Assembly: GCF_019039035.1 (NCBI RefSeq)
Contig: NZ_JAHNZT010000005.1
Location: forward strand, 248,001-312,000
Direction: 5' to 3'
DNA from: Citreicoccus inhibens
Lineage (GTDB): Bacteria > Myxococcota > Myxococcia > Myxococcales > Myxococcaceae
DNA length: 64,000 nt
The notes beneath the pieces were generated by a model. It was not told the origin of the DNA. It saw nothing but the letters and a program-made list of their open reading frames with translations, and did not search any database. Shown one piece after another: positions 1-64,000 of the stretch; positions within the stretch are counted from its first letter, which is position 1; each line of letters begins with the position of its first letter. The position numbers and the translations under genes are program-made.

Positions 1-371
1 GCGCCGCTGGTGGCGAGCTGTCCTTTGCGGAACAGGATGCGGATGTTGGTGGCGGTGCGGTTCTTGTTCTCGGTGAGGCACTCGACGATGACCGGCACCT
101 GGTGGGGCGCGAAGCCCTCGTAGGTGACGAGTTCGTAGTTCACCTGCTCATCGAGCTCGCCCGCGCCCTTCTTGATGGCGCGCTCCAGGGTGTCGCGCGG
201 CATGGAGGCCTTCTTCGCGGCGTCCATGGCCATGCGCAGCCGGGGGTTGTTCTCCGGGTCCGAGCCCCCCGCCTTGGCGGCGACCATGATTTCCTTCACC
301 AGCTTGGTGAAGAGCTTTCCCTTCGCGGCCGCGTGCTCGGTGCGGCCCTTGTGCTTCCACTGAGCGCCCAT
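1..371 (-). CDS. yebC: YebC/PmpR (TACO1) family protein, 3' end beyond window
   Basis: The N-terminal 123 codons are present; the rest lies beyond base 1. The protein opens [20 protein letters not shown], the hallmark YebC/TACO1 start, and continues with DPENNPRLR and the AIKKGAG segment of the same family. YebC proteins are small cytoplasmic proteins described as DNA-binding regulators and, more recently, as translation factors that relieve ribosome stalling. The ATG at 371 follows a strong purine-rich ribosome site (GGAGTAGGAG). It lies 42 bases downstream of the FKBP lipoprotein gene on the same strand, so the two are probably cotranscribed. The family is certain; the precise role is not visible from sequence. 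Confidence 0.95.
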
Positions 372-413
372 GGGGTGTGCTCCTACTCCAGGTCCGGGCC
401 TGGATTCATCCGT

Positions 414-875
414 CTAGATGACGTTCACCAGCTCCACGTCGAAGACGAGCACCGAGTCGGGCGGGATGATGCCTCCCGCGCCGTCGCCGCCGTAGCCCAG
501 CTCGGAGGGAATCACGAGCCGGCGCTTGCCGCCCACGCGCATGCCGGCGACGCCCTCGTCCCACCCGTCAATGACCTGGCGGCGCCCGAGCGTGAACGAG
601 AAGGGCTTGTCCGACCCGGTGTTCTGATCGAACCGCCGGCCATCGGGGAGCCAGCCCGAGTAGTGCACCTGCACGACCTTGCCCTTCACGGCCTCGGCGC
701 CGGTGCCCGTCTCCAGGTCCTGGATGTAGAGGCCGCTCTCCTGGCGAGACATCGCGGTGAGGTCCACGCCCAGCTCCGCCGCGTACGTCACCTTCGTGGG
801 GTCGCCCGAGTCGGCGCTGGAGCCGCAACCGGGCAGGGCGAGGAGGAGCGCACACAAGGTCAGGGCTCGGAGCAT
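414..875 (-). CDS. FKBP-type peptidyl-prolyl cis-trans isomerase, lipoprotein
   Basis: A 153-aa protein starting MLRALTLCALLLALPGCG, a lipoprotein signal with lipobox LPGC, so it should be anchored in the cell envelope and fold exported proteins. After a short linker comes one FKBP domain (about residues 60-153) with VQVHYSGWLPDGRRFD, VIDGWDEGVAGMRVGGKRRL and IPPDSVLVFDVELV, all classical FKBP signatures. I chose the ATG at 875 because it places the signal peptide at the N terminus; the frame is open further upstream to 953 but that extension is only Arg/Pro-rich. It precedes yebC by 42 bases on the same strand. The length fits single-domain bacterial FKBPs. Confidence 0.95.
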   Translation of the reverse strand: MLRALTLCALLLALPGCGSSADSGDPTKVTYAAELGVDLTAMSRQESGLYIQDLETGTGAEAVKGKVVQVHYSGWLPDGRRFDQNTGSDKPFSFTLGRRQVIDGWDEGVAGMRVGGKRRLVIPSELGYGGDGAGGIIPPDSVLVFDVELVNVI

Positions 876-1052
876 CGGGCGGGGCCTTTTCGGGAGGAGA
901 GGACGAGACGGGCGAGAGCCTGCCTGCGCGACGCGCACCGCGCAAAGGGGCATTCGCTGCTTGCTCGGACAGATGGGGGCGATTCGAGGGCTCCACGCGC
1001 CACTCTTGCTTGAAGCGCTCCCTCGAGCGGCTTATCCGTGCGCGGTCTTCCC

Positions 1053-2273
1053 ATGTCCACGACACCTTCAGAGTCCTCATCGGCCGCGCCGGCGGGAATG
1101 CGCCGCTCACTCGTGTGGCTGATGGCCGCCGCCTCGGGCGCGACCGCCGCGAACCTCTATTACAACCAGCCCCTGCTCGGTGACATCGGGCGGGACCTGG
1201 CGGCCTCGGGCAGCTCGCTCGGGCTCATCCCCACGATGACGCAGGTGGGGTACGCGATTGGGATGTTGTTCATCGTCCCGCTGGGGGACAGCCATGAGCG
1301 GCGGCGAATCATCCTCATCATGTGTGGGCTGGTCAGTCTGGCGTTGGTGGCCGCGGCGCTGGCGCCGAGCCTGGCGTGGATGGTGTTGGCCAGCTTCCTC
1401 GTGGGCGCCACCACGGTGATTCCGCAGTTGCTGGTGCCCTTCGCGGCGCACCTGGCCCCGCCCGCCGAGCGTGGGCGCGTGGTGGGCACGGTGATGAGCG
1501 GCTTGCTCATCGGCATCTTGCTGTCGCGCACGGCGGCGGGCTTCGTGGGGACGCACCTGGGTTGGCGCGCGATGTTCTGGATGGGCGCGGGGCTGATGGT
1601 GGCGCTCGCCGCACTGCTGCGGATGACGTTGCCCGCGCAGCCCCCCGCGGCGGCCATGTCCTATCCGGAGTTGATGCGCTCGCTGGGCCATCTGGCGCGC
1701 ACCGAGCCCGCGCTGCGACTGCACTCGCTGTTGGGCGCGCTGACGTTCGGTGCGTTCGGCGCGTTCTGGGCCACGCTGGCCCTGTATCTCCAGCGCCTCC
1801 CGCAGCACTACGACGCGCAGGTGGCGGGGCTCTTCGGCGTGGTGGGCATGGTGGGCGCGGTCATGGCGCCGGTGGTGGGGCGCTACTCGGATCAGGGCGG
1901 GGGAGATCGCCGCATCAACGCGCTGTCCATTGGCGTGCTGGGGCTGTCCTTCGTCGTGATGTGGGCGACGGGACACTCGCTGTGGGGCATCGGGCTGGGC
2001 GTGGTGCTGCTGGACCTGGGAGCGCAGGGCAACCACCTGTCCAACCAGATGCGCGTGTATGCGTTGCAGCCCGCGGCGCGCAGCCGGCTCAACACGCTCT
2101 ACATGGTGTCGTACTTCGCGGGAGGCGCCAGCGGTGCGTGGCTGGGCACCACCGCGTGGGCGCGCTTCGGTTGGGGCGGCGTGTGTTCGGTGGGCATCGC
2201 CCTGTCGGTGGTGGGCCTGCTCGCGCTCCTGCGGGGCCGAGGCAGCGTGGCGCGCCCCGTGCCCACGACGTGA
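1053..2273 (+). CDS. MFS transporter, 12-TM exporter type
   Basis: A 406-aa integral membrane protein of the major facilitator superfamily. Early in the chain it has ANLYYNQPLLGDI, and between TM2 and TM3 the MFS loop motif reads PLGDSHERRR. Hydrophobic segments run throughout, with a central hydrophilic loop near residues 200-220. This subgroup (YgaY/YnfM-like) contains putative sugar or drug exporters; the substrate cannot be read from the sequence. The ATG at 1053 is preferred; an in-frame GTG at 1038 would add five residues. It is transcribed away from the FKBP gene and ends one base before the stop codon of the convergent acetyltransferase. Confidence 0.9.
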   Translation: MSTTPSESSSAAPAGMRRSLVWLMAAASGATAANLYYNQPLLGDIGRDLAASGSSLGLIPTMTQVGYAIGMLFIVPLGDSHERRRIILIMCGLVSLALVAAALAPSLAWMVLASFLVGATTVIPQLLVPFAAHLAPPAERGRVVGTVMSGLLIGILLSRTAAGFVGTHLGWRAMFWMGAGLMVALAALLRMTLPAQPPAAAMSYPELMRSLGHLARTEPALRLHSLLGALTFGAFGAFWATLALYLQRLPQHYDAQVAGLFGVVGMVGAVMAPVVGRYSDQGGGDRRINALSIGVLGLSFVVMWATGHSLWGIGLGVVLLDLGAQGNHLSNQMRVYALQPAARSRLNTLYMVSYFAGGASGAWLGTTAWARFGWGGVCSVGIALSVVGLLALLRGRGSVARPVPTT

Positions 2274-2274
2274 G

Positions 2275-2712
2275 TCACGGCGCGAGCGTCTTGTTCATGT
2301 GACGGTGGGGAATGCCCACGTCGATGAAGGGCTCGCCATGCACGGCGTAGCCCAGGCGCTCATAGAAGGGGACGACCTGCGCGCGCGCGTGGAGGTGCAC
2401 GTGCGTGAAGCCTCGCTCGCGCAGGCCCGTTTCCAGCGTGCGCACCAGCTGGGCGCCCAGCCCCTGTCCCTGGAGTTGAGGCGCCACCGCCATCTGGAAC
2501 AGGCGCCCGCCGTGCGCGTCCTCGGGGTGGAAGAGGACGCAGCCCACCACCTCGCCGGCGTCGTGCGCGATGAGGTGCAGGCTCTGCGCTTCGAAGGGGA
2601 ACAGCACCTGTTCGCGCGTGTGGCCCAGGGGCTCGCGCAGCACGCGGAAGCGCAGGTCCAGCTCGCGGGCGTACAGCGGATGGTCCAGGTGGATGAAGTC
2701 GAGCGCGGCCAT
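2275..2712 (-). CDS. GNAT family N-acetyltransferase
   Basis: A 145-aa cytoplasmic acetyltransferase of the GNAT fold. Motif A, which binds acetyl-CoA pyrophosphate, is visible as QMAVAPQLQGQGLGAQLV (Q-x-x-G-x-G), and the C-terminal motif B region is VVPFYERLGYAVHGEPF. The substrate is unknown; the overall pattern resembles ElaA/YjcF-like small-molecule acetylases. Its ATG overlaps the stop of the upstream TonB receptor gene as TGATG, so the two are very likely translationally coupled. The end of the gene is separated by a single base from the convergent MFS stop codon. Confidence 0.9.
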   Translation of the reverse strand: MAALDFIHLDHPLYARELDLRFRVLREPLGHTREQVLFPFEAQSLHLIAHDAGEVVGCVLFHPEDAHGGRLFQMAVAPQLQGQGLGAQLVRTLETGLRERGFTHVHLHARAQVVPFYERLGYAVHGEPFIDVGIPHRHMNKTLAP

Positions 2713-5588
2713 CAGAAGGTCCCAGTGAGCTGCAGATTGAAGGTGCGGCCGTACTGGGGCACCGGCGCGGCGGCGAAGTTCGCTCCCACGGGCACGGTGT
2801 ATTGCGCGTCCAGCAGGTTGTTCACACCCGCGAAGTAGCGCAGGCGGCCGTAGTCCCCAGACACGCCGAAGCCGATGAGCAACGCCTCGCCGCTGGCGGC
2901 GCCGCCGGGGCCGCTGTGGCGGGCGCTCGCGTAGGTGGCCTGCGTGGCCACGCGCAGGTCGCCTTCTCCCACGGGCATCAGCAGCCGGCCCGAGGCGAGG
3001 TGCGACGGCGTGGCGGCGGACACGTCCTGCGAGGCGTGCCGCAGCGTCACGTACGAGTAGCTCAGGTCCACGAGCAGCCAGCGGCCCGGCTGCCAGTGCA
3101 GGCCCGCCTCCGCGCCCCACGCGAGCGTGGTGCCCGCGCCGTTGACGTTCACGAGGCAGGGCGAGGTGCCCACGGGCGAGCCGCAGCGCTGCGGCTCCAC
3201 GCTCTCCTCCAGCGTGGCGATGAGGCTGGAGATGCGGTTGTGGTAGCCGGCCACCGTCACGCGCAGCTCGCGCGTGAGGTCGTGCGAGTGCTCGATTTCG
3301 AAGGTGGTGATGGTCTCCGGCTTGAGGTCATCCGCCGGGCGCTGGGTGACGAAGTTGTCCTGGAAATACAGCTCGTAATAGTTGGGGGCGCGGAAGGCGC
3401 GACCGAGCACGAGCTTGGTGAGCCCACCGTCGTAGGGCCGCCCGATGACGGCGAGCCGGGGCGTGAGCGGCACCGCGTCCAGGTCCAGGTACTTGTCCAC
3501 GCGCAGGCCCAGCGAGAGCGAGAGGCGCGGGTGCAGGCGCCACTCGTCCAGCAGGTAGAGCGACAGGAGCGTGCGCTGCTTCGTCTCCAGCGCCGCGCTG
3601 CCCGCGGGCCCGATGCTCTTCTGATCCACGCGGAGCTGGGCCTGCCCCTCCATGCCCACCGAGAGGTGATTGCCCTCGAACAGCGCCAACCCCAGGCGCG
3701 CCTCGCCGGTGAGCCAGTCCGCGGCGCCAGCCTCCGTGTTGGGCTCGGAGTTGCCGTTGGCGTCCTGGTTGTAGACGAAGTAGCCGTGGTAGCGGCTGAA
3801 GTCGGCGGAGCCCCGCAGCGACAAGGTGATGCGCTCGGACAGCGAACGCTCGTAGCGGGCCTCGGTGAAGGCGCGGAGGTCCTCCACGCGCGTGCCAGGG
3901 ACGCCCACCAACGAGTCATAGGGGCCGGTGGGCACGTTCTTCGAGCGGGCGTGCAGATGCGCCACCAGGGACAGGTTGCCCAGGCGCGCGCGCAAGGAGC
4001 CGGTGGCGGCCTTCTCTCCATCCAGGCCGGAGACGAGGTTGTCCTTACCTTCCCCCAGCCGCGTGGTGTCCGCGCCGACGGACTTCATCCCCGCGAGGCT
4101 GAAGAGGACCGAGCGGTCGTCGCCCTCCCACGCGGCGGTGGCATGCACGCGCGTGATGCCCAGCGCGCCCACCGCGCCGGTGAGCTCCAGGTTGCGATCC
4201 GGGCCGAGCGACTCGCGCGGCACCACGTTGATGACGGCGAAGAAGGCGCCGGTGCCGTACAGCGCGCTGCCCGGGCCGCGCACCACCTCGATGCGCTCCA
4301 CTTCGTCCAGGTCCACGCTCAGGTCGTGCGCCGCGTAGCCCTGGCCGGCCCACACGTCGTTCATGGAGTGGCCATCCCAGAGGATGAGCACGCGCGTGTT
4401 GAGGTCGCCCGGCGGAGAGAAGCCGCGCACGCCCAGGTACGTGTACGTGCGGTCGTCGGTGAGGTACATGCCGCGCACGCCGGCCAGCGCCTCGGCGAGC
4501 GTGTGCCAGCCAAACGCCCGCAGCTCCTCTTGAGAGAGCACGGTGGTGGAGGCGGGGGCCTCGTCCACGGACAGCAGGCTCTTGGAGGCGGCGCGCACGG
4601 GCGGCGGCTCGTAGTGCAGGTCGGCGTGGACCTTCAGCTCCTGATCCGGCACCACGGTGACCTTCTGCCTCAGGGGCCGCACGTCACGGCTCTCCACCTC
4701 GAGCACGTGCTCCCCCTCGGGCAGGGTGACGACGGCGGGGGTGAAGCCCGCGGGCCTGCCGTCCACGCGCACCGCGGCGCCGTCTCGGGTGGCGGTGACG
4801 ACGACGCGCCCCGTGGGCCGCGACTGGACGTTGAGGGCCACCGCGAGCGTGGCGCTGCCATCCGCGGGCACGTCCACCACGTACTGGCCCGGCGCGTGAC
4901 CGGGCGCGCGCAGGTACAGCACGCGCTGCCCGGGCTGCAGCCGCAGCTTGCCCGGGACGCGGGCCAGCACGGGGCCATTGGGGGAGTCGCGCACCTCCGC
5001 GCCCTCGGGCGAGCCGGTCAGCTCCACGCCGCCGGTGATGAGGCTCAGGTCGAACTCGAGCGGGACCTCACGGCCGCGCGCCACGGTGACGGTGGACTCG
5101 GTGGGACGGTAGCCCTCCTTCTTCACCATCACCTTGTGGCGGCCGGGCGACAGCGCGAGCGTCTGAGGTGAGCGGCCCCGGCTGCCCAGGTCCATGCGGT
5201 CCACGAAGACGTCCGCGCCCTTGGGGCTGGTGGTGACCTTCACCAGGGCGACCTTGGGGCGCAGCCGCTCCAGCGAGCGCGCGACCTCCGAGGCGTCCTC
5301 GTCCGGCAGGTTCTCACCCAGCAGGTCGTTGTAGTAGCGGTACGCCTCGTTGAACTTCCCCAGCGCCTCGAAGCAGCGGGCGATGTTGAAGAGCACGTTG
5401 CGGTTGGGCACCAGGCGGTAGCTGTTGAAGTACGAGCGCAGCGCCTCGGTGTAGTTGCCTCGGGAGTAGGCCTCGTTGCCGAGCTCGAAGGCGATATCCG
5501 CCTCGTCCGCCGTGTTGTCCGCGAGCGCGGGGACGGAGGCGGTGAGGAACACGAAGAGCAGCCACGGAGCCAGACGGGACGATGACAT
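2712..5588 (-). CDS. TonB-dependent receptor with N-terminal TPR and PEGA domains
   Basis: A 958-aa outer-membrane protein. A signal peptide (residues 1-25, ending PALA) is followed by a TPR-like helical stretch (about 30-120, with AYSRGNYTEALRSYFNSYRL), then about three PEGA-like beta repeats (120-345; for example SPKGADVFVDRMDLGSRG). Next come a plug domain (about 355-460) with VRGFSPPGDLNTRVLILWDG and the plug motif IEVVRGPGSALYGTGA, and a beta-barrel ending in a terminal aromatic (GRTFNLQLTGTF). The barrel would import a siderophore or other large ligand using TonB energy; the ligand is not apparent. The N-terminal TPR/PEGA module replaces the usual simple signal domain and is unusual. 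I chose the ATG at 5588 because it starts the signal peptide; an ATG lies upstream at 5630. No TonB/ExbBD genes are nearby. Confidence 0.9.
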   Translation of the reverse strand: MSSSRLAPWLLFVFLTASVPALADNTADEADIAFELGNEAYSRGNYTEALRSYFNSYRLVPNRNVLFNIARCFEALGKFNEAYRYYNDLLGENLPDEDASEVARSLERLRPKVALVKVTTSPKGADVFVDRMDLGSRGRSPQTLALSPGRHKVMVKKEGYRPTESTVTVARGREVPLEFDLSLITGGVELTGSPEGAEVRDSPNGPVLARVPGKLRLQPGQRVLYLRAPGHAPGQYVVDVPADGSATLAVALNVQSRPTGRVVVTATRDGAAVRVDGRPAGFTPAVVTLPEGEHVLEVESRDVRPLRQKVTVVPDQELKVHADLHYEPPPVRAASKSLLSVDEAPASTTVLSQEELRAFGWHTLAEALAGVRGMYLTDDRTYTYLGVRGFSPPGDLNTRVLILWDGHSMNDVWAGQGYAAHDLSVDLDEVERIEVVRGPGSALYGTGAFFAVINVVPRESLGPDRNLELTGAVGALGITRVHATAAWEGDDRSVLFSLAGMKSVGADTTRLGEGKDNLVSGLDGEKAATGSLRARLGNLSLVAHLHARSKNVPTGPYDSLVGVPGTRVEDLRAFTEARYERSLSERITLSLRGSADFSRYHGYFVYNQDANGNSEPNTEAGAADWLTGEARLGLALFEGNHLSVGMEGQAQLRVDQKSIGPAGSAALETKQRTLLSLYLLDEWRLHPRLSLSLGLRVDKYLDLDAVPLTPRLAVIGRPYDGGLTKLVLGRAFRAPNYYELYFQDNFVTQRPADDLKPETITTFEIEHSHDLTRELRVTVAGYHNRISSLIATLEESVEPQRCGSPVGTSPCLVNVNGAGTTLAWGAEAGLHWQPGRWLLVDLSYSYVTLRHASQDVSAATPSHLASGRLLMPVGEGDLRVATQATYASARHSGPGGAASGEALLIGFGVSGDYGRLRYFAGVNNLLDAQYTVPVGANFAAAPVPQYGRTFNLQLTGTF

Positions 5589-5760
5589 GGGGCGCGAGCC
5601 ATTCTTCCCTCTCCGCTCGGCCCGGTCCATGTTCGGTCCCGGTTGCCAGTCCGGAGACCGACCTGAGACGTAGGCCGGGCGCGAGGGCGGGATTCAAGAG
5701 GAGAGGCGGCCCGCGACCGAGGCGTGGACGGGGCCGCACTGTCAGCGAAGGATGGGAGCT

Positions 5761-6204
5761 TCAGCCCGCGAGCGCGGCGGCCAGTGAGCGGGCGGCGGCC
5801 TCGAGCTCCTCCGCGGCGCGGTGATCGCCCGGGAGCGCATCGAAGGCGGCGCGCCCCCACAGCCGCTGGGGCGTGTCCGCGTAGCGCGGGACGAGGTGCA
5901 GGTGGAAGTGCCGCAGCACATCACCGATGGCGAAGGCATAGACGTGCTCCGCGCCGAGCACCGCGCGCTGAGCGCGCATCACCTTCGCGGTGAGTGGCCC
6001 CAGCTCGCGCGCGACGTCGTCCTCCAAGTCGTACCAGCCACGCACATGGCGCTCACTGGAGAGGACGACCCAGCCGGGGACGGGACTGGGCCCCGCCACG
6101 CCATGGAGGACCCAGCCCGACGCGCGCGCGAGGACTCCGCCCACGGGGCGCGTGGTACCGCTGACGATGGCGCAGCCCAGACACGGTGAATTGACGTCCG
6201 ACAT
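5761..6204 (-). CDS. HIT family protein (nucleotide hydrolase/transferase)
   Basis: A 147-aa cytoplasmic protein of the histidine-triad superfamily. The triad appears as HFHLHLVP (H-x-H-x-H), the catalytic nucleotide-phosphate binding motif, about 45 residues from the C terminus. The N terminus carries CLGC, a pair of cysteines in the position where many HIT proteins bind zinc. HIT enzymes cleave AMP-amino acid or dinucleoside polyphosphate substrates; this one's substrate is unknown. I chose the ATG at 6204 (MSDVNSPCLGC) since it gives a standard HIT length. No strong ribosome site is seen, and the promoter must lie in the short gap shared with the divergent lipoprotein gene. Confidence 0.9.
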   Translation of the reverse strand: MSDVNSPCLGCAIVSGTTRPVGGVLARASGWVLHGVAGPSPVPGWVVLSSERHVRGWYDLEDDVARELGPLTAKVMRAQRAVLGAEHVYAFAIGDVLRHFHLHLVPRYADTPQRLWGRAAFDALPGDHRAAEELEAAARSLAAALAG

Positions 6205-6339
6205 GAGGCGACATGCTACCACCCATGATGGGTGCTCGGGTGGCCGTCTTGACGCGGCGGGCCCAGGTCGGAGAGTGTCGGCCATTGCGCCCTTGGGGGA
6301 AGCCCGGGTGTGAAAATTCAAGCAAACAAGGTGGGGACG

Positions 6340-7980
6340 ATGAAGAAGCATCTGGTGATGGCCGTGGTGCCGCTGCTGGCGATCGGGTGTGGCAAGGATC
6401 CGACGGACGCGAACGGTGATGGAATTGCCGATGGCATTCGTGACCCGAACAACGTCTCGGTGGTGGTGCCGGCCACGCCGAAGGGCACCGTGTCCGGGCA
6501 GGTGCTCGACAGCCGCTACTCGCCGCTGGATGGCGTGACGGTGTCGATGACGATTGGCAGCTCGGCTCAGCCGAAGACGGCGGCGACGGACTCCACGGGC
6601 AACTTCGTGTTCCCGGACGTGCCGGGCGGCGCCCAGGTGCTGCTGACGTTCACGCGCAATGGCTACGCGCCCCTGCGCACGGCCGCGACGGTTCCCTCGA
6701 CGGCCGGCAACGTCCCGCTCAACAACGGCAACGCGAACATCGGCGCCGTCATCCTCGGCTCGTCGGACAGCACGGTGAAGTTCGGCCTCATCGGTCCGAA
6801 CGGTCGCCCGGCGGCGCAGGCGAAGGCCACCCTGTCCATCGACACGGCGGGCCGCATCGTCTCCAGCAGCGGCAGCAACGCCAGCAGCAGCGTCGTGGTC
6901 GAGGCCGAGTCCAGCGCGGAGGGCATTGTCACCTTCGACAAGGTTCCGTCCCCCAATGAGATGGATCGCCTGGGCAGCTCCTATCGGCTGGTCGTCAACG
7001 CCACGGACACCAACGGCGACGGAGTGATCGACACGGGCGGCATCGTGCGGAACTTCTCGGGCGCGGACATCGCGACGGGTTCCTATGCCTACGTGCACCC
7101 GCTGGAGCTGCCGTACGCCTACGACCCGAACATGGGTCTGTCGATCAGCTACTCCTCGCTCCGTTCGTTCTCGGGCGGCTCGTTCAAGCCCCAGTTCAAC
7201 ATGCTGAAGCCGGGCGAGGCGCTCTACTTCTCCTTCAACCAGCCGATCCAGCCCGCCTCGCTCGTCGTGCAGATGACGGACGAGTACGGCCGCGAGCTGC
7301 TGTCGGTGAACAAGGCCCTGTCCATGGGCAACACGGTGCTCACCGTGACCCCGGCGCAGAACATCAGCGTGGGCCAGGAGTACAATCTCTATCTCCGCGC
7401 GGCTTCGCTCTCGGGCGCCAACTCCGTGACCCAGACGCACGCCTTCTACGCGGGTGACGTCTCCACGCCGCCGAACAATGTCGCCGTCGTCAGTGCGAAC
7501 TACGAGGAGTCCGCGGGCGGCATCAACGGGCTGTTGGACCCGAACGAGAACATCTACGTCAACTTCAACCAGGTGCTCGCGTTCGATTACGGCACTGCTC
7601 CGTCCGAGGTCTTCTTCAACGCGGACTTCAACGGCAGCAACAAGATTGGCGATGCGATTGGAGAGCTGGGTTACGAGGGGGGCGTCCCGTTCTCGGGTTT
7701 CCCCCTGCTCCCTGCTGACCCGGTCGGCCCCATCCGGACCAAGACCCCCGCGGAGACCCCGGTCTTCCCGCTGCTCAACACGGGCTATACCACCCGGTTC
7801 TACTTTACCTACGGTGGCAAGCAGCTGAACCCGTCGCTGCTCTTCCCCACGGCCACCATCAAGTTCAAGCGCGTGGCGCCGCAGTCGTCTGTGTACACGA
7901 CGGCGTGGGGCATCCAGCAGCAGACGGACCTCACGTTCGCCACGCTGACCGCGCTGCCCATCCCGACGCCGGCCCCGTAG
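6340..7980 (+). CDS. Lipoprotein with carboxypeptidase-regulatory-like domain
   Basis: A 546-aa secreted lipoprotein. The ATG at 6340 follows a purine-rich AAGGTGGGGACG site and gives a lipoprotein signal MKKHLVMAVVPLLAIGCGKD with lipobox LAIGC; an in-frame GTG lies upstream at 6310. Just after the lipidation site an acidic DPTDANGDGIAD segment looks calcium-binding. Residues about 55-125 form a carboxypeptidase-regulatory/CNA-B-like beta-sandwich (GTVSGQVLDSRYSPLDGVTV ... GNFVFPDVPGGAQVLLTF), followed by a possible second such domain. The C-terminal 300 residues are Ser/Thr/Asn-rich beta-type sequence that I do not recognise. It is probably displayed on the outer surface. A strong hairpin follows the stop codon. 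Confidence 0.85.
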   Translation: MKKHLVMAVVPLLAIGCGKDPTDANGDGIADGIRDPNNVSVVVPATPKGTVSGQVLDSRYSPLDGVTVSMTIGSSAQPKTAATDSTGNFVFPDVPGGAQVLLTFTRNGYAPLRTAATVPSTAGNVPLNNGNANIGAVILGSSDSTVKFGLIGPNGRPAAQAKATLSIDTAGRIVSSSGSNASSSVVVEAESSAEGIVTFDKVPSPNEMDRLGSSYRLVVNATDTNGDGVIDTGGIVRNFSGADIATGSYAYVHPLELPYAYDPNMGLSISYSSLRSFSGGSFKPQFNMLKPGEALYFSFNQPIQPASLVVQMTDEYGRELLSVNKALSMGNTVLTVTPAQNISVGQEYNLYLRAASLSGANSVTQTHAFYAGDVSTPPNNVAVVSANYEESAGGINGLLDPNENIYVNFNQVLAFDYGTAPSEVFFNADFNGSNKIGDAIGELGYEGGVPFSGFPLLPADPVGPIRTKTPAETPVFPLLNTGYTTRFYFTYGGKQLNPSLLFPTATIKFKRVAPQSSVYTTAWGIQQQTDLTFATLTALPIPTPAP

Positions 7981-8009
7981 TTCTGGCTCGCGACGCATCC
8001 TGAAGTCCG

Positions 8010-8041
8010 GCGCCCTCGTGGAGATGTCTCCACGGGGGCGC
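8010..8041 (+). terminator. Hairpin terminator after the lipoprotein gene
   Basis: A 15-bp inverted repeat lies 30 bases after the stop codon at 7980. The arms are 8010-8024 and 8027-8041, pair perfectly except for one G-U wobble, and leave a 2-base centre, so the tip probably opens to a tetraloop. It is followed by TGTCTTTC, which is only moderately T-rich. It would separate the lipoprotein gene from the response regulator gene that begins at 8169. Confidence 0.65.
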
Positions 8042-8168
8042 TGTCTTTCACGGCCTCTGTCGTTGGATTCCGAACACGCGATGACTCCGCCGTGCCTCTC
8101 ACACAGGAGCGCGGAGCGTGGGCACGTTGGGCGGCGCGTGAATAGATTCAGCGCCGCCTTTTCCCTAC

Positions 8169-8651
8169 ATGCGAGGCCCTCGCTCCATGAAGAACACGGC
8201 CATGACCGCTCCGGGAGTTCCCCTGGGTGAGGATGCTTCCTCCGAGGCGAGCGCGCGAAAGCGAATCCTCGTGGTGGATGACTTCGACGACGCCCGCGAG
8301 ATGTATGCGGAGTACCTCGAGTTCGTGGGCTTCGAGGTCGACACCGCTCGCAACGGGGTGGAGGCGGTGGAGAAGGCGCAGGAGGGCGAGCCGGACATCA
8401 TCCTGATGGACCTGTCGCTGCCGGTGATGGATGGCTGGGAGGCCACGCGGCGCATCAAGCAGGACGCGCGCACGCGAGACATCCCGGTGATGGCGCTCAC
8501 GGGTCACGTGCTGGCGGGCAACGCGGAGAACGCGCTGGGGGCGGGCGCGGACGAGTTCGTGGCCAAGCCCTGCCTGCCGCAGGACCTGGAGAACAAGATT
8601 CGAGACATGCTCAAGCCCAGCAAGGGCAAGGGGCGCTTCACTCCCGAGTGA
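8169..8651 (+). CDS. Single-domain response regulator (receiver only)
   Basis: A 160-aa protein consisting of one CheY-like receiver domain. Acidic residues at the phosphorylation pocket are seen in ILVVDDFDDARE, the phospho-acceptor Asp in IILMDLSLPVMDG, the switch Thr in VMALTGH and the conserved Lys in FVAKPC. No output domain follows, so it should act by protein-protein contacts, as an intermediate in a phosphorelay or on a chemosensory target. The start could be the ATG at 8169 or the in-frame ATG at 8187; neither has a clear ribosome site. The next gene downstream on the same strand is a large Ser/Thr kinase, but 120 bases separate them. Confidence 0.92.
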   Translation: MRGPRSMKNTAMTAPGVPLGEDASSEASARKRILVVDDFDDAREMYAEYLEFVGFEVDTARNGVEAVEKAQEGEPDIILMDLSLPVMDGWEATRRIKQDARTRDIPVMALTGHVLAGNAENALGAGADEFVAKPCLPQDLENKIRDMLKPSKGKGRFTPE

Positions 8652-8774
8652 CTCCGGAGCGAAGCGCGGAGTGAGCCTCGGAACACCGCGACTGCCGGCC
8701 AGCCGACACCGCTGGCTCGTGAGTCCTCACGCGCCTCGCTTCCTCCCGTGGTCGGGTTGCTCCTCGTGGCGCAG

Positions 8775-11700
8775 ATGTATAGGCCACCCCGTGTGGGCCC
8801 ACCCGCCGCCAGCTCCTCGTCCGACACGTGGACTCCTCCCAAGGAGTTCGATGAGTACCGTCTGGTGCGGCCCATTGGTCGAGGGCGGACCGGTCGGGTG
8901 TACCTGGCCCAAGACACGCTGCTCGAACGCCCGGTCGCGGTGAAGTTCATCCCCGCGCTGGGCACCAACGCGCTGTCTCGGTTTCTCGTGGAGGCTCGCG
9001 CCGCGGCGCGCATCCAGCACCCCAACGTGGTGACGCTGTATCGCGTGGGGCAGCTGGAGAATCAGCCCTACCTTGTGTCCGAGTTCATCCGAGGTGTCAG
9101 CTTGGATCAGCTCGCTCGGCCCGTTCCGTGGGAGCGCGCGCTGGCCATGGGACGGGACCTCGCGCGAGGGCTCGGGGCCGCGCATCACCGAGGCGTGCTC
9201 CACCGCGACATCAAGCCCGGTAACGCGGTGCTCACCGAGGGCGGTGAGGTGAAGCTGCTCGACTTCGGGCTCGCCAAGTTGCTGGACCATGCGGCGGTGC
9301 CGGATGAGCCGAAGCGGCCCGCGGGGTTGGGCGCACAAGCCCTGCCGCTGGACCTGGCCAGTGAGCCGGGCGCGATGCTGGGAGCACGTTCGCTGGGGGG
9401 GCTGTTCCTGCCCTCATTGCCGCGCGGCGCGCTGGTGGGCACGCCCTATTACATGTCGCCGGAGGCATGGGCTGGTGACGAGCTGACAGCGCGCAGTGAT
9501 GTCTACTCATTGGGCATCGTGCTGTATGAGCTGTGCGCGGGCGTGGGGCCCTTTCGTGACGTGCCCTGGCGTGAGCTGTCCGAGGTCGTGCGCTCCCGCG
9601 AAGTGCGCCCCCTGGCCGAGGTGGCTCCGAGCGTGGACGCATCGTTCGCCGCCGCGGTCGACCGGTGTCTGCGCCGCAACCCCGCCGAGCGCTTCGCTTC
9701 CGCCACGCAATTGCTCGACGCGCTCGAACTGCTGTCCCGCGAGGACGCGGCCGTGGAGGTGCCCGAGGGCAATCCCTATCGTGGGCTCCAGGCGTTCGAG
9801 GCCGAGCACCGGGCCCTGTTCTTCGGGCGCCGCCGAGAGCAGCGCGCGGTGCTGGAAAGGCTGAAGGCCGAGACGTTCCTGCTCATCACCGGCGACTCGG
9901 GCGTGGGCAAGTCCTCGCTGTGCCTCGCGGGAATCCTCCCCGCCGTGGCGGATGGCGCACTGGAAGATGGACGGCGGTGGCATGCCGCGCGGCTCGTGCC
10001 CGGCCGTAGGCCCGTGGCGGCGCTCGCCGCGGCAGTGGCGCCCCTGCTCCAGTTGCAGGACGAGGCGTTGGCCGAGGCCATGCGCATCGACCCAAGCTCG
10101 CTGGTGCGCTGGCTGCGCGTGCGGCTCGGCGCCGCCGAGGGTCTGGTGCTCTATGTGGATCAACTGGAGGAGTTGATCACCCTCGCGTCGCCCGAGGAGG
10201 CGCAGCTCGCGGGCTCGGCACTGGGCTCGCTGGTGGAGGGGCCGAGTGGACTGCGGGTGCTCGCCACGGGGCGCAGCGATTTTCTCACGCGGCTGACGTC
10301 GGTGCCGGGCCTGGGCTCGGACGTGCCGCGCGCGCTGTACCTCCTGCGCGCCCTGTCTGCCGAGGAGACGCGCGAGGCCATCGTCGGGCCGGCGCGCGTG
10401 AAGGGCGTGCGCTTCGAATCGGAAGCGATGGTCGGTGCGCTGGTGGCCTCCTCGGCCGCGGATGGTGGATTGCCGCTGCTCCAGTTCGCGCTCGCGGAGC
10501 TGTGGGATGCGCGCGATGGCGCGGCCGGTGTCATGACCCAGGCCGCGCTGGACTCGATGGGGGGCGTGGCTGGGGCGCTGGCACGCCACGCGGACGAGGC
10601 GGTGGCGCTCTTGCTCCCCGAGCGTCGCGCGGCCGCGCGAGGGGTCCTGCTTCGGCTGGTGACGGCGGATGGGACGCGCGCGCGCAAGACGGACCGGGAG
10701 TTGGTGGGGAATGATCCGCGCTACCGCGCCGCGCTGGAGGCGTTGGTCCAGGCTCGACTGTTGGTGGCGCGTGAGGCGGAAGAGGGCACGGCCTACGAGG
10801 TGGCGCACGAGGCGCTGCTCACAGGCTGGAGAACCCTCGCGCGATGGCTGGCGGATGCGGGCGAGCGCCGCGAGGTGCAGGCTCGGTTGGAGGCCGCCGC
10901 TGCGCAGTGGGAGCGGCTGTGCCTCGCGCGTGAGTCGCTGTGGGGCCCGCGTCAACTCGCTGAAGCGGCGGTGTTGGACAGCAGTGAGCTGACGCGGCGG
11001 GAGCGGGACTTCCTGGAGGAGTCGCGGCGCACCATGGTGCGCAGTCGGCGGGTGCGGCAGGTGCTCGCGGTGGGTTTCCTGCTCTCCCTCGCGCTCCTCT
11101 ATGGTGGGCTCCAGCTTCGCGAGCGTTGGCGGCTGGACGCACGCGTGCGCCATGAGCTCATCGAAGCGACGCGGTCCGACGAAGAGGTCCGCATCGAGCA
11201 TGAGGCCCTGGAGGCCGAGCGTGCCGACGCCTTCCAGCTCTACGACACGGGCAAGAAGGCCGAGGCGGATCAGGCCTGGGCACGGGCTTCGGCGCGAGCC
11301 TCGCGGCTGCATCGTCGCTTCGACGCGGTGGCGGACCGATTGGAGCGCGCACTGGCGCTGGCGCCTTCTCGCGCGGATGTGCGCGCGGCGCTGGCGGACT
11401 TCCTCTTGGAGCGAGCGCTGTGGGCCGAGGTCGAAGGTGAGACGGGCGGCCTGCCCGCGCTGCTCCAGCGCCTGCGCCTGTATGACACGAGCGGGGAGCG
11501 GTGGCGCCGGTGGACCGCGCCCGCGCGCTTCGCGTTGGAGGGGCTGGCTCCGAACGCCACCGTGGAGCTGCGCCCTGTGTCGCGCGATGCCCAGGGCCGC
11601 GAGGTGCTCGGGCCGCCGATGAGCGTGGGCGTGGGCCCGTGGCGCGATGTCCCCGTGCCACCGGGGAGCTATCAGCTCACCGCCCGCGCACCGGGCCATG

Positions 11701-12605
11701 AGGACGCGGTGCAGCCCGTGTTGTTGCAGCGCGGAGAGTCGCGGCGACTCGTGGTGCCCATGCTGCGCGCGGGCACGCTGCCTCACGGTTTCACGTATGT
11801 CCCGCCCGGAGACGTGCGCTTCGGCAGCGCCGCCGAGGCGAGCGTGCGTGAGTTCTTCAACACCGTGCCCCAGCATCGCGTGGAGGTCCCGGGCTTCCTC
11901 GTGGCGCGAAACGAGACCACCTTCGCGGAGTGGCTGGAGTACCTGGAGGCCCTGCCTGCCTCCGAGCGCGCGCGGCGCCGTCCGCACGTGGGCAGCGGTG
12001 GCTACGTCGGGCTGCTCGCGCTGGAGCCCGAGCGAGGGACATGGCGCCTGCGCTTCCAGCCCGGGGACACGCCGTACACCGCGCGCATCGGTGAGCCGCT
12101 GCGCTACGCGAAGCGGGAGCGCCGCGCCGAACAGGACTGGCGGCGCTTCCCGGTGAGCGGCATCACCTTCGCGGATGCGCAGGCATATGCATCCTGGCTC
12201 GCGTCCACGGGGCGCGTGCCGGGGGCGCGGCTGTGCACGGAGCTGGAGTGGGAGCGTGCCGCGCGCGGTGTGGACGGGCGCGAGTTCCCGCACGGAGACC
12301 GACTGGAGCCCGACGAGGCGAACGTCGACACGACGTACGGCAAGGAGCCCGGGGGCTTCGGTCCGGACGAAGTGGGCAGCCACGCGGCGTCGCGCAGCCC
12401 ATTCGGCGCGGATGACATGGCGGGCAACGTCTGGGAATGGACCCGCTCGTGGTTGGAGCCCGGGCGTCCCGTGGCGCGAGGTGGAAGCTTCTCATTCGCA
12501 TCGACCTCGGCGCGCTCCAGCAACCGCGAGCTGCCCGAGCCGTCGCTGCGCGACGTGGCGTTGGGGCTGCGCGTCTGCGCGGATCCACCGCCGTCCAATC
12601 CCTGA
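8775..12605 (+). CDS. Ser/Thr protein kinase - nSTAND NTPase - FGE-like fusion
   Basis: A 1276-aa multidomain signalling protein. The Hanks-type kinase (about residues 25-300) has a Gly loop GRGRTGRV, catalytic Lys in VAVKF, HRDIKPGN (H143-N150) and DFGLAK. Next is an nSTAND-type NTPase: Walker A GDSGVGKSS with K379, Walker B LYVDQLEEL with D462, and a helical region to about 755. One membrane segment lies near 760-782. The region after it (about 800-990) has helical and beta-sandwich/PEGA-like sequence, ending in a formylglycine-enzyme (FGE/sulfatase-modifying) fold from about 1003 to the end, with VPPGDVRFGS, ARLCTELEWERAARG and DDMAGNVWEWT. The FGE catalytic cysteine pair is missing (the strand reads RGGSFSFASTS), so this domain probably binds a ligand or protein. 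The ATG at 8775 is preferred; GTG 8748 is possible. The kinase faces the cytoplasm and the FGE-like part the periplasm, by inference. Confidence 0.88.
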   Translation: MYRPPRVGPPAASSSSDTWTPPKEFDEYRLVRPIGRGRTGRVYLAQDTLLERPVAVKFIPALGTNALSRFLVEARAAARIQHPNVVTLYRVGQLENQPYLVSEFIRGVSLDQLARPVPWERALAMGRDLARGLGAAHHRGVLHRDIKPGNAVLTEGGEVKLLDFGLAKLLDHAAVPDEPKRPAGLGAQALPLDLASEPGAMLGARSLGGLFLPSLPRGALVGTPYYMSPEAWAGDELTARSDVYSLGIVLYELCAGVGPFRDVPWRELSEVVRSREVRPLAEVAPSVDASFAAAVDRCLRRNPAERFASATQLLDALELLSREDAAVEVPEGNPYRGLQAFEAEHRALFFGRRREQRAVLERLKAETFLLITGDSGVGKSSLCLAGILPAVADGALEDGRRWHAARLVPGRRPVAALAAAVAPLLQLQDEALAEAMRIDPSSLVRWLRVRLGAAEGLVLYVDQLEELITLASPEEAQLAGSALGSLVEGPSGLRVLATGRSDFLTRLTSVPGLGSDVPRALYLLRALSAEETREAIVGPARVKGVRFESEAMVGALVASSAADGGLPLLQFALAELWDARDGAAGVMTQAALDSMGGVAGALARHADEAVALLLPERRAAARGVLLRLVTADGTRARKTDRELVGNDPRYRAALEALVQARLLVAREAEEGTAYEVAHEALLTGWRTLARWLADAGERREVQARLEAAAAQWERLCLARESLWGPRQLAEAAVLDSSELTRRERDFLEESRRTMVRSRRVRQVLAVGFLLSLALLYGGLQLRERWRLDARVRHELIEATRSDEEVRIEHEALEAERADAFQLYDTGKKAEADQAWARASARASRLHRRFDAVADRLERALALAPSRADVRAALADFLLERALWAEVEGETGGLPALLQRLRLYDTSGERWRRWTAPARFALEGLAPNATVELRPVSRDAQGREVLGPPMSVGVGPWRDVPVPPGSYQLTARAPGHEDAVQPVLLQRGESRRLVVPMLRAGTLPHGFTYVPPGDVRFGSAAEASVREFFNTVPQHRVEVPGFLVARNETTFAEWLEYLEALPASERARRRPHVGSGGYVGLLALEPERGTWRLRFQPGDTPYTARIGEPLRYAKRERRAEQDWRRFPVSGITFADAQAYASWLASTGRVPGARLCTELEWERAARGVDGREFPHGDRLEPDEANVDTTYGKEPGGFGPDEVGSHAASRSPFGADDMAGNVWEWTRSWLEPGRPVARGGSFSFASTSARSSNRELPEPSLRDVALGLRVCADPPPSNP

Positions 12606-12784
12606 GTCGCGCTCCCCGCGCAGGTCTCTCGGCGCGCCGGGCTGTCCGGCCGTGCCAGACGATTGACGCGTGACCGACATCGCAACCGTACCGGGGATTG
12701 CTCGCACCTTGCTCCACGGACCCCGGCTGCAAACCTTGGAGGTCGCAGGACGCAAGACGGAGGAGTGGCGTCGGGAGGTGTACC

Positions 12785-13768
12785 GTGAGCGCGAGCAAGG
12801 TGCTGGGGGTGGTGGTGGTTGCCGGAGTGCTGTGGGGCTGCGGAAGCGAGTGGGGGCCACCCGTGCCCCTGGCGGCGTCCTCGCAGGGGGCGGAGCTGTC
12901 GACACCCAATGGGCGCAACCTCAACGGCCGCAACCTCAATGGGCGCAACCTCAACGGCTCGGACTTGAGCGGCATGCTCATCGCCGTGGACTATGCGAAT
13001 GCGCGGCAGGGACCCACGCTGCGCCCGCTCGACTCGGTGCGGTTGGTGGGCTCCTCCTTCGTGGGGAACATCGGCACGCACGTGTTGTCGGGCGCGGACT
13101 TCGTGGGGGTGCGCTTCAAGGGGCGTCTGGGGGAGGGGGGCGCGGTGGAGCTGCGCGTGGATGACGCCGACCAGGGCGCTGGAGCCGAGCACGACGTGTG
13201 GTCCTATGCCGTGTCCTTCCTCGACAAGGATGGGCAGTGGCGCTCCATCTGCCGGGGCCCGAACGACGAGCCGCTGCGCGCCATCCCCGCGGCGGGGCGC
13301 TGGGACTACCGCCAGGGGGTGCCCGGCGCGGGGGGGGCGAAGCTGGATGATCCGTCCGCCTTCACCTTCGCATGCGAGGGCGCGGCGATCGCGAAGTGCA
13401 TCCACTTTGGTTACAAGCCGTGGGCGCTGCGGCCGGACGGTCGGAGTCTGGCGGCGTACCACCAGGCCTGCACGCGCATGGTGCGCGCGGACTTCTGTGG
13501 CGATGGGGAATCCCACACGCAAGATGGGCAGTGGGTGAATGTCTACGACGCCATCGGCGTGCAGCAGGACACCGAGCCGTGGGTCCCCGAGGCGGAGTGG
13601 GACGTGAGTGGCTCGCGCTGCTTCACCGCCGTGACACGCGCGCACACGGAGGTGAGCTGCCCGGGACGGCTGAATCGTCCGGACTGCGGCGCGTCGGCCC
13701 ATTTCCAAGCCGGCACGCTCCTGATGAGTGAGTCGCCGTTGGGCGCCATTCCTCCCGTCGCGCCGTGA
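12785..13768 (+). CDS. ADYC-domain lipoprotein
   Basis: A 327-aa predicted lipoprotein. The GTG at 12785 follows GGAGG at a good distance and gives a signal peptide ending in lipobox LWGC. Four pentapeptide-like units (NGRNL x3, NGSDL; 15-bp repeats at 12908-12967) follow. The rest matches my memory of the ADYC family of myxobacterial secreted proteins: WSYAVSFLDKDGQWRSIC, CEGAAIAKCIHFGYKPW, YHQACTRMVRADFCGDG with ADFC in place of ADYC, and a Cys-containing C-terminal stretch. Function is unknown; the many cysteines suggest disulfides outside the cytoplasm. It lies between the kinase fusion and the RND pump genes on the same strand. Confidence 0.82.
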   Translation: MSASKVLGVVVVAGVLWGCGSEWGPPVPLAASSQGAELSTPNGRNLNGRNLNGRNLNGSDLSGMLIAVDYANARQGPTLRPLDSVRLVGSSFVGNIGTHVLSGADFVGVRFKGRLGEGGAVELRVDDADQGAGAEHDVWSYAVSFLDKDGQWRSICRGPNDEPLRAIPAAGRWDYRQGVPGAGGAKLDDPSAFTFACEGAAIAKCIHFGYKPWALRPDGRSLAAYHQACTRMVRADFCGDGESHTQDGQWVNVYDAIGVQQDTEPWVPEAEWDVSGSRCFTAVTRAHTEVSCPGRLNRPDCGASAHFQAGTLLMSESPLGAIPPVAP

Positions 13769-13943
13769 TGGGAGGCCGGGGACGGGCTCGGTGATGTCCG
13801 CCCTTGGACGGCCTGGGCGCGCGCTTCGTTCGGTGGCGGAGCGCGCGCGGGCCCCTCGGTGGGCGCGTCGGGACTCGGTGATTAACCCGCCGGTGGCACC
13901 TCCAGGTGGAGCAGCGGTGGCTGGGAGCGCGAGGAGACACGCC

Positions 13944-15107
13944 ATGGGTGGGCGGTGGGCATGGAGTGGTGGGCTGTCGGTGCTCGCGATGCTGGCGTCG
14001 GGCTGTCGCGCGCGCTCCAACGAAATGGAGCCAGCCACTCCGGCCTCGGTGACGCTGGGGCCGGAGAACGTGGTGCAAGTGAAGCCGGCCGAGCTGCGCA
14101 GCGGGCCGGTCCTCTCCGGCACGCTCCAGGCGCCGAGGGCCGCCAACATGCGCGCGGAGGTCGGTGGCCGCGTCTTGAACGTGAAGGCGGAGCCCGGCCA
14201 GCCGGTGCACAAGGACGAGCCCCTCGCGCGCATCGACGAAGGGACGCTGCGGGCCCAGGTGCTCGCGGCCCGCTCCTCGCTGCGCGTGGCGGACAACGCG
14301 CTCCGCGTGGCCCAGTCGGATGAGGCGCGCAACTCGCGGCTGGCGAAGGCGGGGGTCATCACCCAACGCGACTTCGAGCGTGCTCAGCTCGCTCGGACGC
14401 AAGCGGAAGGACAGTTGGCGGATGCACGCTCGCGCCTGAAGCTGGCGGAAGAGCAGCTCACCCGCACGCGCGTCGTCGCGCCGTTCGATGGCGTGGTCAG
14501 TGAGCGCGCGGTGCATACAGGCGACATCGTTCAGGTGGGCTCGCCCCTCTTCACGGTGGTGGATCCGCGCTCGCTTCGGTTGGAGGCCGCGGTGCCCGCC
14601 GTGCAGCTCGCGCAGGTGAAGGCTGGCACGCCCGTGGAGTTCCATGTCACCGGCTACGGCGAGCGGACGTTCCGCGGGCAGGTGGAGCACATCAACCCCG
14701 CGGTCGATCCGACGACGGGGCAGGTGCGCATCTATGTGGACGTCCCCAATGACTCGCGGGCGCTGCTCTCGGGGCTCTTCGCGCAGGGCCGCGTGGCCTC
14801 CACCGCGAGCCAGGGATTGGCCGTGCCTCTGGACGCGTTGGATCCGCGGAGCGACCCACCCTCCGTGCTGCGCATCCACGATGGCAAGGTGGCGCGGGCT
14901 CCCGTGACACTGGGCTTGCGTGACGAGGTGGCGCAGGCCGTGGAGGTTCGCTCTGGCCTCCAGGACGGAGACCTCGTGTTGCTCGGCTCCGCGCGCGAGC
15001 TGACCGAGGGGACGCCCGTGAAGGTGACCGCCTCCCCAGCGCCTCGCGCTCCGAACCAGGGCGTGGGCGGCGCGGGGCGTGACTCGGTTCCGGAGCGCGC
15101 CCCGTAG
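13944..15107 (+). CDS. RND efflux periplasmic adaptor (membrane fusion protein), lipoprotein
   Basis: A 387-aa adaptor of the HlyD/AcrA family. The ATG at 13944 has GAGGAGA upstream and gives a lipoprotein signal MGGRWAWSGGLSVLAMLASGC. Visible parts are the first half of the lipoyl domain (ANMRAEVGGRVLNVKAEPGQ), a coiled-coil hairpin (about residues 90-160, rich in Ala/Arg/Gln heptads), the second lipoyl half (TRTRVVAPFDGVVSERAVHTGD) and beta-barrel and proximal domains with GQVEHINPAVDPTTGQVRI. It should link the inner-membrane pump encoded 31 bases downstream to an outer-membrane channel. No TolC-type gene is adjacent. Confidence 0.93.
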   Translation: MGGRWAWSGGLSVLAMLASGCRARSNEMEPATPASVTLGPENVVQVKPAELRSGPVLSGTLQAPRAANMRAEVGGRVLNVKAEPGQPVHKDEPLARIDEGTLRAQVLAARSSLRVADNALRVAQSDEARNSRLAKAGVITQRDFERAQLARTQAEGQLADARSRLKLAEEQLTRTRVVAPFDGVVSERAVHTGDIVQVGSPLFTVVDPRSLRLEAAVPAVQLAQVKAGTPVEFHVTGYGERTFRGQVEHINPAVDPTTGQVRIYVDVPNDSRALLSGLFAQGRVASTASQGLAVPLDALDPRSDPPSVLRIHDGKVARAPVTLGLRDEVAQAVEVRSGLQDGDLVLLGSARELTEGTPVKVTASPAPRAPNQGVGGAGRDSVPERAP

Positions 15108-15138
15108 CGCGGGCCTTCATCCTCACGGGAGTCGCTCG

Positions 15139-18100
15139 GTGTTCATCTCGGACTTCGCCATCAAGCGTCCCATCGTCACCATCACCGCGATGGTGGCGTT
15201 GGTCGTCTTCGGAATCGTCGCGCTCCTCAACCTGGAGACGGACGAGTTCCCCGACATCCAGCAGCCGGTCATCGCCGTGTCCATCGTCTACCTGGGGGCC
15301 TCGCCCGACACGGTGGAGCGAGAGATTGTCGAGCCCATCGAGGACGCCATCTTCAGCATCAGCGGCGTGGACGCGAAGAAGACGACCTCCAGCGCGACGG
15401 ATGGCCTGGCCAACTTCACGGTCTTCTTCGATTTCTCGAAGGACGTGCAGCAGGCCTCTCAGGACATCCGCGACGCCATCTCCAGCAAGCGAGCGGACCT
15501 GCCGCAAGAGATGAAGGAGCCCATCCTCACGCGGTTTGATCCGTCTCAGCAGCCCATCATGTCGCTGGTCCTCACGTCGCCTTCGCTCGACGTGCCCTCG
15601 CTGTCACGACTGGCGGATCCGCTGGTGGTGAGCGAGCTGCGGTCGGTCGCGGGCGTGGCGCAGGTGACGGTGGTGGGGGGCCTGGACCGCGAGCTGACGG
15701 TGCAGGTCCGTCCCGCCGCCCTCCAGGCCGCGGGCCTGTCCGTCGCGCAGATCGTCGCGGCGCTGCAGGCCCAGAACCTCGCCGCGCCGGTGGGGCGGCT
15801 CAACACGGAGCTGGAGGAGCGCACCATCCGCCTGCGAGGCCGCCTGGAGACGCCGGAGGACTTCGCGCGCGTGGCGGTGGCCGAGCGAGGCGGACGCACG
15901 GTGCGCCTGGGAGAAGTAGCGGATGTCTTCGCCGGCACCGAGGAGCCGCGCACCGAGGCCCTCTTCAACGGGGGCAAGGCGGTGGGCATCGACGTGCTGA
16001 AGTCCAAGGGATACAGCACCACGGAGGTGGCTGATGCCGTGCGCGAGCGCGTGCGCGTGCTTCAGCAGCGCCTACCCGAGCAGGCGCGGCTGGAGGTGGT
16101 GCGAGACGCGGGTAAGCGGGTGCGCGCCGCGGTGGTGAACGTGCAGCAGGCGCTGGTGGAGGGCGCGCTGTTGACGGTGCTGGTGGTGTTCCTCTTCCTC
16201 AACTCGTGGCGCTCCACGGTCATCACGGGACTGGCTTTGCCCGTGAGCGCGCTGGCGTCCTTCATCAGCGTCTGGGTGTTTGGCTTCACGCTCAACACGA
16301 TGTCCCTGCTCGGGTTGACGTTGGCCATTGGCATCCTCATCGACGATGCCATCGTGGTGCGCGAGAACATCGTGCGCCACATCGAGATGGGGAAGGACCA
16401 CTTCACCGCCTCGCGCGAGGGCACGCATGAAATCGGGCTCGCGGTGGCGGCCACCACGTTCTCCATCGTGGCGGTGTTCATCCCGGTGGCCTTCATGTCC
16501 GGCGTGGCGGGGCAGTGGTTCAAGCCGTTCGCGCTGACCATCGCGTGCTCGGTGCTGGTGTCCCTGTTCGTCAGCTTCTCGCTGGACCCGATGCTCAGCG
16601 CGTACTGGGCCGATCCCCAGACGGAGTCCGGTGCGCGCCGAGGGTTCATCTCCCGAGGGCTGACGTACTTCAATCATTGGTTCGACCGGCAGGCGGATCG
16701 CTACAAGGGCGTGATTGCGTGGGCGCTGGACCATCGGTTGGTGATGGTGCTGCTCGCGGTGGGTTCGCTCGTGGGGGCGGTGATGCTCCAGGCGACGATT
16801 GGTGGCGCGGGCTTCGTCCCCGTGAGCGACCGCGGCGAGCTGGAGGTGCTGGTGGAGACGCCGCCGGGCTCCAGTCTGGAGTACACGCGGCGCAAGGTGG
16901 AGGAGGTGTCGCGCCGCATTCGCGCGCACTCCGAAGTGGCTTACACATACTCGACCATCGGGACGCCGCTGCCGCTGCGCGCGCCCGGCGTGGACCAGGC
17001 GCTGGTGTACGTGCGCCTGAAGCCCAGGACCGAGCGCAAGGAGAACCAGGATGCGCTGGGCCGCGTCTTCCGAGGCGAGTTGCTCGAAGTGGGTGGGGCC
17101 ACGGCCTCTGTCTTCACCAGTGGCTTTGGAGGCGCGCTGAAGTCCATCCAGTTGGAGCTGCGCGGCCCGGAGACGCAGCCCCTCAACGCATTGGCGGAGA
17201 AGGTGATGGCGGCGGTCCGGCAGGTTCCTGGCGCGGTGGACGTGGGCCTGTCCACGCGAGGCCAGAAGCCCGAGCTGGAGGTGGAGCTGAACCGAGGACT
17301 CGCAGGACAGCTCAACGTGACAGTGGGGCAGGTGGCGCAGTCGCTGCAACCGGCCTTCGCGGGGCTCGACTCGGGAGACTGGGTGGACCCTTCGGGCAAG
17401 ACGCGGGATGTGATGGTGCGACTGGCGCCTGAGTCACGCACACAGCCCTCGGATCTGGCGCAGCTTCCGCTGGTCATTGGAGCGGGTCCCAATGGTGCGC
17501 CCATCGTGGTGCCGCTGGGGCAGGTGGCATCGGTGCGCCAGACGCTGGGCCCGGCGCAAATCAATCACTTGAACCGAGAGAAGGTCATCAACGTCCAGGC
17601 GAATGTGCAGGGGCGCTCGCTCTCCGAGGTGACGCGAGACATCGACGTGAAGCTCAAGGGCGTGACGATTCCCAAGGGCTACGTGATGTCGCTCGGCGGG
17701 GAGTCAGCGGATCAGCGCGAGGTGTTCGGTCGGGTGTTCCTGGCGCTGGGGGTGGCGGTGTTGTTGATGTATCTCATCCTCGTGGTCCAGTTCGGCTCGT
17801 TCGTGGATCCGCTGGCCATCTTGGTGTCGCTGCCGCTGTCGCTGATTGGCGTGGTGCTGGCGCTGCTGGTGACGGGCGACACGCTGAACATCATGAGCTT
17901 GATTGGAGTCATCTTGCTCATGGGCATCGTGGCGAAGAACGCCATCCTGCTCATCGACTTCGCCAAGTGGTCGCATGCGCGAGGCACGCCGTTGCGCGAA
18001 GCGCTCATCGAAGCAGGGCGCATCCGCCTACGGCCCATCATCATGACGACGTTCGCGCTCATCGCGGGCATGGTGCCGGTGGCGCTGGGGCACGGCGAGG

Positions 18101-18321
18101 GCGGCGACTTCCGTGCACCGCTGGGCCGAGCGGTGATTGGCGGCGTCATCACCTCCACGCTGCTCACGCTGCTGGTGATTCCAACCGTCTACGAGATTCT
18201 CTCCGACGGTCGAGCGTGGCTGCTGAATCGACTGCGCCGAGTGTTCAATGCAGAGGGCGCGAGGCGGGAGCCGCACGGGGGAGGGGAGCCGCGTCCGGCA
18301 CCCCATTCACGGCAGGAGTGA
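15139..18321 (+). CDS. RND multidrug/solute efflux permease (HAE1/AcrB family)
   Basis: A 1060-aa inner-membrane proton antiporter. The start is the GTG at 15139, giving FISDFAIKRPIVTITAMVAL, the standard RND N terminus. Proton-relay aspartates D402-D403 are in LAIGILIDDAIVVREN (TM4), with the matching Lys in LMGIVAKNAILLIDFA (TM10). Two large periplasmic loops and 12 membrane segments are evident. Substrate is unknown. It forms an operon with the upstream adaptor. The 3' end overlaps the convergent GspG-like gene by 77 bases, and roughly the last 120 bases have a diverged copy 580 bases further on (see repeat entries). The C-terminal tail after the last membrane segment is Arg/Gly/Pro-rich. 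Confidence 0.95.
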   Translation: MFISDFAIKRPIVTITAMVALVVFGIVALLNLETDEFPDIQQPVIAVSIVYLGASPDTVEREIVEPIEDAIFSISGVDAKKTTSSATDGLANFTVFFDFSKDVQQASQDIRDAISSKRADLPQEMKEPILTRFDPSQQPIMSLVLTSPSLDVPSLSRLADPLVVSELRSVAGVAQVTVVGGLDRELTVQVRPAALQAAGLSVAQIVAALQAQNLAAPVGRLNTELEERTIRLRGRLETPEDFARVAVAERGGRTVRLGEVADVFAGTEEPRTEALFNGGKAVGIDVLKSKGYSTTEVADAVRERVRVLQQRLPEQARLEVVRDAGKRVRAAVVNVQQALVEGALLTVLVVFLFLNSWRSTVITGLALPVSALASFISVWVFGFTLNTMSLLGLTLAIGILIDDAIVVRENIVRHIEMGKDHFTASREGTHEIGLAVAATTFSIVAVFIPVAFMSGVAGQWFKPFALTIACSVLVSLFVSFSLDPMLSAYWADPQTESGARRGFISRGLTYFNHWFDRQADRYKGVIAWALDHRLVMVLLAVGSLVGAVMLQATIGGAGFVPVSDRGELEVLVETPPGSSLEYTRRKVEEVSRRIRAHSEVAYTYSTIGTPLPLRAPGVDQALVYVRLKPRTERKENQDALGRVFRGELLEVGGATASVFTSGFGGALKSIQLELRGPETQPLNALAEKVMAAVRQVPGAVDVGLSTRGQKPELEVELNRGLAGQLNVTVGQVAQSLQPAFAGLDSGDWVDPSGKTRDVMVRLAPESRTQPSDLAQLPLVIGAGPNGAPIVVPLGQVASVRQTLGPAQINHLNREKVINVQANVQGRSLSEVTRDIDVKLKGVTIPKGYVMSLGGESADQREVFGRVFLALGVAVLLMYLILVVQFGSFVDPLAILVSLPLSLIGVVLALLVTGDTLNIMSLIGVILLMGIVAKNAILLIDFAKWSHARGTPLREALIEAGRIRLRPIIMTTFALIAGMVPVALGHGEGGDFRAPLGRAVIGGVITSTLLTLLVIPTVYEILSDGRAWLLNRLRRVFNAEGARREPHGGGEPRPAPHSRQE
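18190..18310. repeat. Tandem duplication, copy 1: RND 3' end
   Basis: This segment, the last part of the RND permease gene, recurs in diverged form at 18770-18890, offset by 580 bases. Shared stretches include GCGTGGCTGC, CTGCGCCG, ATGTTCAA/GTGTTCAA, GAGGCGGGAG and CCCCATTC. Each copy carries on its opposite strand the C-terminal codons of a GspG-like gene, so the duplicated unit was the permease tail plus the GspG-like gene. Confidence 0.75.
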
Positions 18322-18772
18322 CGTTCGCGGGCGAGGAATTGATGAACTCGGCCTCGATGGGGTCCATTTCGATGTCCGCGTCGGAGTCCTCTCCGCCGAG
18401 GGCTCCGTCCGCGCCATACGCCCTGACGTGTGGACCCTTATCATCGAGTGAGTAGTCATACTCACGGCCCCACGGGTCTGTGGGAATCCTGTCCAGGTGC
18501 CGTGTTGCCACCAATGCCGGGATCCCTTCCTGGACAGAGGGGAAGTGCCCCTGCTGTTTGTAATAGCGCTTCAGCGCCGTGCGGATGGCACGCAGGTCCT
18601 CCATCGCTCGCTCGTCTTTGGGTATTTCGCCCAAGTGTGGAAGGACCCCGGTGCTGCTGAGCAGTATGCACAGGACAACGAGTCCGCCGAACACGGCCAG
18701 GATATTCCGGAGGAGGAGCACGAGAACGCGCCAGGGCGAGTAAGGTGGGCGAGAGGGAGCGGTGAAGTTCAT
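18245..18772 (-). CDS. GspG-like protein with N-terminal membrane anchor (copy A)
   Basis: A 175-aa protein starting MNFTAPSRPPYS, with one membrane segment (about residues 15-45, VLVLLLRNILAVFGGLVVLC) and then a domain matching the C-terminal part of type II secretion major pseudopilin GspG: LRAIRTALKRYYKQQGHFPS, IPALVATRHLDRIPTDPWGREY, GADGALGGEDSDADI. The prepilin peptidase site (G/FTLIE) is absent, so it is not a standard pseudopilin; the domain is held by an ordinary anchor. The last 25 codons are antisense to the RND permease gene. It is about half identical to the following gene on the same strand. Function unknown. Confidence 0.8.
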   Translation of the reverse strand: MNFTAPSRPPYSPWRVLVLLLRNILAVFGGLVVLCILLSSTGVLPHLGEIPKDERAMEDLRAIRTALKRYYKQQGHFPSVQEGIPALVATRHLDRIPTDPWGREYDYSLDDKGPHVRAYGADGALGGEDSDADIEMDPIEAEFINSSPANVTPAVNGVPDAAPLPRAAPASRPLH

Positions 18773-18890
18773 GCGATCCTCGCGGACAGAGGTGCGTGGC
18801 TGCCGAGTCGGCTGCGCCGCATGTTCAACGCGGAGGGCGTGAGGCGGGAGGCACGGGGTGGGTGGGGGCCGTGTCCCTCGCCCCATTCGT
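18770..18890. repeat. Tandem duplication, copy 2: orphan RND 3'-end fragment
   Basis: A diverged copy of 18190-18310. Read on the plus strand it still resembles the permease C terminus (WLPSRLRRMFNAEGVRREARG against WLLNRLRRVFNAEGARREPHG), but no permease gene precedes it. It lies partly in the gap before copy A and partly antisense to the 3' end of GspG-like copy B. Confidence 0.75.
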
Positions 18891-19331
18891 GGCAGAGGAG
18901 GCGCTCGCCGGTATCTCGCAGATCAGCTCGGCGTCGAACCGGGCCATGGTGATCTCCGCGTTGAGTCCGTCGCCACCGGGCGCTCCGTCCGCGCCATTCG
19001 TCCAGACGCGTGGGCCTTCGTCATCGAGCACGTAGTGGTACTCGTGGCCCCACGGGTCCGTGGGAATCTTCTCCAGATTCTGGGTCGCCACCAGGGCCGC
19101 GAAGCCTTCCTTCGTCGAGGGAAAGTGTCTCTGCTTGTTGTAATAGAGCTTCAACGCAGCGCGGATGTGGTGCAGATCCAGCTTCGCGATGTCCTCGGGG
19201 TGCTCCAGGTTGCAAGGGGCGACCGCGACGATGATGAGGAGCAACACGAACATCCCCAACAATGTGAGCCAGATGTTGCGGGCGATGCGGGCGAAGGACT
19301 GCTTCGGAGGAACCTGCGTCGGAATGGACAT
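18825..19331 (-). CDS. GspG-like protein with N-terminal membrane anchor (copy B)
   Basis: A 168-aa paralogue of the neighbouring gene: an N-terminal membrane segment (about residues 18-42, LTLLGMFVLLLIIVAVAP) and a GspG-type domain with LHHIRAALKLYYNKQRHFPS, KEGFAALVATQNLEKIPTD, PWGHEYHY and GADGAPGGDGLNAEI. No type IV pilin-like cleavage site is seen. The two copies keep the spacing of the GspG beta-sheet and calcium-loop region but differ in anchor and tail, so the duplication is not recent. The ATG at 19331 is the only reasonable start. Gene order B then A on the minus strand, 52 bases apart, suggests cotranscription. Confidence 0.8.
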   Translation of the reverse strand: MSIPTQVPPKQSFARIARNIWLTLLGMFVLLLIIVAVAPCNLEHPEDIAKLDLHHIRAALKLYYNKQRHFPSTKEGFAALVATQNLEKIPTDPWGHEYHYVLDDEGPRVWTNGADGAPGGDGLNAEITMARFDAELICEIPASASSATNGARDTAPTHPVPPASRPPR

Positions 19332-19468
19332 GACACGCGTCCATCTTCAAGGCGTGTGCCGCGGCGCTTCTCCCTCTTGGGTTCGCTTGACTCGACGCGC
19401 GCAGCTCCGCCGTCAGCGCATTCCTGTCCAAGCGCGACAGTGGCCGCGGACAATCTGTCGCGATGCTC

Positions 19469-19936
19469 GTGGCTCGTCGGCGCGCGCAGCTGTCAGTCGC
19501 TCCCGGTCCGGGCGTCGGCCCGTCTTTCCCTCGAATGACGGAGTCGAAACATGGGCTGGGCGACAGAGGCAGTGCAGGCGCTGTCACGCGGGTCGCGCGT
19601 GGAGGTGAGGCCCCGAGGCGGGTCCATGCGAGGTCGCATCGAGGACAATCAGCGCGTGACGCTGAGCCCGGTGGACCCGCGTGACGTTCAGGTCGATGAC
19701 ATCGTGCTGGTGCGGTGGAGGGGTGGGGTCCTCCTGCATCTCGTGAAGCGGGCCACGGCGGAGCAACTGCTCATCGGCAACAACGTGGGCCGCATCAATG
19801 GCTGGGCGCCTCGTCGAGACGTCGTCGGCCGCGTCGTGCACATCCATCCCCTCACGACGTGACGTGCTCGCGGTCGCAGTATCGCTGCTGAACGTCCGCG
19901 CGCCGGAGCGGTTGGCGTGAGCGCGCCGGGGCTCTA
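19469..19936. repeat. Long direct repeat, left copy (about 468 bp)
   Basis: Nearly identical to 22261-22730 (offset 2792 bases, then 2794 after a 2-base indel near 19888). It carries the S24/S26-like gene plus about 80 bases on each side. Few substitutions are visible, so the duplication is recent. The left copy ends exactly at the TA that abuts the IS element end at 19937; the right copy ends exactly where the unique sequence in front of the GH77 gene begins. Confidence 0.9.
19551..19862 (+). CDS. Small S24/S26 (signal peptidase-like) domain protein, copy 1
   Basis: A 103-aa protein. Its core resembles the S24/S26 fold of LexA and signal peptidase I: GGSMRGRI carries a Ser in the G-x-S-M position of the catalytic serine, followed by VQVDDIVLVRWRG, LLHLVKRA (a candidate general-base Lys) and LLIGNNVGRINGWAP, ending VVGRVVHIHP. 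It has neither a DNA-binding domain nor membrane segments, so it would be a free-standing small hydrolase or an inactive relative. The ATG at 19551 is used here; in the duplicate at 22343 the same position is TTG. A weak GACGGAG ribosome site precedes it. The family call is by eye. Confidence 0.6.
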   Translation: MGWATEAVQALSRGSRVEVRPRGGSMRGRIEDNQRVTLSPVDPRDVQVDDIVLVRWRGGVLLHLVKRATAEQLLIGNNVGRINGWAPRRDVVGRVVHIHPLTT

Positions 19937-20570
19937 AGAACCTATTTCGGTAGGAGCGCGTGGAACCAAGTGATGATGCCCAGCGCAAAGTGCAGCATCG
20001 CGACGTAGGTGTCCTCTCGCTTCTCCCAGCGCACCAGCAGACGTCGGAAGCGGTTGAGCCAGGAGTGGGTTCGCTCGACGACCCATCGCGGCGAAGAGCG
20101 TCGACGCTGTGCGCACCGGGGCCTCACCTGGGAGTGTCGTCTGGGGGCCCGGAGCGTGAAGCCATACTCCTGGGCCAGCTCGCGCACGGACCTGAAGGCA
20201 TACCCCAGGTCACCACACAGCGTCTGGCAACTGCCCCGACTTGGCAGGGGCCGTCGGACGGGAATCGATTCAAGCGTGGAGCGCGCCAGCTTGAAGTCGT
20301 TCGTGTTGGCTCCAGCGACCTCGAGGCCGAGGGGGACGCCGCGCGAGTCTGTCAGCAGACTGCGCTTGGTGCCCCGCTTCGCTCTGTCGGTGGGATTGAG
20401 GCCGGTTTCTTCCCCCGCCCAGCGGCGCTTTGCCCTGGGGCCCGTCCAACGCCAGCCAGCGCCAATCAATGCCCGCCAGCCGTCGTCCTTCTTCACTACC
20501 CCATGGCCGCGTCCTCCTGCCTCTTCAACCCGGCAGGAGGCCGACCTTCTTCCCTACCGAAATAGGCTCT
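19937..20570 (-). mobile_element. Degenerate IS5-family element with intact ends
   Basis: A 634-bp element bounded by near-perfect terminal inverted repeats: AGAACCTATTTCGGTAGG at 19937-19954 and its complement at 20553-20570, with one mismatch. A TA dinucleotide flanks each end (19935-19936 and 20571-20572), consistent with the TA target duplication of IS5/IS427-type elements. Relatives are usually above 800 bp, so around 200 bases, including the first open reading frame, appear to be missing. It is probably immobile unless supplied with transposase in trans. Confidence 0.8.
19942..20496 (-). pseudogene. IS5-family transposase, truncated and frameshifted
   Basis: The readable part (185 codons from a GTG at 20496) carries EETGLNPTDRAKRGTKRS, LLTDSRGVPLGLEVAGAN and the C-terminal DDE signature RWVVERTHSWLNRFRRLLVR, typical of IS5 transposases. 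The segment carrying the first catalytic Asp, GIDWRWLALDGPQGKAPLGG, is in another frame; the two frames join at a run of five Gs just before the EETG codons, where removing one G would restore the product. Upstream of GIDW that frame soon meets a TGA. The N-terminal domain is absent. A programmed frameshift is possible in this family, but the lost 5' half argues for a pseudogene. Confidence 0.75.
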
Positions 20571-20582
20571 TATCGAAACGAC

Positions 20583-20831
20583 ATGGCCAAGATTGCAATT
20601 ACTCGAGACATGGTTGAGAATCGCTCGATGCCGGTCCCTGAATGCGAGGAATATCATATTTCGGATATCTTGTCGGGCCTGGCCGACGGCAAGGTAAATA
20701 AAGTTTTCCAGACGGAGGGATTTGCTTCGGAGGCGGATTGGCAATCTTCGCGTGAGCAAATTCAGCGGCGATTGGCTGCGTATAGGGGCGCAGTGCTGGC
20801 AGGGACGACTAGGCGCGATATTGGTCGGTGA
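20583..20831 (+). CDS. Hypothetical protein, 82 aa
   Basis: A short gene beginning 12 bases after the IS element (ATG at 20583, MAKIAITRDMVENRSMPVPE). The product is soluble and mixed-charge, with a C-terminal helical stretch (ADWQSSREQIQRRLAAYRGA). I do not recognise it. It lies 4 bases before the GTG of the lipoprotein gene downstream, suggesting cotranscription. Base composition is clearly less GC-rich than the surroundings (codons such as ATT, TTT, AAA and AAT), pointing to acquired DNA. Its original 5' region may have been displaced by the IS. Confidence 0.5.
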   Translation: MAKIAITRDMVENRSMPVPECEEYHISDILSGLADGKVNKVFQTEGFASEADWQSSREQIQRRLAAYRGAVLAGTTRRDIGR

Positions 20832-20835
20832 TTGC

Positions 20836-21657
20836 GTGGGATTTATCAAAAATTTGGTGTGTTTTTGTCTCATTGGGCTGTCGGGGGGGTGCGTCCCCAA
20901 AGGACTTAGCTCTCCTTCGGGTACGGTTGATACTGGCTTGAAGCCTGAGGTTGTCTTGTGGTCGCTATGTCCATTTCCCTGTCTAGATCGGTCGCCGAAG
21001 ATTGCTATTTATGGCGATGGCCGGATTTTGAGGAGGGTGTCTCGAAATTTGGACGAGGCGCCAACGTTCTGGCGCGGAGGAATGTCTTCTGTGCAGTGTC
21101 GAGCCTTGTCTTCTTTGGTGCGAGAACAGGGGGCGGGATTGGCTGATTCGTTTGTTTTTGCTGCTGAGGGTACTGATGCTCCAGAATACATTCTGCAATG
21201 GCGACTGCGCGATGAGGGGGTGCGACAAATGGTGGTTAATGGAATACTGGAGCCGGAGGAAGGTAAAGGGGATCGCCCTCGCACTCCCTCCGCATTTCTA
21301 AGGATTCTAGATGGGTTGGCTGGATGTGTTCCGGTCGACGCTCGTGTCTATATTCCTGATGCTGTCTTGCTTGAGTTTGTGCCCGTCACGTTTTCGACCA
21401 ATGGCGGCGTTGCTTGGCCTGACTCATGGACGGCGTCGACCGTGTTCTCGGATGGATCTCAGAGCGGAGTCGAGAGTGGGTTGACCGCGCTGTTGCCGGG
21501 TTCGCAGTTCGCTGAAGTCTATCGATGGCTCTGGCGTCTCCAGAGTTCTGGCCATGACGTTTTGTTTCGGGGGCAGCTATTCTACGTCAGGATGCAAGCA
21601 GTCTTCCCTGGCGCACCAGCTCCACTGACTTTTAGTGTTCCTGAAATTCCAAAGTAG
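20836..21657 (+). CDS. Hypothetical lipoprotein in AT-richer segment
   Basis: A 273-aa protein. The GTG at 20836 gives VGFIKNLVCFCLIGLSGGC, a lipoprotein signal with lipobox LSGGC, which decides this start over longer in-frame options. The mature part has no family I recognise: beta-rich sequence with a central acidic/Arg patch (ILEPEEGKGDRPRTPS) and a Trp/Tyr-rich C terminus. Codon use is strongly shifted to A/T wobble bases compared with all genes outside 20.58-21.8 kb, so the gene probably came by transfer with the preceding small gene. Together they form the cargo between the IS element and the right direct repeat. Confidence 0.7.
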   Translation: MGFIKNLVCFCLIGLSGGCVPKGLSSPSGTVDTGLKPEVVLWSLCPFPCLDRSPKIAIYGDGRILRRVSRNLDEAPTFWRGGMSSVQCRALSSLVREQGAGLADSFVFAAEGTDAPEYILQWRLRDEGVRQMVVNGILEPEEGKGDRPRTPSAFLRILDGLAGCVPVDARVYIPDAVLLEFVPVTFSTNGGVAWPDSWTASTVFSDGSQSGVESGLTALLPGSQFAEVYRWLWRLQSSGHDVLFRGQLFYVRMQAVFPGAPAPLTFSVPEIPK

Positions 21658-21758
21658 TCTTGCTTCGGAGCGAGAGCGACCTTACTCGCCCGTGTTTTTG
21701 AAGTACTCGAAAGGAGCGGCAGTGGGCTGATTGCACATGGATAATGTGGCCGCCATCT
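21658..21758. other. Short noncoding stretch after the cargo lipoprotein
   Basis: AT-richer sequence between the lipoprotein stop and the remnant ORF. I see no gene, RNA or strong hairpin here. Confidence 0.5.
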
Positions 21759-22060
21759 TTACAAAGAAAGTGGATCGTGTGTCGCACCGGGTTGTTGAGA
21801 CACCAGGTTGGTCGTAATCAGGCCGTCTGCTTCGACTGCATCAGCTTTCTCCGGGTCTGATTGGGCGAGAGGAAGTTGTGGCGCTCTGCGCGCCAGGGCG
21901 CGGCACACTTCGCGGCAGTAGGTCTGCCCCCTGTCGCACCTTCAACAGAGCCAGAATCGCTCCCCGCAATGACGGCACTCACGCTCGAAGCTCGTGCCCC
22001 CGGGCCTCTGGGGGCACGCTTTCGTGACACGGGCGCTTCTTGTTGGTGTCTGTCGCGCAG
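21759..22060 (-). pseudogene. Remnant of a small Cys-rich (zinc-ribbon-like) protein gene
   Basis: On the minus strand the frame reads TSFERECRHCGERFWLC, then a TGA at 21942-21944, then RCDRGQTYCREVCRALARRA, and continues open to a TAA at 21759. Joined across the stop, the spaced cysteines (CxxC, C, CxxC, C...C) form a zinc-ribbon-like pattern that resembles small Cys-rich ORFs I recall next to transposons. The stop replaces what would be a CGA Arg codon by one base change. The family assignment is from memory and weak; the interrupted pattern is what the sequence shows. Confidence 0.4.
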
Positions 22061-22260
22061 AGGTAGCGACTTCATTTGTCCAGCGGCTTGGCATTCCTCC
22101 AGGGCGCTCATCTCGCCCTCTCTTCCAGCCCAGCGTGGCCCAAGCCTCCCCAGCCGCTAGTTGTTCGCGCCTCGAGCTCCGCTGCGCGGCCCTCCACTCC
22201 CGCGCTTCTCCGCGCTCGCGTGGTTCGAAGACCCGCGCTTCTTGAAGGTTGTCTCCACTT
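22061..22260. other. Stretch before the right direct repeat, no gene seen
   Basis: The remaining 200 bases before the right repeat carry no gene I can support. They may contain the 5' part of the Cys-rich remnant, but no clear start or homology is visible. Confidence 0.4.
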
Positions 22261-22730
22261 GTGGCTCGTCGGCGCGCGCAGCTGTCAGTCGCTCCCGGTC
22301 CGGGCGTCGGCCCGTCTTTCCCTCGAATGACGGAGTCGAAATTTGGGCTGGGCGACAGAGGCAGTGCAGGCGTTGTCACGCGGGTCGCGCGTGGAGGTGA
22401 GGCCCCGAGGCGGGTCCATGCGAGGTCGCATCGAGGACAATCAGCGCGTGACGCTGAGCCCGGTGGACCCGCGTGACGTTCAGGTCGATGACATCGTGCT
22501 GGTGCGGTGGAGGGGTGGGGTCCTCCTGCATCTCGTGAAGCGGGCCACGGCGGAGCAACTGCTCATCGGCAACAACGTGGGCCGCATCAATGGCTGGGCG
22601 CCTCGTCGAGACGTCGTCGGCCGCGTCGTGCACGTCCATCCCCTCACGACGTGACGTGCTCGCGGTCGCGCAGTGTCGCTGCTGAACGTCCGCGCGCCGG
22701 AGCGGTTGGCGTGAGCGCGCCGGGGCTCTA
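22261..22730. repeat. Long direct repeat, right copy (about 470 bp)
   Basis: Partner of 19469-19936. Differences noted: the start codon of the internal gene (ATG to TTG), one Ile-to-Val codon near its end, and GCAGTATC against GCGCAGTGTC after the stop. It ends at CTCTA, after which sequence belonging to the GH77 gene begins at once. Confidence 0.9.
22343..22654 (+). CDS. Small S24/S26-like domain protein, copy 2 (TTG start)
   Basis: A 103-aa protein differing from copy 1 by a single Ile-to-Val change near the C terminus (VVHVHP). The start codon position reads TTG instead of ATG, with the preceding C also changed to T. TTG can initiate in bacteria, but expression should be lower, and this copy may be on its way to becoming a pseudogene. 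All features noted for copy 1 (GGSMRGRI serine motif, candidate Lys in LLHLVKRA) are retained. It directly precedes the GH77 gene on the same strand. Confidence 0.55.
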   Translation: MGWATEAVQALSRGSRVEVRPRGGSMRGRIEDNQRVTLSPVDPRDVQVDDIVLVRWRGGVLLHLVKRATAEQLLIGNNVGRINGWAPRRDVVGRVVHVHPLTT

Positions 22731-22745
22731 GGGTCGCTTCTCCCT

Positions 22746-22750
22746 GGAGA
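22746..22750 (+). promoter_or_regulatory. Candidate ribosome binding site for the GH77 gene
   Basis: GGAGA at 22746-22750 sits 7 bases before an in-frame CTG at 22758. No comparable site precedes the first conventional start (GTG 22830), so this site favours initiation at the CTG. Confidence 0.4.
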
Positions 22751-22757
22751 CGCAAGC

Positions 22758-24671
22758 CTGACACCGCTGCCCAAAGATCATCGCAAGGTCGTCACCGAGG
22801 CCCTGGCGGCGCTGGGCGTCACGCGCTGGGTGCTCAGCATCCAGGACCCGAGCTTCCCGGGCCTGCCGGGGCAGGACTTCGGCCGGGGTTCGCCGTACTC
22901 GGAGGGCGCCGCGCGCCTGTTCTCCTTCGCGCGCGACCTGGGCTTCACCGGCGTCCAGCTCGGGCCCCAAGGGCAGACCACCGAGTACAACGCGTCGCCG
23001 TACGACGGCACGCTGTTCTCGCGCAACGTGCTCAACGTCGCGCTCACGCCGCTCACCGACCCGCATGGTCCTTGGGGAAGACTGCTCTCGCCTGACACGC
23101 TGGCCCGCTTCGTCTCCGAGCGCCCGTTCACCTCACGCCCGGACGTCCGTTACGGCTTCGCGTTCCGCGCGCAGTCCGCCGCGCTCGACGAAGCGTGGGC
23201 CACCTTTCAACGAGAACAACCCACCGAACTCTCGCGGGCTTTCGCGTCATTCCAACGGGACAACGCATCATGGCTCACGCCGGACTCGCTCTTCGATGTG
23301 CTCGGCGCCGAGCGTGGCGACGCGGACTGGCGGCACTGGGAGCCATCGCTCGACGCGAGGCTGTTCAGTCCGCACCCCGAAGAGGCGGACGCCGCCGAGG
23401 CGCGTGTGCACGAACTGGAGACTCGGCACGCGACCTCCCTGGACCGCTACGCCTTCTTCCAGTTCCTGGTGCACTCGCAACACGCGCAGCTGCGCGAGCG
23501 CGCGGTGGATTGGGGGCTGAAGTTCTACGGCGACCTCCAGATTGGCTTCTCGCCTCGGGACGCGTGGGCGTGGCGGGGCTTGTTCCTGCGCACGGACCTG
23601 ATGGGCGCCCCTCCCAGTCGCACCAACCCGGAAGGGCAGCCCTGGAACTATCCGGTGATGGATCCCGCGCATTACTTCGAAGCCGACGCGCGCCAGCCCG
23701 GGCCCGTGCTGCGCTTCATGGATGCACGGCTGGGAAAGATGCTGGGCGAGTACGACGGCCTGCGCATCGACCATCCTCACGGGCTCGTGTGTCCGTGGGT
23801 GTACCGCGCGGGAGAACCGGATGCCCTGCGCGCGGTGCAGCAGGGCGCGCGCCTGTTCTCCTCTCCCGACCTGCCAGACCATCCCGAGCTGGCTCGCTAC
23901 GCCATCGTCGGGCCGGAGCAACTGGACCGCACGCAATCCCGTCACGCGGATGGCTGGGTGCGCTCGCTCACGCCCGCGCAGGTGGAGCGCTACAGCGTCC
24001 TCTTCGACGCGGTGGTGCGGACCGCGCAGCGCCAAGGGCGAGCACGAGAGGACCTCTTGTGCGAGGTGCTCAGCACGATGCCCTATGAGCTGGGATGCGT
24101 GCTCGCGCGCCATGGCCTGGGGCGCTTCCGCGTGACGCAGAAGGCAGCCCTCGACAACCCCTCCGACGTGTACCGCAGCGAGAACGCGGCGCCCGACGAC
24201 TGGGTGATGGTGGGGAACCACGACACGCCCTCGCTGTGGCGCTGGGTGGGGACATGGCAGTGGCGTGGCGCCTCGCGTGCGCAGGCGGCGTACCTGTCCC
24301 AGCGCCTGCATCCCGAGCCGGAGGGCCGTGAGGACTTCGCGAGACGGCTCGCGGAGAACCCCGCCGAGTTGGCTCAGGCGAAGTTCGCGGACCTCTTCGC
24401 GTGTCGCGCGCGCAACGTGATGGTCTTCTTCGCTGACCTCTTGGGGATGCAAGAGACCTACAACGTGCCGGGCACCGTGGATGCGCGGAACTGGTCCCTG
24501 CGCGTGCCCGAGGACTGGGCGCAGCGCTATCGCGAGCGTCTCCGCGTGGGTGCGGCCCTGGACCTGCCACGTGTGTTGGCGCTGGCCCTGCGCGCGCGTG
24601 GCGCGGAGTCACGCACCCGTCACGCCGCGCTGTTGCGCCGACTGGACCAGTTGTCCCACGCAGGGGAGTAG
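22758..24671 (+). CDS. malQ: 4-alpha-glucanotransferase (GH77, amylomaltase type)
   Basis: A divergent amylomaltase that transfers alpha-1,4-glucan segments (637 aa from CTG 22758; 613 aa from GTG 22830). GH77 features are SPYDGTLFSRN, the nucleophile Asp in LRIDHPHGL, the acid/base Glu probably in LLCEVLSTMP, and the third catalytic Asp in GNHDTPSLWRW. The GTG at 22830 would start inside the first barrel strand (RWVLSIQDPSF), so translation most likely begins upstream. The frame is open back into the direct repeat without ATG, GTG or TTG, leaving CTG 22758 behind a GGAGA site as the best candidate. The repeat/insertion may have replaced the original start. The cytoplasmic role is glycogen or maltodextrin metabolism. 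Confidence 0.85.
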   Translation: MTPLPKDHRKVVTEALAALGVTRWVLSIQDPSFPGLPGQDFGRGSPYSEGAARLFSFARDLGFTGVQLGPQGQTTEYNASPYDGTLFSRNVLNVALTPLTDPHGPWGRLLSPDTLARFVSERPFTSRPDVRYGFAFRAQSAALDEAWATFQREQPTELSRAFASFQRDNASWLTPDSLFDVLGAERGDADWRHWEPSLDARLFSPHPEEADAAEARVHELETRHATSLDRYAFFQFLVHSQHAQLRERAVDWGLKFYGDLQIGFSPRDAWAWRGLFLRTDLMGAPPSRTNPEGQPWNYPVMDPAHYFEADARQPGPVLRFMDARLGKMLGEYDGLRIDHPHGLVCPWVYRAGEPDALRAVQQGARLFSSPDLPDHPELARYAIVGPEQLDRTQSRHADGWVRSLTPAQVERYSVLFDAVVRTAQRQGRAREDLLCEVLSTMPYELGCVLARHGLGRFRVTQKAALDNPSDVYRSENAAPDDWVMVGNHDTPSLWRWVGTWQWRGASRAQAAYLSQRLHPEPEGREDFARRLAENPAELAQAKFADLFACRARNVMVFFADLLGMQETYNVPGTVDARNWSLRVPEDWAQRYRERLRVGAALDLPRVLALALRARGAESRTRHAALLRRLDQLSHAGE

Positions 24672-24795
24672 GCCGCGACCCGTGAAGTGCGAGTGCTCGT
24701 CTCGCGCGACCCACCTGCCCACGAGGGAGGCTGTCTTCCGTGTGGCGCCGATATCTTCTATCTAGAGAACAGTTCGAGCGCCGCTGGTCTTCGGG

Positions 24796-25257
24796 ATGGA
24801 GCTGAGCCTCGCCGTGACGACTCCTCGTGAGTGGGCATTCGGGACGCATCGCGCGACCTTCGAGGCGCCGGACCTGCTCGTCTTCCGCTTCGTCGGGCCC
24901 TCACGGCTGGAGGATGTGAAGCGGGTGCTGGAGATCTGCGAGGAGCTGGGCGCGCGACATCCGCTCTACGTCATCTCCGACGTGGCGAACTCGACGCTGG
25001 AGCGCGAGGCGCGCGACCACCTCGTCCACCATTCGAGCGAGGCGTGGTTCAAGGGCCAGGTGTACCTGGGCACGGGCCCGGTCGAGCGCGCGGGTGCCAA
25101 GGCGCTGATGCTGGCCCTTTATCTGCTGGGCCGGTGGCGCGTGCCGCTCGAGTTCGCCGACACCGAGGCGGAGGCTCGCGAACTCATCGCGCGCCAGCGA
25201 GCCCGCGACCACGCCCTGCGCTCGGCCTCAGTGCTTCACGTCCACCACGATGCGTGA
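24796..25257 (+). CDS. STAS/SpoIIAA-like small protein
   Basis: A 153-aa cytoplasmic protein. The pattern of a beta-strand (LLVFRFVG), helix (RLEDVKRVLEICEELG), strand (LYVISDVANS), a helix near EARDHLVHHSS and a final helix (EAEARELIARQRARD) resembles the STAS/SpoIIAA-like domain proteins common in myxobacteria, which often regulate by protein binding. Identity is weak, so this is a fold-level call. It starts at ATG 24796 and its last 30 bases overlap the 3' end of the convergent AMIN-like lipoprotein gene. Confidence 0.55.
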   Translation: MELSLAVTTPREWAFGTHRATFEAPDLLVFRFVGPSRLEDVKRVLEICEELGARHPLYVISDVANSTLEREARDHLVHHSSEAWFKGQVYLGTGPVERAGAKALMLALYLLGRWRVPLEFADTEAEARELIARQRARDHALRSASVLHVHHDA

Positions 25258-25926
25258 CGGGCCCTTCAGCTCCAGCACGCGATAGCTCGTAGGGCGCGCG
25301 GTGCCGAGCAGCCACGTCACCTCGGCCTCGAAGTCACAGGTGCGGACCAGCTCGCGCACCATGGGCAGCGCGGGCTTCAGCGTGAGGTCACTCACGGTGG
25401 CCTTGCCCTCGGACGTGTGCGCACGCGCGGGGATGAAGCGCACCTCCAGCGGCCCTTGCCCCTCCACCTTCACCGGGTCGCCCGAGCCGCACTGCACCGC
25501 GGGCGTCTTCGCGTAGGCGACCTGATAGCCGGGCAGCTCCGCGCCCTCGAATTGGAACACCACGCGGTCGTAGTCCTCGTGGGGGCCCGTGCGCACCGAG
25601 ACGAGCGTGGCCTGGGTTTGCTCACGGCGCTTCACCTCGGTGGGGCTGGAGGTCCACGCGGGCGAGTCTGGTTCGGCGGCGGGAGCGCTCTCCTCGGGGC
25701 CGGGGGGAGTCGGCGTCGGCGCTTGGGGGAGGACGCTGCCCGAGGCGACGTGGACAGGGGGACGTGCCTCGGCTTCGCCTTCGCGAGGGAGGGTGCCCAG
25801 GGGTGGCGTGGGCGTGGGCGCCACGGTGCGCTCGGGCGCGGGCTCGTCCTTCTTGGAACATCCCCCCGCCGTGAGCAGCGCGCCCACGAGCCACAGCGAC
25901 CGCATCCCACGTCCAGACCGCCGCAT
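25228..25926 (-). CDS. AMIN-like domain lipoprotein
   Basis: A 232-aa lipoprotein: signal peptide ending in lipobox LTAGGC, then a long low-complexity Pro/Glu/Ala linker (about residues 25-95), then a beta-rich C-terminal domain with HEDYDRVVFQFEGAELPGY, VRFIPARAHT and PSRIVVDVKH. That last domain matches the AMIN-like pattern, thought to bind cell-wall or envelope components. The ATG at 25926 follows GGGAGGACACGCG, a good ribosome site. The linker would let the domain reach through the periplasm. The gene overlaps the STAS-like gene tail to tail. Confidence 0.75.
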   Translation of the reverse strand: MRRSGRGMRSLWLVGALLTAGGCSKKDEPAPERTVAPTPTPPLGTLPREGEAEARPPVHVASGSVLPQAPTPTPPGPEESAPAAEPDSPAWTSSPTEVKRREQTQATLVSVRTGPHEDYDRVVFQFEGAELPGYQVAYAKTPAVQCGSGDPVKVEGQGPLEVRFIPARAHTSEGKATVSDLTLKPALPMVRELVRTCDFEAEVTWLLGTARPTSYRVLELKGPSRIVVDVKH

Positions 25927-26019
25927 CGCGTGTCCTCCCAACGGCCCTCCGGGTGGGGCCGGTGCCCTCCTCTCGCACGGGAGGGCACCTGGGAGCCAGG
26001 GCTCAGCGCGCCGGGGATG

Positions 26020-27030
26020 TCACGGCGCCGACGTGGCGGGGGCGAGCGCGCGCGGGTCCACGTCCAGGATGAAGCGCACGAGCGGGCCGTCCACCATGCG
26101 CGTCCCGTTCACCACGGTGGTCGGCTTCTCGAAGAAGCAGTTGTTCCAGACGAGTCCGGCCAGGGCCGTATCCGCCGCGTTGGACCACGTGCCATCCATG
26201 GGGCCCTCGTAGTAGCCCGTGCGGTGCAGCACCTTCTTGAGGCGCTTCGCCGTGGGCTTGTCGAGCGCGATGCGGTCCGCGGGGTCCTGGACGGCGAGCA
26301 CGCCCAGGTAGCGGTGGAGCTGCACGTCCAGCTCTTCCAGCGCGTTGTAGCTGCTGTTGACGACGGCGTCCGCGAGCACGTGCGTGTAGAAGGCGCTGTC
26401 CGCGGTGGTGTTCCACACGCGCACGACGCCCGAGCGCTCGCCATTCTTGTCCCCGCCCACGCGCGCGCCGGCCTGGAGCGCCTGGAGCAGTCGCCGCGGG
26501 AAGCTGCCGGTGGCGTGCTCGAAGCCATCCGCCATGGCCTGGCAGAGGTTGCCGGTGGACATGTTGTTGGCCTGCACGACGTAGGTGGCGCCCTTCACGG
26601 AGCACGTGGCGTCCGCCGTCTGGTTTCCGGAGGTCTGCCCCAGCGTGATGCTCCCATCGGGGTGCAGCTTCACCGCGGCGAGCTGGCGGATGGGGCCATA
26701 GGGGTCCTCGGCCAGCACCGAGTCGATGGCGGCCTGGGGCGCGGCGCCGCCGTCGATGCGCGCGATGACGGCCTGCGCATCATCCACCGAGGGTAGCGCC
26801 ATGGTGGCGACCGCGAGGTCGGAGCGCCCGTACGGCACCAGGGCCGTGATGCCCGTGGGGAACGAGATGACGGCGATGCCGCACTGATGTCCCACGGGGT
26901 CGCACGCCACGATGGCGCGCGTGCCGAAGATGCGCGTGTTGATGGACGAGGGCGGCGCGGCCCGCGCGGTGCCCGCGCCGAGCAAGAGGAGGGACGAGAG
27001 GGCGAGCAGGTGCTGCGTCAGGGGCTTCAT
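26020..27030 (-). CDS. DUF1028 family secreted protein
   Basis: A 336-aa secreted protein with signal peptide MKPLTQHLLALSSLLLLGAG ending near ARA. Residues about 30-230 match DUF1028, an Ntn-hydrolase-like family: STRIFGTRAIV-like start (here NTRIFGTRAIVACD), HQCGIAVISF, YVVQANNMSTG, MADGFEHATGSFPRRLLQAL and AGARVGGDKNGERSGVVRV. The C-terminal 80 residues (LKKVLHRTGYYEGPMDGTWS) resemble the peptidoglycan-binding-like tail often attached to this family. The reaction is unknown. It is divergent from the aminotransferase gene. Confidence 0.88.
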   Translation of the reverse strand: MKPLTQHLLALSSLLLLGAGTARAAPPSSINTRIFGTRAIVACDPVGHQCGIAVISFPTGITALVPYGRSDLAVATMALPSVDDAQAVIARIDGGAAPQAAIDSVLAEDPYGPIRQLAAVKLHPDGSITLGQTSGNQTADATCSVKGATYVVQANNMSTGNLCQAMADGFEHATGSFPRRLLQALQAGARVGGDKNGERSGVVRVWNTTADSAFYTHVLADAVVNSSYNALEELDVQLHRYLGVLAVQDPADRIALDKPTAKRLKKVLHRTGYYEGPMDGTWSNAADTALAGLVWNNCFFEKPTTVVNGTRMVDGPLVRFILDVDPRALAPATSAP

Positions 27031-27379
27031 GGCGGGGCCTCGGCATGAGGGACGGCGGCCGCCGCGCGCGACGCGCACGGACGGGACGCTCTTCCGGGGT
27101 GGGGTGGATGTCGCATGCCCTGGAACGGGACGGGTTCCGGGGCATATCGGCCTCTCGGGGCTCGCTCGGAATTCGTTGCGGCGTGAGTGTGACGGGACTG
27201 ACACCCATGCCCGGTCGCCCCGCGCCCGAGCGGAACGGGGCGTCGTCCCCATGCCCGTGCTTCGCGGTCCGCGCACATGCAGGTGGCTGAGACATGCGGG
27301 GCGCCCGGCGTGTAGGGTCCGCCGGGCCGCGGTGTCGCGTGCCCCCCTCTACTGACTCCGGAACTGGAGAGACCCTCTC
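27031..27379. other. Intergenic region between divergent genes
   Basis: About 350 bases between the start of the DUF1028 gene and the aminotransferase gene. It must hold promoters for both. I recognise no operator, hairpin or small gene. The aminotransferase ribosome site GGAGAG lies at the right edge (27366-27371). Confidence 0.5.
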
Positions 27380-28678
27380 ATGGCCCTGGACCTCACTTCC
27401 CTTCCGCGCCCCACGCGTGACGACTCGACCGTTGGCACGATGGTGCGCGGGCTCGTTGGCAGCGAAATCCTCCGCATCGCGGCGGAGATTCGCGAGCTGG
27501 TCGCCAAGGGGCGCAAGGTGTGCAACCTCACGGTGGGTGACTTCAGCCCCAAGGAGTTCCCCATCCCGCAGGGGCTGGGGCAGGGCATTGGCACCGCGCT
27601 CCAGGCGGGCGAGACGAACTACCCGCCCTCGGATGGCGTGCTGGAGCTGCGCCAGGCGGTGCAGCGCTTCTATGAGCGCTCGCTGGGCCTGAAGTACCCG
27701 CTGGAGGGAATCGTGGTCGCCGGCGGCGCGCGGCCCATCATTTACGGCACCTATCGCGCGGTGCTCGATGCCGGCGACGAGGTCATCTATCCGGTGCCCT
27801 CGTGGAACAACAACCACTACGCGCACATGCTCGGGGCCCGCAGCGTGGTGGTGCCCACGGATCCAGAGAAGGGCTTCATGCCCACGCTGGAGCAACTTGC
27901 GCCGCACCTCTCGACCGCGCGGCTCCTATGCCTGTGCAGCCCGCTCAACCCCACGGGCACCATGGTGGACCCCGGCGCGCTGCGGGCCATTGCCCAGCGC
28001 ATCGTGGACGAGAACAAGTCGCGTGAGCAGCGCGGCCAGAAGCCGCTCATCCTCATGTACGACCACATCTACTGGGTGCTCACCTTCGGGAAGACGAAGC
28101 ACGTGACGCCCGTGGAGCTGGTGCCCGAGATTGCGCCGTACACGGTGTTCGTGGATGGCATCAGCAAGGCCTTCGCGGCGACGGGCGTGCGCGTGGGCTG
28201 GGGCGTGGGGCCGCCGTCCATCATCTCGCGCATGCGCGACGTGCTGGGCCACGTGGGCGCGTGGGCTCCCAAGGCCGAGCAGGTGGCGACGGCGCGCTAC
28301 CTGGACGACACCGCCGCGTGCGAGACGTACCTGCAGGCCATGCGCCGCAGCGTGGACGTGCGGCTGGAGGCGCTGTACCAGGGCTTCGAGCGCATGCGCG
28401 CCGCGGGCCTGCCGGTGCGCGCCATCGCGCCGCAGGGCGCCATCTACCTCTCGGTCCGCTTCGACCTGGTGGGCAAGGGCGACCTGAAGACGAACGATGA
28501 CATCCGCAAGCGGCTGCTGGAGAAGGCCAGCTTCGCGGTGGTGCCGTTCCAGGCGTTCGGCCTCAACGAGGACTCCGGCTGGTTCCGCCTCTCCGTGGGC
28601 GCTACGTCCGTGGCGGAAATCGAAGAGGCGCTCCCCCGCGTGGAGGCCACCGTGCGCGAGGTCCTCGCGTCGCGCTGA
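27380..28678 (+). CDS. PLP-dependent aminotransferase, class I/II
   Basis: A 432-aa cytoplasmic fold-type I enzyme. Family landmarks are NYPPSDGVLELRQAVQRFY near the substrate-binding loop, SPLNPTGTMV (conserved Asn), a PLP-contact Asp and Tyr in MYDHIYW, the Schiff-base Lys in DGISKAFAATGVRVGWG and the carboxylate-binding Arg in WFRLSVGA. It transfers an amino group between an amino acid and a 2-oxoacid; which substrate cannot be told. The ATG at 27380 follows GGAGAG by 8 bases. It is a stand-alone gene between a divergent DUF1028 gene and a co-oriented transporter. Confidence 0.92.
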   Translation: MALDLTSLPRPTRDDSTVGTMVRGLVGSEILRIAAEIRELVAKGRKVCNLTVGDFSPKEFPIPQGLGQGIGTALQAGETNYPPSDGVLELRQAVQRFYERSLGLKYPLEGIVVAGGARPIIYGTYRAVLDAGDEVIYPVPSWNNNHYAHMLGARSVVVPTDPEKGFMPTLEQLAPHLSTARLLCLCSPLNPTGTMVDPGALRAIAQRIVDENKSREQRGQKPLILMYDHIYWVLTFGKTKHVTPVELVPEIAPYTVFVDGISKAFAATGVRVGWGVGPPSIISRMRDVLGHVGAWAPKAEQVATARYLDDTAACETYLQAMRRSVDVRLEALYQGFERMRAAGLPVRAIAPQGAIYLSVRFDLVGKGDLKTNDDIRKRLLEKASFAVVPFQAFGLNEDSGWFRLSVGATSVAEIEEALPRVEATVREVLASR

Positions 28679-28815
28679 GGGCCGAACGGGGCGCGGCGTC
28701 CCACTCCTGACCCGGGAGCGATGCCGCGCCTCCTTCAGTGGAATCCGGGAATAGCGATCTTGAGATAGGGTTTGCTCCCGCTCACCGAGAACGGCGAGAC
28801 GCGCGACCTTCCCTC

Positions 28816-30108
28816 ATGCTCAAGCGATTCGTGGATGTCCGGGACGAGGAGGTCGGAGCGGTCCTCTGGTCCTTCCTCTACTTCTTCACGTTGATGTGCG
28901 GTTACGCCATCCTGCGCCCCATCCGAAACGAGATGGGGACGGCGGGTGACGTGAAGCACCTGTCGTGGCTCTTCACCGCCACGTTCCTGGTGATGCTGGT
29001 GGCGGTGCCGGCCTTCTCCGCGCTGGTGGCGCGGTGGCCTCGGAGCATCGTCATCCCGCGTGTCTATCTCTTCTTCCTCGCCAACCTGGTGGTCTTCTTC
29101 GTGCTGCTGCGCTTCGGCGTGGCGCGCGCGGAGGTGGCGCGGGTCTTCTACGTCTGGCTGAGCGTCTACAACCTGTTCGTCGTCTCCATCTTCTGGAGCT
29201 TCATGGCGGACGTCTTCGCCAGCGAGCAGGGCAAGCGTCTCTTCGGCTTCATCGCGGCGGGCGGCACGGCCGGGATGATTGTCGGCCCGTTCCTGGTGGG
29301 CCGGTTGGCCGAGTCCGTGGGGCCGCTCAACCTCATCCTCGTCTCGGCGGTGATGCTGGAGGTGAGCGCGGTCTGCGTGCGCAAGCTCAGCCGGTGGGCG
29401 CATGACGTGCAGCACCAGGCGCCCACCTCCGAGGGCCCGGTGGGCGGGAGCATGTTCGCGGGGCTGCGGCTGATGTTCACCTCGCCCTTCCTCCTGGCCA
29501 TGGGCCTTCAGGTGTTGCTGTACGCGGCCACCTCCACGTTCCTGTACTACCAGGAGGTGCAGCTGGTGGCGGCGCACGCGAGCGACGCGGCGGCGCGCAC
29601 GGCGGCGTTCGCGGACATCGACTTCTGGGTGCAGGTGCTGACGCTGGGGCTGCAGGCGCTCGTCACGGGGCGGGTCATCTCGAAGCTGGGGCTCGCGGCG
29701 GCCATGGCGGTGGCGCCCGTGCTCACCGCGCTGGGGTTCCTGGCGCTCGCGGCGATGCCCGTGCTGTGGATGCTCATCGCGGTGAAGTCGCTGCGCGGCG
29801 CGAGCCACTACGCGCTGGAGCGACCTTCTCGCGAGATTCTTTTCACCACGGTGGACCGCGAGGCCCGCTACAAGTCCAAGAGCTTCATCGACACGGTGGT
29901 GTACCGAGGCAGCGACACGGTCAGCTCGTGGCTCCAGGGCGGCCTCACGACGCTGGGGCTGGGGAACGTGGGCTTGTCGTTGGTGGCGGTGCCGCTGGCG
30001 GGGCTGTGGCTGAGCGTGTCGATGTTCCTGGCCCGACGTCAGCGCGCGCGCGTGGAATCCGCATCCCCCGAAGGGGTCGCTCCAGTAGAGAATGCCCCGG
30101 CTCGCTGA
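28816..30108 (+). CDS. MFS/Npt-like (ADP/ATP translocase-related) transporter
   Basis: A 430-aa membrane protein with about 12 hydrophobic segments. It opens MLKRFVDVRDEEVGAVLWSF, then YFFTLMCGYAILRPIRNEMG and later FWSFMADVFASEQGKRLFGFIAAGGTAGMI, which fits the nucleotide-transporter-like (Npt1/TlcC-type) MFS subgroup annotated widely in free-living bacteria. Nucleotide transport is not established for these relatives, so the substrate is open. The C terminus is an Arg/Glu/Pro-rich cytoplasmic tail. The ATG at 28816 fits the first membrane segment; the frame stays open upstream to 28738. Confidence 0.8.
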   Translation: MLKRFVDVRDEEVGAVLWSFLYFFTLMCGYAILRPIRNEMGTAGDVKHLSWLFTATFLVMLVAVPAFSALVARWPRSIVIPRVYLFFLANLVVFFVLLRFGVARAEVARVFYVWLSVYNLFVVSIFWSFMADVFASEQGKRLFGFIAAGGTAGMIVGPFLVGRLAESVGPLNLILVSAVMLEVSAVCVRKLSRWAHDVQHQAPTSEGPVGGSMFAGLRLMFTSPFLLAMGLQVLLYAATSTFLYYQEVQLVAAHASDAAARTAAFADIDFWVQVLTLGLQALVTGRVISKLGLAAAMAVAPVLTALGFLALAAMPVLWMLIAVKSLRGASHYALERPSREILFTTVDREARYKSKSFIDTVVYRGSDTVSSWLQGGLTTLGLGNVGLSLVAVPLAGLWLSVSMFLARRQRARVESASPEGVAPVENAPAR

Positions 30109-30153
30109 GGCGGGCATGCAGCGTCCCTTGCTGGACCCCGGAGGAACCCCGAC

Positions 30154-31332
30154 ATGAGGTGGACTCGCAGAGGTGTGATTCAGGGCGCGATGGTGCTGGG
30201 CGCGGCCCAGGCCCTGGGCTGTGCGACGACGAAGACGGGCGGCTCGGAGGCGCCGGCCTCGCGCGAGCAAGGCGCGGAGGCCTCGGGCCCCGCCAGGTCC
30301 CAGCGCATCCTCATCCTCGGCGGGACGGAGTTCCTGGGCCCCGCGCTCGTGGAGGCGGCGCGCGCGCGCGGTCACGTCGTGACGCTGTTCAACCGTGGCA
30401 AGACGCGTCCGGAGCTGTTCCCGGACCTGGAGAAGCTGCGCGGCGACCGCGACCCCAGCAAGGGCGAGGGGCTCAAGGCCCTGGAGGGCCGCGCCTGGGA
30501 CGCGGTCATCGACACGTCCGGCTACTTCCCCCGGTTGGTGAAGGCCTCGGCAGAGCTGCTCGCGCCGCACGTGGGGCACTACGTCTTCGTGTCCTCCATC
30601 TCCGTCTACAAGGACCTGCGCGAGTACGGCATCGACGAGCGCTCGCCCGTGGCCACCATCGCCGACCCCACGATGGAGAAGGTGACCGAGGAGTCCTACG
30701 GCGCGCTCAAGGCGCTGTGCGAGCAGGCCGCGGAGGCGGCGATGCCGGGCCGGTCGCTGAGCGTCCGTCCGGGGCTCATCGTGGGGCCGGATGATCCGTC
30801 CGACCGCTTCACGTACTGGCCGGTGCGCGTGGCGCGCGGCGGCGAGGTGCTCGCGCCGGGCGACGGCGAGGACCCGGTGCAGTTCATCGACGTGCGCGAC
30901 CTGGCCGCGTGGCTCATCCACGGCGTGGAGCGCAAGCTGACGGGGACGTTCAACGCCACGGGCCCGCAAGAGCCGGTGCCCATGCGCGCGCTGCTCGACA
31001 CGTGCAAGCAGGCCACGGGCAGCGACGCGCGCTTCACCTGGGCGGAGGCCGCGTTCCTCACGAAGCAGAAGGTGAACGCGTGGTCGGACATGCCCGTGTG
31101 GATTTCGCGCACGAGCGAGGACAAGGGCATGGGCCGCGTGGGCATTGCCCGCGCGCTGGCGCAGGGGCTCTCCTTCCGGCCCACCGCGGACACCGTGCGC
31201 GACACGCTGGCGTGGTTCAAGACGCTGCCGCCCGCGCGTCAAGGCAAACTGGAGGCGGGCATCGCGGACGCGCGCGAGCGCGAGGTGCTGGCCGCGTGGC
31301 GCCAGCAGCAGGGCTCCGCCAAGGCGCAGTGA
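30154..31332 (+). CDS. Tat-exported NAD-dependent epimerase/dehydratase-like lipoprotein
   Basis: A 392-aa short-chain dehydrogenase/epimerase-like protein. The N terminus MRWTRRGVIQGAMVLGAAQA carries a twin-Arg motif and ends in a lipobox (ALGCA), so the folded, cofactor-loaded protein should be exported by Tat and lipid-anchored. The Rossmann motif is ILILGGTEFLG, and the catalytic YxxxK pair appears in ESYGALKALCE. VSSISVYKD and RPGLIVGPDDPSDRF are typical of the NAD-dependent epimerase subgroup. Substrate unknown. It lies 45 bases after the transporter gene; a strong hairpin follows it. Confidence 0.88.
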   Translation: MRWTRRGVIQGAMVLGAAQALGCATTKTGGSEAPASREQGAEASGPARSQRILILGGTEFLGPALVEAARARGHVVTLFNRGKTRPELFPDLEKLRGDRDPSKGEGLKALEGRAWDAVIDTSGYFPRLVKASAELLAPHVGHYVFVSSISVYKDLREYGIDERSPVATIADPTMEKVTEESYGALKALCEQAAEAAMPGRSLSVRPGLIVGPDDPSDRFTYWPVRVARGGEVLAPGDGEDPVQFIDVRDLAAWLIHGVERKLTGTFNATGPQEPVPMRALLDTCKQATGSDARFTWAEAAFLTKQKVNAWSDMPVWISRTSEDKGMGRVGIARALAQGLSFRPTADTVRDTLAWFKTLPPARQGKLEAGIADAREREVLAAWRQQQGSAKAQ

Positions 31333-31338
31333 AGCCGC

Positions 31339-31373
31339 CCCCGGGGATGCGCCACGCCGGCGCATCCCCGGGG
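31339..31373. terminator. Bidirectional hairpin between convergent genes
   Basis: A perfect 15-bp stem (31339-31353 with 31359-31373) and 5-base loop ACGCC, between the epimerase-like stop at 31332 and the convergent arylsulfatase stop at 31381. There is no T-run on either side, which is common in very GC-rich genomes. Confidence 0.75.
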
Positions 31374-31380
31374 TGGTTGG

Positions 31381-33735
31381 CTACTGCCGCGCCATCAGCG
31401 CGTTCTGCTCGGCCTTCTCGTCGTGGAGGTGCTCGCCGGACACGTCCACCACGACCTGATGGAGATCGCCGGTGAAGACGAAGGGCGCCTCGTACATGGA
31501 GCTGGTGGGTGAGTAGTCATCCCGGCCGCAGGTGAGGCCCTCGCCCAGGCTGATGACCAGCGGCATGGTGGCGTCGATGTCGCTCTGGGCCACCAGATCG
31601 CCGTTGATGTACAGGCGCCCGCGCCCGGGCGTGCCGCGTCCCTGCGCGAGGTCCGGCTTGCCGGTGGGCTCGAACTCGAAGCGCAGCTCGGCGTGTCCGC
31701 GTGGGACTTCCACCGCGGATTCGAGGTGGAACTCCCGCTCGCCCACGAAGTTGTAGAGGTAGTGCAGCTTGTGGTCCTTGATGAAGAAGCTGTAGCCGCC
31801 GGTGATGCCGCCGTGGCACAGCAGCACGCCCTCGGCGCCGTCCGTCACCTCCACGTCGGCGGTGATGGTGTGCGGGCGGTTGAGCACGTGCGCGGCGACG
31901 TTCTCCGGCACGGGCGAGGTGTTCGGCCGGTACACGTAGCGCTGTCGGTCCGGGGAGATTTGGGGCCGCTCGGCGGAGAACACCGCGCGGTCCGGCGAGG
32001 CCAGCGGCAGCACCTGGTACTTGCCCGCCTCCACGTACCAGAGGGCGATCATCTCGATGAGCTTGCCGCGGTTCTGCTCGGCCACGTTGCGCGTCTCGGA
32101 GCAGTCCTCGGCCACGTGGTACAGCTCCCAGCCCTCGGCGTCGAGCCGGCGCAGCCGGTCCTCATCGAGCTTCGAGGCGCCGAACTCCTCACCCGCCTCC
32201 TTGAACGACGGGCCCGGGAAGGGGCACACCGCGCGCCAGCCGTCGTGGTACAGCGCGCGGTTGCTGAACATCTCGAAGTACTGCGTCACGTGGCGGCTGG
32301 GCGCCTGCGCGTCCGTGAAGGAGTGCTTGAAGCTGACGCCCTCCAGCGGGGACTGGGTGACGCCGCGAATCTGCTCGGGCGGCGAGATTCCCAGGCAGTC
32401 CAGCACCGTGGGCACCATGTCGATGGCGTGGCAGTACTGCGTGCGCAGCTCGCCGCGCGCGGGGATGCCTCGCGGCCAGTGGACGATGAACGGGTCGGTG
32501 GTGCCGCCGCGATACGTCTCGCGCTTCCAGCGGCGGAAGGGCGTGTCACCCGCCCAGGCCCAGCCCCAGGCGTAGTGATTGAAGTACTGCGGGCCGCCCA
32601 GCGCATCCATCGCCTGGAGGTTCTGCTCCAGGGACTCGGGCGTGTTGTTGAAGAACTTCAGCTCGTTCACCGAGCCATGCGGACCGCCCTCGGGGCTGGC
32701 GCCGTTGTCGGAGATGACCATCACGAGCGTGTTCTCCAGCTCGCCGCTCTCCTCCAGCGCGTCGAGCAGCCGGCCGATGTGATGGTCCGTGTGCTCGAGG
32801 AACCCGGCGAACACCTCCATCATCCGTGCGTAGAGGCGCTTCTCTTCCGGTGGGAGCGCGTCCCAGTCCTGCACGTCCGGGTCATGCCGAGACAGCTGCG
32901 TCCCGGGCGGCACGATGCCCAGCTCCAGCTGACGCTGGAAGACCTTCTTGCGGTAGGCGTCCCAGCCGTCATCGAACTGGCCGCGGTACCTGTCCGACCA
33001 CTCCTTGCGCACGTGATGCGGCGCGTGCATGGCGCCGGTGGCGAAGTAGAGGAAGAAGGGCTTGTCGGGCGCGACCTGCTTGGTGTCCGCGATGAAGCCG
33101 ATGGCGCGGTCCACCAGATCCTCGGTGAGGTGGTAGCCCTCCTCGGGCGTGCGCGGCGGAGGGACGGGGTGATTGTCGTGGACGAGGTCTGGGTAATACT
33201 GGTGCGTGTCTCCACCCAGGAACCCATAGAAGCGCTCGAAGCCGCGCCCCAGTGGCCAGCGGTTGTAGGGCCCCGCCGCGCTGGTCTGCTCCGCGGGCGT
33301 CAGGTGCCACTTGCCCAGCGCATACGTGTTGTACCCGTGCTCCAGCAGCATCTCGGAGAGGAAGCCGTTCTCGAACGGGATGGTGCCGTTGTAGCCGGGA
33401 TAGCCGAGCGACACCTCGGTGATGGTCGCCATGCCATTGGAGTGGTGGTTGCGCCCGGTGAGGATGCACGAGCGCGTGGGCGAGCAGAGCGCCGTGGTGT
33501 GCATGTTGTTGTAGAGCAGTCCGCCCCGCGCGAGCCGGTCCAGATTCGGGGTGCGGATGGGCGAGCCATAACAGCCCAGGTGGCCGAAGCCCGTGTCATC
33601 CAGCACGATGAACAGCACGTTGGGCGCGCCCTGGCGCGCGCGGATGGGCGCGGGCCACGCAGGAGATGACTGCTCCCACGTGCGGCCGATGACGCCTGGG
33701 AAGGTGCTTCCTCTCGGGTATTCCTTGAGTGCCAT
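31381..33735 (-). CDS. Arylsulfatase (Cys-type, formylglycine)
   Basis: A 784-aa sulfatase of the alkaline-phosphatase superfamily. The metal-binding start is NVLFIVLDDTGFGHLGCYG, and the modification motif CSPTRSCILTGR (C-x-P-x-R) has the Cys that is converted to formylglycine. Other conserved blocks are YALGKWHL, GAMHAPHH and MVISDNGASPEGG. The C-terminal 200 residues form a beta-rich domain as in large AtsA-type arylsulfatases. No signal peptide is seen, so it is probably cytoplasmic. The ATG at 33735 follows GAGGAGG. The only formylglycine-enzyme-like domain in the window (in the kinase fusion) lacks catalytic cysteines, so maturation must rely on a gene elsewhere. Confidence 0.93.
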   Translation of the reverse strand: MALKEYPRGSTFPGVIGRTWEQSSPAWPAPIRARQGAPNVLFIVLDDTGFGHLGCYGSPIRTPNLDRLARGGLLYNNMHTTALCSPTRSCILTGRNHHSNGMATITEVSLGYPGYNGTIPFENGFLSEMLLEHGYNTYALGKWHLTPAEQTSAAGPYNRWPLGRGFERFYGFLGGDTHQYYPDLVHDNHPVPPPRTPEEGYHLTEDLVDRAIGFIADTKQVAPDKPFFLYFATGAMHAPHHVRKEWSDRYRGQFDDGWDAYRKKVFQRQLELGIVPPGTQLSRHDPDVQDWDALPPEEKRLYARMMEVFAGFLEHTDHHIGRLLDALEESGELENTLVMVISDNGASPEGGPHGSVNELKFFNNTPESLEQNLQAMDALGGPQYFNHYAWGWAWAGDTPFRRWKRETYRGGTTDPFIVHWPRGIPARGELRTQYCHAIDMVPTVLDCLGISPPEQIRGVTQSPLEGVSFKHSFTDAQAPSRHVTQYFEMFSNRALYHDGWRAVCPFPGPSFKEAGEEFGASKLDEDRLRRLDAEGWELYHVAEDCSETRNVAEQNRGKLIEMIALWYVEAGKYQVLPLASPDRAVFSAERPQISPDRQRYVYRPNTSPVPENVAAHVLNRPHTITADVEVTDGAEGVLLCHGGITGGYSFFIKDHKLHYLYNFVGEREFHLESAVEVPRGHAELRFEFEPTGKPDLAQGRGTPGRGRLYINGDLVAQSDIDATMPLVISLGEGLTCGRDDYSPTSSMYEAPFVFTGDLHQVVVDVSGEHLHDEKAEQNALMARQ

Positions 33736-33910
33736 GGTGTGTCCTCCTCGCGGAGCGGTAGCAAGCGCGCTCCGTGGAGAACTGGACACGACGGCGCCCG
33801 CGTGCCGCAGCCCGCCGAGCGGGGACAGGCGGCGCAGGCTTGGCTTGTCCGCCACTTGACGCCTGGGGGGCGTGCCTCAAGCATGGGCACCCGAGCCAGG
33901 GAGCGACCGG

Positions 33911-35575
33911 ATGTTCTTCTACTTCGAGTGTCAGAGCTGCAAGAAGGTGAGCGACCTCATCCCCGAGAGCGAGCTGCCTGACGAGCCAGCGCAGTGCTCC
34001 GAGTGCTCGAAGAAGTTCGGCCCGAGCAACAAGGTCGAGCGCATCGCGGTCAACTACTACATCTTCCACTGCCGGAAGTGCGACTACACGTCTGGGATGT
34101 GCTCCGCGCTGGACTACCCCACACAGAAAGGCATTCGTCCCCGGTGCCCCAAGTGCGCCCAGGTGGATGACGTCTACTTCGTCAAGCCGCACGTGCGGAA
34201 CAAGCCCGAGCGTCTGAAGAAGCGCAAGCACCCGGGGGTCTTGCCGCCCGACGAGGTCACGGACCTGGGCCTCTATCAGACCGAGGACCTGGAGAAGACC
34301 GCGAACGAGGAGCTATTGCAGGCGATCAAGAAGACCAAGCGCACGCTGTTCCCGTTCCAGCAGGAGGATGACCAGGTTCGGCTGTTCACGTTGGGGTCCA
34401 CCTCCTCGAGCGCGAAGCTGGCGCGCAGCGAGTCGCGCTATCAGGAGAAGAAGAAGTTCCGGAAGGCGTTCAACAAGCGCTTCGGGGAACTCTCCGACGC
34501 GCGCGACCCGATGAAGACGACGATGCACGTGGGCACGCCGGTGCCGTTCACGCAGTATCAGTCGGACCTGGGGCACTCCGAGAACATCAACGGCGTGACG
34601 TACCCGAAGATGAGCAAGTCCTCTCCGGTCGTCGTCAACGGCGCCAAGCTGGTGGACCGGTCGTTGACGTGGGACTACCGCGAACTGGGACCCAACTCGT
34701 TCCTGCGGCGGCTCTGCTCGCTCGTGTACGTGGTGGAGTTCAACGGCGGTGGTGACTCGAACAACCCGGTGGAGGTCCAGGCCATGTGGGCGCATGGCTC
34801 GCTCTTCCTCTCCACGAACAACTACACGTTCTCCAAGGCCTTGCTGGAGGCGCTCCAGTCGGACGGCTCGGTCGCGGCGTTCCTGGACAAGCTGAAGCTG
34901 CCGGGGTTGACGACCGGGAGCTACGACACGTCGCTGCGCAACTTCGGCAACGAGCACAAGGCGAAGCTCGGCGTGTACCGGGATGAAATCGTCAAGAACA
35001 CCTACCCGGACTACTTCCGATTCAAGTGGGAGTACGTGTTCAGTCAGATGCGGCTCGCCATGCGGTGGAGCGCGGCGAACATTCGGGGCATCACCGTCTT
35101 GAAGGACAAGACGCGCAAGGGCTACCCGTTCTGGAGCGTCGACTCGACGGTGGAGACCGGCAAGATCTACGTGGTGCTCCCCAAGGCGCTCACGAAGGGC
35201 GAGGGGCAGGTCTACTTCACGAAGAAGAAGATCCACGCCGAGCAGCTCTTCTACCCCATCTTGATGCAGCTCAATGGCGCGTCGCGAATCAGCCTGTTCC
35301 AGCCCGCCTTCATCGGGGGCGTGAAGACGCCCTGCCGCACCTGTTACGAAGTGCTTCAGGACGCGTCCCGGGTGCTGGGGGACAAGCTCATCCTGCCCAC
35401 GGATGCCTTCGGGCACTACTGGGGGGCGTCTGGCATGCATGTGCCCAACACGGTGTTCCCGTCGCATCTTCAGACGCTCGTCTTCGGGGCGCAGAAGAGC
35501 ATCGATGAAGGTTCCATCAACATCTACAACACGGAGATGCCGCCCTCGCCCAAGCATGATGACGAGGACGACTGA
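33911..35575 (+). CDS. Zinc-ribbon protein with C-terminal deaminase-like domain
   Basis: A 554-aa soluble protein not belonging to a family I can name. The N terminus holds two zinc-ribbon-like units: C7/C10 with C29/C32, and C54/C57 with C79/C82. A charged helical region (about 95-180) and an uncharacterised middle follow. Near the C terminus the pattern H442-A-E444-Q, then 30 residues later TPCRTCYEV (P474-C475-x2-C478), preceded by strand-like GKIYVVLPKAL, matches the zinc and catalytic motifs (HxE...PCxxC) of the cytidine deaminase-like fold, as in nucleic-acid deaminase families. No signal peptide, so any substrate would be intracellular. It precedes the topoisomerase-RecQ gene by 206 bases in the same direction. 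The deaminase call is inference from motif spacing. Confidence 0.6.
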   Translation: MFFYFECQSCKKVSDLIPESELPDEPAQCSECSKKFGPSNKVERIAVNYYIFHCRKCDYTSGMCSALDYPTQKGIRPRCPKCAQVDDVYFVKPHVRNKPERLKKRKHPGVLPPDEVTDLGLYQTEDLEKTANEELLQAIKKTKRTLFPFQQEDDQVRLFTLGSTSSSAKLARSESRYQEKKKFRKAFNKRFGELSDARDPMKTTMHVGTPVPFTQYQSDLGHSENINGVTYPKMSKSSPVVVNGAKLVDRSLTWDYRELGPNSFLRRLCSLVYVVEFNGGGDSNNPVEVQAMWAHGSLFLSTNNYTFSKALLEALQSDGSVAAFLDKLKLPGLTTGSYDTSLRNFGNEHKAKLGVYRDEIVKNTYPDYFRFKWEYVFSQMRLAMRWSAANIRGITVLKDKTRKGYPFWSVDSTVETGKIYVVLPKALTKGEGQVYFTKKKIHAEQLFYPILMQLNGASRISLFQPAFIGGVKTPCRTCYEVLQDASRVLGDKLILPTDAFGHYWGASGMHVPNTVFPSHLQTLVFGAQKSIDEGSINIYNTEMPPSPKHDDEDD

Positions 35576-35781
35576 GCGTCACGCTGGGCTGCGTGAGGCG
35601 GCTGGCGCCGGGGCGGCGCCTGACGGGCCGAGTCGGCTGGCTGTTCGCTGCCCGGGCAGCCCTCATGAGTAGGGACACGGGGGCCTCCCTCATGTCAGCC
35701 TGAGGCGATAGGGGAGCAGGTGGGCCGCGTGTGGCGCGGGTTCGTCCGGGGTAGGGCGGACAGGGCGGGAGGGGAGAAGCC

Positions 35782-40902
<5,121 letters not shown>

Positions 40903-40926
<24 letters not shown>

Positions 40927-41529
40927 GTCGCGGGCTCCGCGCCAGCGATAGCCCGCCTCGGCGAGGATTCGGGACAGGGTCGTCTTCGAGTCCTCCAGCC
41001 ACATGATGCAGTACTCGGGGTTGACCCCGATGCCCTCCTCGACCAGGTCCACGAACGCCGCTGGGATGTACGCGAGGACGTATCTCCGCATCGCTTCGGG
41101 CTCCAGCGGATCGCAGTACTTCGAGTCGACGAAGTAGCCGGCCCACGTGTCCCAGGGCGGGGTGTTGTGGATATCGAAGAACTCCGCAGTGACGCTCGCC
41201 GCGCCGCCATCGCTGGTGTTGTCGTCGGGCCAGTAGACGAGGAGCCGGCCCGGGAGCTTGTCCCATTCGAAAGGGGAAACTGGGATGCGGTGGGTCAAGA
41301 GGGCCTTCGTGCGCTGAGAGGAGATGTCTCTGACGAGCCAGTCCGGTGTCTGGTTCAAGATGCCGAACCGCTCGACATCCAGGGGGTTGTTGAGCTTGCG
41401 CAGACATCGTTCATTGTCGCCGCGCGCTGCATGGGCTTCACACCATGCGGCGGCCTCCGCCACGCGCTCGCGCAGATGGGCCAAGGGTGAGGAAGTCCAG
41501 AGATCGGCGTAGAGGAAGCGCTCTTTCAT
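40903..41529 (-). CDS. Hypothetical protein, 208 aa
   Basis: A soluble protein starting MKERFLYADLWTSSPLAHLR. It has an N-terminal helical segment (about residues 15-50), a Trp/Tyr/Asp-rich middle (RLLVYWPDDNTSDG, PPWDTWAGYFVDSKYCDP) and a C-terminal helical part (FVDLVEEGIGVNPEYCIMWL). I do not recognise the family; the composition resembles small effector-immunity-type or housekeeping hypotheticals seen in myxobacteria, which is not evidence of function. Its 3' end overlaps the topoisomerase-RecQ gene by 24 bases, tail to tail. Codon use matches the genome, so it looks like a real, resident gene. Confidence 0.7.
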
Positions 41530-41982
41530 GGTGCCCGGAGTCTATGCCCGCTCGCACCGTGCCTTGCGCCGACTGATCCGTCGCTCCTCCTCTGTCATCT
41601 GTCACCGAGTCAGCTTGCGCTGACCCTGTCATGACGTGAGTGTGCTTCGCGCGTCGCAATCCCTGGCGTGAATCCGTAGGGCGCATCGTTCAGTGTCGAG
41701 GCTCGTGCCCGCTCGACAGGGGCCAGCCGGCCGGGGGCAGGGCGGCCCGTGGTCGAGGGGTTGCCCTGCCTGAATGAGACGGGGCCCACCCACTTGCTCC
41801 ACCGGCGCTGCTCCGCGTGTCCCGAGGGAAGGCGGCAAGCGTGGAACGTCTCGGCCCGCTCGACGGAGGGCAGGGCGGACGACCAGACGCGGAGTCATGG
41901 CCCCGGTCCGCCGGGGCAGTGGGGTGGGGGCACCGCGGGCTTCACTTTTTCGGCTCCAAACCCGGGCAGGAGGGGGCGCACG
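41530..41982. other. Divergent intergenic region, nothing recognised
   Basis: About 450 bases between the hypothetical gene (minus) and the MBL-fold gene (plus). It should contain both promoters. I see no RNA gene, repeat or convincing operator. The ribosome site AGGAGG of the MBL gene lies at the right end. Confidence 0.5.
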
Positions 41983-43377
41983 ATGGAACTGGGCTTCGAG
42001 ACGATCGGCAACGCCACGCTCATCTGTCATGACCATGGCCCCGTGCTGGTCACGGATCCATGGATGGAGGGCAGCGCATACTTCGGAAGCTGGACCCTGT
42101 CTCACGAGGTCCCCGCCGAGCAGCGCGCCGCCATCCAGAAGTGCCCCTTCGTCTGGCTGTCTCACGGACACCCGGATCACCTCAGCATGGAGACGCTGGA
42201 GAAGCTGCGGGACCGGACGCTCCTCGTGGCCAACCACTTCGGCGGGCGCATCCGCGATGACCTGCGCGGCATGGGCTTCTCCGTGCACGTCCTGCCGGAC
42301 CGCGTGTGGACGCAGTTGTCGCCGCACATCCGCGTGCTGTGCATCCCCGATGTGAACCAGGACTCGGTGCTGCTCGTGGACGTGGGCGGGCGCTTGCTCG
42401 TCAACCTCAACGACGCGGGCGACCGGGGTTGGGGCCGCTTCGTGCGCAAGGTGGTCCGCGAGTACAAAGAGTCCTATCTCCTCGCGCTGTCCGGCTACGG
42501 CGACGCGGACATGATCAACTTCTTCACCGAGGACAATCAGCGCATCCCGCCCTATGCCGCGCGCAAGACGCCCGTGGGCCGCACCATCGCGAGGCAGGCG
42601 GAGCAGTACGGGGTGCGCTACTTCGTGCCCTTCAGCTCCATGCACAAATACCAGCGCGCGGACAGCGTCTGGGCCTCCGCGTACACCACCACGCTGGACG
42701 ACTATGCGCGGGGCTTCGAGTCCGAGTCGTGCACGCTGCTGCCCGCGTTCATCCGCCGCGACTTCACGCGCGACGCGGTGGAGCCAATCCATCCGCGGGA
42801 GCGGGCCCTTCACCCGGTGGACCCCAAGGAGTTCGGTGACGATTGGGGCGAGCTGTTGGAGAAGGAGGAGGCCCACGCGCTCCAGGAATACTTCCGCGCC
42901 ATCCATCACCTGAAGGACGCGCTGGACTTCGTGCGCTTCCGCGTGGGCGGCCAGGACCACGTCGTCGAGTTCCACCGCCGCCGCTTCCGTCGAGGCATCA
43001 CCTTCGAGGCGCCGCGGCAGTCACTCGCGACGGCGGTGCGCTATCGCGTGTTCGATGACCTGCTCATCGGCAACTTCATGAAGACGACCCTGCACGGCGA
43101 GTTCGGGGCGCGAGGTCTCTACCCGGACTTCAGCCCCTATGTGGCCAAGTACGCGGACAACGGGCAGGCGCGCACGCGCAACGAGCTGCGCGAATACTTC
43201 GGAGAGTATCGCCGGAGGGATCCGCTCGGCTTCCTGCGCTCGCAGGTGGAGACGCACTGCATCCGCCCACTACAGACGCAGTCCGCGGAGCTGCTGCGCT
43301 CACTCGTGCCAGCGGACTCGGCGTTCTTCCGGACGGCCAAGGAGACCTACTGGCGGGCGCGCCGCGTGTTGCTGTGA
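41983..43377 (+). CDS. MBL-fold metallo-hydrolase
   Basis: A 464-aa cytoplasmic protein of the metallo-beta-lactamase fold. The metal motif is WLSHGHPDHLS (H-x-H-x-D-H) near residue 60, preceded by GNATLICHDHGPVLVTDPW, the usual first strands with the Asp. Further blocks are VLLVDVGGRLLVNLNDAGDRG (a later metal ligand region) and YFVPFSSMHKY. The C-terminal half (about 250-464) is an extra domain I cannot name. Related proteins appear in polysaccharide and lipid modification loci, but no such cluster is here. The ATG at 41983 follows AGGAGGGGGCGCACG. It ends 7 bases from the convergent cardiolipin synthase gene. Confidence 0.82.
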   Translation: MELGFETIGNATLICHDHGPVLVTDPWMEGSAYFGSWTLSHEVPAEQRAAIQKCPFVWLSHGHPDHLSMETLEKLRDRTLLVANHFGGRIRDDLRGMGFSVHVLPDRVWTQLSPHIRVLCIPDVNQDSVLLVDVGGRLLVNLNDAGDRGWGRFVRKVVREYKESYLLALSGYGDADMINFFTEDNQRIPPYAARKTPVGRTIARQAEQYGVRYFVPFSSMHKYQRADSVWASAYTTTLDDYARGFESESCTLLPAFIRRDFTRDAVEPIHPRERALHPVDPKEFGDDWGELLEKEEAHALQEYFRAIHHLKDALDFVRFRVGGQDHVVEFHRRRFRRGITFEAPRQSLATAVRYRVFDDLLIGNFMKTTLHGEFGARGLYPDFSPYVAKYADNGQARTRNELREYFGEYRRRDPLGFLRSQVETHCIRPLQTQSAELLRSLVPADSAFFRTAKETYWRARRVLL

Positions 43378-43384
43378 CGCGGCC

Positions 43385-44845
43385 TCATAGATAGGGCGAG
43401 AGCAAGCGCGCCAGCCCATCGCGCAGGCGCACCGGCAGCGCGCGGCGGTCCACCTCCTCCAGGGTGAGCTGCCGCGCGTTCCGTTGGCGCGCGTCAATGA
43501 GGGCCCCCAGCGCCGCGGCCAGCACCGGGTCGTAGCACTCCACATCGAACTCGAAGTTGAGGCGCAGCGAGCGCGGGTCCCAGTTGGCGGAGCCCACCAG
43601 GGACCAGACGCCATCGACGACCATGAGCTTCGCATGGTCGAACGGGGGCGCGGTGAGGAAGACGCGGCAGCCGGGACGAAGGACCTCCCAGAGCTGCGCG
43701 GTGCTGGCCCACTGCACCACGGGCAGGTTGCCGCGCTCGGGCAGCAGGACATCCACCTGCACGCCGCGGAGCGTGGCCACGTTGAGCGCGGTGATGAGCG
43801 CGGCGTCCGGGAGGAAGTACGGCGTGAGGATGCGCACGGACTTCTGCGCCGTCGCGAGCGCGCCGAGGAGCACCATGCGCAGCGTCTCGAAGTCCTCGTC
43901 AGGGCCGTCGGGGATGCCGCGCGCGAGCACGGAGCCCCGAGGCTCCAGCACCGGGAACCAGGCCTCGCCCTGGAGGTGCTCATGCGTGGTGAAGGCCCAG
44001 TCCTCGGCGAAGATCTCCTGGAGCTGTCCCACCACGGGGCCTTCCAGACGGAAGTGCAAGTCCCGGGCGGCGTGCTCGCCCGGGAGGAAGTCCTTGCGGA
44101 TGTTCATGCCCCCGGTGAAGCCCACGCGGCCGTCCACCACCATGACCTTGCGGTGGTTGCGCAGGTTCATGAAGGGCAACCGGTAGGGCGCCCAGGAGGG
44201 CAGGAAGCGCGCGGCCGGCACCTTCGCGCGGCGAAGGCGCCCCATGATGGGAGGCCACGTGTAGCGCGAGCCCACGGCATCCACGAGCACGCGCACCTGG
44301 ACGCCGCGCCCCACGGCCGCGGAGAGCGCGCGCACGAACAGATGGCCCGCGGGGTCGTTGTCGAAGATGTACGTGGCCAGCGACAGCGTGTGCCGCGCCT
44401 GGGCGATGGCCTCCAGCATGGCGGGGTAGGCGTCCGTGCGGGAGTCGAGCACGGTGAGCTGGTTGCCCGGGAGCAGCGGCCGGTGCATCACCGCGTCACC
44501 CAGTCGCACGAGCGGGGCGAGGTGCGCGGCGGCGGGTTGCTGGAGGCCCACGTGCTCGGCGGTGAGGGGCGGGGCGGCGGGCGCGGAAGGGTAGCGGCCG
44601 TGCTCCTGCCGCAAGGTGAGGGAGCGCGCGCGGCGGCGGATGCGGTTGATGCCGAGCAGCAGGTACAGCACGGCGCCCAGCACGGGCACCAGCCACACCA
44701 CGCCCACCCAGCCCACCGTGGCGCGGACATCCCGTTTGTGCAGCACCGCGTGCGCGGTGGCGAGCACGCTGACCAGCACGGTCAGGATGGCCACCACGTG
44801 GGGCCACAGCGAGACTGCCCAGGTGACGACGTCCATGGGCCCCAT
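43385..44845 (-). CDS. cls: Cardiolipin synthase (phospholipase D superfamily)
   Basis: A 486-aa membrane enzyme that condenses two phosphatidylglycerols to cardiolipin. The N terminus has two membrane segments (about residues 8-32 and 42-66, GWVGVVWLVPVLGAVLYLLL). The two HKD motifs are RNHRKVMVVDGRVGFTGGMN and FDHAKLMVVDGVWSLVGSAN, each with H-x-K-x4-D. Length and layout fit bacterial Cls (about 480 aa). The start is the ATG at 44845, with a second ATG three codons later. It is convergent with the MBL-fold gene and lies downstream of the DUF5335 gene with a possible terminator between them. Confidence 0.94.
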   Translation of the reverse strand: MGPMDVVTWAVSLWPHVVAILTVLVSVLATAHAVLHKRDVRATVGWVGVVWLVPVLGAVLYLLLGINRIRRRARSLTLRQEHGRYPSAPAAPPLTAEHVGLQQPAAAHLAPLVRLGDAVMHRPLLPGNQLTVLDSRTDAYPAMLEAIAQARHTLSLATYIFDNDPAGHLFVRALSAAVGRGVQVRVLVDAVGSRYTWPPIMGRLRRAKVPAARFLPSWAPYRLPFMNLRNHRKVMVVDGRVGFTGGMNIRKDFLPGEHAARDLHFRLEGPVVGQLQEIFAEDWAFTTHEHLQGEAWFPVLEPRGSVLARGIPDGPDEDFETLRMVLLGALATAQKSVRILTPYFLPDAALITALNVATLRGVQVDVLLPERGNLPVVQWASTAQLWEVLRPGCRVFLTAPPFDHAKLMVVDGVWSLVGSANWDPRSLRLNFEFDVECYDPVLAAALGALIDARQRNARQLTLEEVDRRALPVRLRDGLARLLSPYL

Positions 44846-44868
44846 CGTGCGCGAGGACGGCGAAGAAA

Positions 44869-44902
44869 GGCAGGCACCCTCCTGGAATGGCGGATGCCTG
44901 CC
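44869..44902 (-). terminator. Possible hairpin after the DUF5335 gene
   Basis: Eight-base arms GGCAGGCA (44869-44876) and TGCCTGCC (44895-44902), with a further CC/GG pairing inside, lie 31 bases downstream of the DUF5335 stop on the minus strand and just before the cardiolipin synthase start. No T-run is present. Confidence 0.4.
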
Positions 44903-44932
44903 CCTCGGGCGTCGCTCGTGGGGACAGGTGGG

Positions 44933-45307
44933 TCAGGTGGTGGACGGCAGCTCTTCGCTCGCCCGCGGCTCGTCGAAGTAGATGAGCGTCTTGACGTGGT
45001 CCGCGTCCTCGATGTCGAGGCACTCCAGCTCGCCGCTGTCGCTCTCCTCCGCGTAGATGTGGTTCGGCGAGAAGATGCGGTGGGTGATTTCGTCGCCTGG
45101 GCGGCCGACCATGACCTCGATGGCGCCCTGGTCGCTGCCCTTCTCCTCCAGGGCGATTTCGATGAGCGGCAGCCGCTGGGCCAGGGGTTGCTCGCCCGTG
45201 TCCTCGCTGTCCGTTTCGATGCGCACCCAATGGTCGCGCTCGAGGCTGCTCAGCAGGGAGAGATAGTCCGCCCAGCCCGAGCGGGGGATTTCACGAGTGT
45301 GGTGCAT
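44933..45307 (-). CDS. DUF5335 family protein
   Basis: A 124-aa small acidic protein. It begins MHHTREIPRSGWADYLSLLS, the TREIPR-x-W opening of DUF5335, with later family-like features IEVMVGRPGDEITHRIFSPN and LECLDIEDADHVKTLIYF. Function is unknown; members are often beside stress or envelope genes. The ATG at 45307 follows GGAGG by 7 bases. No cysteines or membrane segments other than one Cys in LECLD. Confidence 0.75.
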   Translation of the reverse strand: MHHTREIPRSGWADYLSLLSSLERDHWVRIETDSEDTGEQPLAQRLPLIEIALEEKGSDQGAIEVMVGRPGDEITHRIFSPNHIYAEESDSGELECLDIEDADHVKTLIYFDEPRASEELPSTT

Positions 45308-45443
45308 GCAGGTGCCTCCGCTTCCCGTTTCATGGCCAACCGTAAGGCGCGTGGCCCCGCGGTGAGCGACGGGCTTGGTCCCCCGTCGCGTCGGGGGGAC
45401 TGCGGACGCGCCCTTGCCGCGTCGGCTGCCGGGACTCGCGGGG

Positions 45444-46583
45444 CTAGGTGGAGAGGGCGCGCACCTCGGTGCCCTCCAGGACCAGGCGCACGGTGCTCGC
45501 GCGGGGCTGCCCGAAGTGCTCGTACGCAGCGCGCTCCAGGAGCGGTGACAGGGTGGCGCGCAGCCCGCGAGCGCCGGTCTCGCGCTTGAGGGCGCGGGCC
45601 ACCACGTGCTCGCGCACGTCCTGGGGCACCTGGAGTCGCAGGCCCTCCAGCTCGAACTCGCGCTCGTACGCGCGCAGCACGTTGTGCTGGAGGATGTCCA
45701 TCAGGGTGCTCGCGTCGAGCGGCGCGAAGGAGACCATGCGGTTGAAGCGGCCGATGAGCTCGGGGATGAAGCCGAAGCGCGCGAACGCGGTGGTGTTCTC
45801 CAGTTGGTCATCCGTCACGCGCGAGGCGATGGACGCGGTGTCGCGCCCGGGCGTGCGGCCGAAGCCCAGGCGCTCTTCATGGGCGAGCCCCTCGACGGTG
45901 GTCTTCAAGCCGCTGAAGGCGCCGCAGGCGATGAAGGTGATGCAGGACATCTCCAGCGTCTGCGCGCGGGTGCGGCTGGTGAAGCCGAAGTCCGGCGGGA
46001 AGTCCGCGCGAGCGGAGGAGAGCAGGTGCAAGAGGCTGCGCTGCACGCCGAGCCCCGTCACGTCCTTGGTGGTCTGCTGTCCCGCGAAGCGGCTATCGGA
46101 GCGGTGGGTGGCGAGCTTGTCGAACTCGTCCATGCAGATGACGCCGCACGCGGCCCATTCGGAGTCCTGTCCGGCGGCCTCGTGGAGCCGCGACAGGAGC
46201 GTGTTCACGTCATCGCCCACGTAGCCCGTCTCGGAGAACTGCGTGCTGTCCGCGAGCACGGTGGGGACGCCGAGAATCTCTCGGAACAGCAGCTCCACGA
46301 GGAAGGTCTTCCCCGAGCCGGTGGGGCCCAGGAAGAGGCAGTTCTCGCGCGTGCCGGGCTCGGGCGGGATGCCCTCCAGGTGGAGCCGGCGCAGGCGCTG
46401 CATGTGGCGGTAGGCGAGCACCGAGGCGGCGCGGCGCGCCTCGGGCTGGCCGCGGTAGCCGTGCTCGGACAAGCGGGCGTCGATGTCCCGAGGTGACAGC
46501 ACCTCCAGCGAGCGGAGGCGCGAGGGCACGTCGGTGTCGTCGTCGAGGGGCTGGCGGGGGGCACCGGCGGGGTGGTGGCTCAT
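45444..46583 (-). CDS. ClpX-like AAA+ ATPase without zinc domain
   Basis: A 379-aa AAA+ unfoldase closely following ClpX in its ATPase core: Walker A GPTGSGKT, pore loop GYVGDDVN, Walker B VICMDEFDK, ITFIACGAFSGL, PELIGRFNRMV (sensor 2 box) and TGARGLRA. The N-terminal zinc-binding domain of true ClpX is absent, replaced by about 60 residues of unrelated sequence. A segment LGFGRTPGRD sits where ClpX has its ClpP-docking IGF loop, so interaction with ClpP remains possible. It is therefore a paralogue, not the housekeeping clpX, and no clpP gene is adjacent. The ATG at 46583 is the likely start. Confidence 0.88.
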   Translation of the reverse strand: MSHHPAGAPRQPLDDDTDVPSRLRSLEVLSPRDIDARLSEHGYRGQPEARRAASVLAYRHMQRLRRLHLEGIPPEPGTRENCLFLGPTGSGKTFLVELLFREILGVPTVLADSTQFSETGYVGDDVNTLLSRLHEAAGQDSEWAACGVICMDEFDKLATHRSDSRFAGQQTTKDVTGLGVQRSLLHLLSSARADFPPDFGFTSRTRAQTLEMSCITFIACGAFSGLKTTVEGLAHEERLGFGRTPGRDTASIASRVTDDQLENTTAFARFGFIPELIGRFNRMVSFAPLDASTLMDILQHNVLRAYEREFELEGLRLQVPQDVREHVVARALKRETGARGLRATLSPLLERAAYEHFGQPRASTVRLVLEGTEVRALST

Positions 46584-46867
46584 CCGAAGAGGCTCCGGGA
46601 AGGGGCGGGCCCGCGATGCGCGGCTCGCACGGAGCGCATTGTCTCGGGCGCGTGCGGGCGCGACAAGCGGGCCCTCGCGCGGCGGGCCCTGGGGTGCTTG
46701 CTGGCACCGGGGCCGGGTGCTCGAGCCGGGGTGGGTTCATGGGCCTTCGTCGATGCCCACTCGCGGGCAGACCGGGGGTCCAGCGGTGAACACGAGGATG
46801 CGCCGCGCGCGGACGCGCCGCAGGGATTCCTCCCGCGCGTGAGGCTCCTGCGCTAACTGGGTCGGAC

Positions 46868-48712
46868 ATGGTCCTGTCCGACGAGTCACGGTCGCGCGCG
46901 CCCAGGTTGGGCGCCTGGGTGGAGGCGGGCCCTCGGGTGCACTGGCGCGTCTGGGCCCCGGGCCATGCTCGGTTGGAGGTGGTGCTCTTCGACGCGGATG
47001 GCTCCGATCGCGGCACGCTCCCCATGCTCCCCGAGCCCGGTGACTGCTTCGGCGCGGTGCTCGACGGACAGGGCGCCGGCCTCCGCTACAAGCTGCGCGT
47101 GGACGGCGAGGGCCCCTTCCCCGACCCTTGGTCGCGCTCCCAACCGCAGGGGGTCCACGGTCCCTCGGAGGTCGTGGCCCCGGACGCCTTCGCCTGGACG
47201 GACGCGGACTGGGAAGGCCCCGAGCCCCGCTCGCTCGTCCTCTACGAGGTGCACGTGGGCACCGCCACCTCGGAAGGGACCTTCGAGGCGCTCATTCCGC
47301 GCCTGCGCGACCTGCGCGACCTGGGCATCACCGCGCTGGAGCTGATGCCCGTGGCCAGCTTCCCGGGCTCACGCAATTGGGGCTACGACGGCGTGGACCT
47401 GTTCGCGCCCTCCACTTGCTACGGCGGCTCGGAGGGGCTGCGCCGGTTGGTGGATGCCGCCCACGCGCATGGCCTCGCGGTGCTCGTGGACGTCGTCTAC
47501 AACCACTTCGGGCCGGACGGGAACTACCTGCGCGTCTTCGCCCACGACTACTTCACCGACCGCCACCACACCCCATGGGGCGACGCGGTGAACTACGACG
47601 GCGCGCGGTCCGCCCTGGCGCGCTCGCTGGTGCTCTCCAACGTGGAGATGTGGATCCGCGACTACCACGTGGACGGCCTGCGCCTGGATGCCACGCACGC
47701 GCTCTTCGATGACGGCGAGCCCCACCTGCTCGCGGAGTTGACGTCGCGCGCGCGCGACGTGGCGCCGGGCCGCCGGGTCATCGTCATCGCCGAGGACGAG
47801 CGCAACGAGCGCCGCTTGCTGCGACCTCCCTCCGACGAGGGCTTCGGCCTGGATGGCGTCTGGGCGGATGACTTTCATCACCAACTGCGCCGCGCCTTCG
47901 CGGGCGACAGCGACGGTTACTTCCAGGACTACACGGGCAGCGCCGAGGACATCGCGCGCACCCTGCGCCGGGGCTGGTTCTACGAGGGCCAGCGCTCCCC
48001 CAGCCGAGGGCACGCGCGCGGCACTTCCTCCGAGGGACTGGAGCCGTGGCGCTTCGTCGTCTGCCTCCAGAATCACGACCAGGTGGGCAACCGCGCGGGA
48101 GGCGAGCGGCTGGGCCACGACGTCTCCCCCGCCGCGTTCCGCGCCATGAGCACCGTGCTGCTCCTGGCGCCCCACACGCCGCTGCTCTTCATGGGACAGG
48201 AGTGGAACGCGACCACACCGTTCCTCTACTTCACGGACCACCACGAGGCGTTGGGGCGCCAGGTCACCGAGGGCCGCCGCAAGGAGTTCGCCGCGTTCGC
48301 GCGCTTCGCCGGCACCGAGGTGCCCGACCCTCAGGCCGTGGAGACCTTCCTGCGTTCACGGCTGGACTGGAGCGAGGCCGAGCGCCCCGGCCACCGCGAG
48401 GTGCGCGCGCTCTATCAAGAGTTGCTCCGGCTGCGCGCCACCGACCCCAGCCTCCGAGACCGACACCGGGGTTTCCACGATGCGCGCGCCCTGGGCCCGG
48501 ACGCACTCTTGTTGGAGCGGTGGACGGGGGACCACCGGCTCGCGGTCGTTCTGAACCTGCGCGGCACGCTGGACCAGGCGTTCCCCTCCGCGGAACTGCT
48601 GCTGTGGAGCGAGGCCCCGCGCTTCGGGGGCGCTGTCTCCGAGTCACCCCTTCACGCGGGGAGGCTGCACCTCCACGGGCCCTCGGCCGCGGTGGTGCGG
48701 CTGGGGCGTTGA
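46868..48712 (+). CDS. treZ: Malto-oligosyltrehalose trehalohydrolase
   Basis: A 614-aa GH13 enzyme that releases trehalose from maltooligosyl trehalose. An N-terminal CBM48-like domain (VHWRVWAPGHARLEVVLF) precedes the barrel: ELMPVASFPGSRNWGYDGV, VLVDVVYNHFGPDGNYL, nucleophile Asp in GLRLDATHAL, acid Glu in VIVIAEDE and third Asp in LQNHDQVGNR. NWGYDG and the NHDQVGNR block are typical of TreZ. The partner TreY is not adjacent in the window. The ATG at 46868 has no strong ribosome site. It is a cytoplasmic osmoprotectant synthesis enzyme. Confidence 0.93.
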   Translation: MVLSDESRSRAPRLGAWVEAGPRVHWRVWAPGHARLEVVLFDADGSDRGTLPMLPEPGDCFGAVLDGQGAGLRYKLRVDGEGPFPDPWSRSQPQGVHGPSEVVAPDAFAWTDADWEGPEPRSLVLYEVHVGTATSEGTFEALIPRLRDLRDLGITALELMPVASFPGSRNWGYDGVDLFAPSTCYGGSEGLRRLVDAAHAHGLAVLVDVVYNHFGPDGNYLRVFAHDYFTDRHHTPWGDAVNYDGARSALARSLVLSNVEMWIRDYHVDGLRLDATHALFDDGEPHLLAELTSRARDVAPGRRVIVIAEDERNERRLLRPPSDEGFGLDGVWADDFHHQLRRAFAGDSDGYFQDYTGSAEDIARTLRRGWFYEGQRSPSRGHARGTSSEGLEPWRFVVCLQNHDQVGNRAGGERLGHDVSPAAFRAMSTVLLLAPHTPLLFMGQEWNATTPFLYFTDHHEALGRQVTEGRRKEFAAFARFAGTEVPDPQAVETFLRSRLDWSEAERPGHREVRALYQELLRLRATDPSLRDRHRGFHDARALGPDALLLERWTGDHRLAVVLNLRGTLDQAFPSAELLLWSEAPRFGGAVSESPLHAGRLHLHGPSAAVVRLGR

Positions 48713-48749
48713 GCGGTGCGACACGGGGAGGTCGGGGCGAGGAGGACGG

Positions 48750-50063
48750 ATGGGCAATCCCACGCATCCCGACCGAGGTGGCTTCGCCGCCATGGCACCG
48801 CCCTGCGCCCGCCGGCGCGCGCCGCCACGGCTCGCGCGGTGGCTCGTCCTGACGTTGACGCTCGGCGCGCAGGCGCGGGCCGCCGGGGGCTTCGTGGCCG
48901 CGAAGGCGAGCGGCGATGATGGTCACCGCCCCGTGTCCGCCATCGACGGAGACCTCGACACGTATTGGGCCTGTCAGGGCTCGCGGCCGTGGCTTCGCGC
49001 GGACCTGGGCGACGCGCGGACGGTGGACGCGGTGGACATCGCGTGGCTGCACGGCGACGCGCACACGCGCCGCTTCACGCTGGCCCTCTCCACCAACGGC
49101 ATCACGTACACGCGCGTGTTCTCCGGCGCCTCGTCCGGCACGACGTCCGCCATGGAGCGCTACACGTTCGCGCCCCGCGTCGCGCGCTACGTGCGCATCA
49201 CCGTGCTGGGCGATGCCCCCGCCGAGTCCGCGCGCATCTCCGAACTGGCCGTCGCGCCCCTCGCGCCAGAGCCCGACCCTGAGCTGGGCAAGGACCCCTT
49301 CGGCGTCACCATGCTCTACCCGGACAAGGTCGGCGGCGAGCAGTGGTTCCTCGCGGAGAACGCGACGGGGGACGGCCGGTTCGACCCCCAGGGCATCATC
49401 ACGCGCAACGCGGATGGCTCGTGGAAGATGCGCAAGCAGCAGGTGCGCATGGGCGTCTTCACGTCCACCGGCTACGACGCGCAACTCATCACCACCTATG
49501 ACCGCGACGTGCTGGCGGGCCGGGGCTACATGCAGGCCCCCAACGACTGGAAGAACGTGGAGATGACCGGCTTCGTGAAGCTCAACTCCACCTTGGATCC
49601 GGCGGACAACTTCGACTGGTACGCGCGCGGCGGCAAGCACAACGACCTGCACCTGGGCTGCGAGGGCAGCAGCTACAAGGCGGGCCTGCACTTCGACGGC
49701 CGCGCCCGATGGCAGAAGGAGACGTGGCACGTCTCGTACGAGCAGACGCCGTTCGTGATGGCCACCACCTCGCTCCTGGGGCGCTGGGTGGGCCTCAAGG
49801 CGGTGATGCGCAACGTGCCGGTGTCCACCACCCAGCTCGGCGTGCGGCTGGAGATGTACGTCAACGAGACCGCGGACGGCATCACCTGGAAGAAGGTCTA
49901 CGACCTGGTGGATGACGGCGGCTGGGGCGGTGACGCGCAGCATTGTGGCGGCACCACGGCCGCCATGCCCATCACCTGGGGCGGTCCCATTGCAACGTTC
50001 CGTTGGGACAACGCGCTGGACGTGGACTTCAAGTGGCTGAGTGTCCGCGAAATCCAGCCCTAG
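48750..50063 (+). CDS. Secreted discoidin (F5/8 type C) domain protein, possible polysaccharide-active enzyme
   Basis: A 437-aa exported protein. AGGAGG just before the ATG at 48750 sets that start, giving a long Arg-rich signal peptide with hydrophobic core LARWLVLTLTLGAQ; ATG 48792 is an alternative. Residues about 45-175 form a discoidin-like domain (PVSAIDGDLDTYWACQGSRP, RYVRITVLGDAPAESARISEL), a sugar-binding fold. The C-terminal 250 residues are beta-rich (DNFDWYARGGKHNDLHLG, KWLSVREIQP) and look like the jelly-roll sandwich of polysaccharide lyase/glucanase-type proteins, without catalytic residues I can assign. Its likely role is binding or cutting external glycans. Confidence 0.8.
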   Translation: MGNPTHPDRGGFAAMAPPCARRRAPPRLARWLVLTLTLGAQARAAGGFVAAKASGDDGHRPVSAIDGDLDTYWACQGSRPWLRADLGDARTVDAVDIAWLHGDAHTRRFTLALSTNGITYTRVFSGASSGTTSAMERYTFAPRVARYVRITVLGDAPAESARISELAVAPLAPEPDPELGKDPFGVTMLYPDKVGGEQWFLAENATGDGRFDPQGIITRNADGSWKMRKQQVRMGVFTSTGYDAQLITTYDRDVLAGRGYMQAPNDWKNVEMTGFVKLNSTLDPADNFDWYARGGKHNDLHLGCEGSSYKAGLHFDGRARWQKETWHVSYEQTPFVMATTSLLGRWVGLKAVMRNVPVSTTQLGVRLEMYVNETADGITWKKVYDLVDDGGWGGDAQHCGGTTAAMPITWGGPIATFRWDNALDVDFKWLSVREIQP

Positions 50064-50198
50064 GAGGTTCAGCCGGGGAGGGCGCCGGGTCGCTCGTGCT
50101 CCGGGCGGCCGGGATGGAGCGGAATGCTTTACTTTCTGGGGCTCGGTGACGCGTTCCAATCGACACGGAAGCGAGCCCGTGCACAGCATGCCGCCGCC

Positions 50199-51629
50199 AT
50201 GAACGTGAACACCGCTCTCGCTACGTCCGATCGCATCTGGGAGCAGGAAATCATTCCTGCCCTGGAGCGCTACATCCGCATCCCCAACAAGTCGCCCTCG
50301 TTCGACCCGGATTGGGTCCGCTCCGGTCACATGGAGGCGGCGGTGCAGCTCATCTCGGAGTGGTGCCGCGCGCAGGCGGCGCACCTGCCGGGGTTGACGG
50401 TGGAGGTGGTGCGCCTCAAGACGCCGGACGGCAAGGACCGCACGCCCGTCATCTACATGGAGGTTCCCGGCGCGCGCTCGGATGACACCGTGCTGCTGTA
50501 CGGCCACCTGGACAAGCAGCCGGAGATGGTGGGCTGGCGCGAGGGGCTCTCGCCGTGGACCCCCGTGCGCGAGGGCGACAAGCTCTTCGGCCGAGGCGGC
50601 GCGGATGACGGCTACTCAGCCTTCGCGTCGCTCGCGGCCATCCGCCTGCTGAAGGAGCAGGGCCTGCCGCACGCGCGCTGCGTGGTGGTCATCGAGGCGT
50701 GCGAGGAGAGCGGCAGCTACGACCTGCCCGCGTACATCGAGGCGCTGGCGCCGCGCATCGGCAAGCCCTCGCTGGTGGTGTGCCTGGACTCGGGCTGCGC
50801 CAACTACGAGCAGCTGTGGATGACCACCAGCCTCCGCGGCCTGGTGGGCGGCAACCTGCGCGTGGACATCCTCACCGAGGGCGTGCACTCGGGAGACGCC
50901 AGCGGCGTGGCGGCCTCTTCGTTCCGCATCATGCGGCAGGTGCTGTCGCGCGTGGAGGACGAGAAGACGGGCCGCATCCTCCTGGACGCGCTGCACACGG
51001 AGATTCCGCAGGAGCGCCGTGACCAGGCTCGCGCCGCGGCCGAGTCCCTGGGCGGCGAGGTGTACGAGAAGTTCCCCTGGGTGAAGGGCGCGCGCCCGGT
51101 GACGGAGGACGGCACGGAGCTGGTGCTCAACCGCACGTGGCGTCCCGCGCTGTCGTTGACGGGCATCGAGGGCATGCCGTCGCTGGCGAACGCCGGCAAC
51201 GTGCTGCGGCCCTACACCGCGGTGAAGCTGTCCATGCGCATCCCGCCGCGCGTGGACTCCAAGGCGGCCACGCAGGCGCTGAAGAACGCGCTGGAGAAGG
51301 AGCCGCCCTACGGCGCGAAGGTGACGTTCGAGGGGGAGAAGGCCGGCGCGGGTTGGGAGGCGCCGCCGCTGGCGCCCTGGCTGTCGCGCGCGGTGCAGAC
51401 CGCCTCCACGAACTGCTTCGGCAAGCCGGCCATGGCCATGGGCGAGGGTGGCTCCATCCCGTTCATGGGGATGCTGGGCGAGCGCTTCCCGGAGGCGCAG
51501 TTCCTCATCACCGGCGTGTTGGGGCCGTCCAGCAACGCGCACGGCCCCAACGAGTTCCTGCACATCCCCACCGGCAAGAAGCTCACCGCCAGCGTGGCGA
51601 GCGTGCTCGCCGACCACTTCAAGCGCTAG
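50199..51629 (+). CDS. M20 family metallopeptidase (dipeptidase/carboxypeptidase)
   Basis: A 476-aa cytoplasmic zinc peptidase. Metal ligands are visible in order: His and Asp in LLYGHLDKQPE, Asp in GRGGADDGYS, Glu-Glu in VIEACEESGS (catalytic base and ligand), Asp in VVCLDSGC and His in NAHGPNEFLH. The dimerisation (lid) domain sits between about 210 and 400. Likely substrates are dipeptides or short peptides. The ATG at 50199 starts the family's usual N terminus; the frame is open upstream to 50124. Its 3' end faces the convergent kinase gene with a hairpin between. Confidence 0.93.
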   Translation: MNVNTALATSDRIWEQEIIPALERYIRIPNKSPSFDPDWVRSGHMEAAVQLISEWCRAQAAHLPGLTVEVVRLKTPDGKDRTPVIYMEVPGARSDDTVLLYGHLDKQPEMVGWREGLSPWTPVREGDKLFGRGGADDGYSAFASLAAIRLLKEQGLPHARCVVVIEACEESGSYDLPAYIEALAPRIGKPSLVVCLDSGCANYEQLWMTTSLRGLVGGNLRVDILTEGVHSGDASGVAASSFRIMRQVLSRVEDEKTGRILLDALHTEIPQERRDQARAAAESLGGEVYEKFPWVKGARPVTEDGTELVLNRTWRPALSLTGIEGMPSLANAGNVLRPYTAVKLSMRIPPRVDSKAATQALKNALEKEPPYGAKVTFEGEKAGAGWEAPPLAPWLSRAVQTASTNCFGKPAMAMGEGGSIPFMGMLGERFPEAQFLITGVLGPSSNAHGPNEFLHIPTGKKLTASVASVLADHFKR

Positions 51630-51641
51630 CGCGGCAACCGA

Positions 51642-51663
51642 GACGGGGCGTCAGCGCCCCGTC
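51642..51663. terminator. Hairpin overlapping the kinase stop codon
   Basis: GACGGGGCG (51642-51650) and CGCCCCGTC (51655-51663) form a 9-bp stem with loop TCAG; the loop contains the minus-strand stop codon of the PEGA kinase gene. It also follows the convergent M20 peptidase stop by 12 bases. It would act as terminator on either strand, though T-runs are absent. Confidence 0.5.
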
Positions 51664-53327
51664 TTGATGCCGAGCGAAGGACCCGTGCCCGGTGTGCGCT
51701 TCGTTCCGCCGCCGGGCGGCTTCACCGCGCGGCGCGGCAGCTCCACCCGGACCTGGGGCGCGTCCGCGGCGGACACCAGCCGCGTCACCGGCTCGTAGCC
51801 GTTGAGCGCCACCGTGACCTGCACCGCGGGCGCGCCGGGCACCATCGGGAGCTGCACGGGCGTGTTCCCATGCGCCTCGCCCGCCACCTGCACCGCGGCG
51901 CCAGGAGGCTCGCTCGTCACGAGCAGCGAGACGGACTCCGGCGTCTCGGGCCGAGCGGGCTGCTCCACCTCCGGCTTCACGGGGACCTGCTCCACCGGAG
52001 CCGTGGGGACCTGCGCCTGGGCCTGCGGAAGGGGCGGAGGCGTCACGCTCGCCGCGCCCGCGGGCTCGCGCAGCATCAGCACCGCCGCGCCCGCCAGCAC
52101 CAGCGCGGCGCCCCCCGCGGCCACCGGCAGCCACCGCGGCTTGCGCGACTCGAAGTCCGGCCGAGGCAGGCGCGCGGTCCCTCGCGTGCCCTCCTTCCCC
52201 GGGGCGGGCGCCGCGGGTGGCGGAGCCTGCGGCGGGGTCGATTGCCGCGAGCGCGTGGTGGAGGGCACGCCCACGGGCCGGGGCACGGCGCGCGAGTTCG
52301 TGGGGCGCGGCATCGCGCTGGGCACGCCGCTGCGCGACGAGTTGGAGCGCGAGTCGAGGTCCGCGTCCTCGGCGAGCTGGTCCAACGTCGCCGGATCCGC
52401 CTCCTTCGTGATGCGGTCCGTGTACAGCTCGCGCAGGTACGCGGCCAGGTGCGCGCTGCTGGAGGGCAGCCGCTCGTTGAGCGCGTAGTCCTCCAGCGCC
52501 AACCGGAACGCGGCGCAGTCCGCGTAGCGTCCGTCCGCGGTGGGCGCGAGCGCCTTGAGCACGATGGCGTCCAGGCTCGCGGGCACCGCCGGGTTGAGCT
52601 GCGACGGCGGTGGCACCTGGCAGTCTTTCACCAGACGCAGCGTCATCAGGTCCGACTCGCCCTTGAAGAGCCGCTTGCCCGTGAGCAGCTCCCACATCAC
52701 CACGCCGAGCGCGAACTGGTCGCTGCGCGCGTCCACGGACAGGCCGCTGGCCTGCTCGGGTGACATGTACGGGTACTTGCCCTTCAGCACGCCGGTGGCC
52801 GTCTGCTGGCCACTGGTGGCCGCCTTGGCCACGCCGAAGTCGATGACCTTCACGCCACCGTCGAAGCCGACCAACACGTTCTGCGGTGACACGTCGCGGT
52901 GCACCAGCCGCAGCGGCTGGCCTTGCGCGTCACGCGCGTTGTGCGCGTAGGACAAGCCCGCCGCCGCATCCGCGATGACGCGCAGCACCAGCCCCATGGG
53001 GAGCGGCCGGTTCTGCGCGCGCGCGAACTTGTCCAGCCGGCGCACGTCCTCGCCCTGCACGTACTCCATGGCCAGGCAGTGCCGGCCTTCAATCTCCGTG
53101 AGGTCGAGAATGGTGATGAGGTTGGGGTGGGACAGGCGCGCCACCAGTCGCGCTTCCTCCAGGAACATGTCGAGGAACTCTTCGTCCTCGGCCAGGTGCG
53201 GGAGGATGAGCTTGAGCACGACCAGGCGTTCGAAGCCTGTTCCGTGCTCACGCGCCAGGAACACCTGGCCCATCCCGCCGGAGGCGATTTTTCGCAGCAG
53301 TTCGTACTTCCCGAAAGGCACCGCCAT
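51651..53327 (-). CDS. Ser/Thr protein kinase with C-terminal PEGA domain
   Basis: A 558-aa transmembrane kinase. The Hanks kinase domain (about residues 5-280) has FGKYELLRKIASGGMGQVFLA, catalytic Lys in LVVLKLILPH, HRDVSPQNVL and DFGVAK, with SPEQASGL after the activation segment. A Ser/Pro/Arg-rich linker follows, then one membrane segment (WLPVAAGGAALVLAGAAVLML) and a periplasmic PEGA-type beta domain (SEPPGAAVQVAGEAHGNTP ... VTVALNGYEPVTR). It signals from envelope to cytoplasm. Preferred start is ATG 53327. The stop codon lies within a hairpin. It follows the ABC transporter genes on the same strand, 118 bases away, with a candidate hairpin between. Confidence 0.92.
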   Translation of the reverse strand: MAVPFGKYELLRKIASGGMGQVFLAREHGTGFERLVVLKLILPHLAEDEEFLDMFLEEARLVARLSHPNLITILDLTEIEGRHCLAMEYVQGEDVRRLDKFARAQNRPLPMGLVLRVIADAAAGLSYAHNARDAQGQPLRLVHRDVSPQNVLVGFDGGVKVIDFGVAKAATSGQQTATGVLKGKYPYMSPEQASGLSVDARSDQFALGVVMWELLTGKRLFKGESDLMTLRLVKDCQVPPPSQLNPAVPASLDAIVLKALAPTADGRYADCAAFRLALEDYALNERLPSSSAHLAAYLRELYTDRITKEADPATLDQLAEDADLDSRSNSSRSGVPSAMPRPTNSRAVPRPVGVPSTTRSRQSTPPQAPPPAAPAPGKEGTRGTARLPRPDFESRKPRWLPVAAGGAALVLAGAAVLMLREPAGAASVTPPPLPQAQAQVPTAPVEQVPVKPEVEQPARPETPESVSLLVTSEPPGAAVQVAGEAHGNTPVQLPMVPGAPAVQVTVALNGYEPVTRLVSAADAPQVRVELPRRAVKPPGGGTKRTPGTGPSLGIKTGR

Positions 53328-53408
53328 GAGCCACCGGAGGATATCCCTCTTTCTCACCGGACGGGAAATACAGAGGTGGTGAGGGCGGCTCGAATGTGAC
53401 CTGCTGTG

Positions 53409-53437
53409 CGCCCCCGCGCCGTGGCGGAGCGGGGGCG
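53409..53437 (-). terminator. Hairpin after the ABC transporter genes
   Basis: CGCCCCCGC (53409-53417) pairs with GCGGGGGCG (53429-53437); an inner GCC/GGC pair sits in the loop. It is located just downstream of the permease stop on the minus strand, before the kinase promoter region. Confidence 0.5.
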
Positions 53438-53445
53438 GGCGCGCG

Positions 53446-54207
53446 TCAAGCCTTCATGCGGTAGCCGGAGCGCAGCACGACGTAGACGACCCCGGTGGCC
53501 ACCGCCGCCACGACGGCGAGGATGGCGCCGCCCACCACGGGCGAGAAGATGCTGGAGCCCAGCATGCCGTAGCGCAACCCCTCCACCATGTAGACCATGG
53601 GGTTGAAGAGGCTGATGGTGTTCCACGGCGAGGGCAGCTCGCGCACGGAATAGAAGACGCCGCCGAGGAACGTGAGCGGCAGCATGACGAAGGTGGGGAA
53701 GAAGTTGATCTGCTCGAACTTCTCCGCCCAGATGGCCGCGAGCATGCCCAGCACGCTGAAGACGTAGCTGGAGATGAACAGGAAGTAGGCCGTCACCAGC
53801 GCGTGCTCCAGGCTGAAGCCGGAGAAGAGCGCGGCGACCGCCCACGTGAGCCCGCCCACCACGAGCCCGCGCACCATGGCGCCGCCGATGAAGCCGGCCA
53901 TCAGCTCACCGGGCCCCAGCGGCGCGACGAGCAGGTCCACCACCGTGCCCTGAATCTTGGTGATGAACAGCGACGAGCTGCTGTTGAGGAACGCGTTGTT
54001 GGCGATGCCCAGGAAGACGAGCCCCGGCACGATGAAGTGCAGGTAGGGCTGGCCCTCCACCTCGTGGACGCGGCCGGAGATGGAGTAGCCGAAGACGATG
54101 AAATAGAGCGTGGTGCTGATGAGGGGTGAGAGGACGGTCTGGCCCGGCACGCGCATGAAGCGCCGGACCTCCTTCACGAACAGCGTCTGCATCCCAAGGA
54201 CGTTCAT
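53446..54207 (-). CDS. ABC-2 type transporter permease
   Basis: A 253-aa membrane protein with about six hydrophobic segments. It starts [20 protein letters not shown], followed by a loop with [17 protein letters not shown] and later [13 protein letters not shown], then [24 protein letters not shown], the classical ABC-2 pattern of drug or polysaccharide exporters. Ligand unknown. It is encoded 32 bases after the ATPase gene on the minus strand, so they form one transporter operon. Confidence 0.9.
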
Positions 54208-54239
54208 GGCGGCGGAGGACTTTCGCGCGAAAGGGGTGT

Positions 54240-55184
54240 TCAGGCGGCGGAGGCGGAGGGGCGGCCCCGCAGCACTTCGATGAGCACGTCCTCCAGGCGG
54301 GAGCGGCGCGTCTCCACGTCCGCGATGGGCAGCCCGGCCGCGTACAGCGCGCGGAGCAGGTCCCCCGCGGGCGCGCAGCCATCGCGCTCCACGTAGGTCA
54401 GCGTGCGGCCGTCGTCGGACAGGCGCGCGGCGAAGCGCTGACCCGCCTCGGGCAGCGCGGGCAGCGGCGTGGCGAACGTCACCACCAGGCGCTTCTCGCC
54501 GAAGCGGCGCAGGAGCGCGGCCTTGTCCTCCACCATCAGCAGGCGTCCCTCGTTGATGATGCCCACGCGGTCCGCCAGCTCCTCGGCCTCTTCCAGGTAG
54601 TGCGTGGTGAGCACGATGGTGGTGCCCTCGGACGCGAGCTTGCGCACGTACGTCCAGAGGTCGCGCCGCAGCTCCACGTCCACGCCCGCGGTGGGCTCGT
54701 CCAGGAAGACGAGCCGCGGCTTGTGCACCAGCGCCTTGGCGATGAGCAGCCGGCGCTTCATGCCGCCCGACAGGGCGCGGGTCAGCGAGTCCTTCTTGCC
54801 CTGGAGGTTGAGCGCGGTGAGCACCTCGTCCACGCGGGCGTCGTCGCGCGGGCGGCCGTAGTAGCCCTGCTGGATGCGCAGGGACTCGGCCACGGTGAAG
54901 AACGGGTCGAAGTTGATCTCCTGCGGCACCAGCCCCAGTTCGTAGCGCGGGCCTACCGGGTCCGCGTCCAGGTCCCGGCCGAAGACGCGGATGGTCCCTG
55001 CGGTCTTGCGCACCAGGCCACACACGCTGCCGATGAGCGTCGTCTTGCCGGCGCCGTTGGGCCCCAGGAGCGCGAAGATTTCGCCGGGGCGGATGGAGAG
55101 GTCCACCGACTGGAGCGCGGTGAAGTTGCCGTACCGCTTGGAGAGACCCTGGAGCTCCAGGGCGGGAGAAGGAGGCTCGGACAT
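54240..55184 (-). CDS. ABC-2 type transporter ATPase
   Basis: A 314-aa cytoplasmic ATPase. Walker A is [14 protein letters not shown] (about residue 40), the signature [15 protein letters not shown], Walker [13 protein letters not shown], and the switch His in [14 protein letters not shown]. The C-terminal 80 residues carry the extra domain common in drug-exporter ATPases. It pairs with the downstream permease. The ATG at 55184 is chosen because it begins just before the core fold ([19 protein letters not shown]). It is divergent from the ettA gene, about 180 bases away. Confidence 0.93.
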
Positions 55185-55367
55185 GGCGCCGCTTCCTCTA
55201 ACACCCTGGCGCCCAGGCGTCAGGGCAGAGTGCGCCAACGCACCGCGCCCCTCGGGTCAGCGGGGACTGTCCGAGGCGTGGCGGGGTCGCGAGGTCCCGT
55301 CTTGCGCCCGCTGGCCCTCCCTAGTATCCGCAGGTCCCCCAACCCTCCGGAGACAGGCAGAGCCGCG

Positions 55368-57047
<1,680 letters not shown>

Positions 57048-57058
57048 GGCGAGGTGAC

Positions 57059-57120
57059 GCCGGCTCCCCCGTCGCGTGGGAGCCGGCTCCCCGCCGGCTC
57101 CTTGTTTCAAGGGAGCCGGC
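57059..57120. terminator. Two tandem hairpins between convergent genes
   Basis: Hairpin 1 pairs 57059-57068 with 57078-57087 (10 bp, 9-base loop). Hairpin 2 pairs 57093-57101 with 57112-57120 and extends inward through TTG/CAA with one bulged G, leaving a TTT loop. The core GCCGGCTCC is shared by both. They sit between the ettA stop and the convergent dehydrogenase stop, so they should stop transcription from both sides. Confidence 0.75.
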
Positions 57121-57130
57121 CGGCCTCCGA

Positions 57131-58747
57131 CTAGAAGAGGAAGTCGGTGGTGAGGAATGACGACTCGTGCCGCGTGAGGATGGACTGCACGAGCGCGGTG
57201 TTGTCGGGCGTCGTCTTCGCCGCCACGAGCGTGCGGATGGAGAAGACGCGCAGCGCGTCCGCCACGGAGAGCGTGCCCTCGGCCGAGTCCTTCCGGCCGT
57301 TGAAGGGGAACGTGTCCGGGCCGCGCTGGCACTGGCAGTTGATGTTGATGCGGCCCACCTGGTTGGAGAACGCGTCGATGAGCCGGCCGATGCGCGCCGA
57401 GTCCCGCCCGAACAGGCTGAGCTGCTGACCGAAGCTGGAGTTGACCACCAACTTCACCACCTCGTCCTCGTCGTCGAAGACCATCACCGGCACCACGGGC
57501 CCGAACTGCTCCTCGGTCGCGAGCCGCATGTCGCCCGTCACCGGGTACACGATGGTGGGCGCGTAGAACGAGCGGGCGGACTGACCGCCGCGTGCGTTCA
57601 CGATGCGCGCGCCCTTGGCCACCGCGTCATCCACGAGCCCCTGGAGGTACGTGGCCTTGCCGGGCTCGGGCAGCGGGGTGATGGAGACGCCCGGCTCCCA
57701 CGGCATGCCGGGCTTGAGCTTCTCCACGGCGGCGGTGAAGCGCTCCAGGAAGGGCCCCACGATGCTGCGGTGGACCATCAGCAGCTTGAGCGCGGTGCAG
57801 CGCTGGCCATTGAACGACAACGTTCCGGTGACGCACTCCTTCACCGCGTTGTCGAGGTCCGCGTCCTCCAGGATGATGGCCGGGTTCTTCGCGTCCAGGC
57901 CGAGCACGGCCTTGAGCCGATGCGGGCGCGGGTGCATGCGCTTGAGCTCGCTGGCGCCCTTGTTGGTGCCGATGAACGCGAACACGTCCACCTTGCCGCT
58001 CTCCATCAGCGCGCCCACCGTCTCGCGGCCCTTGCCGTAGATGATGTTGATGACGCCTGGCGGGAAGCAGTCGCGGAACGCGGTCAGCAGCGGCTGGATG
58101 AGCAGCACGCCGAACTTGGCGGGCTTGAACACGACGGTGTTGCCCATGAGCAGCGCGGGGAACAGCGTGCTGAATGTCTCATTGAGCGGGTAGTTGTACG
58201 GGCCCATGCACAGGGCCACGCCCATGGGCGCCCGGCGAATCTGCGCCATGATGCCCTGCTCCTGGACGAAGCGGGATGAGGTGCGGTCCAGCTCCTTGAG
58301 CGCGCGGATGGTCTCGACGATGAGGTCCACCGTGCGGTCGAACTCCTTCTCCGAGTCGCCCTGCGTCTTGCCAATCTCCCACATGAGCAGGTTGACGACC
58401 GGGGTGCGCTGCTGGCGCATGGCCGCGAGGAAGCGCTCCACGTGCTCGATGCGCTGGGCCACTCGCAGCGTGGGCCAGACGCCGCGCCCCAGGTCATACG
58501 CCTTCACCGCCGCGTCCAGGGCCGCCAGGGACTCGCGCGAGGTGAGCAGCGGCGTGGCGCCAATCACGCGGGGCTGCGGGCCCTGCTCGGTGCGCACGTA
58601 GACGGGGCTCTGCACCGGGTTGAGCTCGCCCTCCCAGCGGCGCAGCTCTCCGTCCACCAGGTACTCCCGCTGCTCGAGGTAGGCCGGCAGTCGCACGGCC
58701 TCGGGAATCTGCGCGTCGGAAGGGAACAGCTCATCCAGTGACGTCAT
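57131..58747 (-). CDS. GapN-like NADP-dependent aldehyde dehydrogenase
   Basis: A 538-aa cytoplasmic enzyme of the aldehyde dehydrogenase superfamily, most like the non-phosphorylating glyceraldehyde-3-phosphate dehydrogenase group. Visible parts are GVALCMGPYNYPLNETFSTL, TVVFKPAKFGVL (cofactor Lys), the Rossmann segment VFAFIGTNKGASEL, catalytic Cys in SFNGQRCTALK and EEQFGPVVPVMVF. Where classical ALDHs have the general-base Glu in ELGGK-P, this protein reads LGLDAKNP, so the base position is altered or shifted. The ATG at 58747 follows GAAAGGA. It lies 66 bases beyond the map stop, same strand; the order map-after-dehydrogenase is not a clear operon because transcription would run dehydrogenase last. 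Confidence 0.85.
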   Translation of the reverse strand: MTSLDELFPSDAQIPEAVRLPAYLEQREYLVDGELRRWEGELNPVQSPVYVRTEQGPQPRVIGATPLLTSRESLAALDAAVKAYDLGRGVWPTLRVAQRIEHVERFLAAMRQQRTPVVNLLMWEIGKTQGDSEKEFDRTVDLIVETIRALKELDRTSSRFVQEQGIMAQIRRAPMGVALCMGPYNYPLNETFSTLFPALLMGNTVVFKPAKFGVLLIQPLLTAFRDCFPPGVINIIYGKGRETVGALMESGKVDVFAFIGTNKGASELKRMHPRPHRLKAVLGLDAKNPAIILEDADLDNAVKECVTGTLSFNGQRCTALKLLMVHRSIVGPFLERFTAAVEKLKPGMPWEPGVSITPLPEPGKATYLQGLVDDAVAKGARIVNARGGQSARSFYAPTIVYPVTGDMRLATEEQFGPVVPVMVFDDEDEVVKLVVNSSFGQQLSLFGRDSARIGRLIDAFSNQVGRININCQCQRGPDTFPFNGRKDSAEGTLSVADALRVFSIRTLVAAKTTPDNTALVQSILTRHESSFLTTDFLF

Positions 58748-58813
58748 CGCGGGTCCTTTCATCGAGGCCCAATGTACGACCCGCCTGTTTTTCCCGCCGG
58801 GGAACTTGCGGCC

Positions 58814-59581
58814 TCACGTCACGGGAGGCACCGGGCCCGTGAGGATTTCGCAGCCGTCGCGGGTGATGAGCACGGTGTGCTCGAACTGGGCCGAGAGGCT
58901 CCCGTCCGCCGTCACCACCGTCCAGCCGTCGGGGAGGATGCGGATGTCCGGGCGCCCCAGGTTCACCATGGGTTCGATGGTGAGCACCATGCCCGAGCGC
59001 AGCGTGATGCCCGTGCCCCGGCGCCCCACGTGGGACACCTGCGGCGGGCCGTGCATGCTCCGGCCGATGCCGTGTCCCCCGAACTCTTCCACCACGCTGC
59101 ATCCCTCCGCGCGCGCCAGCTCATCGATGGCGGCGCCCACGTCGCCCATGCGGACGCCGTGTCGCAGCACGGCGATGCCCGCGTCACGGCACCGTCGCGC
59201 CACGTCCACGATGTGGCGCGCGTCCTCGGAGACCTCGCCCACGCAGAACGTGGCGGAGCAGTCTCCGTGGTAGCCCTCCAGGCACGTGGTGACGTCCACG
59301 TTGATGATGTCCCCGAGCCCAAGCTGCTCGTCCGCGCGCGGGACGCCGTGGCACACCACCTGGTTGCGGCTGGTGCACACCGAGGCGGGGAAGCCCTTGT
59401 AGCCCAACTGGCTGGGCGTGCCCTGGCGCCGCGCCGTGTCCTCGCGCACCCACGCGTCGATGTCCGCCGTGGTGATGCCCGGGGTGAGGCGCTCCGCCAC
59501 GTGGGTCAGCGTCCGGGCGGCGGCCTCGCTCGCGCGGCGGATGCGCTCCAGCTCCTGTCCCTTGAAGAGGGGGATGTTCAT
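58814..59581 (-). CDS. map: Methionine aminopeptidase, type I
   Basis: A 255-aa metallo-aminopeptidase that removes the initiator Met from new proteins. The metal ligands are all readable: two Asp in INVDVTTCLEGYHGDC, His in EFGGHGIGR, Glu in LTIEPMVN and Glu in AQFEHTVLI. The N terminus is MNIPLFKGQELERIRRASEA, the usual helix of type I enzymes, and there is no zinc-finger extension. The ATG at 59581 fits the family length. It lies upstream of the GapN-like gene on the same strand, and is divergent from the LysR-type DNA-binding gene at 59684. Confidence 0.95.
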   Translation of the reverse strand: MNIPLFKGQELERIRRASEAAARTLTHVAERLTPGITTADIDAWVREDTARRQGTPSQLGYKGFPASVCTSRNQVVCHGVPRADEQLGLGDIINVDVTTCLEGYHGDCSATFCVGEVSEDARHIVDVARRCRDAGIAVLRHGVRMGDVGAAIDELARAEGCSVVEEFGGHGIGRSMHGPPQVSHVGRRGTGITLRSGMVLTIEPMVNLGRPDIRILPDGWTVVTADGSLSAQFEHTVLITRDGCEILTGPVPPVT

Positions 59582-59683
59582 GCGGGCAAGGTGGCACCCG
59601 CTGTGTTGAGCGGTCCAATGCTGTCTCGGCATGACGCCGGCGGGGCGTGCGAGGCGGGCGCGGCTCGGGCTAGCCTTGCGCCC

Positions 59684-59956
59684 GTGAGCATCACGCACCT
59701 GCAATCCTTCGTCGCGGTGGCCGAGGAGGGGCACGTGGGACGCGCCGCGCGCCGGCTCCACCTCACCCAGCCACCCCTCAGCCGCCACATCCTCGCGCTG
59801 GAGGACGAGCTGGGCACGCGCCTGTTCGAGCGCGTTCCGCGTGGCATGCGCCTACTGCCCGCGGGCGAGGTGTTCCTCTCGCACGCGCGCCGCATCCTCG
59901 CGGAGGTGGACGTGGCGGTGAGTTCGGTGAAGGACCTCGCGCCGCGGCGCGATTGA
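59684..59956 (+). CDS. LysR-type DNA-binding domain alone (90 aa)
   Basis: The product consists only of the N-terminal winged helix of LysR regulators: FVAVAEEGHVGRAARRLHLT, then QPPLSRHILALEDELGTRLF and ERVPRGMRLLPAGEVFLSHA plus the start of the linker helix (RILAEVDVAVSSVKDL). A TGA at 59954 ends it; the following 90 bases in any frame show no effector-binding domain. Full LysR proteins are about 300 aa, so this is either a truncated gene or a short regulator that dimerises through the linker helix. The start is the GTG at 59684. It precedes the ATP-grasp gene by 93 bases. Confidence 0.75.
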   Translation: MSITHLQSFVAVAEEGHVGRAARRLHLTQPPLSRHILALEDELGTRLFERVPRGMRLLPAGEVFLSHARRILAEVDVAVSSVKDLAPRRD

Positions 59957-60049
59957 CGGGGTGGGCTGTCGCGCCGCGGCGGCCCGTGGCGTTCAGGCCG
60001 CGCTTGGAGCGCGCTATGGTGGCGGAGCGGGTCGCGCCCGACAGGAGCC

Positions 60050-61213
60050 ATGAACTTCGTCTTCATCTCCCCCCAGTTCCCGCCCCACTACTTCCACTTC
60101 GTCTCCGCCTTGCGCGAGCGTGGCGTCACCGTGCTCGGCATTGGGGACGCGCCCTACGACTCGCTGCGCCCCGAGCTGCGCGAGGCGATGCGCGAGTACT
60201 TCTTGGTCCCCACCCTCCACGATGACGACGCGCTGCTGCGCGCCACGGGCTATCTGACGTGGCGCCACGGGCGCATCCATCGCATCGAGTCCCTCAACGA
60301 GTCCTGGCTGGAGGCCGAGGCGCGGCTGCGCGAGGACTTCCATGTGCCCGGGCTCTTGCCCGAGGCGATGGCGCGGCTGCGCTCCAAGTCGGGCATGGCG
60401 GAGGTGTTCCGCGAGGCGGGCGTGGCGCACCCCGACCTGGAGCGCGTGCGCGACGCCGAGCAGGTGAAGTCCTTCGCCGCGCGCGTGGGCTATCCGCTGG
60501 TGCTCAAGCCGGACGTGGGCGTGGGCGCCGCGCACACGTTCAAGGTCACCCGCGACGCCGAGGTCGACACCGCGCTCGCGCAGCCGTTGCCTACGTCATA
60601 CGTGGCGCAGCCCTTCGTTCGCGGCACCATCGTCACGTACGACGGCATCGTGGACCGTCACGGCGCCATCGTCTTCGCGCTCAGCCATCAATACAGCGAT
60701 GGGGGCATGGAGACGGTGCTGGAGCAGCGCGACATCTCGTTCTGGAGCCTCCAGGAGATTCCTCCGGCTCTGGACGTGTTGGGCCGGCAGGTGGTGGCGG
60801 CGTTCGGGCTGCGTGAGCGCTGGTTCCACCTGGAGTTCTTCCGTCTGCCGGACGGGCGCTTCGTGGCGCTGGAGGCCAACCTGCGTCCACCGGGCGGCTT
60901 CATGACGGACATGATGAACTACACGTGCGACATCGACGTGTACCGGCTCTGGGCTCGCGTGGTGACGGGAGACCCCGTGGGAGACTTCCGCTACACGCCG
61001 CGCTTCCACGTGTGTCACAGCGCGCGGCGCGCCGAGCGGAAGTACCTGCACTCGCACGCGCAAATCGTTGAGCACCTGGGGCGTGAGCTGCTGCTGCACC
61101 GCGAGCTGCCGGCCGTCTACCACAGCCTCCTGGGCAACGAGATGTACCTGACCCGGCACGCGGACCTGGAGGCCATGCACGCGGCGGCGCGCTTCATCCA
61201 GGCCACGCCCTGA
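60050..61213 (+). CDS. ATP-grasp domain protein (carboxylate-amine ligase type)
   Basis: A 387-aa cytoplasmic enzyme. The N-terminal alpha/beta domain (MNFVFISPQFPPHYFHFVSA) is followed by an ATP-grasp fold: YPLVLKPDVGVGAAHTFKV (nucleotide Lys), SYVAQPFVRGTIVTYDGIV, HLEFFRLPDGRFVALEANLRPPGGF (metal-binding E and N). Such enzymes join a carboxylate to an amine via acyl-phosphate; the substrates are unknown. A segment later, LHSHAQIVEHLGRELLLHRE, is an extra C-terminal helix region. AGGAG directly precedes ATG 60050. The gene is transcribed with the short LysR-type gene or alone. Confidence 0.88.
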   Translation: MNFVFISPQFPPHYFHFVSALRERGVTVLGIGDAPYDSLRPELREAMREYFLVPTLHDDDALLRATGYLTWRHGRIHRIESLNESWLEAEARLREDFHVPGLLPEAMARLRSKSGMAEVFREAGVAHPDLERVRDAEQVKSFAARVGYPLVLKPDVGVGAAHTFKVTRDAEVDTALAQPLPTSYVAQPFVRGTIVTYDGIVDRHGAIVFALSHQYSDGGMETVLEQRDISFWSLQEIPPALDVLGRQVVAAFGLRERWFHLEFFRLPDGRFVALEANLRPPGGFMTDMMNYTCDIDVYRLWARVVTGDPVGDFRYTPRFHVCHSARRAERKYLHSHAQIVEHLGRELLLHRELPAVYHSLLGNEMYLTRHADLEAMHAAARFIQATP

Positions 61214-61216
61214 CGC

Positions 61217-61789
61217 TCAGCGCTCCTGCCAGCACAGCGCGAAGAGGGTGCTGTCCGCGTCGGCGTGCAGCTTCGTCACGCGCGGAGACGTGGCGCCGCC
61301 CAGCCGCAGCATGGACTCCAGCAGGGCCTCCGTGTAGCCCGGCATGGGCAGGTTCGAGTTGAGCCGCAGCTCGTACCGCGTGGGCTCGCGCTCGGTGAGG
61401 TCCGCCTCCGTGTAGTTGTCCGTGCCGCGCAGCAGCTGCGGGATGCGTTGCACGAAGCGATGCGGTCCCAGCAGGCGCATCACCCCGTACAAGGCGCGCC
61501 CGATGAGCGTGTGCCCGTAGCCCTCCACGTGCGCGATGGCGAGCCGGCGATAGCCCTCCTCGGGCGGCACGTCGGGATGGGTCTCCTCCACGATGATGGA
61601 CAGGCAGTACATCCACAGCGGGACGGAGTAGGCCGGCATCAGCGGGCGATCCAAGTCGATGCCCGCGCGCCGCAGCCGCTCCTTGAGCCGCAGGGACACG
61701 CGGCCCTGGAGCCCGTGCGTGAGGAGTCCCTCCACCACCTGGACGTAGACGAGGCGCTGCTCGTAGGGCAGCGGACGGCGAGGGCTCAC
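61217..61789 (-). CDS. DUF2378 (TIGR02265) family protein
   Basis: A 190-aa protein of a family known to me only from Myxococcales. It matches the family pattern LRLKERLRRAGIDLDRPLMP, AYSVPLWMYCLSIIVEETHP, RRLAIAHVEGYGHTLIGRAL, NYTEADLTEREPTRYELRL and a closing beta segment. The function is unknown. The GTG at 61789 is preferred; the longer frame upstream would start inside the preceding gene. It begins 10 bases after the esterase stop on the same strand, so the two are cotranscribed. Confidence 0.85.
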   Translation of the reverse strand: MSPRRPLPYEQRLVYVQVVEGLLTHGLQGRVSLRLKERLRRAGIDLDRPLMPAYSVPLWMYCLSIIVEETHPDVPPEEGYRRLAIAHVEGYGHTLIGRALYGVMRLLGPHRFVQRIPQLLRGTDNYTEADLTEREPTRYELRLNSNLPMPGYTEALLESMLRLGGATSPRVTKLHADADSTLFALCWQER

Positions 61790-61799
61790 TCGAGGCGCC

Positions 61800-62573
61800 T
61801 CAACCCAGCAGCCACCGCAAGGCAAAGGGCAGGCGCCGCTGCCAGTCCCGCTCGTGATGCCCACCCCCGGGCTCCAGCACGAGGAACAGCTCGTGGTCCG
61901 CGTACCCCAGGCGCTTGAGGTGGAAGTAGAAGTCGCGCGTCGCCTCGCCGTAGTTGAGCGGCACGCCCGCGGGCTGGATGAACTCGTGGCTGCCCGCGTC
62001 CAGGTAGATGCGCGTCCATTGACGGCTGTGCTGCGTCCACTGGTCGAACAGGCGGTTGCCGCTCCACATCACGGTGGGGGACAGCGCGCCGATGCGGCCG
62101 AAGACCTCGGGCGAGCGCAGGCCCAGGTACAGCGAGAACAGTCCTCCGAGGGATGAGCCCATGGTGGCGGTCCACTCGGCGGAGGGCCGCGTGCGGTAGG
62201 TGCGGTCGATGTATGGCTTCAGCTCTTCCACGAGGAAGCGCGCATAGGCCTCGCCGCGCGCCTTCACGCCGCTGCGAGGCTCGTCCCAGGGCGAGTACTC
62301 CTGGAGCCGGCCGGTGCCCGAGTCCACCGCGACGATGATCCACGGCTCCGAGCGCCCCTCGTTCACCATCGATTCGAGCACGAGGTTGGCGCACCACGTG
62401 TCGAAGAGGGCGGACTCGGGATGGGCGAAGACGTTCTGCCCGTCGTGCATGTAGAGCACCGGGAAGCGGTGCTCGGCCGCGGCGTCGTACCCGTCCGGGG
62501 TGTAGATGCGCACGGTGCGGCGGAAGCCCTCCGGGGTCGAGGGGAAGTCTCGGACGATGTGGACGTATCCCAT
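61800..62573 (-). CDS. Alpha/beta hydrolase esterase (PF00756 type)
   Basis: A 257-aa putative esterase. The nucleophile elbow is TMGSSLGGLFSLYLG (G-x-S-x-G), preceded by FPVLYMHDGQNVFAH and followed by an acid in the RIYLDAGSHEF strand and the catalytic His near PGGGHHERDWQRRL. This group (Fes/enterochelin-esterase-like and trehalose or feruloyl esterases) cleaves ester bonds on siderophores or sugars; the substrate is not clear. The ATG at 62573 gives MGYVHIVRDFPS, with no signal peptide, so it is probably cytoplasmic. Directly upstream of the DUF2378 gene. Confidence 0.9.
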   Translation of the reverse strand: MGYVHIVRDFPSTPEGFRRTVRIYTPDGYDAAAEHRFPVLYMHDGQNVFAHPESALFDTWCANLVLESMVNEGRSEPWIIVAVDSGTGRLQEYSPWDEPRSGVKARGEAYARFLVEELKPYIDRTYRTRPSAEWTATMGSSLGGLFSLYLGLRSPEVFGRIGALSPTVMWSGNRLFDQWTQHSRQWTRIYLDAGSHEFIQPAGVPLNYGEATRDFYFHLKRLGYADHELFLVLEPGGGHHERDWQRRLPFALRWLLG

Positions 62574-62753
62574 GGCGAGCCACGGGCCGGGGGCACCCCG
62601 GTCGCTGCGTGTGGCGTGCCCGCCAGCATACATGGATGGCGCGGTCGGCCCGGTCCGCGTCTCGCGCATGGACGCTCGCTTCGCGGGCGGGATGCCCGCA
62701 CGGCGGTCCTTCTTGTAGGGAAGGGTGGTCTCGGTCCTGCAGAGGGCCGGAGC

Positions 62754-64000
62754 GTGCGTTGGGTCCTCTGCCTGGGATTGTTGCTGCTGTTCACCGCGTC
62801 CCGAGGGCACGCGGCGCCGCACGTGCTCACGCCCGAGTCGGACGACGCGCGAGCGCTGGAGTCCCAAGACGAGGACGGCGCCATCTCGGAGGACGCATGG
62901 GACGGGCTGCGCCTGCTGCGGCGCACGGGGGTGGATCCGCGGTCCGCGACGCGAGGCTGGCTGTATGCGTTGCCAGGGCTGACGTACGCGCGCGTGGACG
63001 CGCTCCTGCGCGCGGAGTCGTCCGCGCCGGGAGGACTCATCGCCGCGCTCTCCGACGACGAGCGGCGAACCTTGCGGCCATATTGGACAAGAGAGCGCCC
63101 CGCGCATTTCTCCGGAGACGTGCGGCTCCTGACGGCCTTCGCGATGGCGGATCGGCTGATGCCGCCCCTCGCGCTCCAGGCACGCGCGCGAAGCCCGGAT
63201 GGATGGAGCGTGGGGCTGTTGGCCGCGCTCGCGCGCCGTCGGTTCGAGCCGCCCACGTGGGAGCCTCGTCGAGAGGTGCTCGTCGTGAGCCCTCCGCATC
63301 GGGCCGTGGTGCTCCCCAAGCTCTATGTGCAGGGGACGTTCGCGCGTGCGCGGGTGTTGGTGGGCGCGTTTCGACTGGGCTTCGGTCAGCGGCTCACGCT
63401 GGACACGACGGGGCTGCCCACGCCCGAGGGCTTCGTGCCGGATGACGAGGTCCGTGGCGCGGGGGCTCCCGAACGTTGGTGCTTCCTGGGCGCGGGCGCG
63501 TGCGACGCGGAGTCCCAAGCGGAGGAAGTCACGCCGGACTTTCGTTGGAGCGAAGGCTTCCGGGGCGCGGCGGCCACCGTGCGAGGTGTCGTGGGGGAGC
63601 GCGCGGAGGGGGTGTTGACCGCGTTCGGCTCCTATCAGTCCCGCTCGCTGTCCTCCTCCATGCTGCGTGAGGCAGGGCCGTGCAGGGGGAGGTCCTGTCC
63701 CGCGGTGCCTGTCTGGGTGGAGAAGGAGCGGACGCCGCAAGGCACGCTGAGCGCGCGCCTGTTGCCGGGCGTATTCCGAGAGTGGGCAGGAGGAGGCAAC
63801 GCGACGCTGCGATGGTCCTCGCGCGTGCGGGTGGGCGCGACCGCGTGGGGCGCGCGTCCCGTGTGGAGCGTCGAAGGTGCCTCGCTCGACTTCCGCCCCA
63901 GCGCGGGCTACCCGATGGGCGGCGGCTTCGGCGCGGCGGGAGTGGATGCGGCCGTGGGGGCGGGGCCCGTGGACCTCTTCCTGGAGGTGGCGCGCAGCTT
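62754..64000 (+). CDS. Secreted helix-hairpin-helix/beta-barrel-like protein, 3' end beyond window
   Basis: A frame open from the GTG at 62754 to the last base (415 codons) with a signal peptide VRWVLCLGLLLLFTASRGHA. Residues about 45-80 (RTGVDPRSATRGWLYALPGL) match the helix-hairpin-helix pattern found in secreted ComEA-like proteins. The remainder alternates short strands with Gly and aromatic residues (RVLVGAFRLGFGQRLTLDTT, SVEGASLDFRPSAGYPMGGG), consistent with an outer-membrane barrel; similar HhH plus barrel proteins are known to me in Bacteroidetes and myxobacteria. The gene is divergent from the esterase gene. Confidence 0.65.
   Translation, partial: MRWVLCLGLLLLFTASRGHAAPHVLTPESDDARALESQDEDGAISEDAWDGLRLLRRTGVDPRSATRGWLYALPGLTYARVDALLRAESSAPGGLIAALSDDERRTLRPYWTRERPAHFSGDVRLLTAFAMADRLMPPLALQARARSPDGWSVGLLAALARRRFEPPTWEPRREVLVVSPPHRAVVLPKLYVQGTFARARVLVGAFRLGFGQRLTLDTTGLPTPEGFVPDDEVRGAGAPERWCFLGAGACDAESQAEEVTPDFRWSEGFRGAAATVRGVVGERAEGVLTAFGSYQSRSLSSSMLREAGPCRGRSCPAVPVWVEKERTPQGTLSARLLPGVFREWAGGGNATLRWSSRVRVGATAWGARPVWSVEGASLDFRPSAGYPMGGGFGAAGVDAAVGAGPVDLFLEVARS

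Follow-up and report, generated by a model that had tools for sequence, protein, structure and literature searches.

The window analysed here is a 64-kb stretch of the Citreicoccus inhibens genome (G000), which is available as a 9.05-Mb draft in 123 contigs, with the locus in the interior of a 393-kb contig. Between a tandem pair of GspG-like pseudopilin genes and an open frame for a GH77 enzyme, two direct repeats (R-left and R-right), each with a copy of an S24/S26-peptidase-like gene, enclose 2,321 bp of insert (Table 1). The genus sample consisted of this genome and one other, G001, and the species was represented by a single strain.

Table 1. Features of the locus with their positions in the window
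Feature	Positions	Strand	Remarks
GspG-like pseudopilin, second of tandem pair	18245-18886	-	Pfam T2SSG, E 4e-13
GspG-like pseudopilin, left flank	18825-19331	-	Pfam T2SSG, E 1.2e-14; also in G001
R-left	19466-19936	+	471 bp; adjoins the GspG-like genes, as in G001
S24/S26-peptidase-like ORF in R-left	19551-19862	+	103 aa, ATG start
IS5 left flank, TAA	19935-19937		TA common with the repeat end
IS5-family element, internally deleted	19938-20569	-	632 bp, against 896 bp in a complete copy on contig C49
IS5 right flank, TTA	20570-20572		Mismatch to the left TAA
ORF1	20583-20831	+	82 aa; weakly similar to the C-terminal end of an Rhs-type protein
ORF2	20836-21657	+	273 aa; lipobox-like N-terminus (by eye)
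IS3-family 3' end	21777-21886	-	C-terminus of orfB and terminus; multi-copy
Cys-rich remnant ORF	21818-22111	-	Part of the IS21-family piece
IS21-family 5' end	21881-22257	-	377 bp; includes a broken Cys-rich accessory ORF
R-right	22258-22730	+	473 bp; adjoins GH77, as in G001
Second S24/S26-like ORF copy, in R-right	22343-22654	+	Start changed from ATG to TTG
GH77 (4-alpha-glucanotransferase) open frame	22731-24671	+	Pfam GH77, E 3.6e-52

The repeats and their flanking genes

Two nearly identical repeats of 468 and 470 bp had been predicted from the letters of the window, and pairwise alignment bears them out at slightly greater length, with 465 of the 473 aligned positions identical and one 2-bp gap. 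A search of the whole 9.05-Mb genome with 521 bases spanning R-left returned seven matches, namely the two repeats and five short matches limited to the last 24-42 bases of the query, where the repeat end is followed by the IS5 end, and no third copy of R. As the genome holds two copies only, R was rejected as a multi-copy mobile element. R-left reaches the TA that precedes the IS5 end, where its homology to R-right stops; this is exactly where the left repeat had been placed. The right repeat had been described as ending where the GH77 region begins; the duplicated stretch does stop at that point, but the point is no gene boundary, the homology to G001 passing unbroken through it into GH77, and in the comparison with G001 the limits of R do not coincide with those of genes. 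The third base of R-right is T, as against C in both R-left and G001; lying at the junction, this T may be part of the insert.

The gene within the repeats is named S24/S26-like only, because its match to Pfam Peptidase_S24 (E 0.015, 15.4 bits) falls under the cut-off of 23.3. Ser25 is found in 16 of 16 aligned S24-like sequences and Lys66 in 15 of 16, positions that correspond to the catalytic Ser-Lys pair of S24/S26 peptidases. At 22342-22345 in R-right, CA has become TT, which turns the ATG of the gene into TTG, and expression of the two copies may therefore differ. At E ≤ 0.001 the protein was matched in 17 of the 96 genomes of the family, with two matches in the present genome and one in each of the other 16; two of these 16 matches are partial (G064 and G031) and 14 are near full-length. 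The GH77 gene adjoins the S24-like gene in seven of the 14 genomes with a near full-length match, and in the remaining seven no GH77 gene was found within the 10.5-11-kb stretches around it.

On the left flank, the tandem GspG-like genes (18245-19331) form ungapped direct repeats with a spacing of 580 bp, which are 73-74% alike, and the gene next to R-left has two matching stretches at the G001 locus. On the right flank, the GH77 frame contains no ATG, GTG or TTG from the upstream stop to 22830, the position of its first usual start. GTG and TTG candidates lie upstream in G001, and in 13 of 14 further relatives an ATG stands ahead of the conserved N-terminus or close to it. It is plausible that the present gene has lost its start codon or that a CTG is used.

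Make-up of the insert

The insert is a mosaic in which an IS5 deletion derivative is followed by ORF1, ORF2 and the ends of two further elements, one of the IS3 and one of the IS21 family. The IS remnant, the two AT-richer genes and the Cys-rich remnant that had been noticed at first all lie within its 2,321 bp. The IS5 transposase is recognised by the NCBIfam model transpos_IS5_3 (E 3.1e-38, 131.8 bits, cut-off 110), but the match covers only positions 100-258 of 258 and the N-terminus of the protein has thus been lost. Both terminal inverted repeats are present, with 20-nt arms that are 95% complementary, and comparison with the complete C49 copy places the internal deletion at a short imperfect repeat.

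A 3-bp target duplication of the form TNA is typical for part of the IS5 family. By exact pattern search, all 16 IS5 ends in the genome, including the two in the window, are preceded by TNA, and 12 of the 16 by CTAA or CTTA. TTA flanks the complete C49 copy at either end; the copy in the window lacks a matching target duplication, with TAA on its left and TTA on its right. One clean transposition is therefore improbable, and the junctions of R with IS5 and of IS5 with the cargo probably stem from different events, an argument that depends on one complete IS5 copy and on one base. The mismatch bears on the route of arrival and leaves the identity of the IS5-family remnant untouched. The third A of the left TAA occurs in neither R-right nor G001, both of which read TAG, and the difference could be a single point change.

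The two cargo genes have GC contents of 0.534 and 0.538, as compared with 0.692 for the window. Beyond this genome, matches to ORF2 occur in three genomes and a weak match to ORF1 in one, and all four lack an S24-like match. The match to ORF1, found in one other genome of 195 (G046), is to an Rhs-type ORF with 36% identity over 56 aa and an E value of 7e-4 per genome. That ORF has an Rhs-core-like motif, and a motif scan scored two places at its locus and none in the 64-kb window or at nine other loci scanned; although so narrow a motif passes over degenerate cores, its absence from the window tells against a neighbouring Rhs gene. A lipoprotein-like ORF in G015 resembles ORF2 (32% over 268 aa) and itself has a weak match to DUF6438 under the cut-off; ORFs in G082 and G079 are more weakly similar to ORF2. 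The gene downstream of the Rhs-type ORF in G046 is not similar to ORF2. Searches of Pfam (at E up to 1 for ORF1) and NCBIfam gave no match for the ORFs containing ORF1 or ORF2, and PHROGs none for ORF1 or ORF2. ORF2 is possibly an immunity lipoprotein, and the two genes could form an orphan pair of an Rhs toxin tip and its immunity protein.

For the IS3-family end, the matching frame at one other locus (L050) is IS3-family-like by NCBIfam at an E value of 5e-22, below the cut-off, and a shorter matching frame at another (L051) has no NCBIfam match. The Cys-rich piece is part of an IS21-family 5' end: at a related locus (L077), a Cys-rich ORF is followed by an IS21 transposase (NCBIfam transpos_IS21, E 3.6e-82). 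Since the window contains no IstA-type transposase, the 5' end of that element alone remains. Its terminus reads GTCTCCA in 8 of 12 aligned junctions, with variants in 4 (window copy included); at up to two mismatches it is found at seven sites in the same genome, and the end recurs in G001 too. The right junction of the insert is an exact IS21-family terminus abutting R-right. At five loci (L077-L081), a Cys-rich accessory ORF without a Pfam match stands beside an IS21-type transposase, as judged by eye and, in L077 and L078, by NCBIfam.

Age and possible routes of the gain

In G001 a single copy of the repeat (C3:300421-300890) lies between the same GspG-like genes and GH77; the cargo is absent, and homology is unbroken from the GspG-like side into the repeat and from the repeat into GH77. 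The original prediction had proposed a search for strains with one repeat copy and no cargo; G001 shows that arrangement, the comparison being between species. When each repeat is aligned together with its outer flank, the identity to G001 is 90.6% for R-left and 91.5% for R-right; the two copies are 98% identical to each other. When G001 serves as outgroup, three substitutions and a 2-bp deletion are derived in R-left and the two-base change (CA to TT) at the start codon in R-right, so that both copies have drifted since the duplication. The much closer likeness of the copies to each other than to G001 (about 91%), with changes proper to each, places the duplication in this lineage, and on these alignments it postdates the split from G001, barring homogenisation of the copies. 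A lineage-specific gain, the duplication of a 470-bp R and a mosaic make-up are demonstrated at the level of sequence.

It is very improbable that the arrangement of R, cargo and R is ancestral and that G001 lost the cargo by a crossover between the repeats. Such a deletion would leave exactly the arrangement of G001, but the 98% likeness of the repeats would then call for homogenisation, each of the 16 other matching genomes has one S24-like match, and the one outside match of ORF1 is weak and falls in a genome with no S24-like match. Even less credit can be given to a misjoining of short reads at a repeat or an IS: the assembly is a draft of 123 contigs, several of which start or end in IS5 copies, but the repeats differ at several positions, the IS5 copy has a deletion of its own, the contig extends over 393 kb around the locus and no third copy of R was found.

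As to the route, we tentatively favour the entry of an IS-mosaic fragment, already joined to a copy of R, by one crossover with the resident R. Starting from a single-copy locus of GspG-like genes, S24-like gene and GH77, the fragment would first have acquired, through IS activity, a copy of R from the same or a very close species, and the two would have been released or transferred together, for instance as a circle. One homologous crossover into the resident R would then have placed a repeat on each side of the cargo, the left R keeping the GspG context and the right R the GH77 context. The IS21 terminus at the junction with R suggests that IS activity took part in joining R to the cargo. 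The crossover would yield the whole arrangement in one step, the first joining of R to cargo lying outside the model; against it stands that no donor molecule or circle of R and cargo was found in the sequences compared. The original claim, that the repeat, IS and cargo were inserted as a unit by recombination at the existing repeat, thus stands as far as an insertion gained in this lineage is concerned, G001 having a single repeat and no cargo. The crossover site at the resident repeat does not follow with it, as a crossover leaves no mark that would tell it apart from tandem duplication or template switching, both of which fit the structure too.

Tandem duplications are common in bacteria, and a larger duplication of GspG, S24 and GH77 may have come first, with IS5 and IS21 elements inserting later at the inner edges of the S24 copies and IS-adjacent deletions and exchanges then putting the cargo in place of the rest. 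The inner edges of both repeats are indeed IS ends and much of the interior is IS debris. This route requires more steps, however, and no remnant of a duplicated flank is present in the insert, though some might be expected: at E ≤ 0.01 the insert has no similarity to window positions 14000-19465 and 22731-30000 or to the 11-kb locus of G001. We consider it somewhat unlikely. A single template switch, from the CTA/TA end of R-left to an IS5-flanked fragment and from there back to the left edge of R, is less plausible again. R ends in CTA, which together with the CTAA or CTTA before most IS5 ends amounts to 2-3 bases of microhomology, and R ignores gene limits, as this route would allow, but the exact IS21 terminus at the right junction would have to be a coincidence. 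A composite transposon, which would have two copies of one IS around the cargo and a short target duplication, was rejected, as the left-hand IS is here IS5, the right-hand one IS21, and the repeat outside them measures 470 bp.

A further reading, which we regard as very unlikely, is that a small circulating cassette of toxin/immunity-like genes docks by homology at the 470-bp S24-like gene, in an exchange that would be reversible and independent of transposase in these bacteria. If so, a crossover between the two copies of R would cut the cassette out exactly and leave the gene in single copy again. The direct repeats in any case make precise loss by RecA testable.

Relation to known systems

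IS-mediated duplications and adjacent rearrangements leave IS ends at their junctions and mismatched flanks. The present locus has both, but differs in that the IS ends at its two borders belong to two families. In the bcpAIOB megacircle of Burkholderia thailandensis and the translocatable units of IS26, circles integrate beside a resident IS copy (PMC6350997), and the authors of that report leave open whether RecA or a transposase is responsible. Movement of IS-bounded DNA with interbacterial toxin genes as a circle, and its integration next to a resident homologue that then stands on both sides, is what the present locus would share with those systems, although here this is by inference (PMC6350997). 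The shared sequence is here a host gene and no IS, and the megacircle uses an IS2-like transposase, unlike the present locus (PMC6350997). Further differences from the megacircle are that the bounding ISs here are two, different and partly deleted, that the insert measures 2.3 kb and that no circle was observed (PMC6350997).

For rhs-CT/rhsI, orphan modules have been described, and for cdiA-CT, orphan genes that IS elements have disrupted (PMC3150448). ORF1 and ORF2 would resemble the orphan cdiA-CT/cdiI and rhs-CT/rhsI arrangements in that a C-terminal toxin fragment, here a putative one, is followed by another gene, sometimes with disruption by an IS (PMC3150448). The fit is weak, as in contrast to the orphan rhs-CT/rhsI modules the link to Rhs is here a weak one of 56 aa, the window scan found no Rhs-core motif, and ORF2 is lipoprotein-like and uncharacterised (PMC3150448).

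Among the matches listed in the literature search, there was no description of the present locus. The insertion is real, recent and well bounded and has duplicated a resident gene; as an event it is ordinary, and it alters no general view; its use is as a bounded and relatively datable case in which IS debris and possible orphan toxin/immunity genes were brought into an established chromosomal locus.

IS21-type ends were also seen elsewhere in the same genome. On contig C64 (L045:5763-9971), three genes lie between two IS21-type end pieces that point the same way; they encode a transglutaminase-like protein, an ORF with Rhs-like N-terminal residues (judged by eye, the Rhs-core motif scan giving no score there) and a small following gene, and it may be that IS21 ends recur beside such cassettes. 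On contig C57 (about 333192-333251; L117), two inverted IS21-type termini form a 60-bp element that looks like a minimal mini-element.

Follow-up and report, generated by a model that had tools for sequence, protein, structure and literature searches.

The locus described here raises the question of what a lone gene of the myxobacterium Citreicoccus inhibens, a predator living in soil, makes, in which two cysteine-rich ribbons are joined to a deaminase-like motif, and whether its product belongs with the neighbouring topoisomerase or stands on its own. The gene lies in the window, by which we mean the whole stretch of 64,000 nucleotides analysed, and a sequence-only reading of this DNA had proposed a putative deaminase. 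The gene was delimited as follows.

33911..35575, + strand: gene of a protein of 554 aa with zinc ribbons and a predicted deaminase fold; an open reading frame with a GC3 of 0.92 and a start shared by eight full-length relatives

The GC3 value is typical of genuine genes in the window, and the host genome carries a single copy of the gene. An alternative GTG start is present 39 nt upstream of the ATG at 33911. Since all eight relatives in the alignment of full-length sequences begin at an ATG, with the common N-terminal pattern M-[FL]-[FY]-Y-[FY]-x-C, the original assignment of the start to the ATG at 33911 holds.

The putative active site is made up of two elements.

35234..35242, + strand: putative catalytic H442-A443-E444, invariant in eight relatives and opening helix 443-456 in both models
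35330..35344, + strand: predicted zinc-binding P474-C475-R-T-C478, invariant in eight relatives and opening helix 476-492 in both models

The [HC]-x-E and P-C-x(2)-C motifs of the cytidine-deaminase-like superfamily are thus present in the window protein and in its eight relatives, and H442-A-E-Q and P474-C475-R-T-C478 stand exactly as the sequence-only reading had described them, with a spacing of 32 residues. The lowest identities among full-length relatives are 41-44% and the highest is 83%; over this range H442, A443, E444, P474, C475, R476, T477 and C478 are all invariant, together with N303-N304 and the block W254-DYRELGPNSF. The motif is not due to chance, because the loose pattern H-[AGVP]-E-x(18-45)-P-C-x2-C occurred in 24 of 200,000 shuffled versions of the protein and, among the 238 called ORFs of at least 100 aa from the window and the fetched loci, was confined to the zinc-ribbon deaminase family. 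What we take to be the PROSITE cytidine/dCMP deaminase pattern is not strictly matched, Y448 occupying what is presumably a LIVM position, and this pattern was not used as a test.

The region around the motif was examined by structure prediction, which returned a domain and, within it, a hairpin.

34673..35455, + strand: predicted deaminase-fold domain, about residues 255-515, from the AlphaFold model of residues 225-554
34772..34822, + strand: likely beta1-beta2 hairpin E288-N304 (EVQAMWAHGSLFLSTNN) with the invariant N303-N304; strands 289-294 and 297-302 in both models

The AlphaFold models were built from an alignment of eight sequences. The whole protein was modelled with medium confidence (pLDDT 62, pTM 0.48), while residues 225-554 folded alone gave a pTM of 0.72, most ten-residue blocks at 265-485 averaging a pLDDT of 70-95 and falling to about 60 at three places. 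The predicted elements are helix 261-273, hairpin 289-294/297-302, a long insertion that is mainly helical but includes two strands, helix 443-456 beginning at HAE, strand 466-470 and helix 476-492 starting from PCxxC. The deaminase fold has the order alpha1-beta1-beta2-(insertion)-alpha2-beta3-alpha3, and the modelled order is the same, with HxE and CxxC opening the predicted alpha2 and alpha3. Strand structure does precede the motif, as had been suggested, and it is rather formed by the hairpin 289-302 and by two strands inside the insertion before HAE than by an isolated beta-strand.

Foldseek alone returned no significant match for either model, and for a structural second look the Foldseek chains ranked highest were aligned anew with VIA-align 2. 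With the whole-protein model, all the listed matches to the C-terminal part were deaminases (38 of 50 rows), the best Z being 4.0, to a cyanophage dCMP deaminase, and APOBEC3 and the dsDNA deaminase DddB being matched as well. With the model of residues 225-554, deaminases made up 46 of the 50 structural matches listed, with a Z of at most 3.8. Across both models the matched types were dCMP, cytidine, APOBEC3, AID, ADAT2, TadA and DddB deaminases, aligned over about 100 residues in superpositions that cover both motif helices. S-adenosylmethionine synthetases, which occupied the Foldseek top rows with tiny TM scores, reached a Z of 2.4-2.5 on re-alignment, under the best deaminases. A profile search of the PDB gave no match, and a viral structure library gave chance matches only. 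As the structural scores are low, the claim rests on motif, invariance, element order and identity of the matches all pointing the same way, rather than on a single score. On this joint evidence the window protein very probably has a deaminase fold, in agreement with the initial proposal, and motif and models make it likely to be catalytically active as a divergent zinc-dependent deaminase with a large insertion. Together with its relatives the protein forms a genuine orphan family, divergent within the deaminase fold and new in its domain arrangement.

This arrangement is completed by the following parts on either side of the domain.

33929..34006, + strand: predicted zinc ribbon 1 (C7, C10, C29, C32), cysteines invariant, residues 1-48 superposing on MCM zinc ribbons
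34070..34156, + strand: predicted zinc ribbon 2 (C54, C57, C79, C82), all four cysteines invariant
34193..34585, + strand: variable basic linker, residues 95-225, least conserved in alignment A1 and partly of low model confidence
35513..35572, + strand: conserved C-terminal tail around TEMPPSPK, without predicted fold; T541, E542, P544, S546 and P547 invariant

The N terminus is predicted to form a double zinc ribbon, with two four-cysteine sets arranged as CxxC pairs. The double CxxC...CxxC ribbons recognised in the sequence-only reading are supported by the invariance of all eight cysteines in the eight relatives and by the superposition of residues 1-48 on MCM zinc ribbons, with a Z of 2.6-3.6 (12 of 50 rows among the matches listed for the whole-protein model). 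Matches to ribosomal L22 at residues 165-230 are probably an artefact of the basic region. A shared C-terminal sorting tail was considered and rejected, a pattern search of the host genome having found the tail in the deaminase gene only. As motif and fold suggest, H442, C475 and C478 would hold the zinc and E444 would shuttle a proton as the zinc-activated water attacks the base, while N303/N304, judged by other members of the superfamily, may lie close to the substrate. The two N-terminal ribbons would probably dock the deaminase on nucleic acid or on a protein carrier.

The gene is patchily distributed. Any match was found in 10 of 195 host-phylum genomes, all ten in the host family; of the 195 genomes searched, seven carry intact copies, eight intact genes in all with two in genome G086, and two carry relics. 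A decayed copy is present at L020, and the relic at L021 (9192-9272, - strand) consists of 27 residues of the deaminase C terminus, 70% identical, in a genome without an intact copy; the part surviving there is the C-terminal tail. Searches of phages, plasmids and viral contigs with the protein returned no relatives, a weak Aeromonas phage match being a thymidylate synthase; PHROGs gave no match for the window protein, and one relative matched an unnamed family at E 0.23. Compared with the nearest flanking genes, deaminase identity was 83 vs 90-97%, 77 vs 88-90% and 82 vs 94%, and the deaminase dN/dS was 0.34-0.58, indicating that the gene makes a protein under purifying selection. The deaminase evolves faster than its nearest flanking genes and yet remains under purifying selection.

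In the window the gene is preceded by a divergent sulfatase gene and followed, on the same strand, by a topoisomerase III-RecQ fusion gene, with which it had been suggested to form a DNA-processing unit. This linkage was rejected, since homologues of the topoisomerase-RecQ region occur in 58 of the 58 host-family genomes searched, against few with the deaminase, and in six of the six family members inspected the slot that separates topoisomerase-RecQ from the epimerase gene is occupied by other genes, with no deaminase among them; the relatives of the deaminase lie elsewhere. All six keep the aminotransferase, transporter and epimerase genes before topoisomerase-RecQ, and the slot (window 31381-36000) is variable, with different gene sets in each genus inspected and the sulfatase and deaminase genes here. 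The adjacency to topoisomerase-RecQ is coincidental. The fusion gene itself (window 35806-40926, + strand) joins a topoisomerase III (Toprim and Topoisom_bac) to a RecQ helicase with HRDC; its linker contains a 63-bp (21-aa) tandem repeat, 93% matching, at 37953-38213, and its homologues in the host family lie mostly in very long open frames of about 1,300-1,700 aa. A 300-bp direct repeat in the window, 99% identical and 2.8 kb apart (19466-19765 and 22258-22557), takes in the beginnings of two 104-aa ORFs that are almost identical to each other (19551-19862 and 22343-22654).

Relatives of the deaminase were located in three further contexts (L013/L014/L016, L017 and L018/L019/L020), and no gene common to the four contexts was found. 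Comparison with related genomes revealed two near-clean empty sites, the first with 1,821 bp holding only the deaminase gene vs 73 bp in G089 and the second with 1,606 bp vs 476 bp in G076; the two borders that were read showed neither a transposase nor a target duplication. A further conserved element stands upstream of the gene.

33856..33884, + strand: promoter-like block TTGACG-17-AAGCAT, conserved upstream of relatives in three contexts

CTTGAC occurs 40-55 nt before the ATG, followed 17-18 nt on by AnCAT, in three of the four contexts. Owing to this conservation across contexts, the deaminase unit seems to bring its own promoter. The gene seems to be a one-gene unit entering and leaving different myxobacterial chromosome sites, with the promoter-like block in three of four contexts.

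The best explanation as a whole is a cytosolic, stand-alone zinc-ribbon deaminase used in genetic conflict or defence and carried as a one-gene unit, a reading to which we assign a probability of about 0.5. Among its parts, action on a nucleic-acid substrate appears reasonably likely, and a defence-type role is proposed tentatively, at somewhat less than even odds; no known defence genes were found adjoining the deaminase gene, and PADLOC models gave no match. The enzyme would act as a stand-alone cytosolic protein, without a secretion domain or an immunity partner. It might deaminate bases in the DNA or RNA of phages or plasmids that enter the cell, or else attack the RNA of its own host as a form of suicide. 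Toxins of the deaminase kind normally need an antidote gene. The lack of an antidote suggests that the deaminase would act selectively on foreign nucleic acid, be kept under tight regulation, or do the host no harm until triggered. A bolder version, which we consider doubtful, is a new family of promoter-carrying one-gene mobile cassettes whose ribbon-guided deaminase mutates or edits invaders, as a bacterial counterpart of APOBEC-type innate immunity; an immunity gene would then be unneeded because targeting, not an antidote, would protect the host. The structural second look showed a fold-level resemblance to APOBEC/AID and TadA/ADAT2, whereas no sequence relation to them was detectable and, in the window protein, a large insertion separates beta2 from the HAE helix.

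Alternatively, the protein might be a toxin which, like DddA and other deaminases of the polymorphic-toxin type, is brought into rival cells, for instance as cargo of type VI secretion. The deaminase fold is frequent in interbacterial toxins (PMC3482391; PMC7901873), and fast evolution together with gain and loss would fit such a function. The polymorphic-toxin deaminases (DddA/DddB, YwqJ, DYW-like SsdA) have the same fold with HxE/PCxxC, and DddB is among the structural matches; however, the window protein differs from them in having neither a trafficking module nor an adjacent immunity gene. As the sequence-only reading had observed, there is no secretion signal: the protein lacks a trafficking domain, signal or repeat, and its N terminus consists of the two predicted zinc ribbons, without a Pfam delivery domain. 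The observation that no immunity neighbour is present also held across the wider comparison, with an immunity gene in none of the four contexts, no conserved neighbour, and no plausible small or immunity-like ORF in the short stretch that follows the window gene. One context in four, the Corallococcus-type L013, has a VgrG-like gene (12006-14474; Phage_GPD, Gp5 trimerisation and OB domain) about 2.3 kb downstream of the deaminase gene, and the next ORF starts LysM-like. However, GH43 and RNase H genes stand between VgrG and the deaminase, GH43 is core to the genus of this context whether the deaminase is present or not, and VgrG is absent from the other contexts. A delivered toxin is an unlikely explanation.

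It is distinctly unlikely, on balance, that the protein edits host transcripts or tRNA in a regulated way, in the manner of the A-to-I editing OLD (OTT_1508-like) proteins of fungi. During antiviral responses the fungal proteins act as A-to-I editors on the gene next to their own, at its premature stop codon (PMC12754623). RNA editing therefore has to be taken seriously as an alternative, and the zinc ribbons could bind RNA. OTT_1508 (PF14441), a family of nucleic-acid deaminases whose alignment falls on the motif and which also speaks for the preferred reading, was the sole recurring Pfam match fitting the motif, in six of eight relatives at E<1 (best E 0.0065), with bit scores of 12.5-16.3 in the members with scores listed, which do not reach the curated cut-off of 27 bits. 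Alignment with hhalign to OTT_1508 members paired the motifs at E 0.09-0.13, and a profile from five OTT_1508 members did not separate the deaminase family from shuffles. OTT_1508 deaminases are the nearest Pfam family, and by its motif the window protein may work like one of them, with membership unproven. Genuine OTT_1508-like deaminases occur in the same bacterial family, likewise as single genes (L023 964-1794, L024 1435-2250, L025 1435-2316, L026 1234-2352 and L027 937-1848), and no obvious immunity partners were seen in their short flanks. Both groups have stand-alone genes, the same spacing of HAE and K-x-x-C-x-x-C, a hairpin ending in (S)TN/ATN followed by an insertion and then HAE, and a conserved G...[VI]P after the motif, and the myxobacterial members L023-L025 also start with a short cysteine-rich element. 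In contrast, the window protein is twice as long, with a bigger insertion, two CxxC...CxxC ribbons and a Pfam match below the cut-off, and its family has the conserved TExPPSPK tail. The fungal logic depends on a fixed neighbour, whereas the window family has no conserved or common neighbour, and absence of the gene from most relatives indicates that it is not essential.

A metal-binding domain of another fold, merely sharing the H-x-E/C-x2-C pattern, would agree with the sequence and Foldseek matches, which are all non-significant; however, the motif helices and strand order fit the deaminase fold and deaminases predominate in both structural second looks, so that this reading is quite improbable. 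A small-molecule (nucleotide or nucleobase) deaminase with accessory ribbons is highly improbable: a plant cytidine deaminase and a phage dCMP deaminase were the top single structural matches, with all Z tied, but enzymes of this kind do not usually carry two zinc ribbons with a basic linker, and fast turnover and patchy presence are at odds with housekeeping metabolism.

The stand-alone zinc-ribbon deaminase is thus the reading we prefer. Iyer et al. 2011 is reportedly the primary classification of these deaminases. Base editors are built on nucleic-acid deaminases, of which new ones, e.g. DddA and SsdA, have come from families of bacterial toxins. Base deamination is also employed in phage defence by RADAR, a two-gene cassette that acts on free ATP and dATP as well (PMC13327615); the likeness to RADAR is a possible functional analogy only, in the deamination of bases against phage, whereas the window gene stands alone. 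If the preferred reading is true, an unguarded, stand-alone, ribbon-linked deaminase would either edit foreign nucleic acid selectively or act as an RNA editor under regulation, and both types would bear on the origin of the eukaryotic editing and mutating deaminases.
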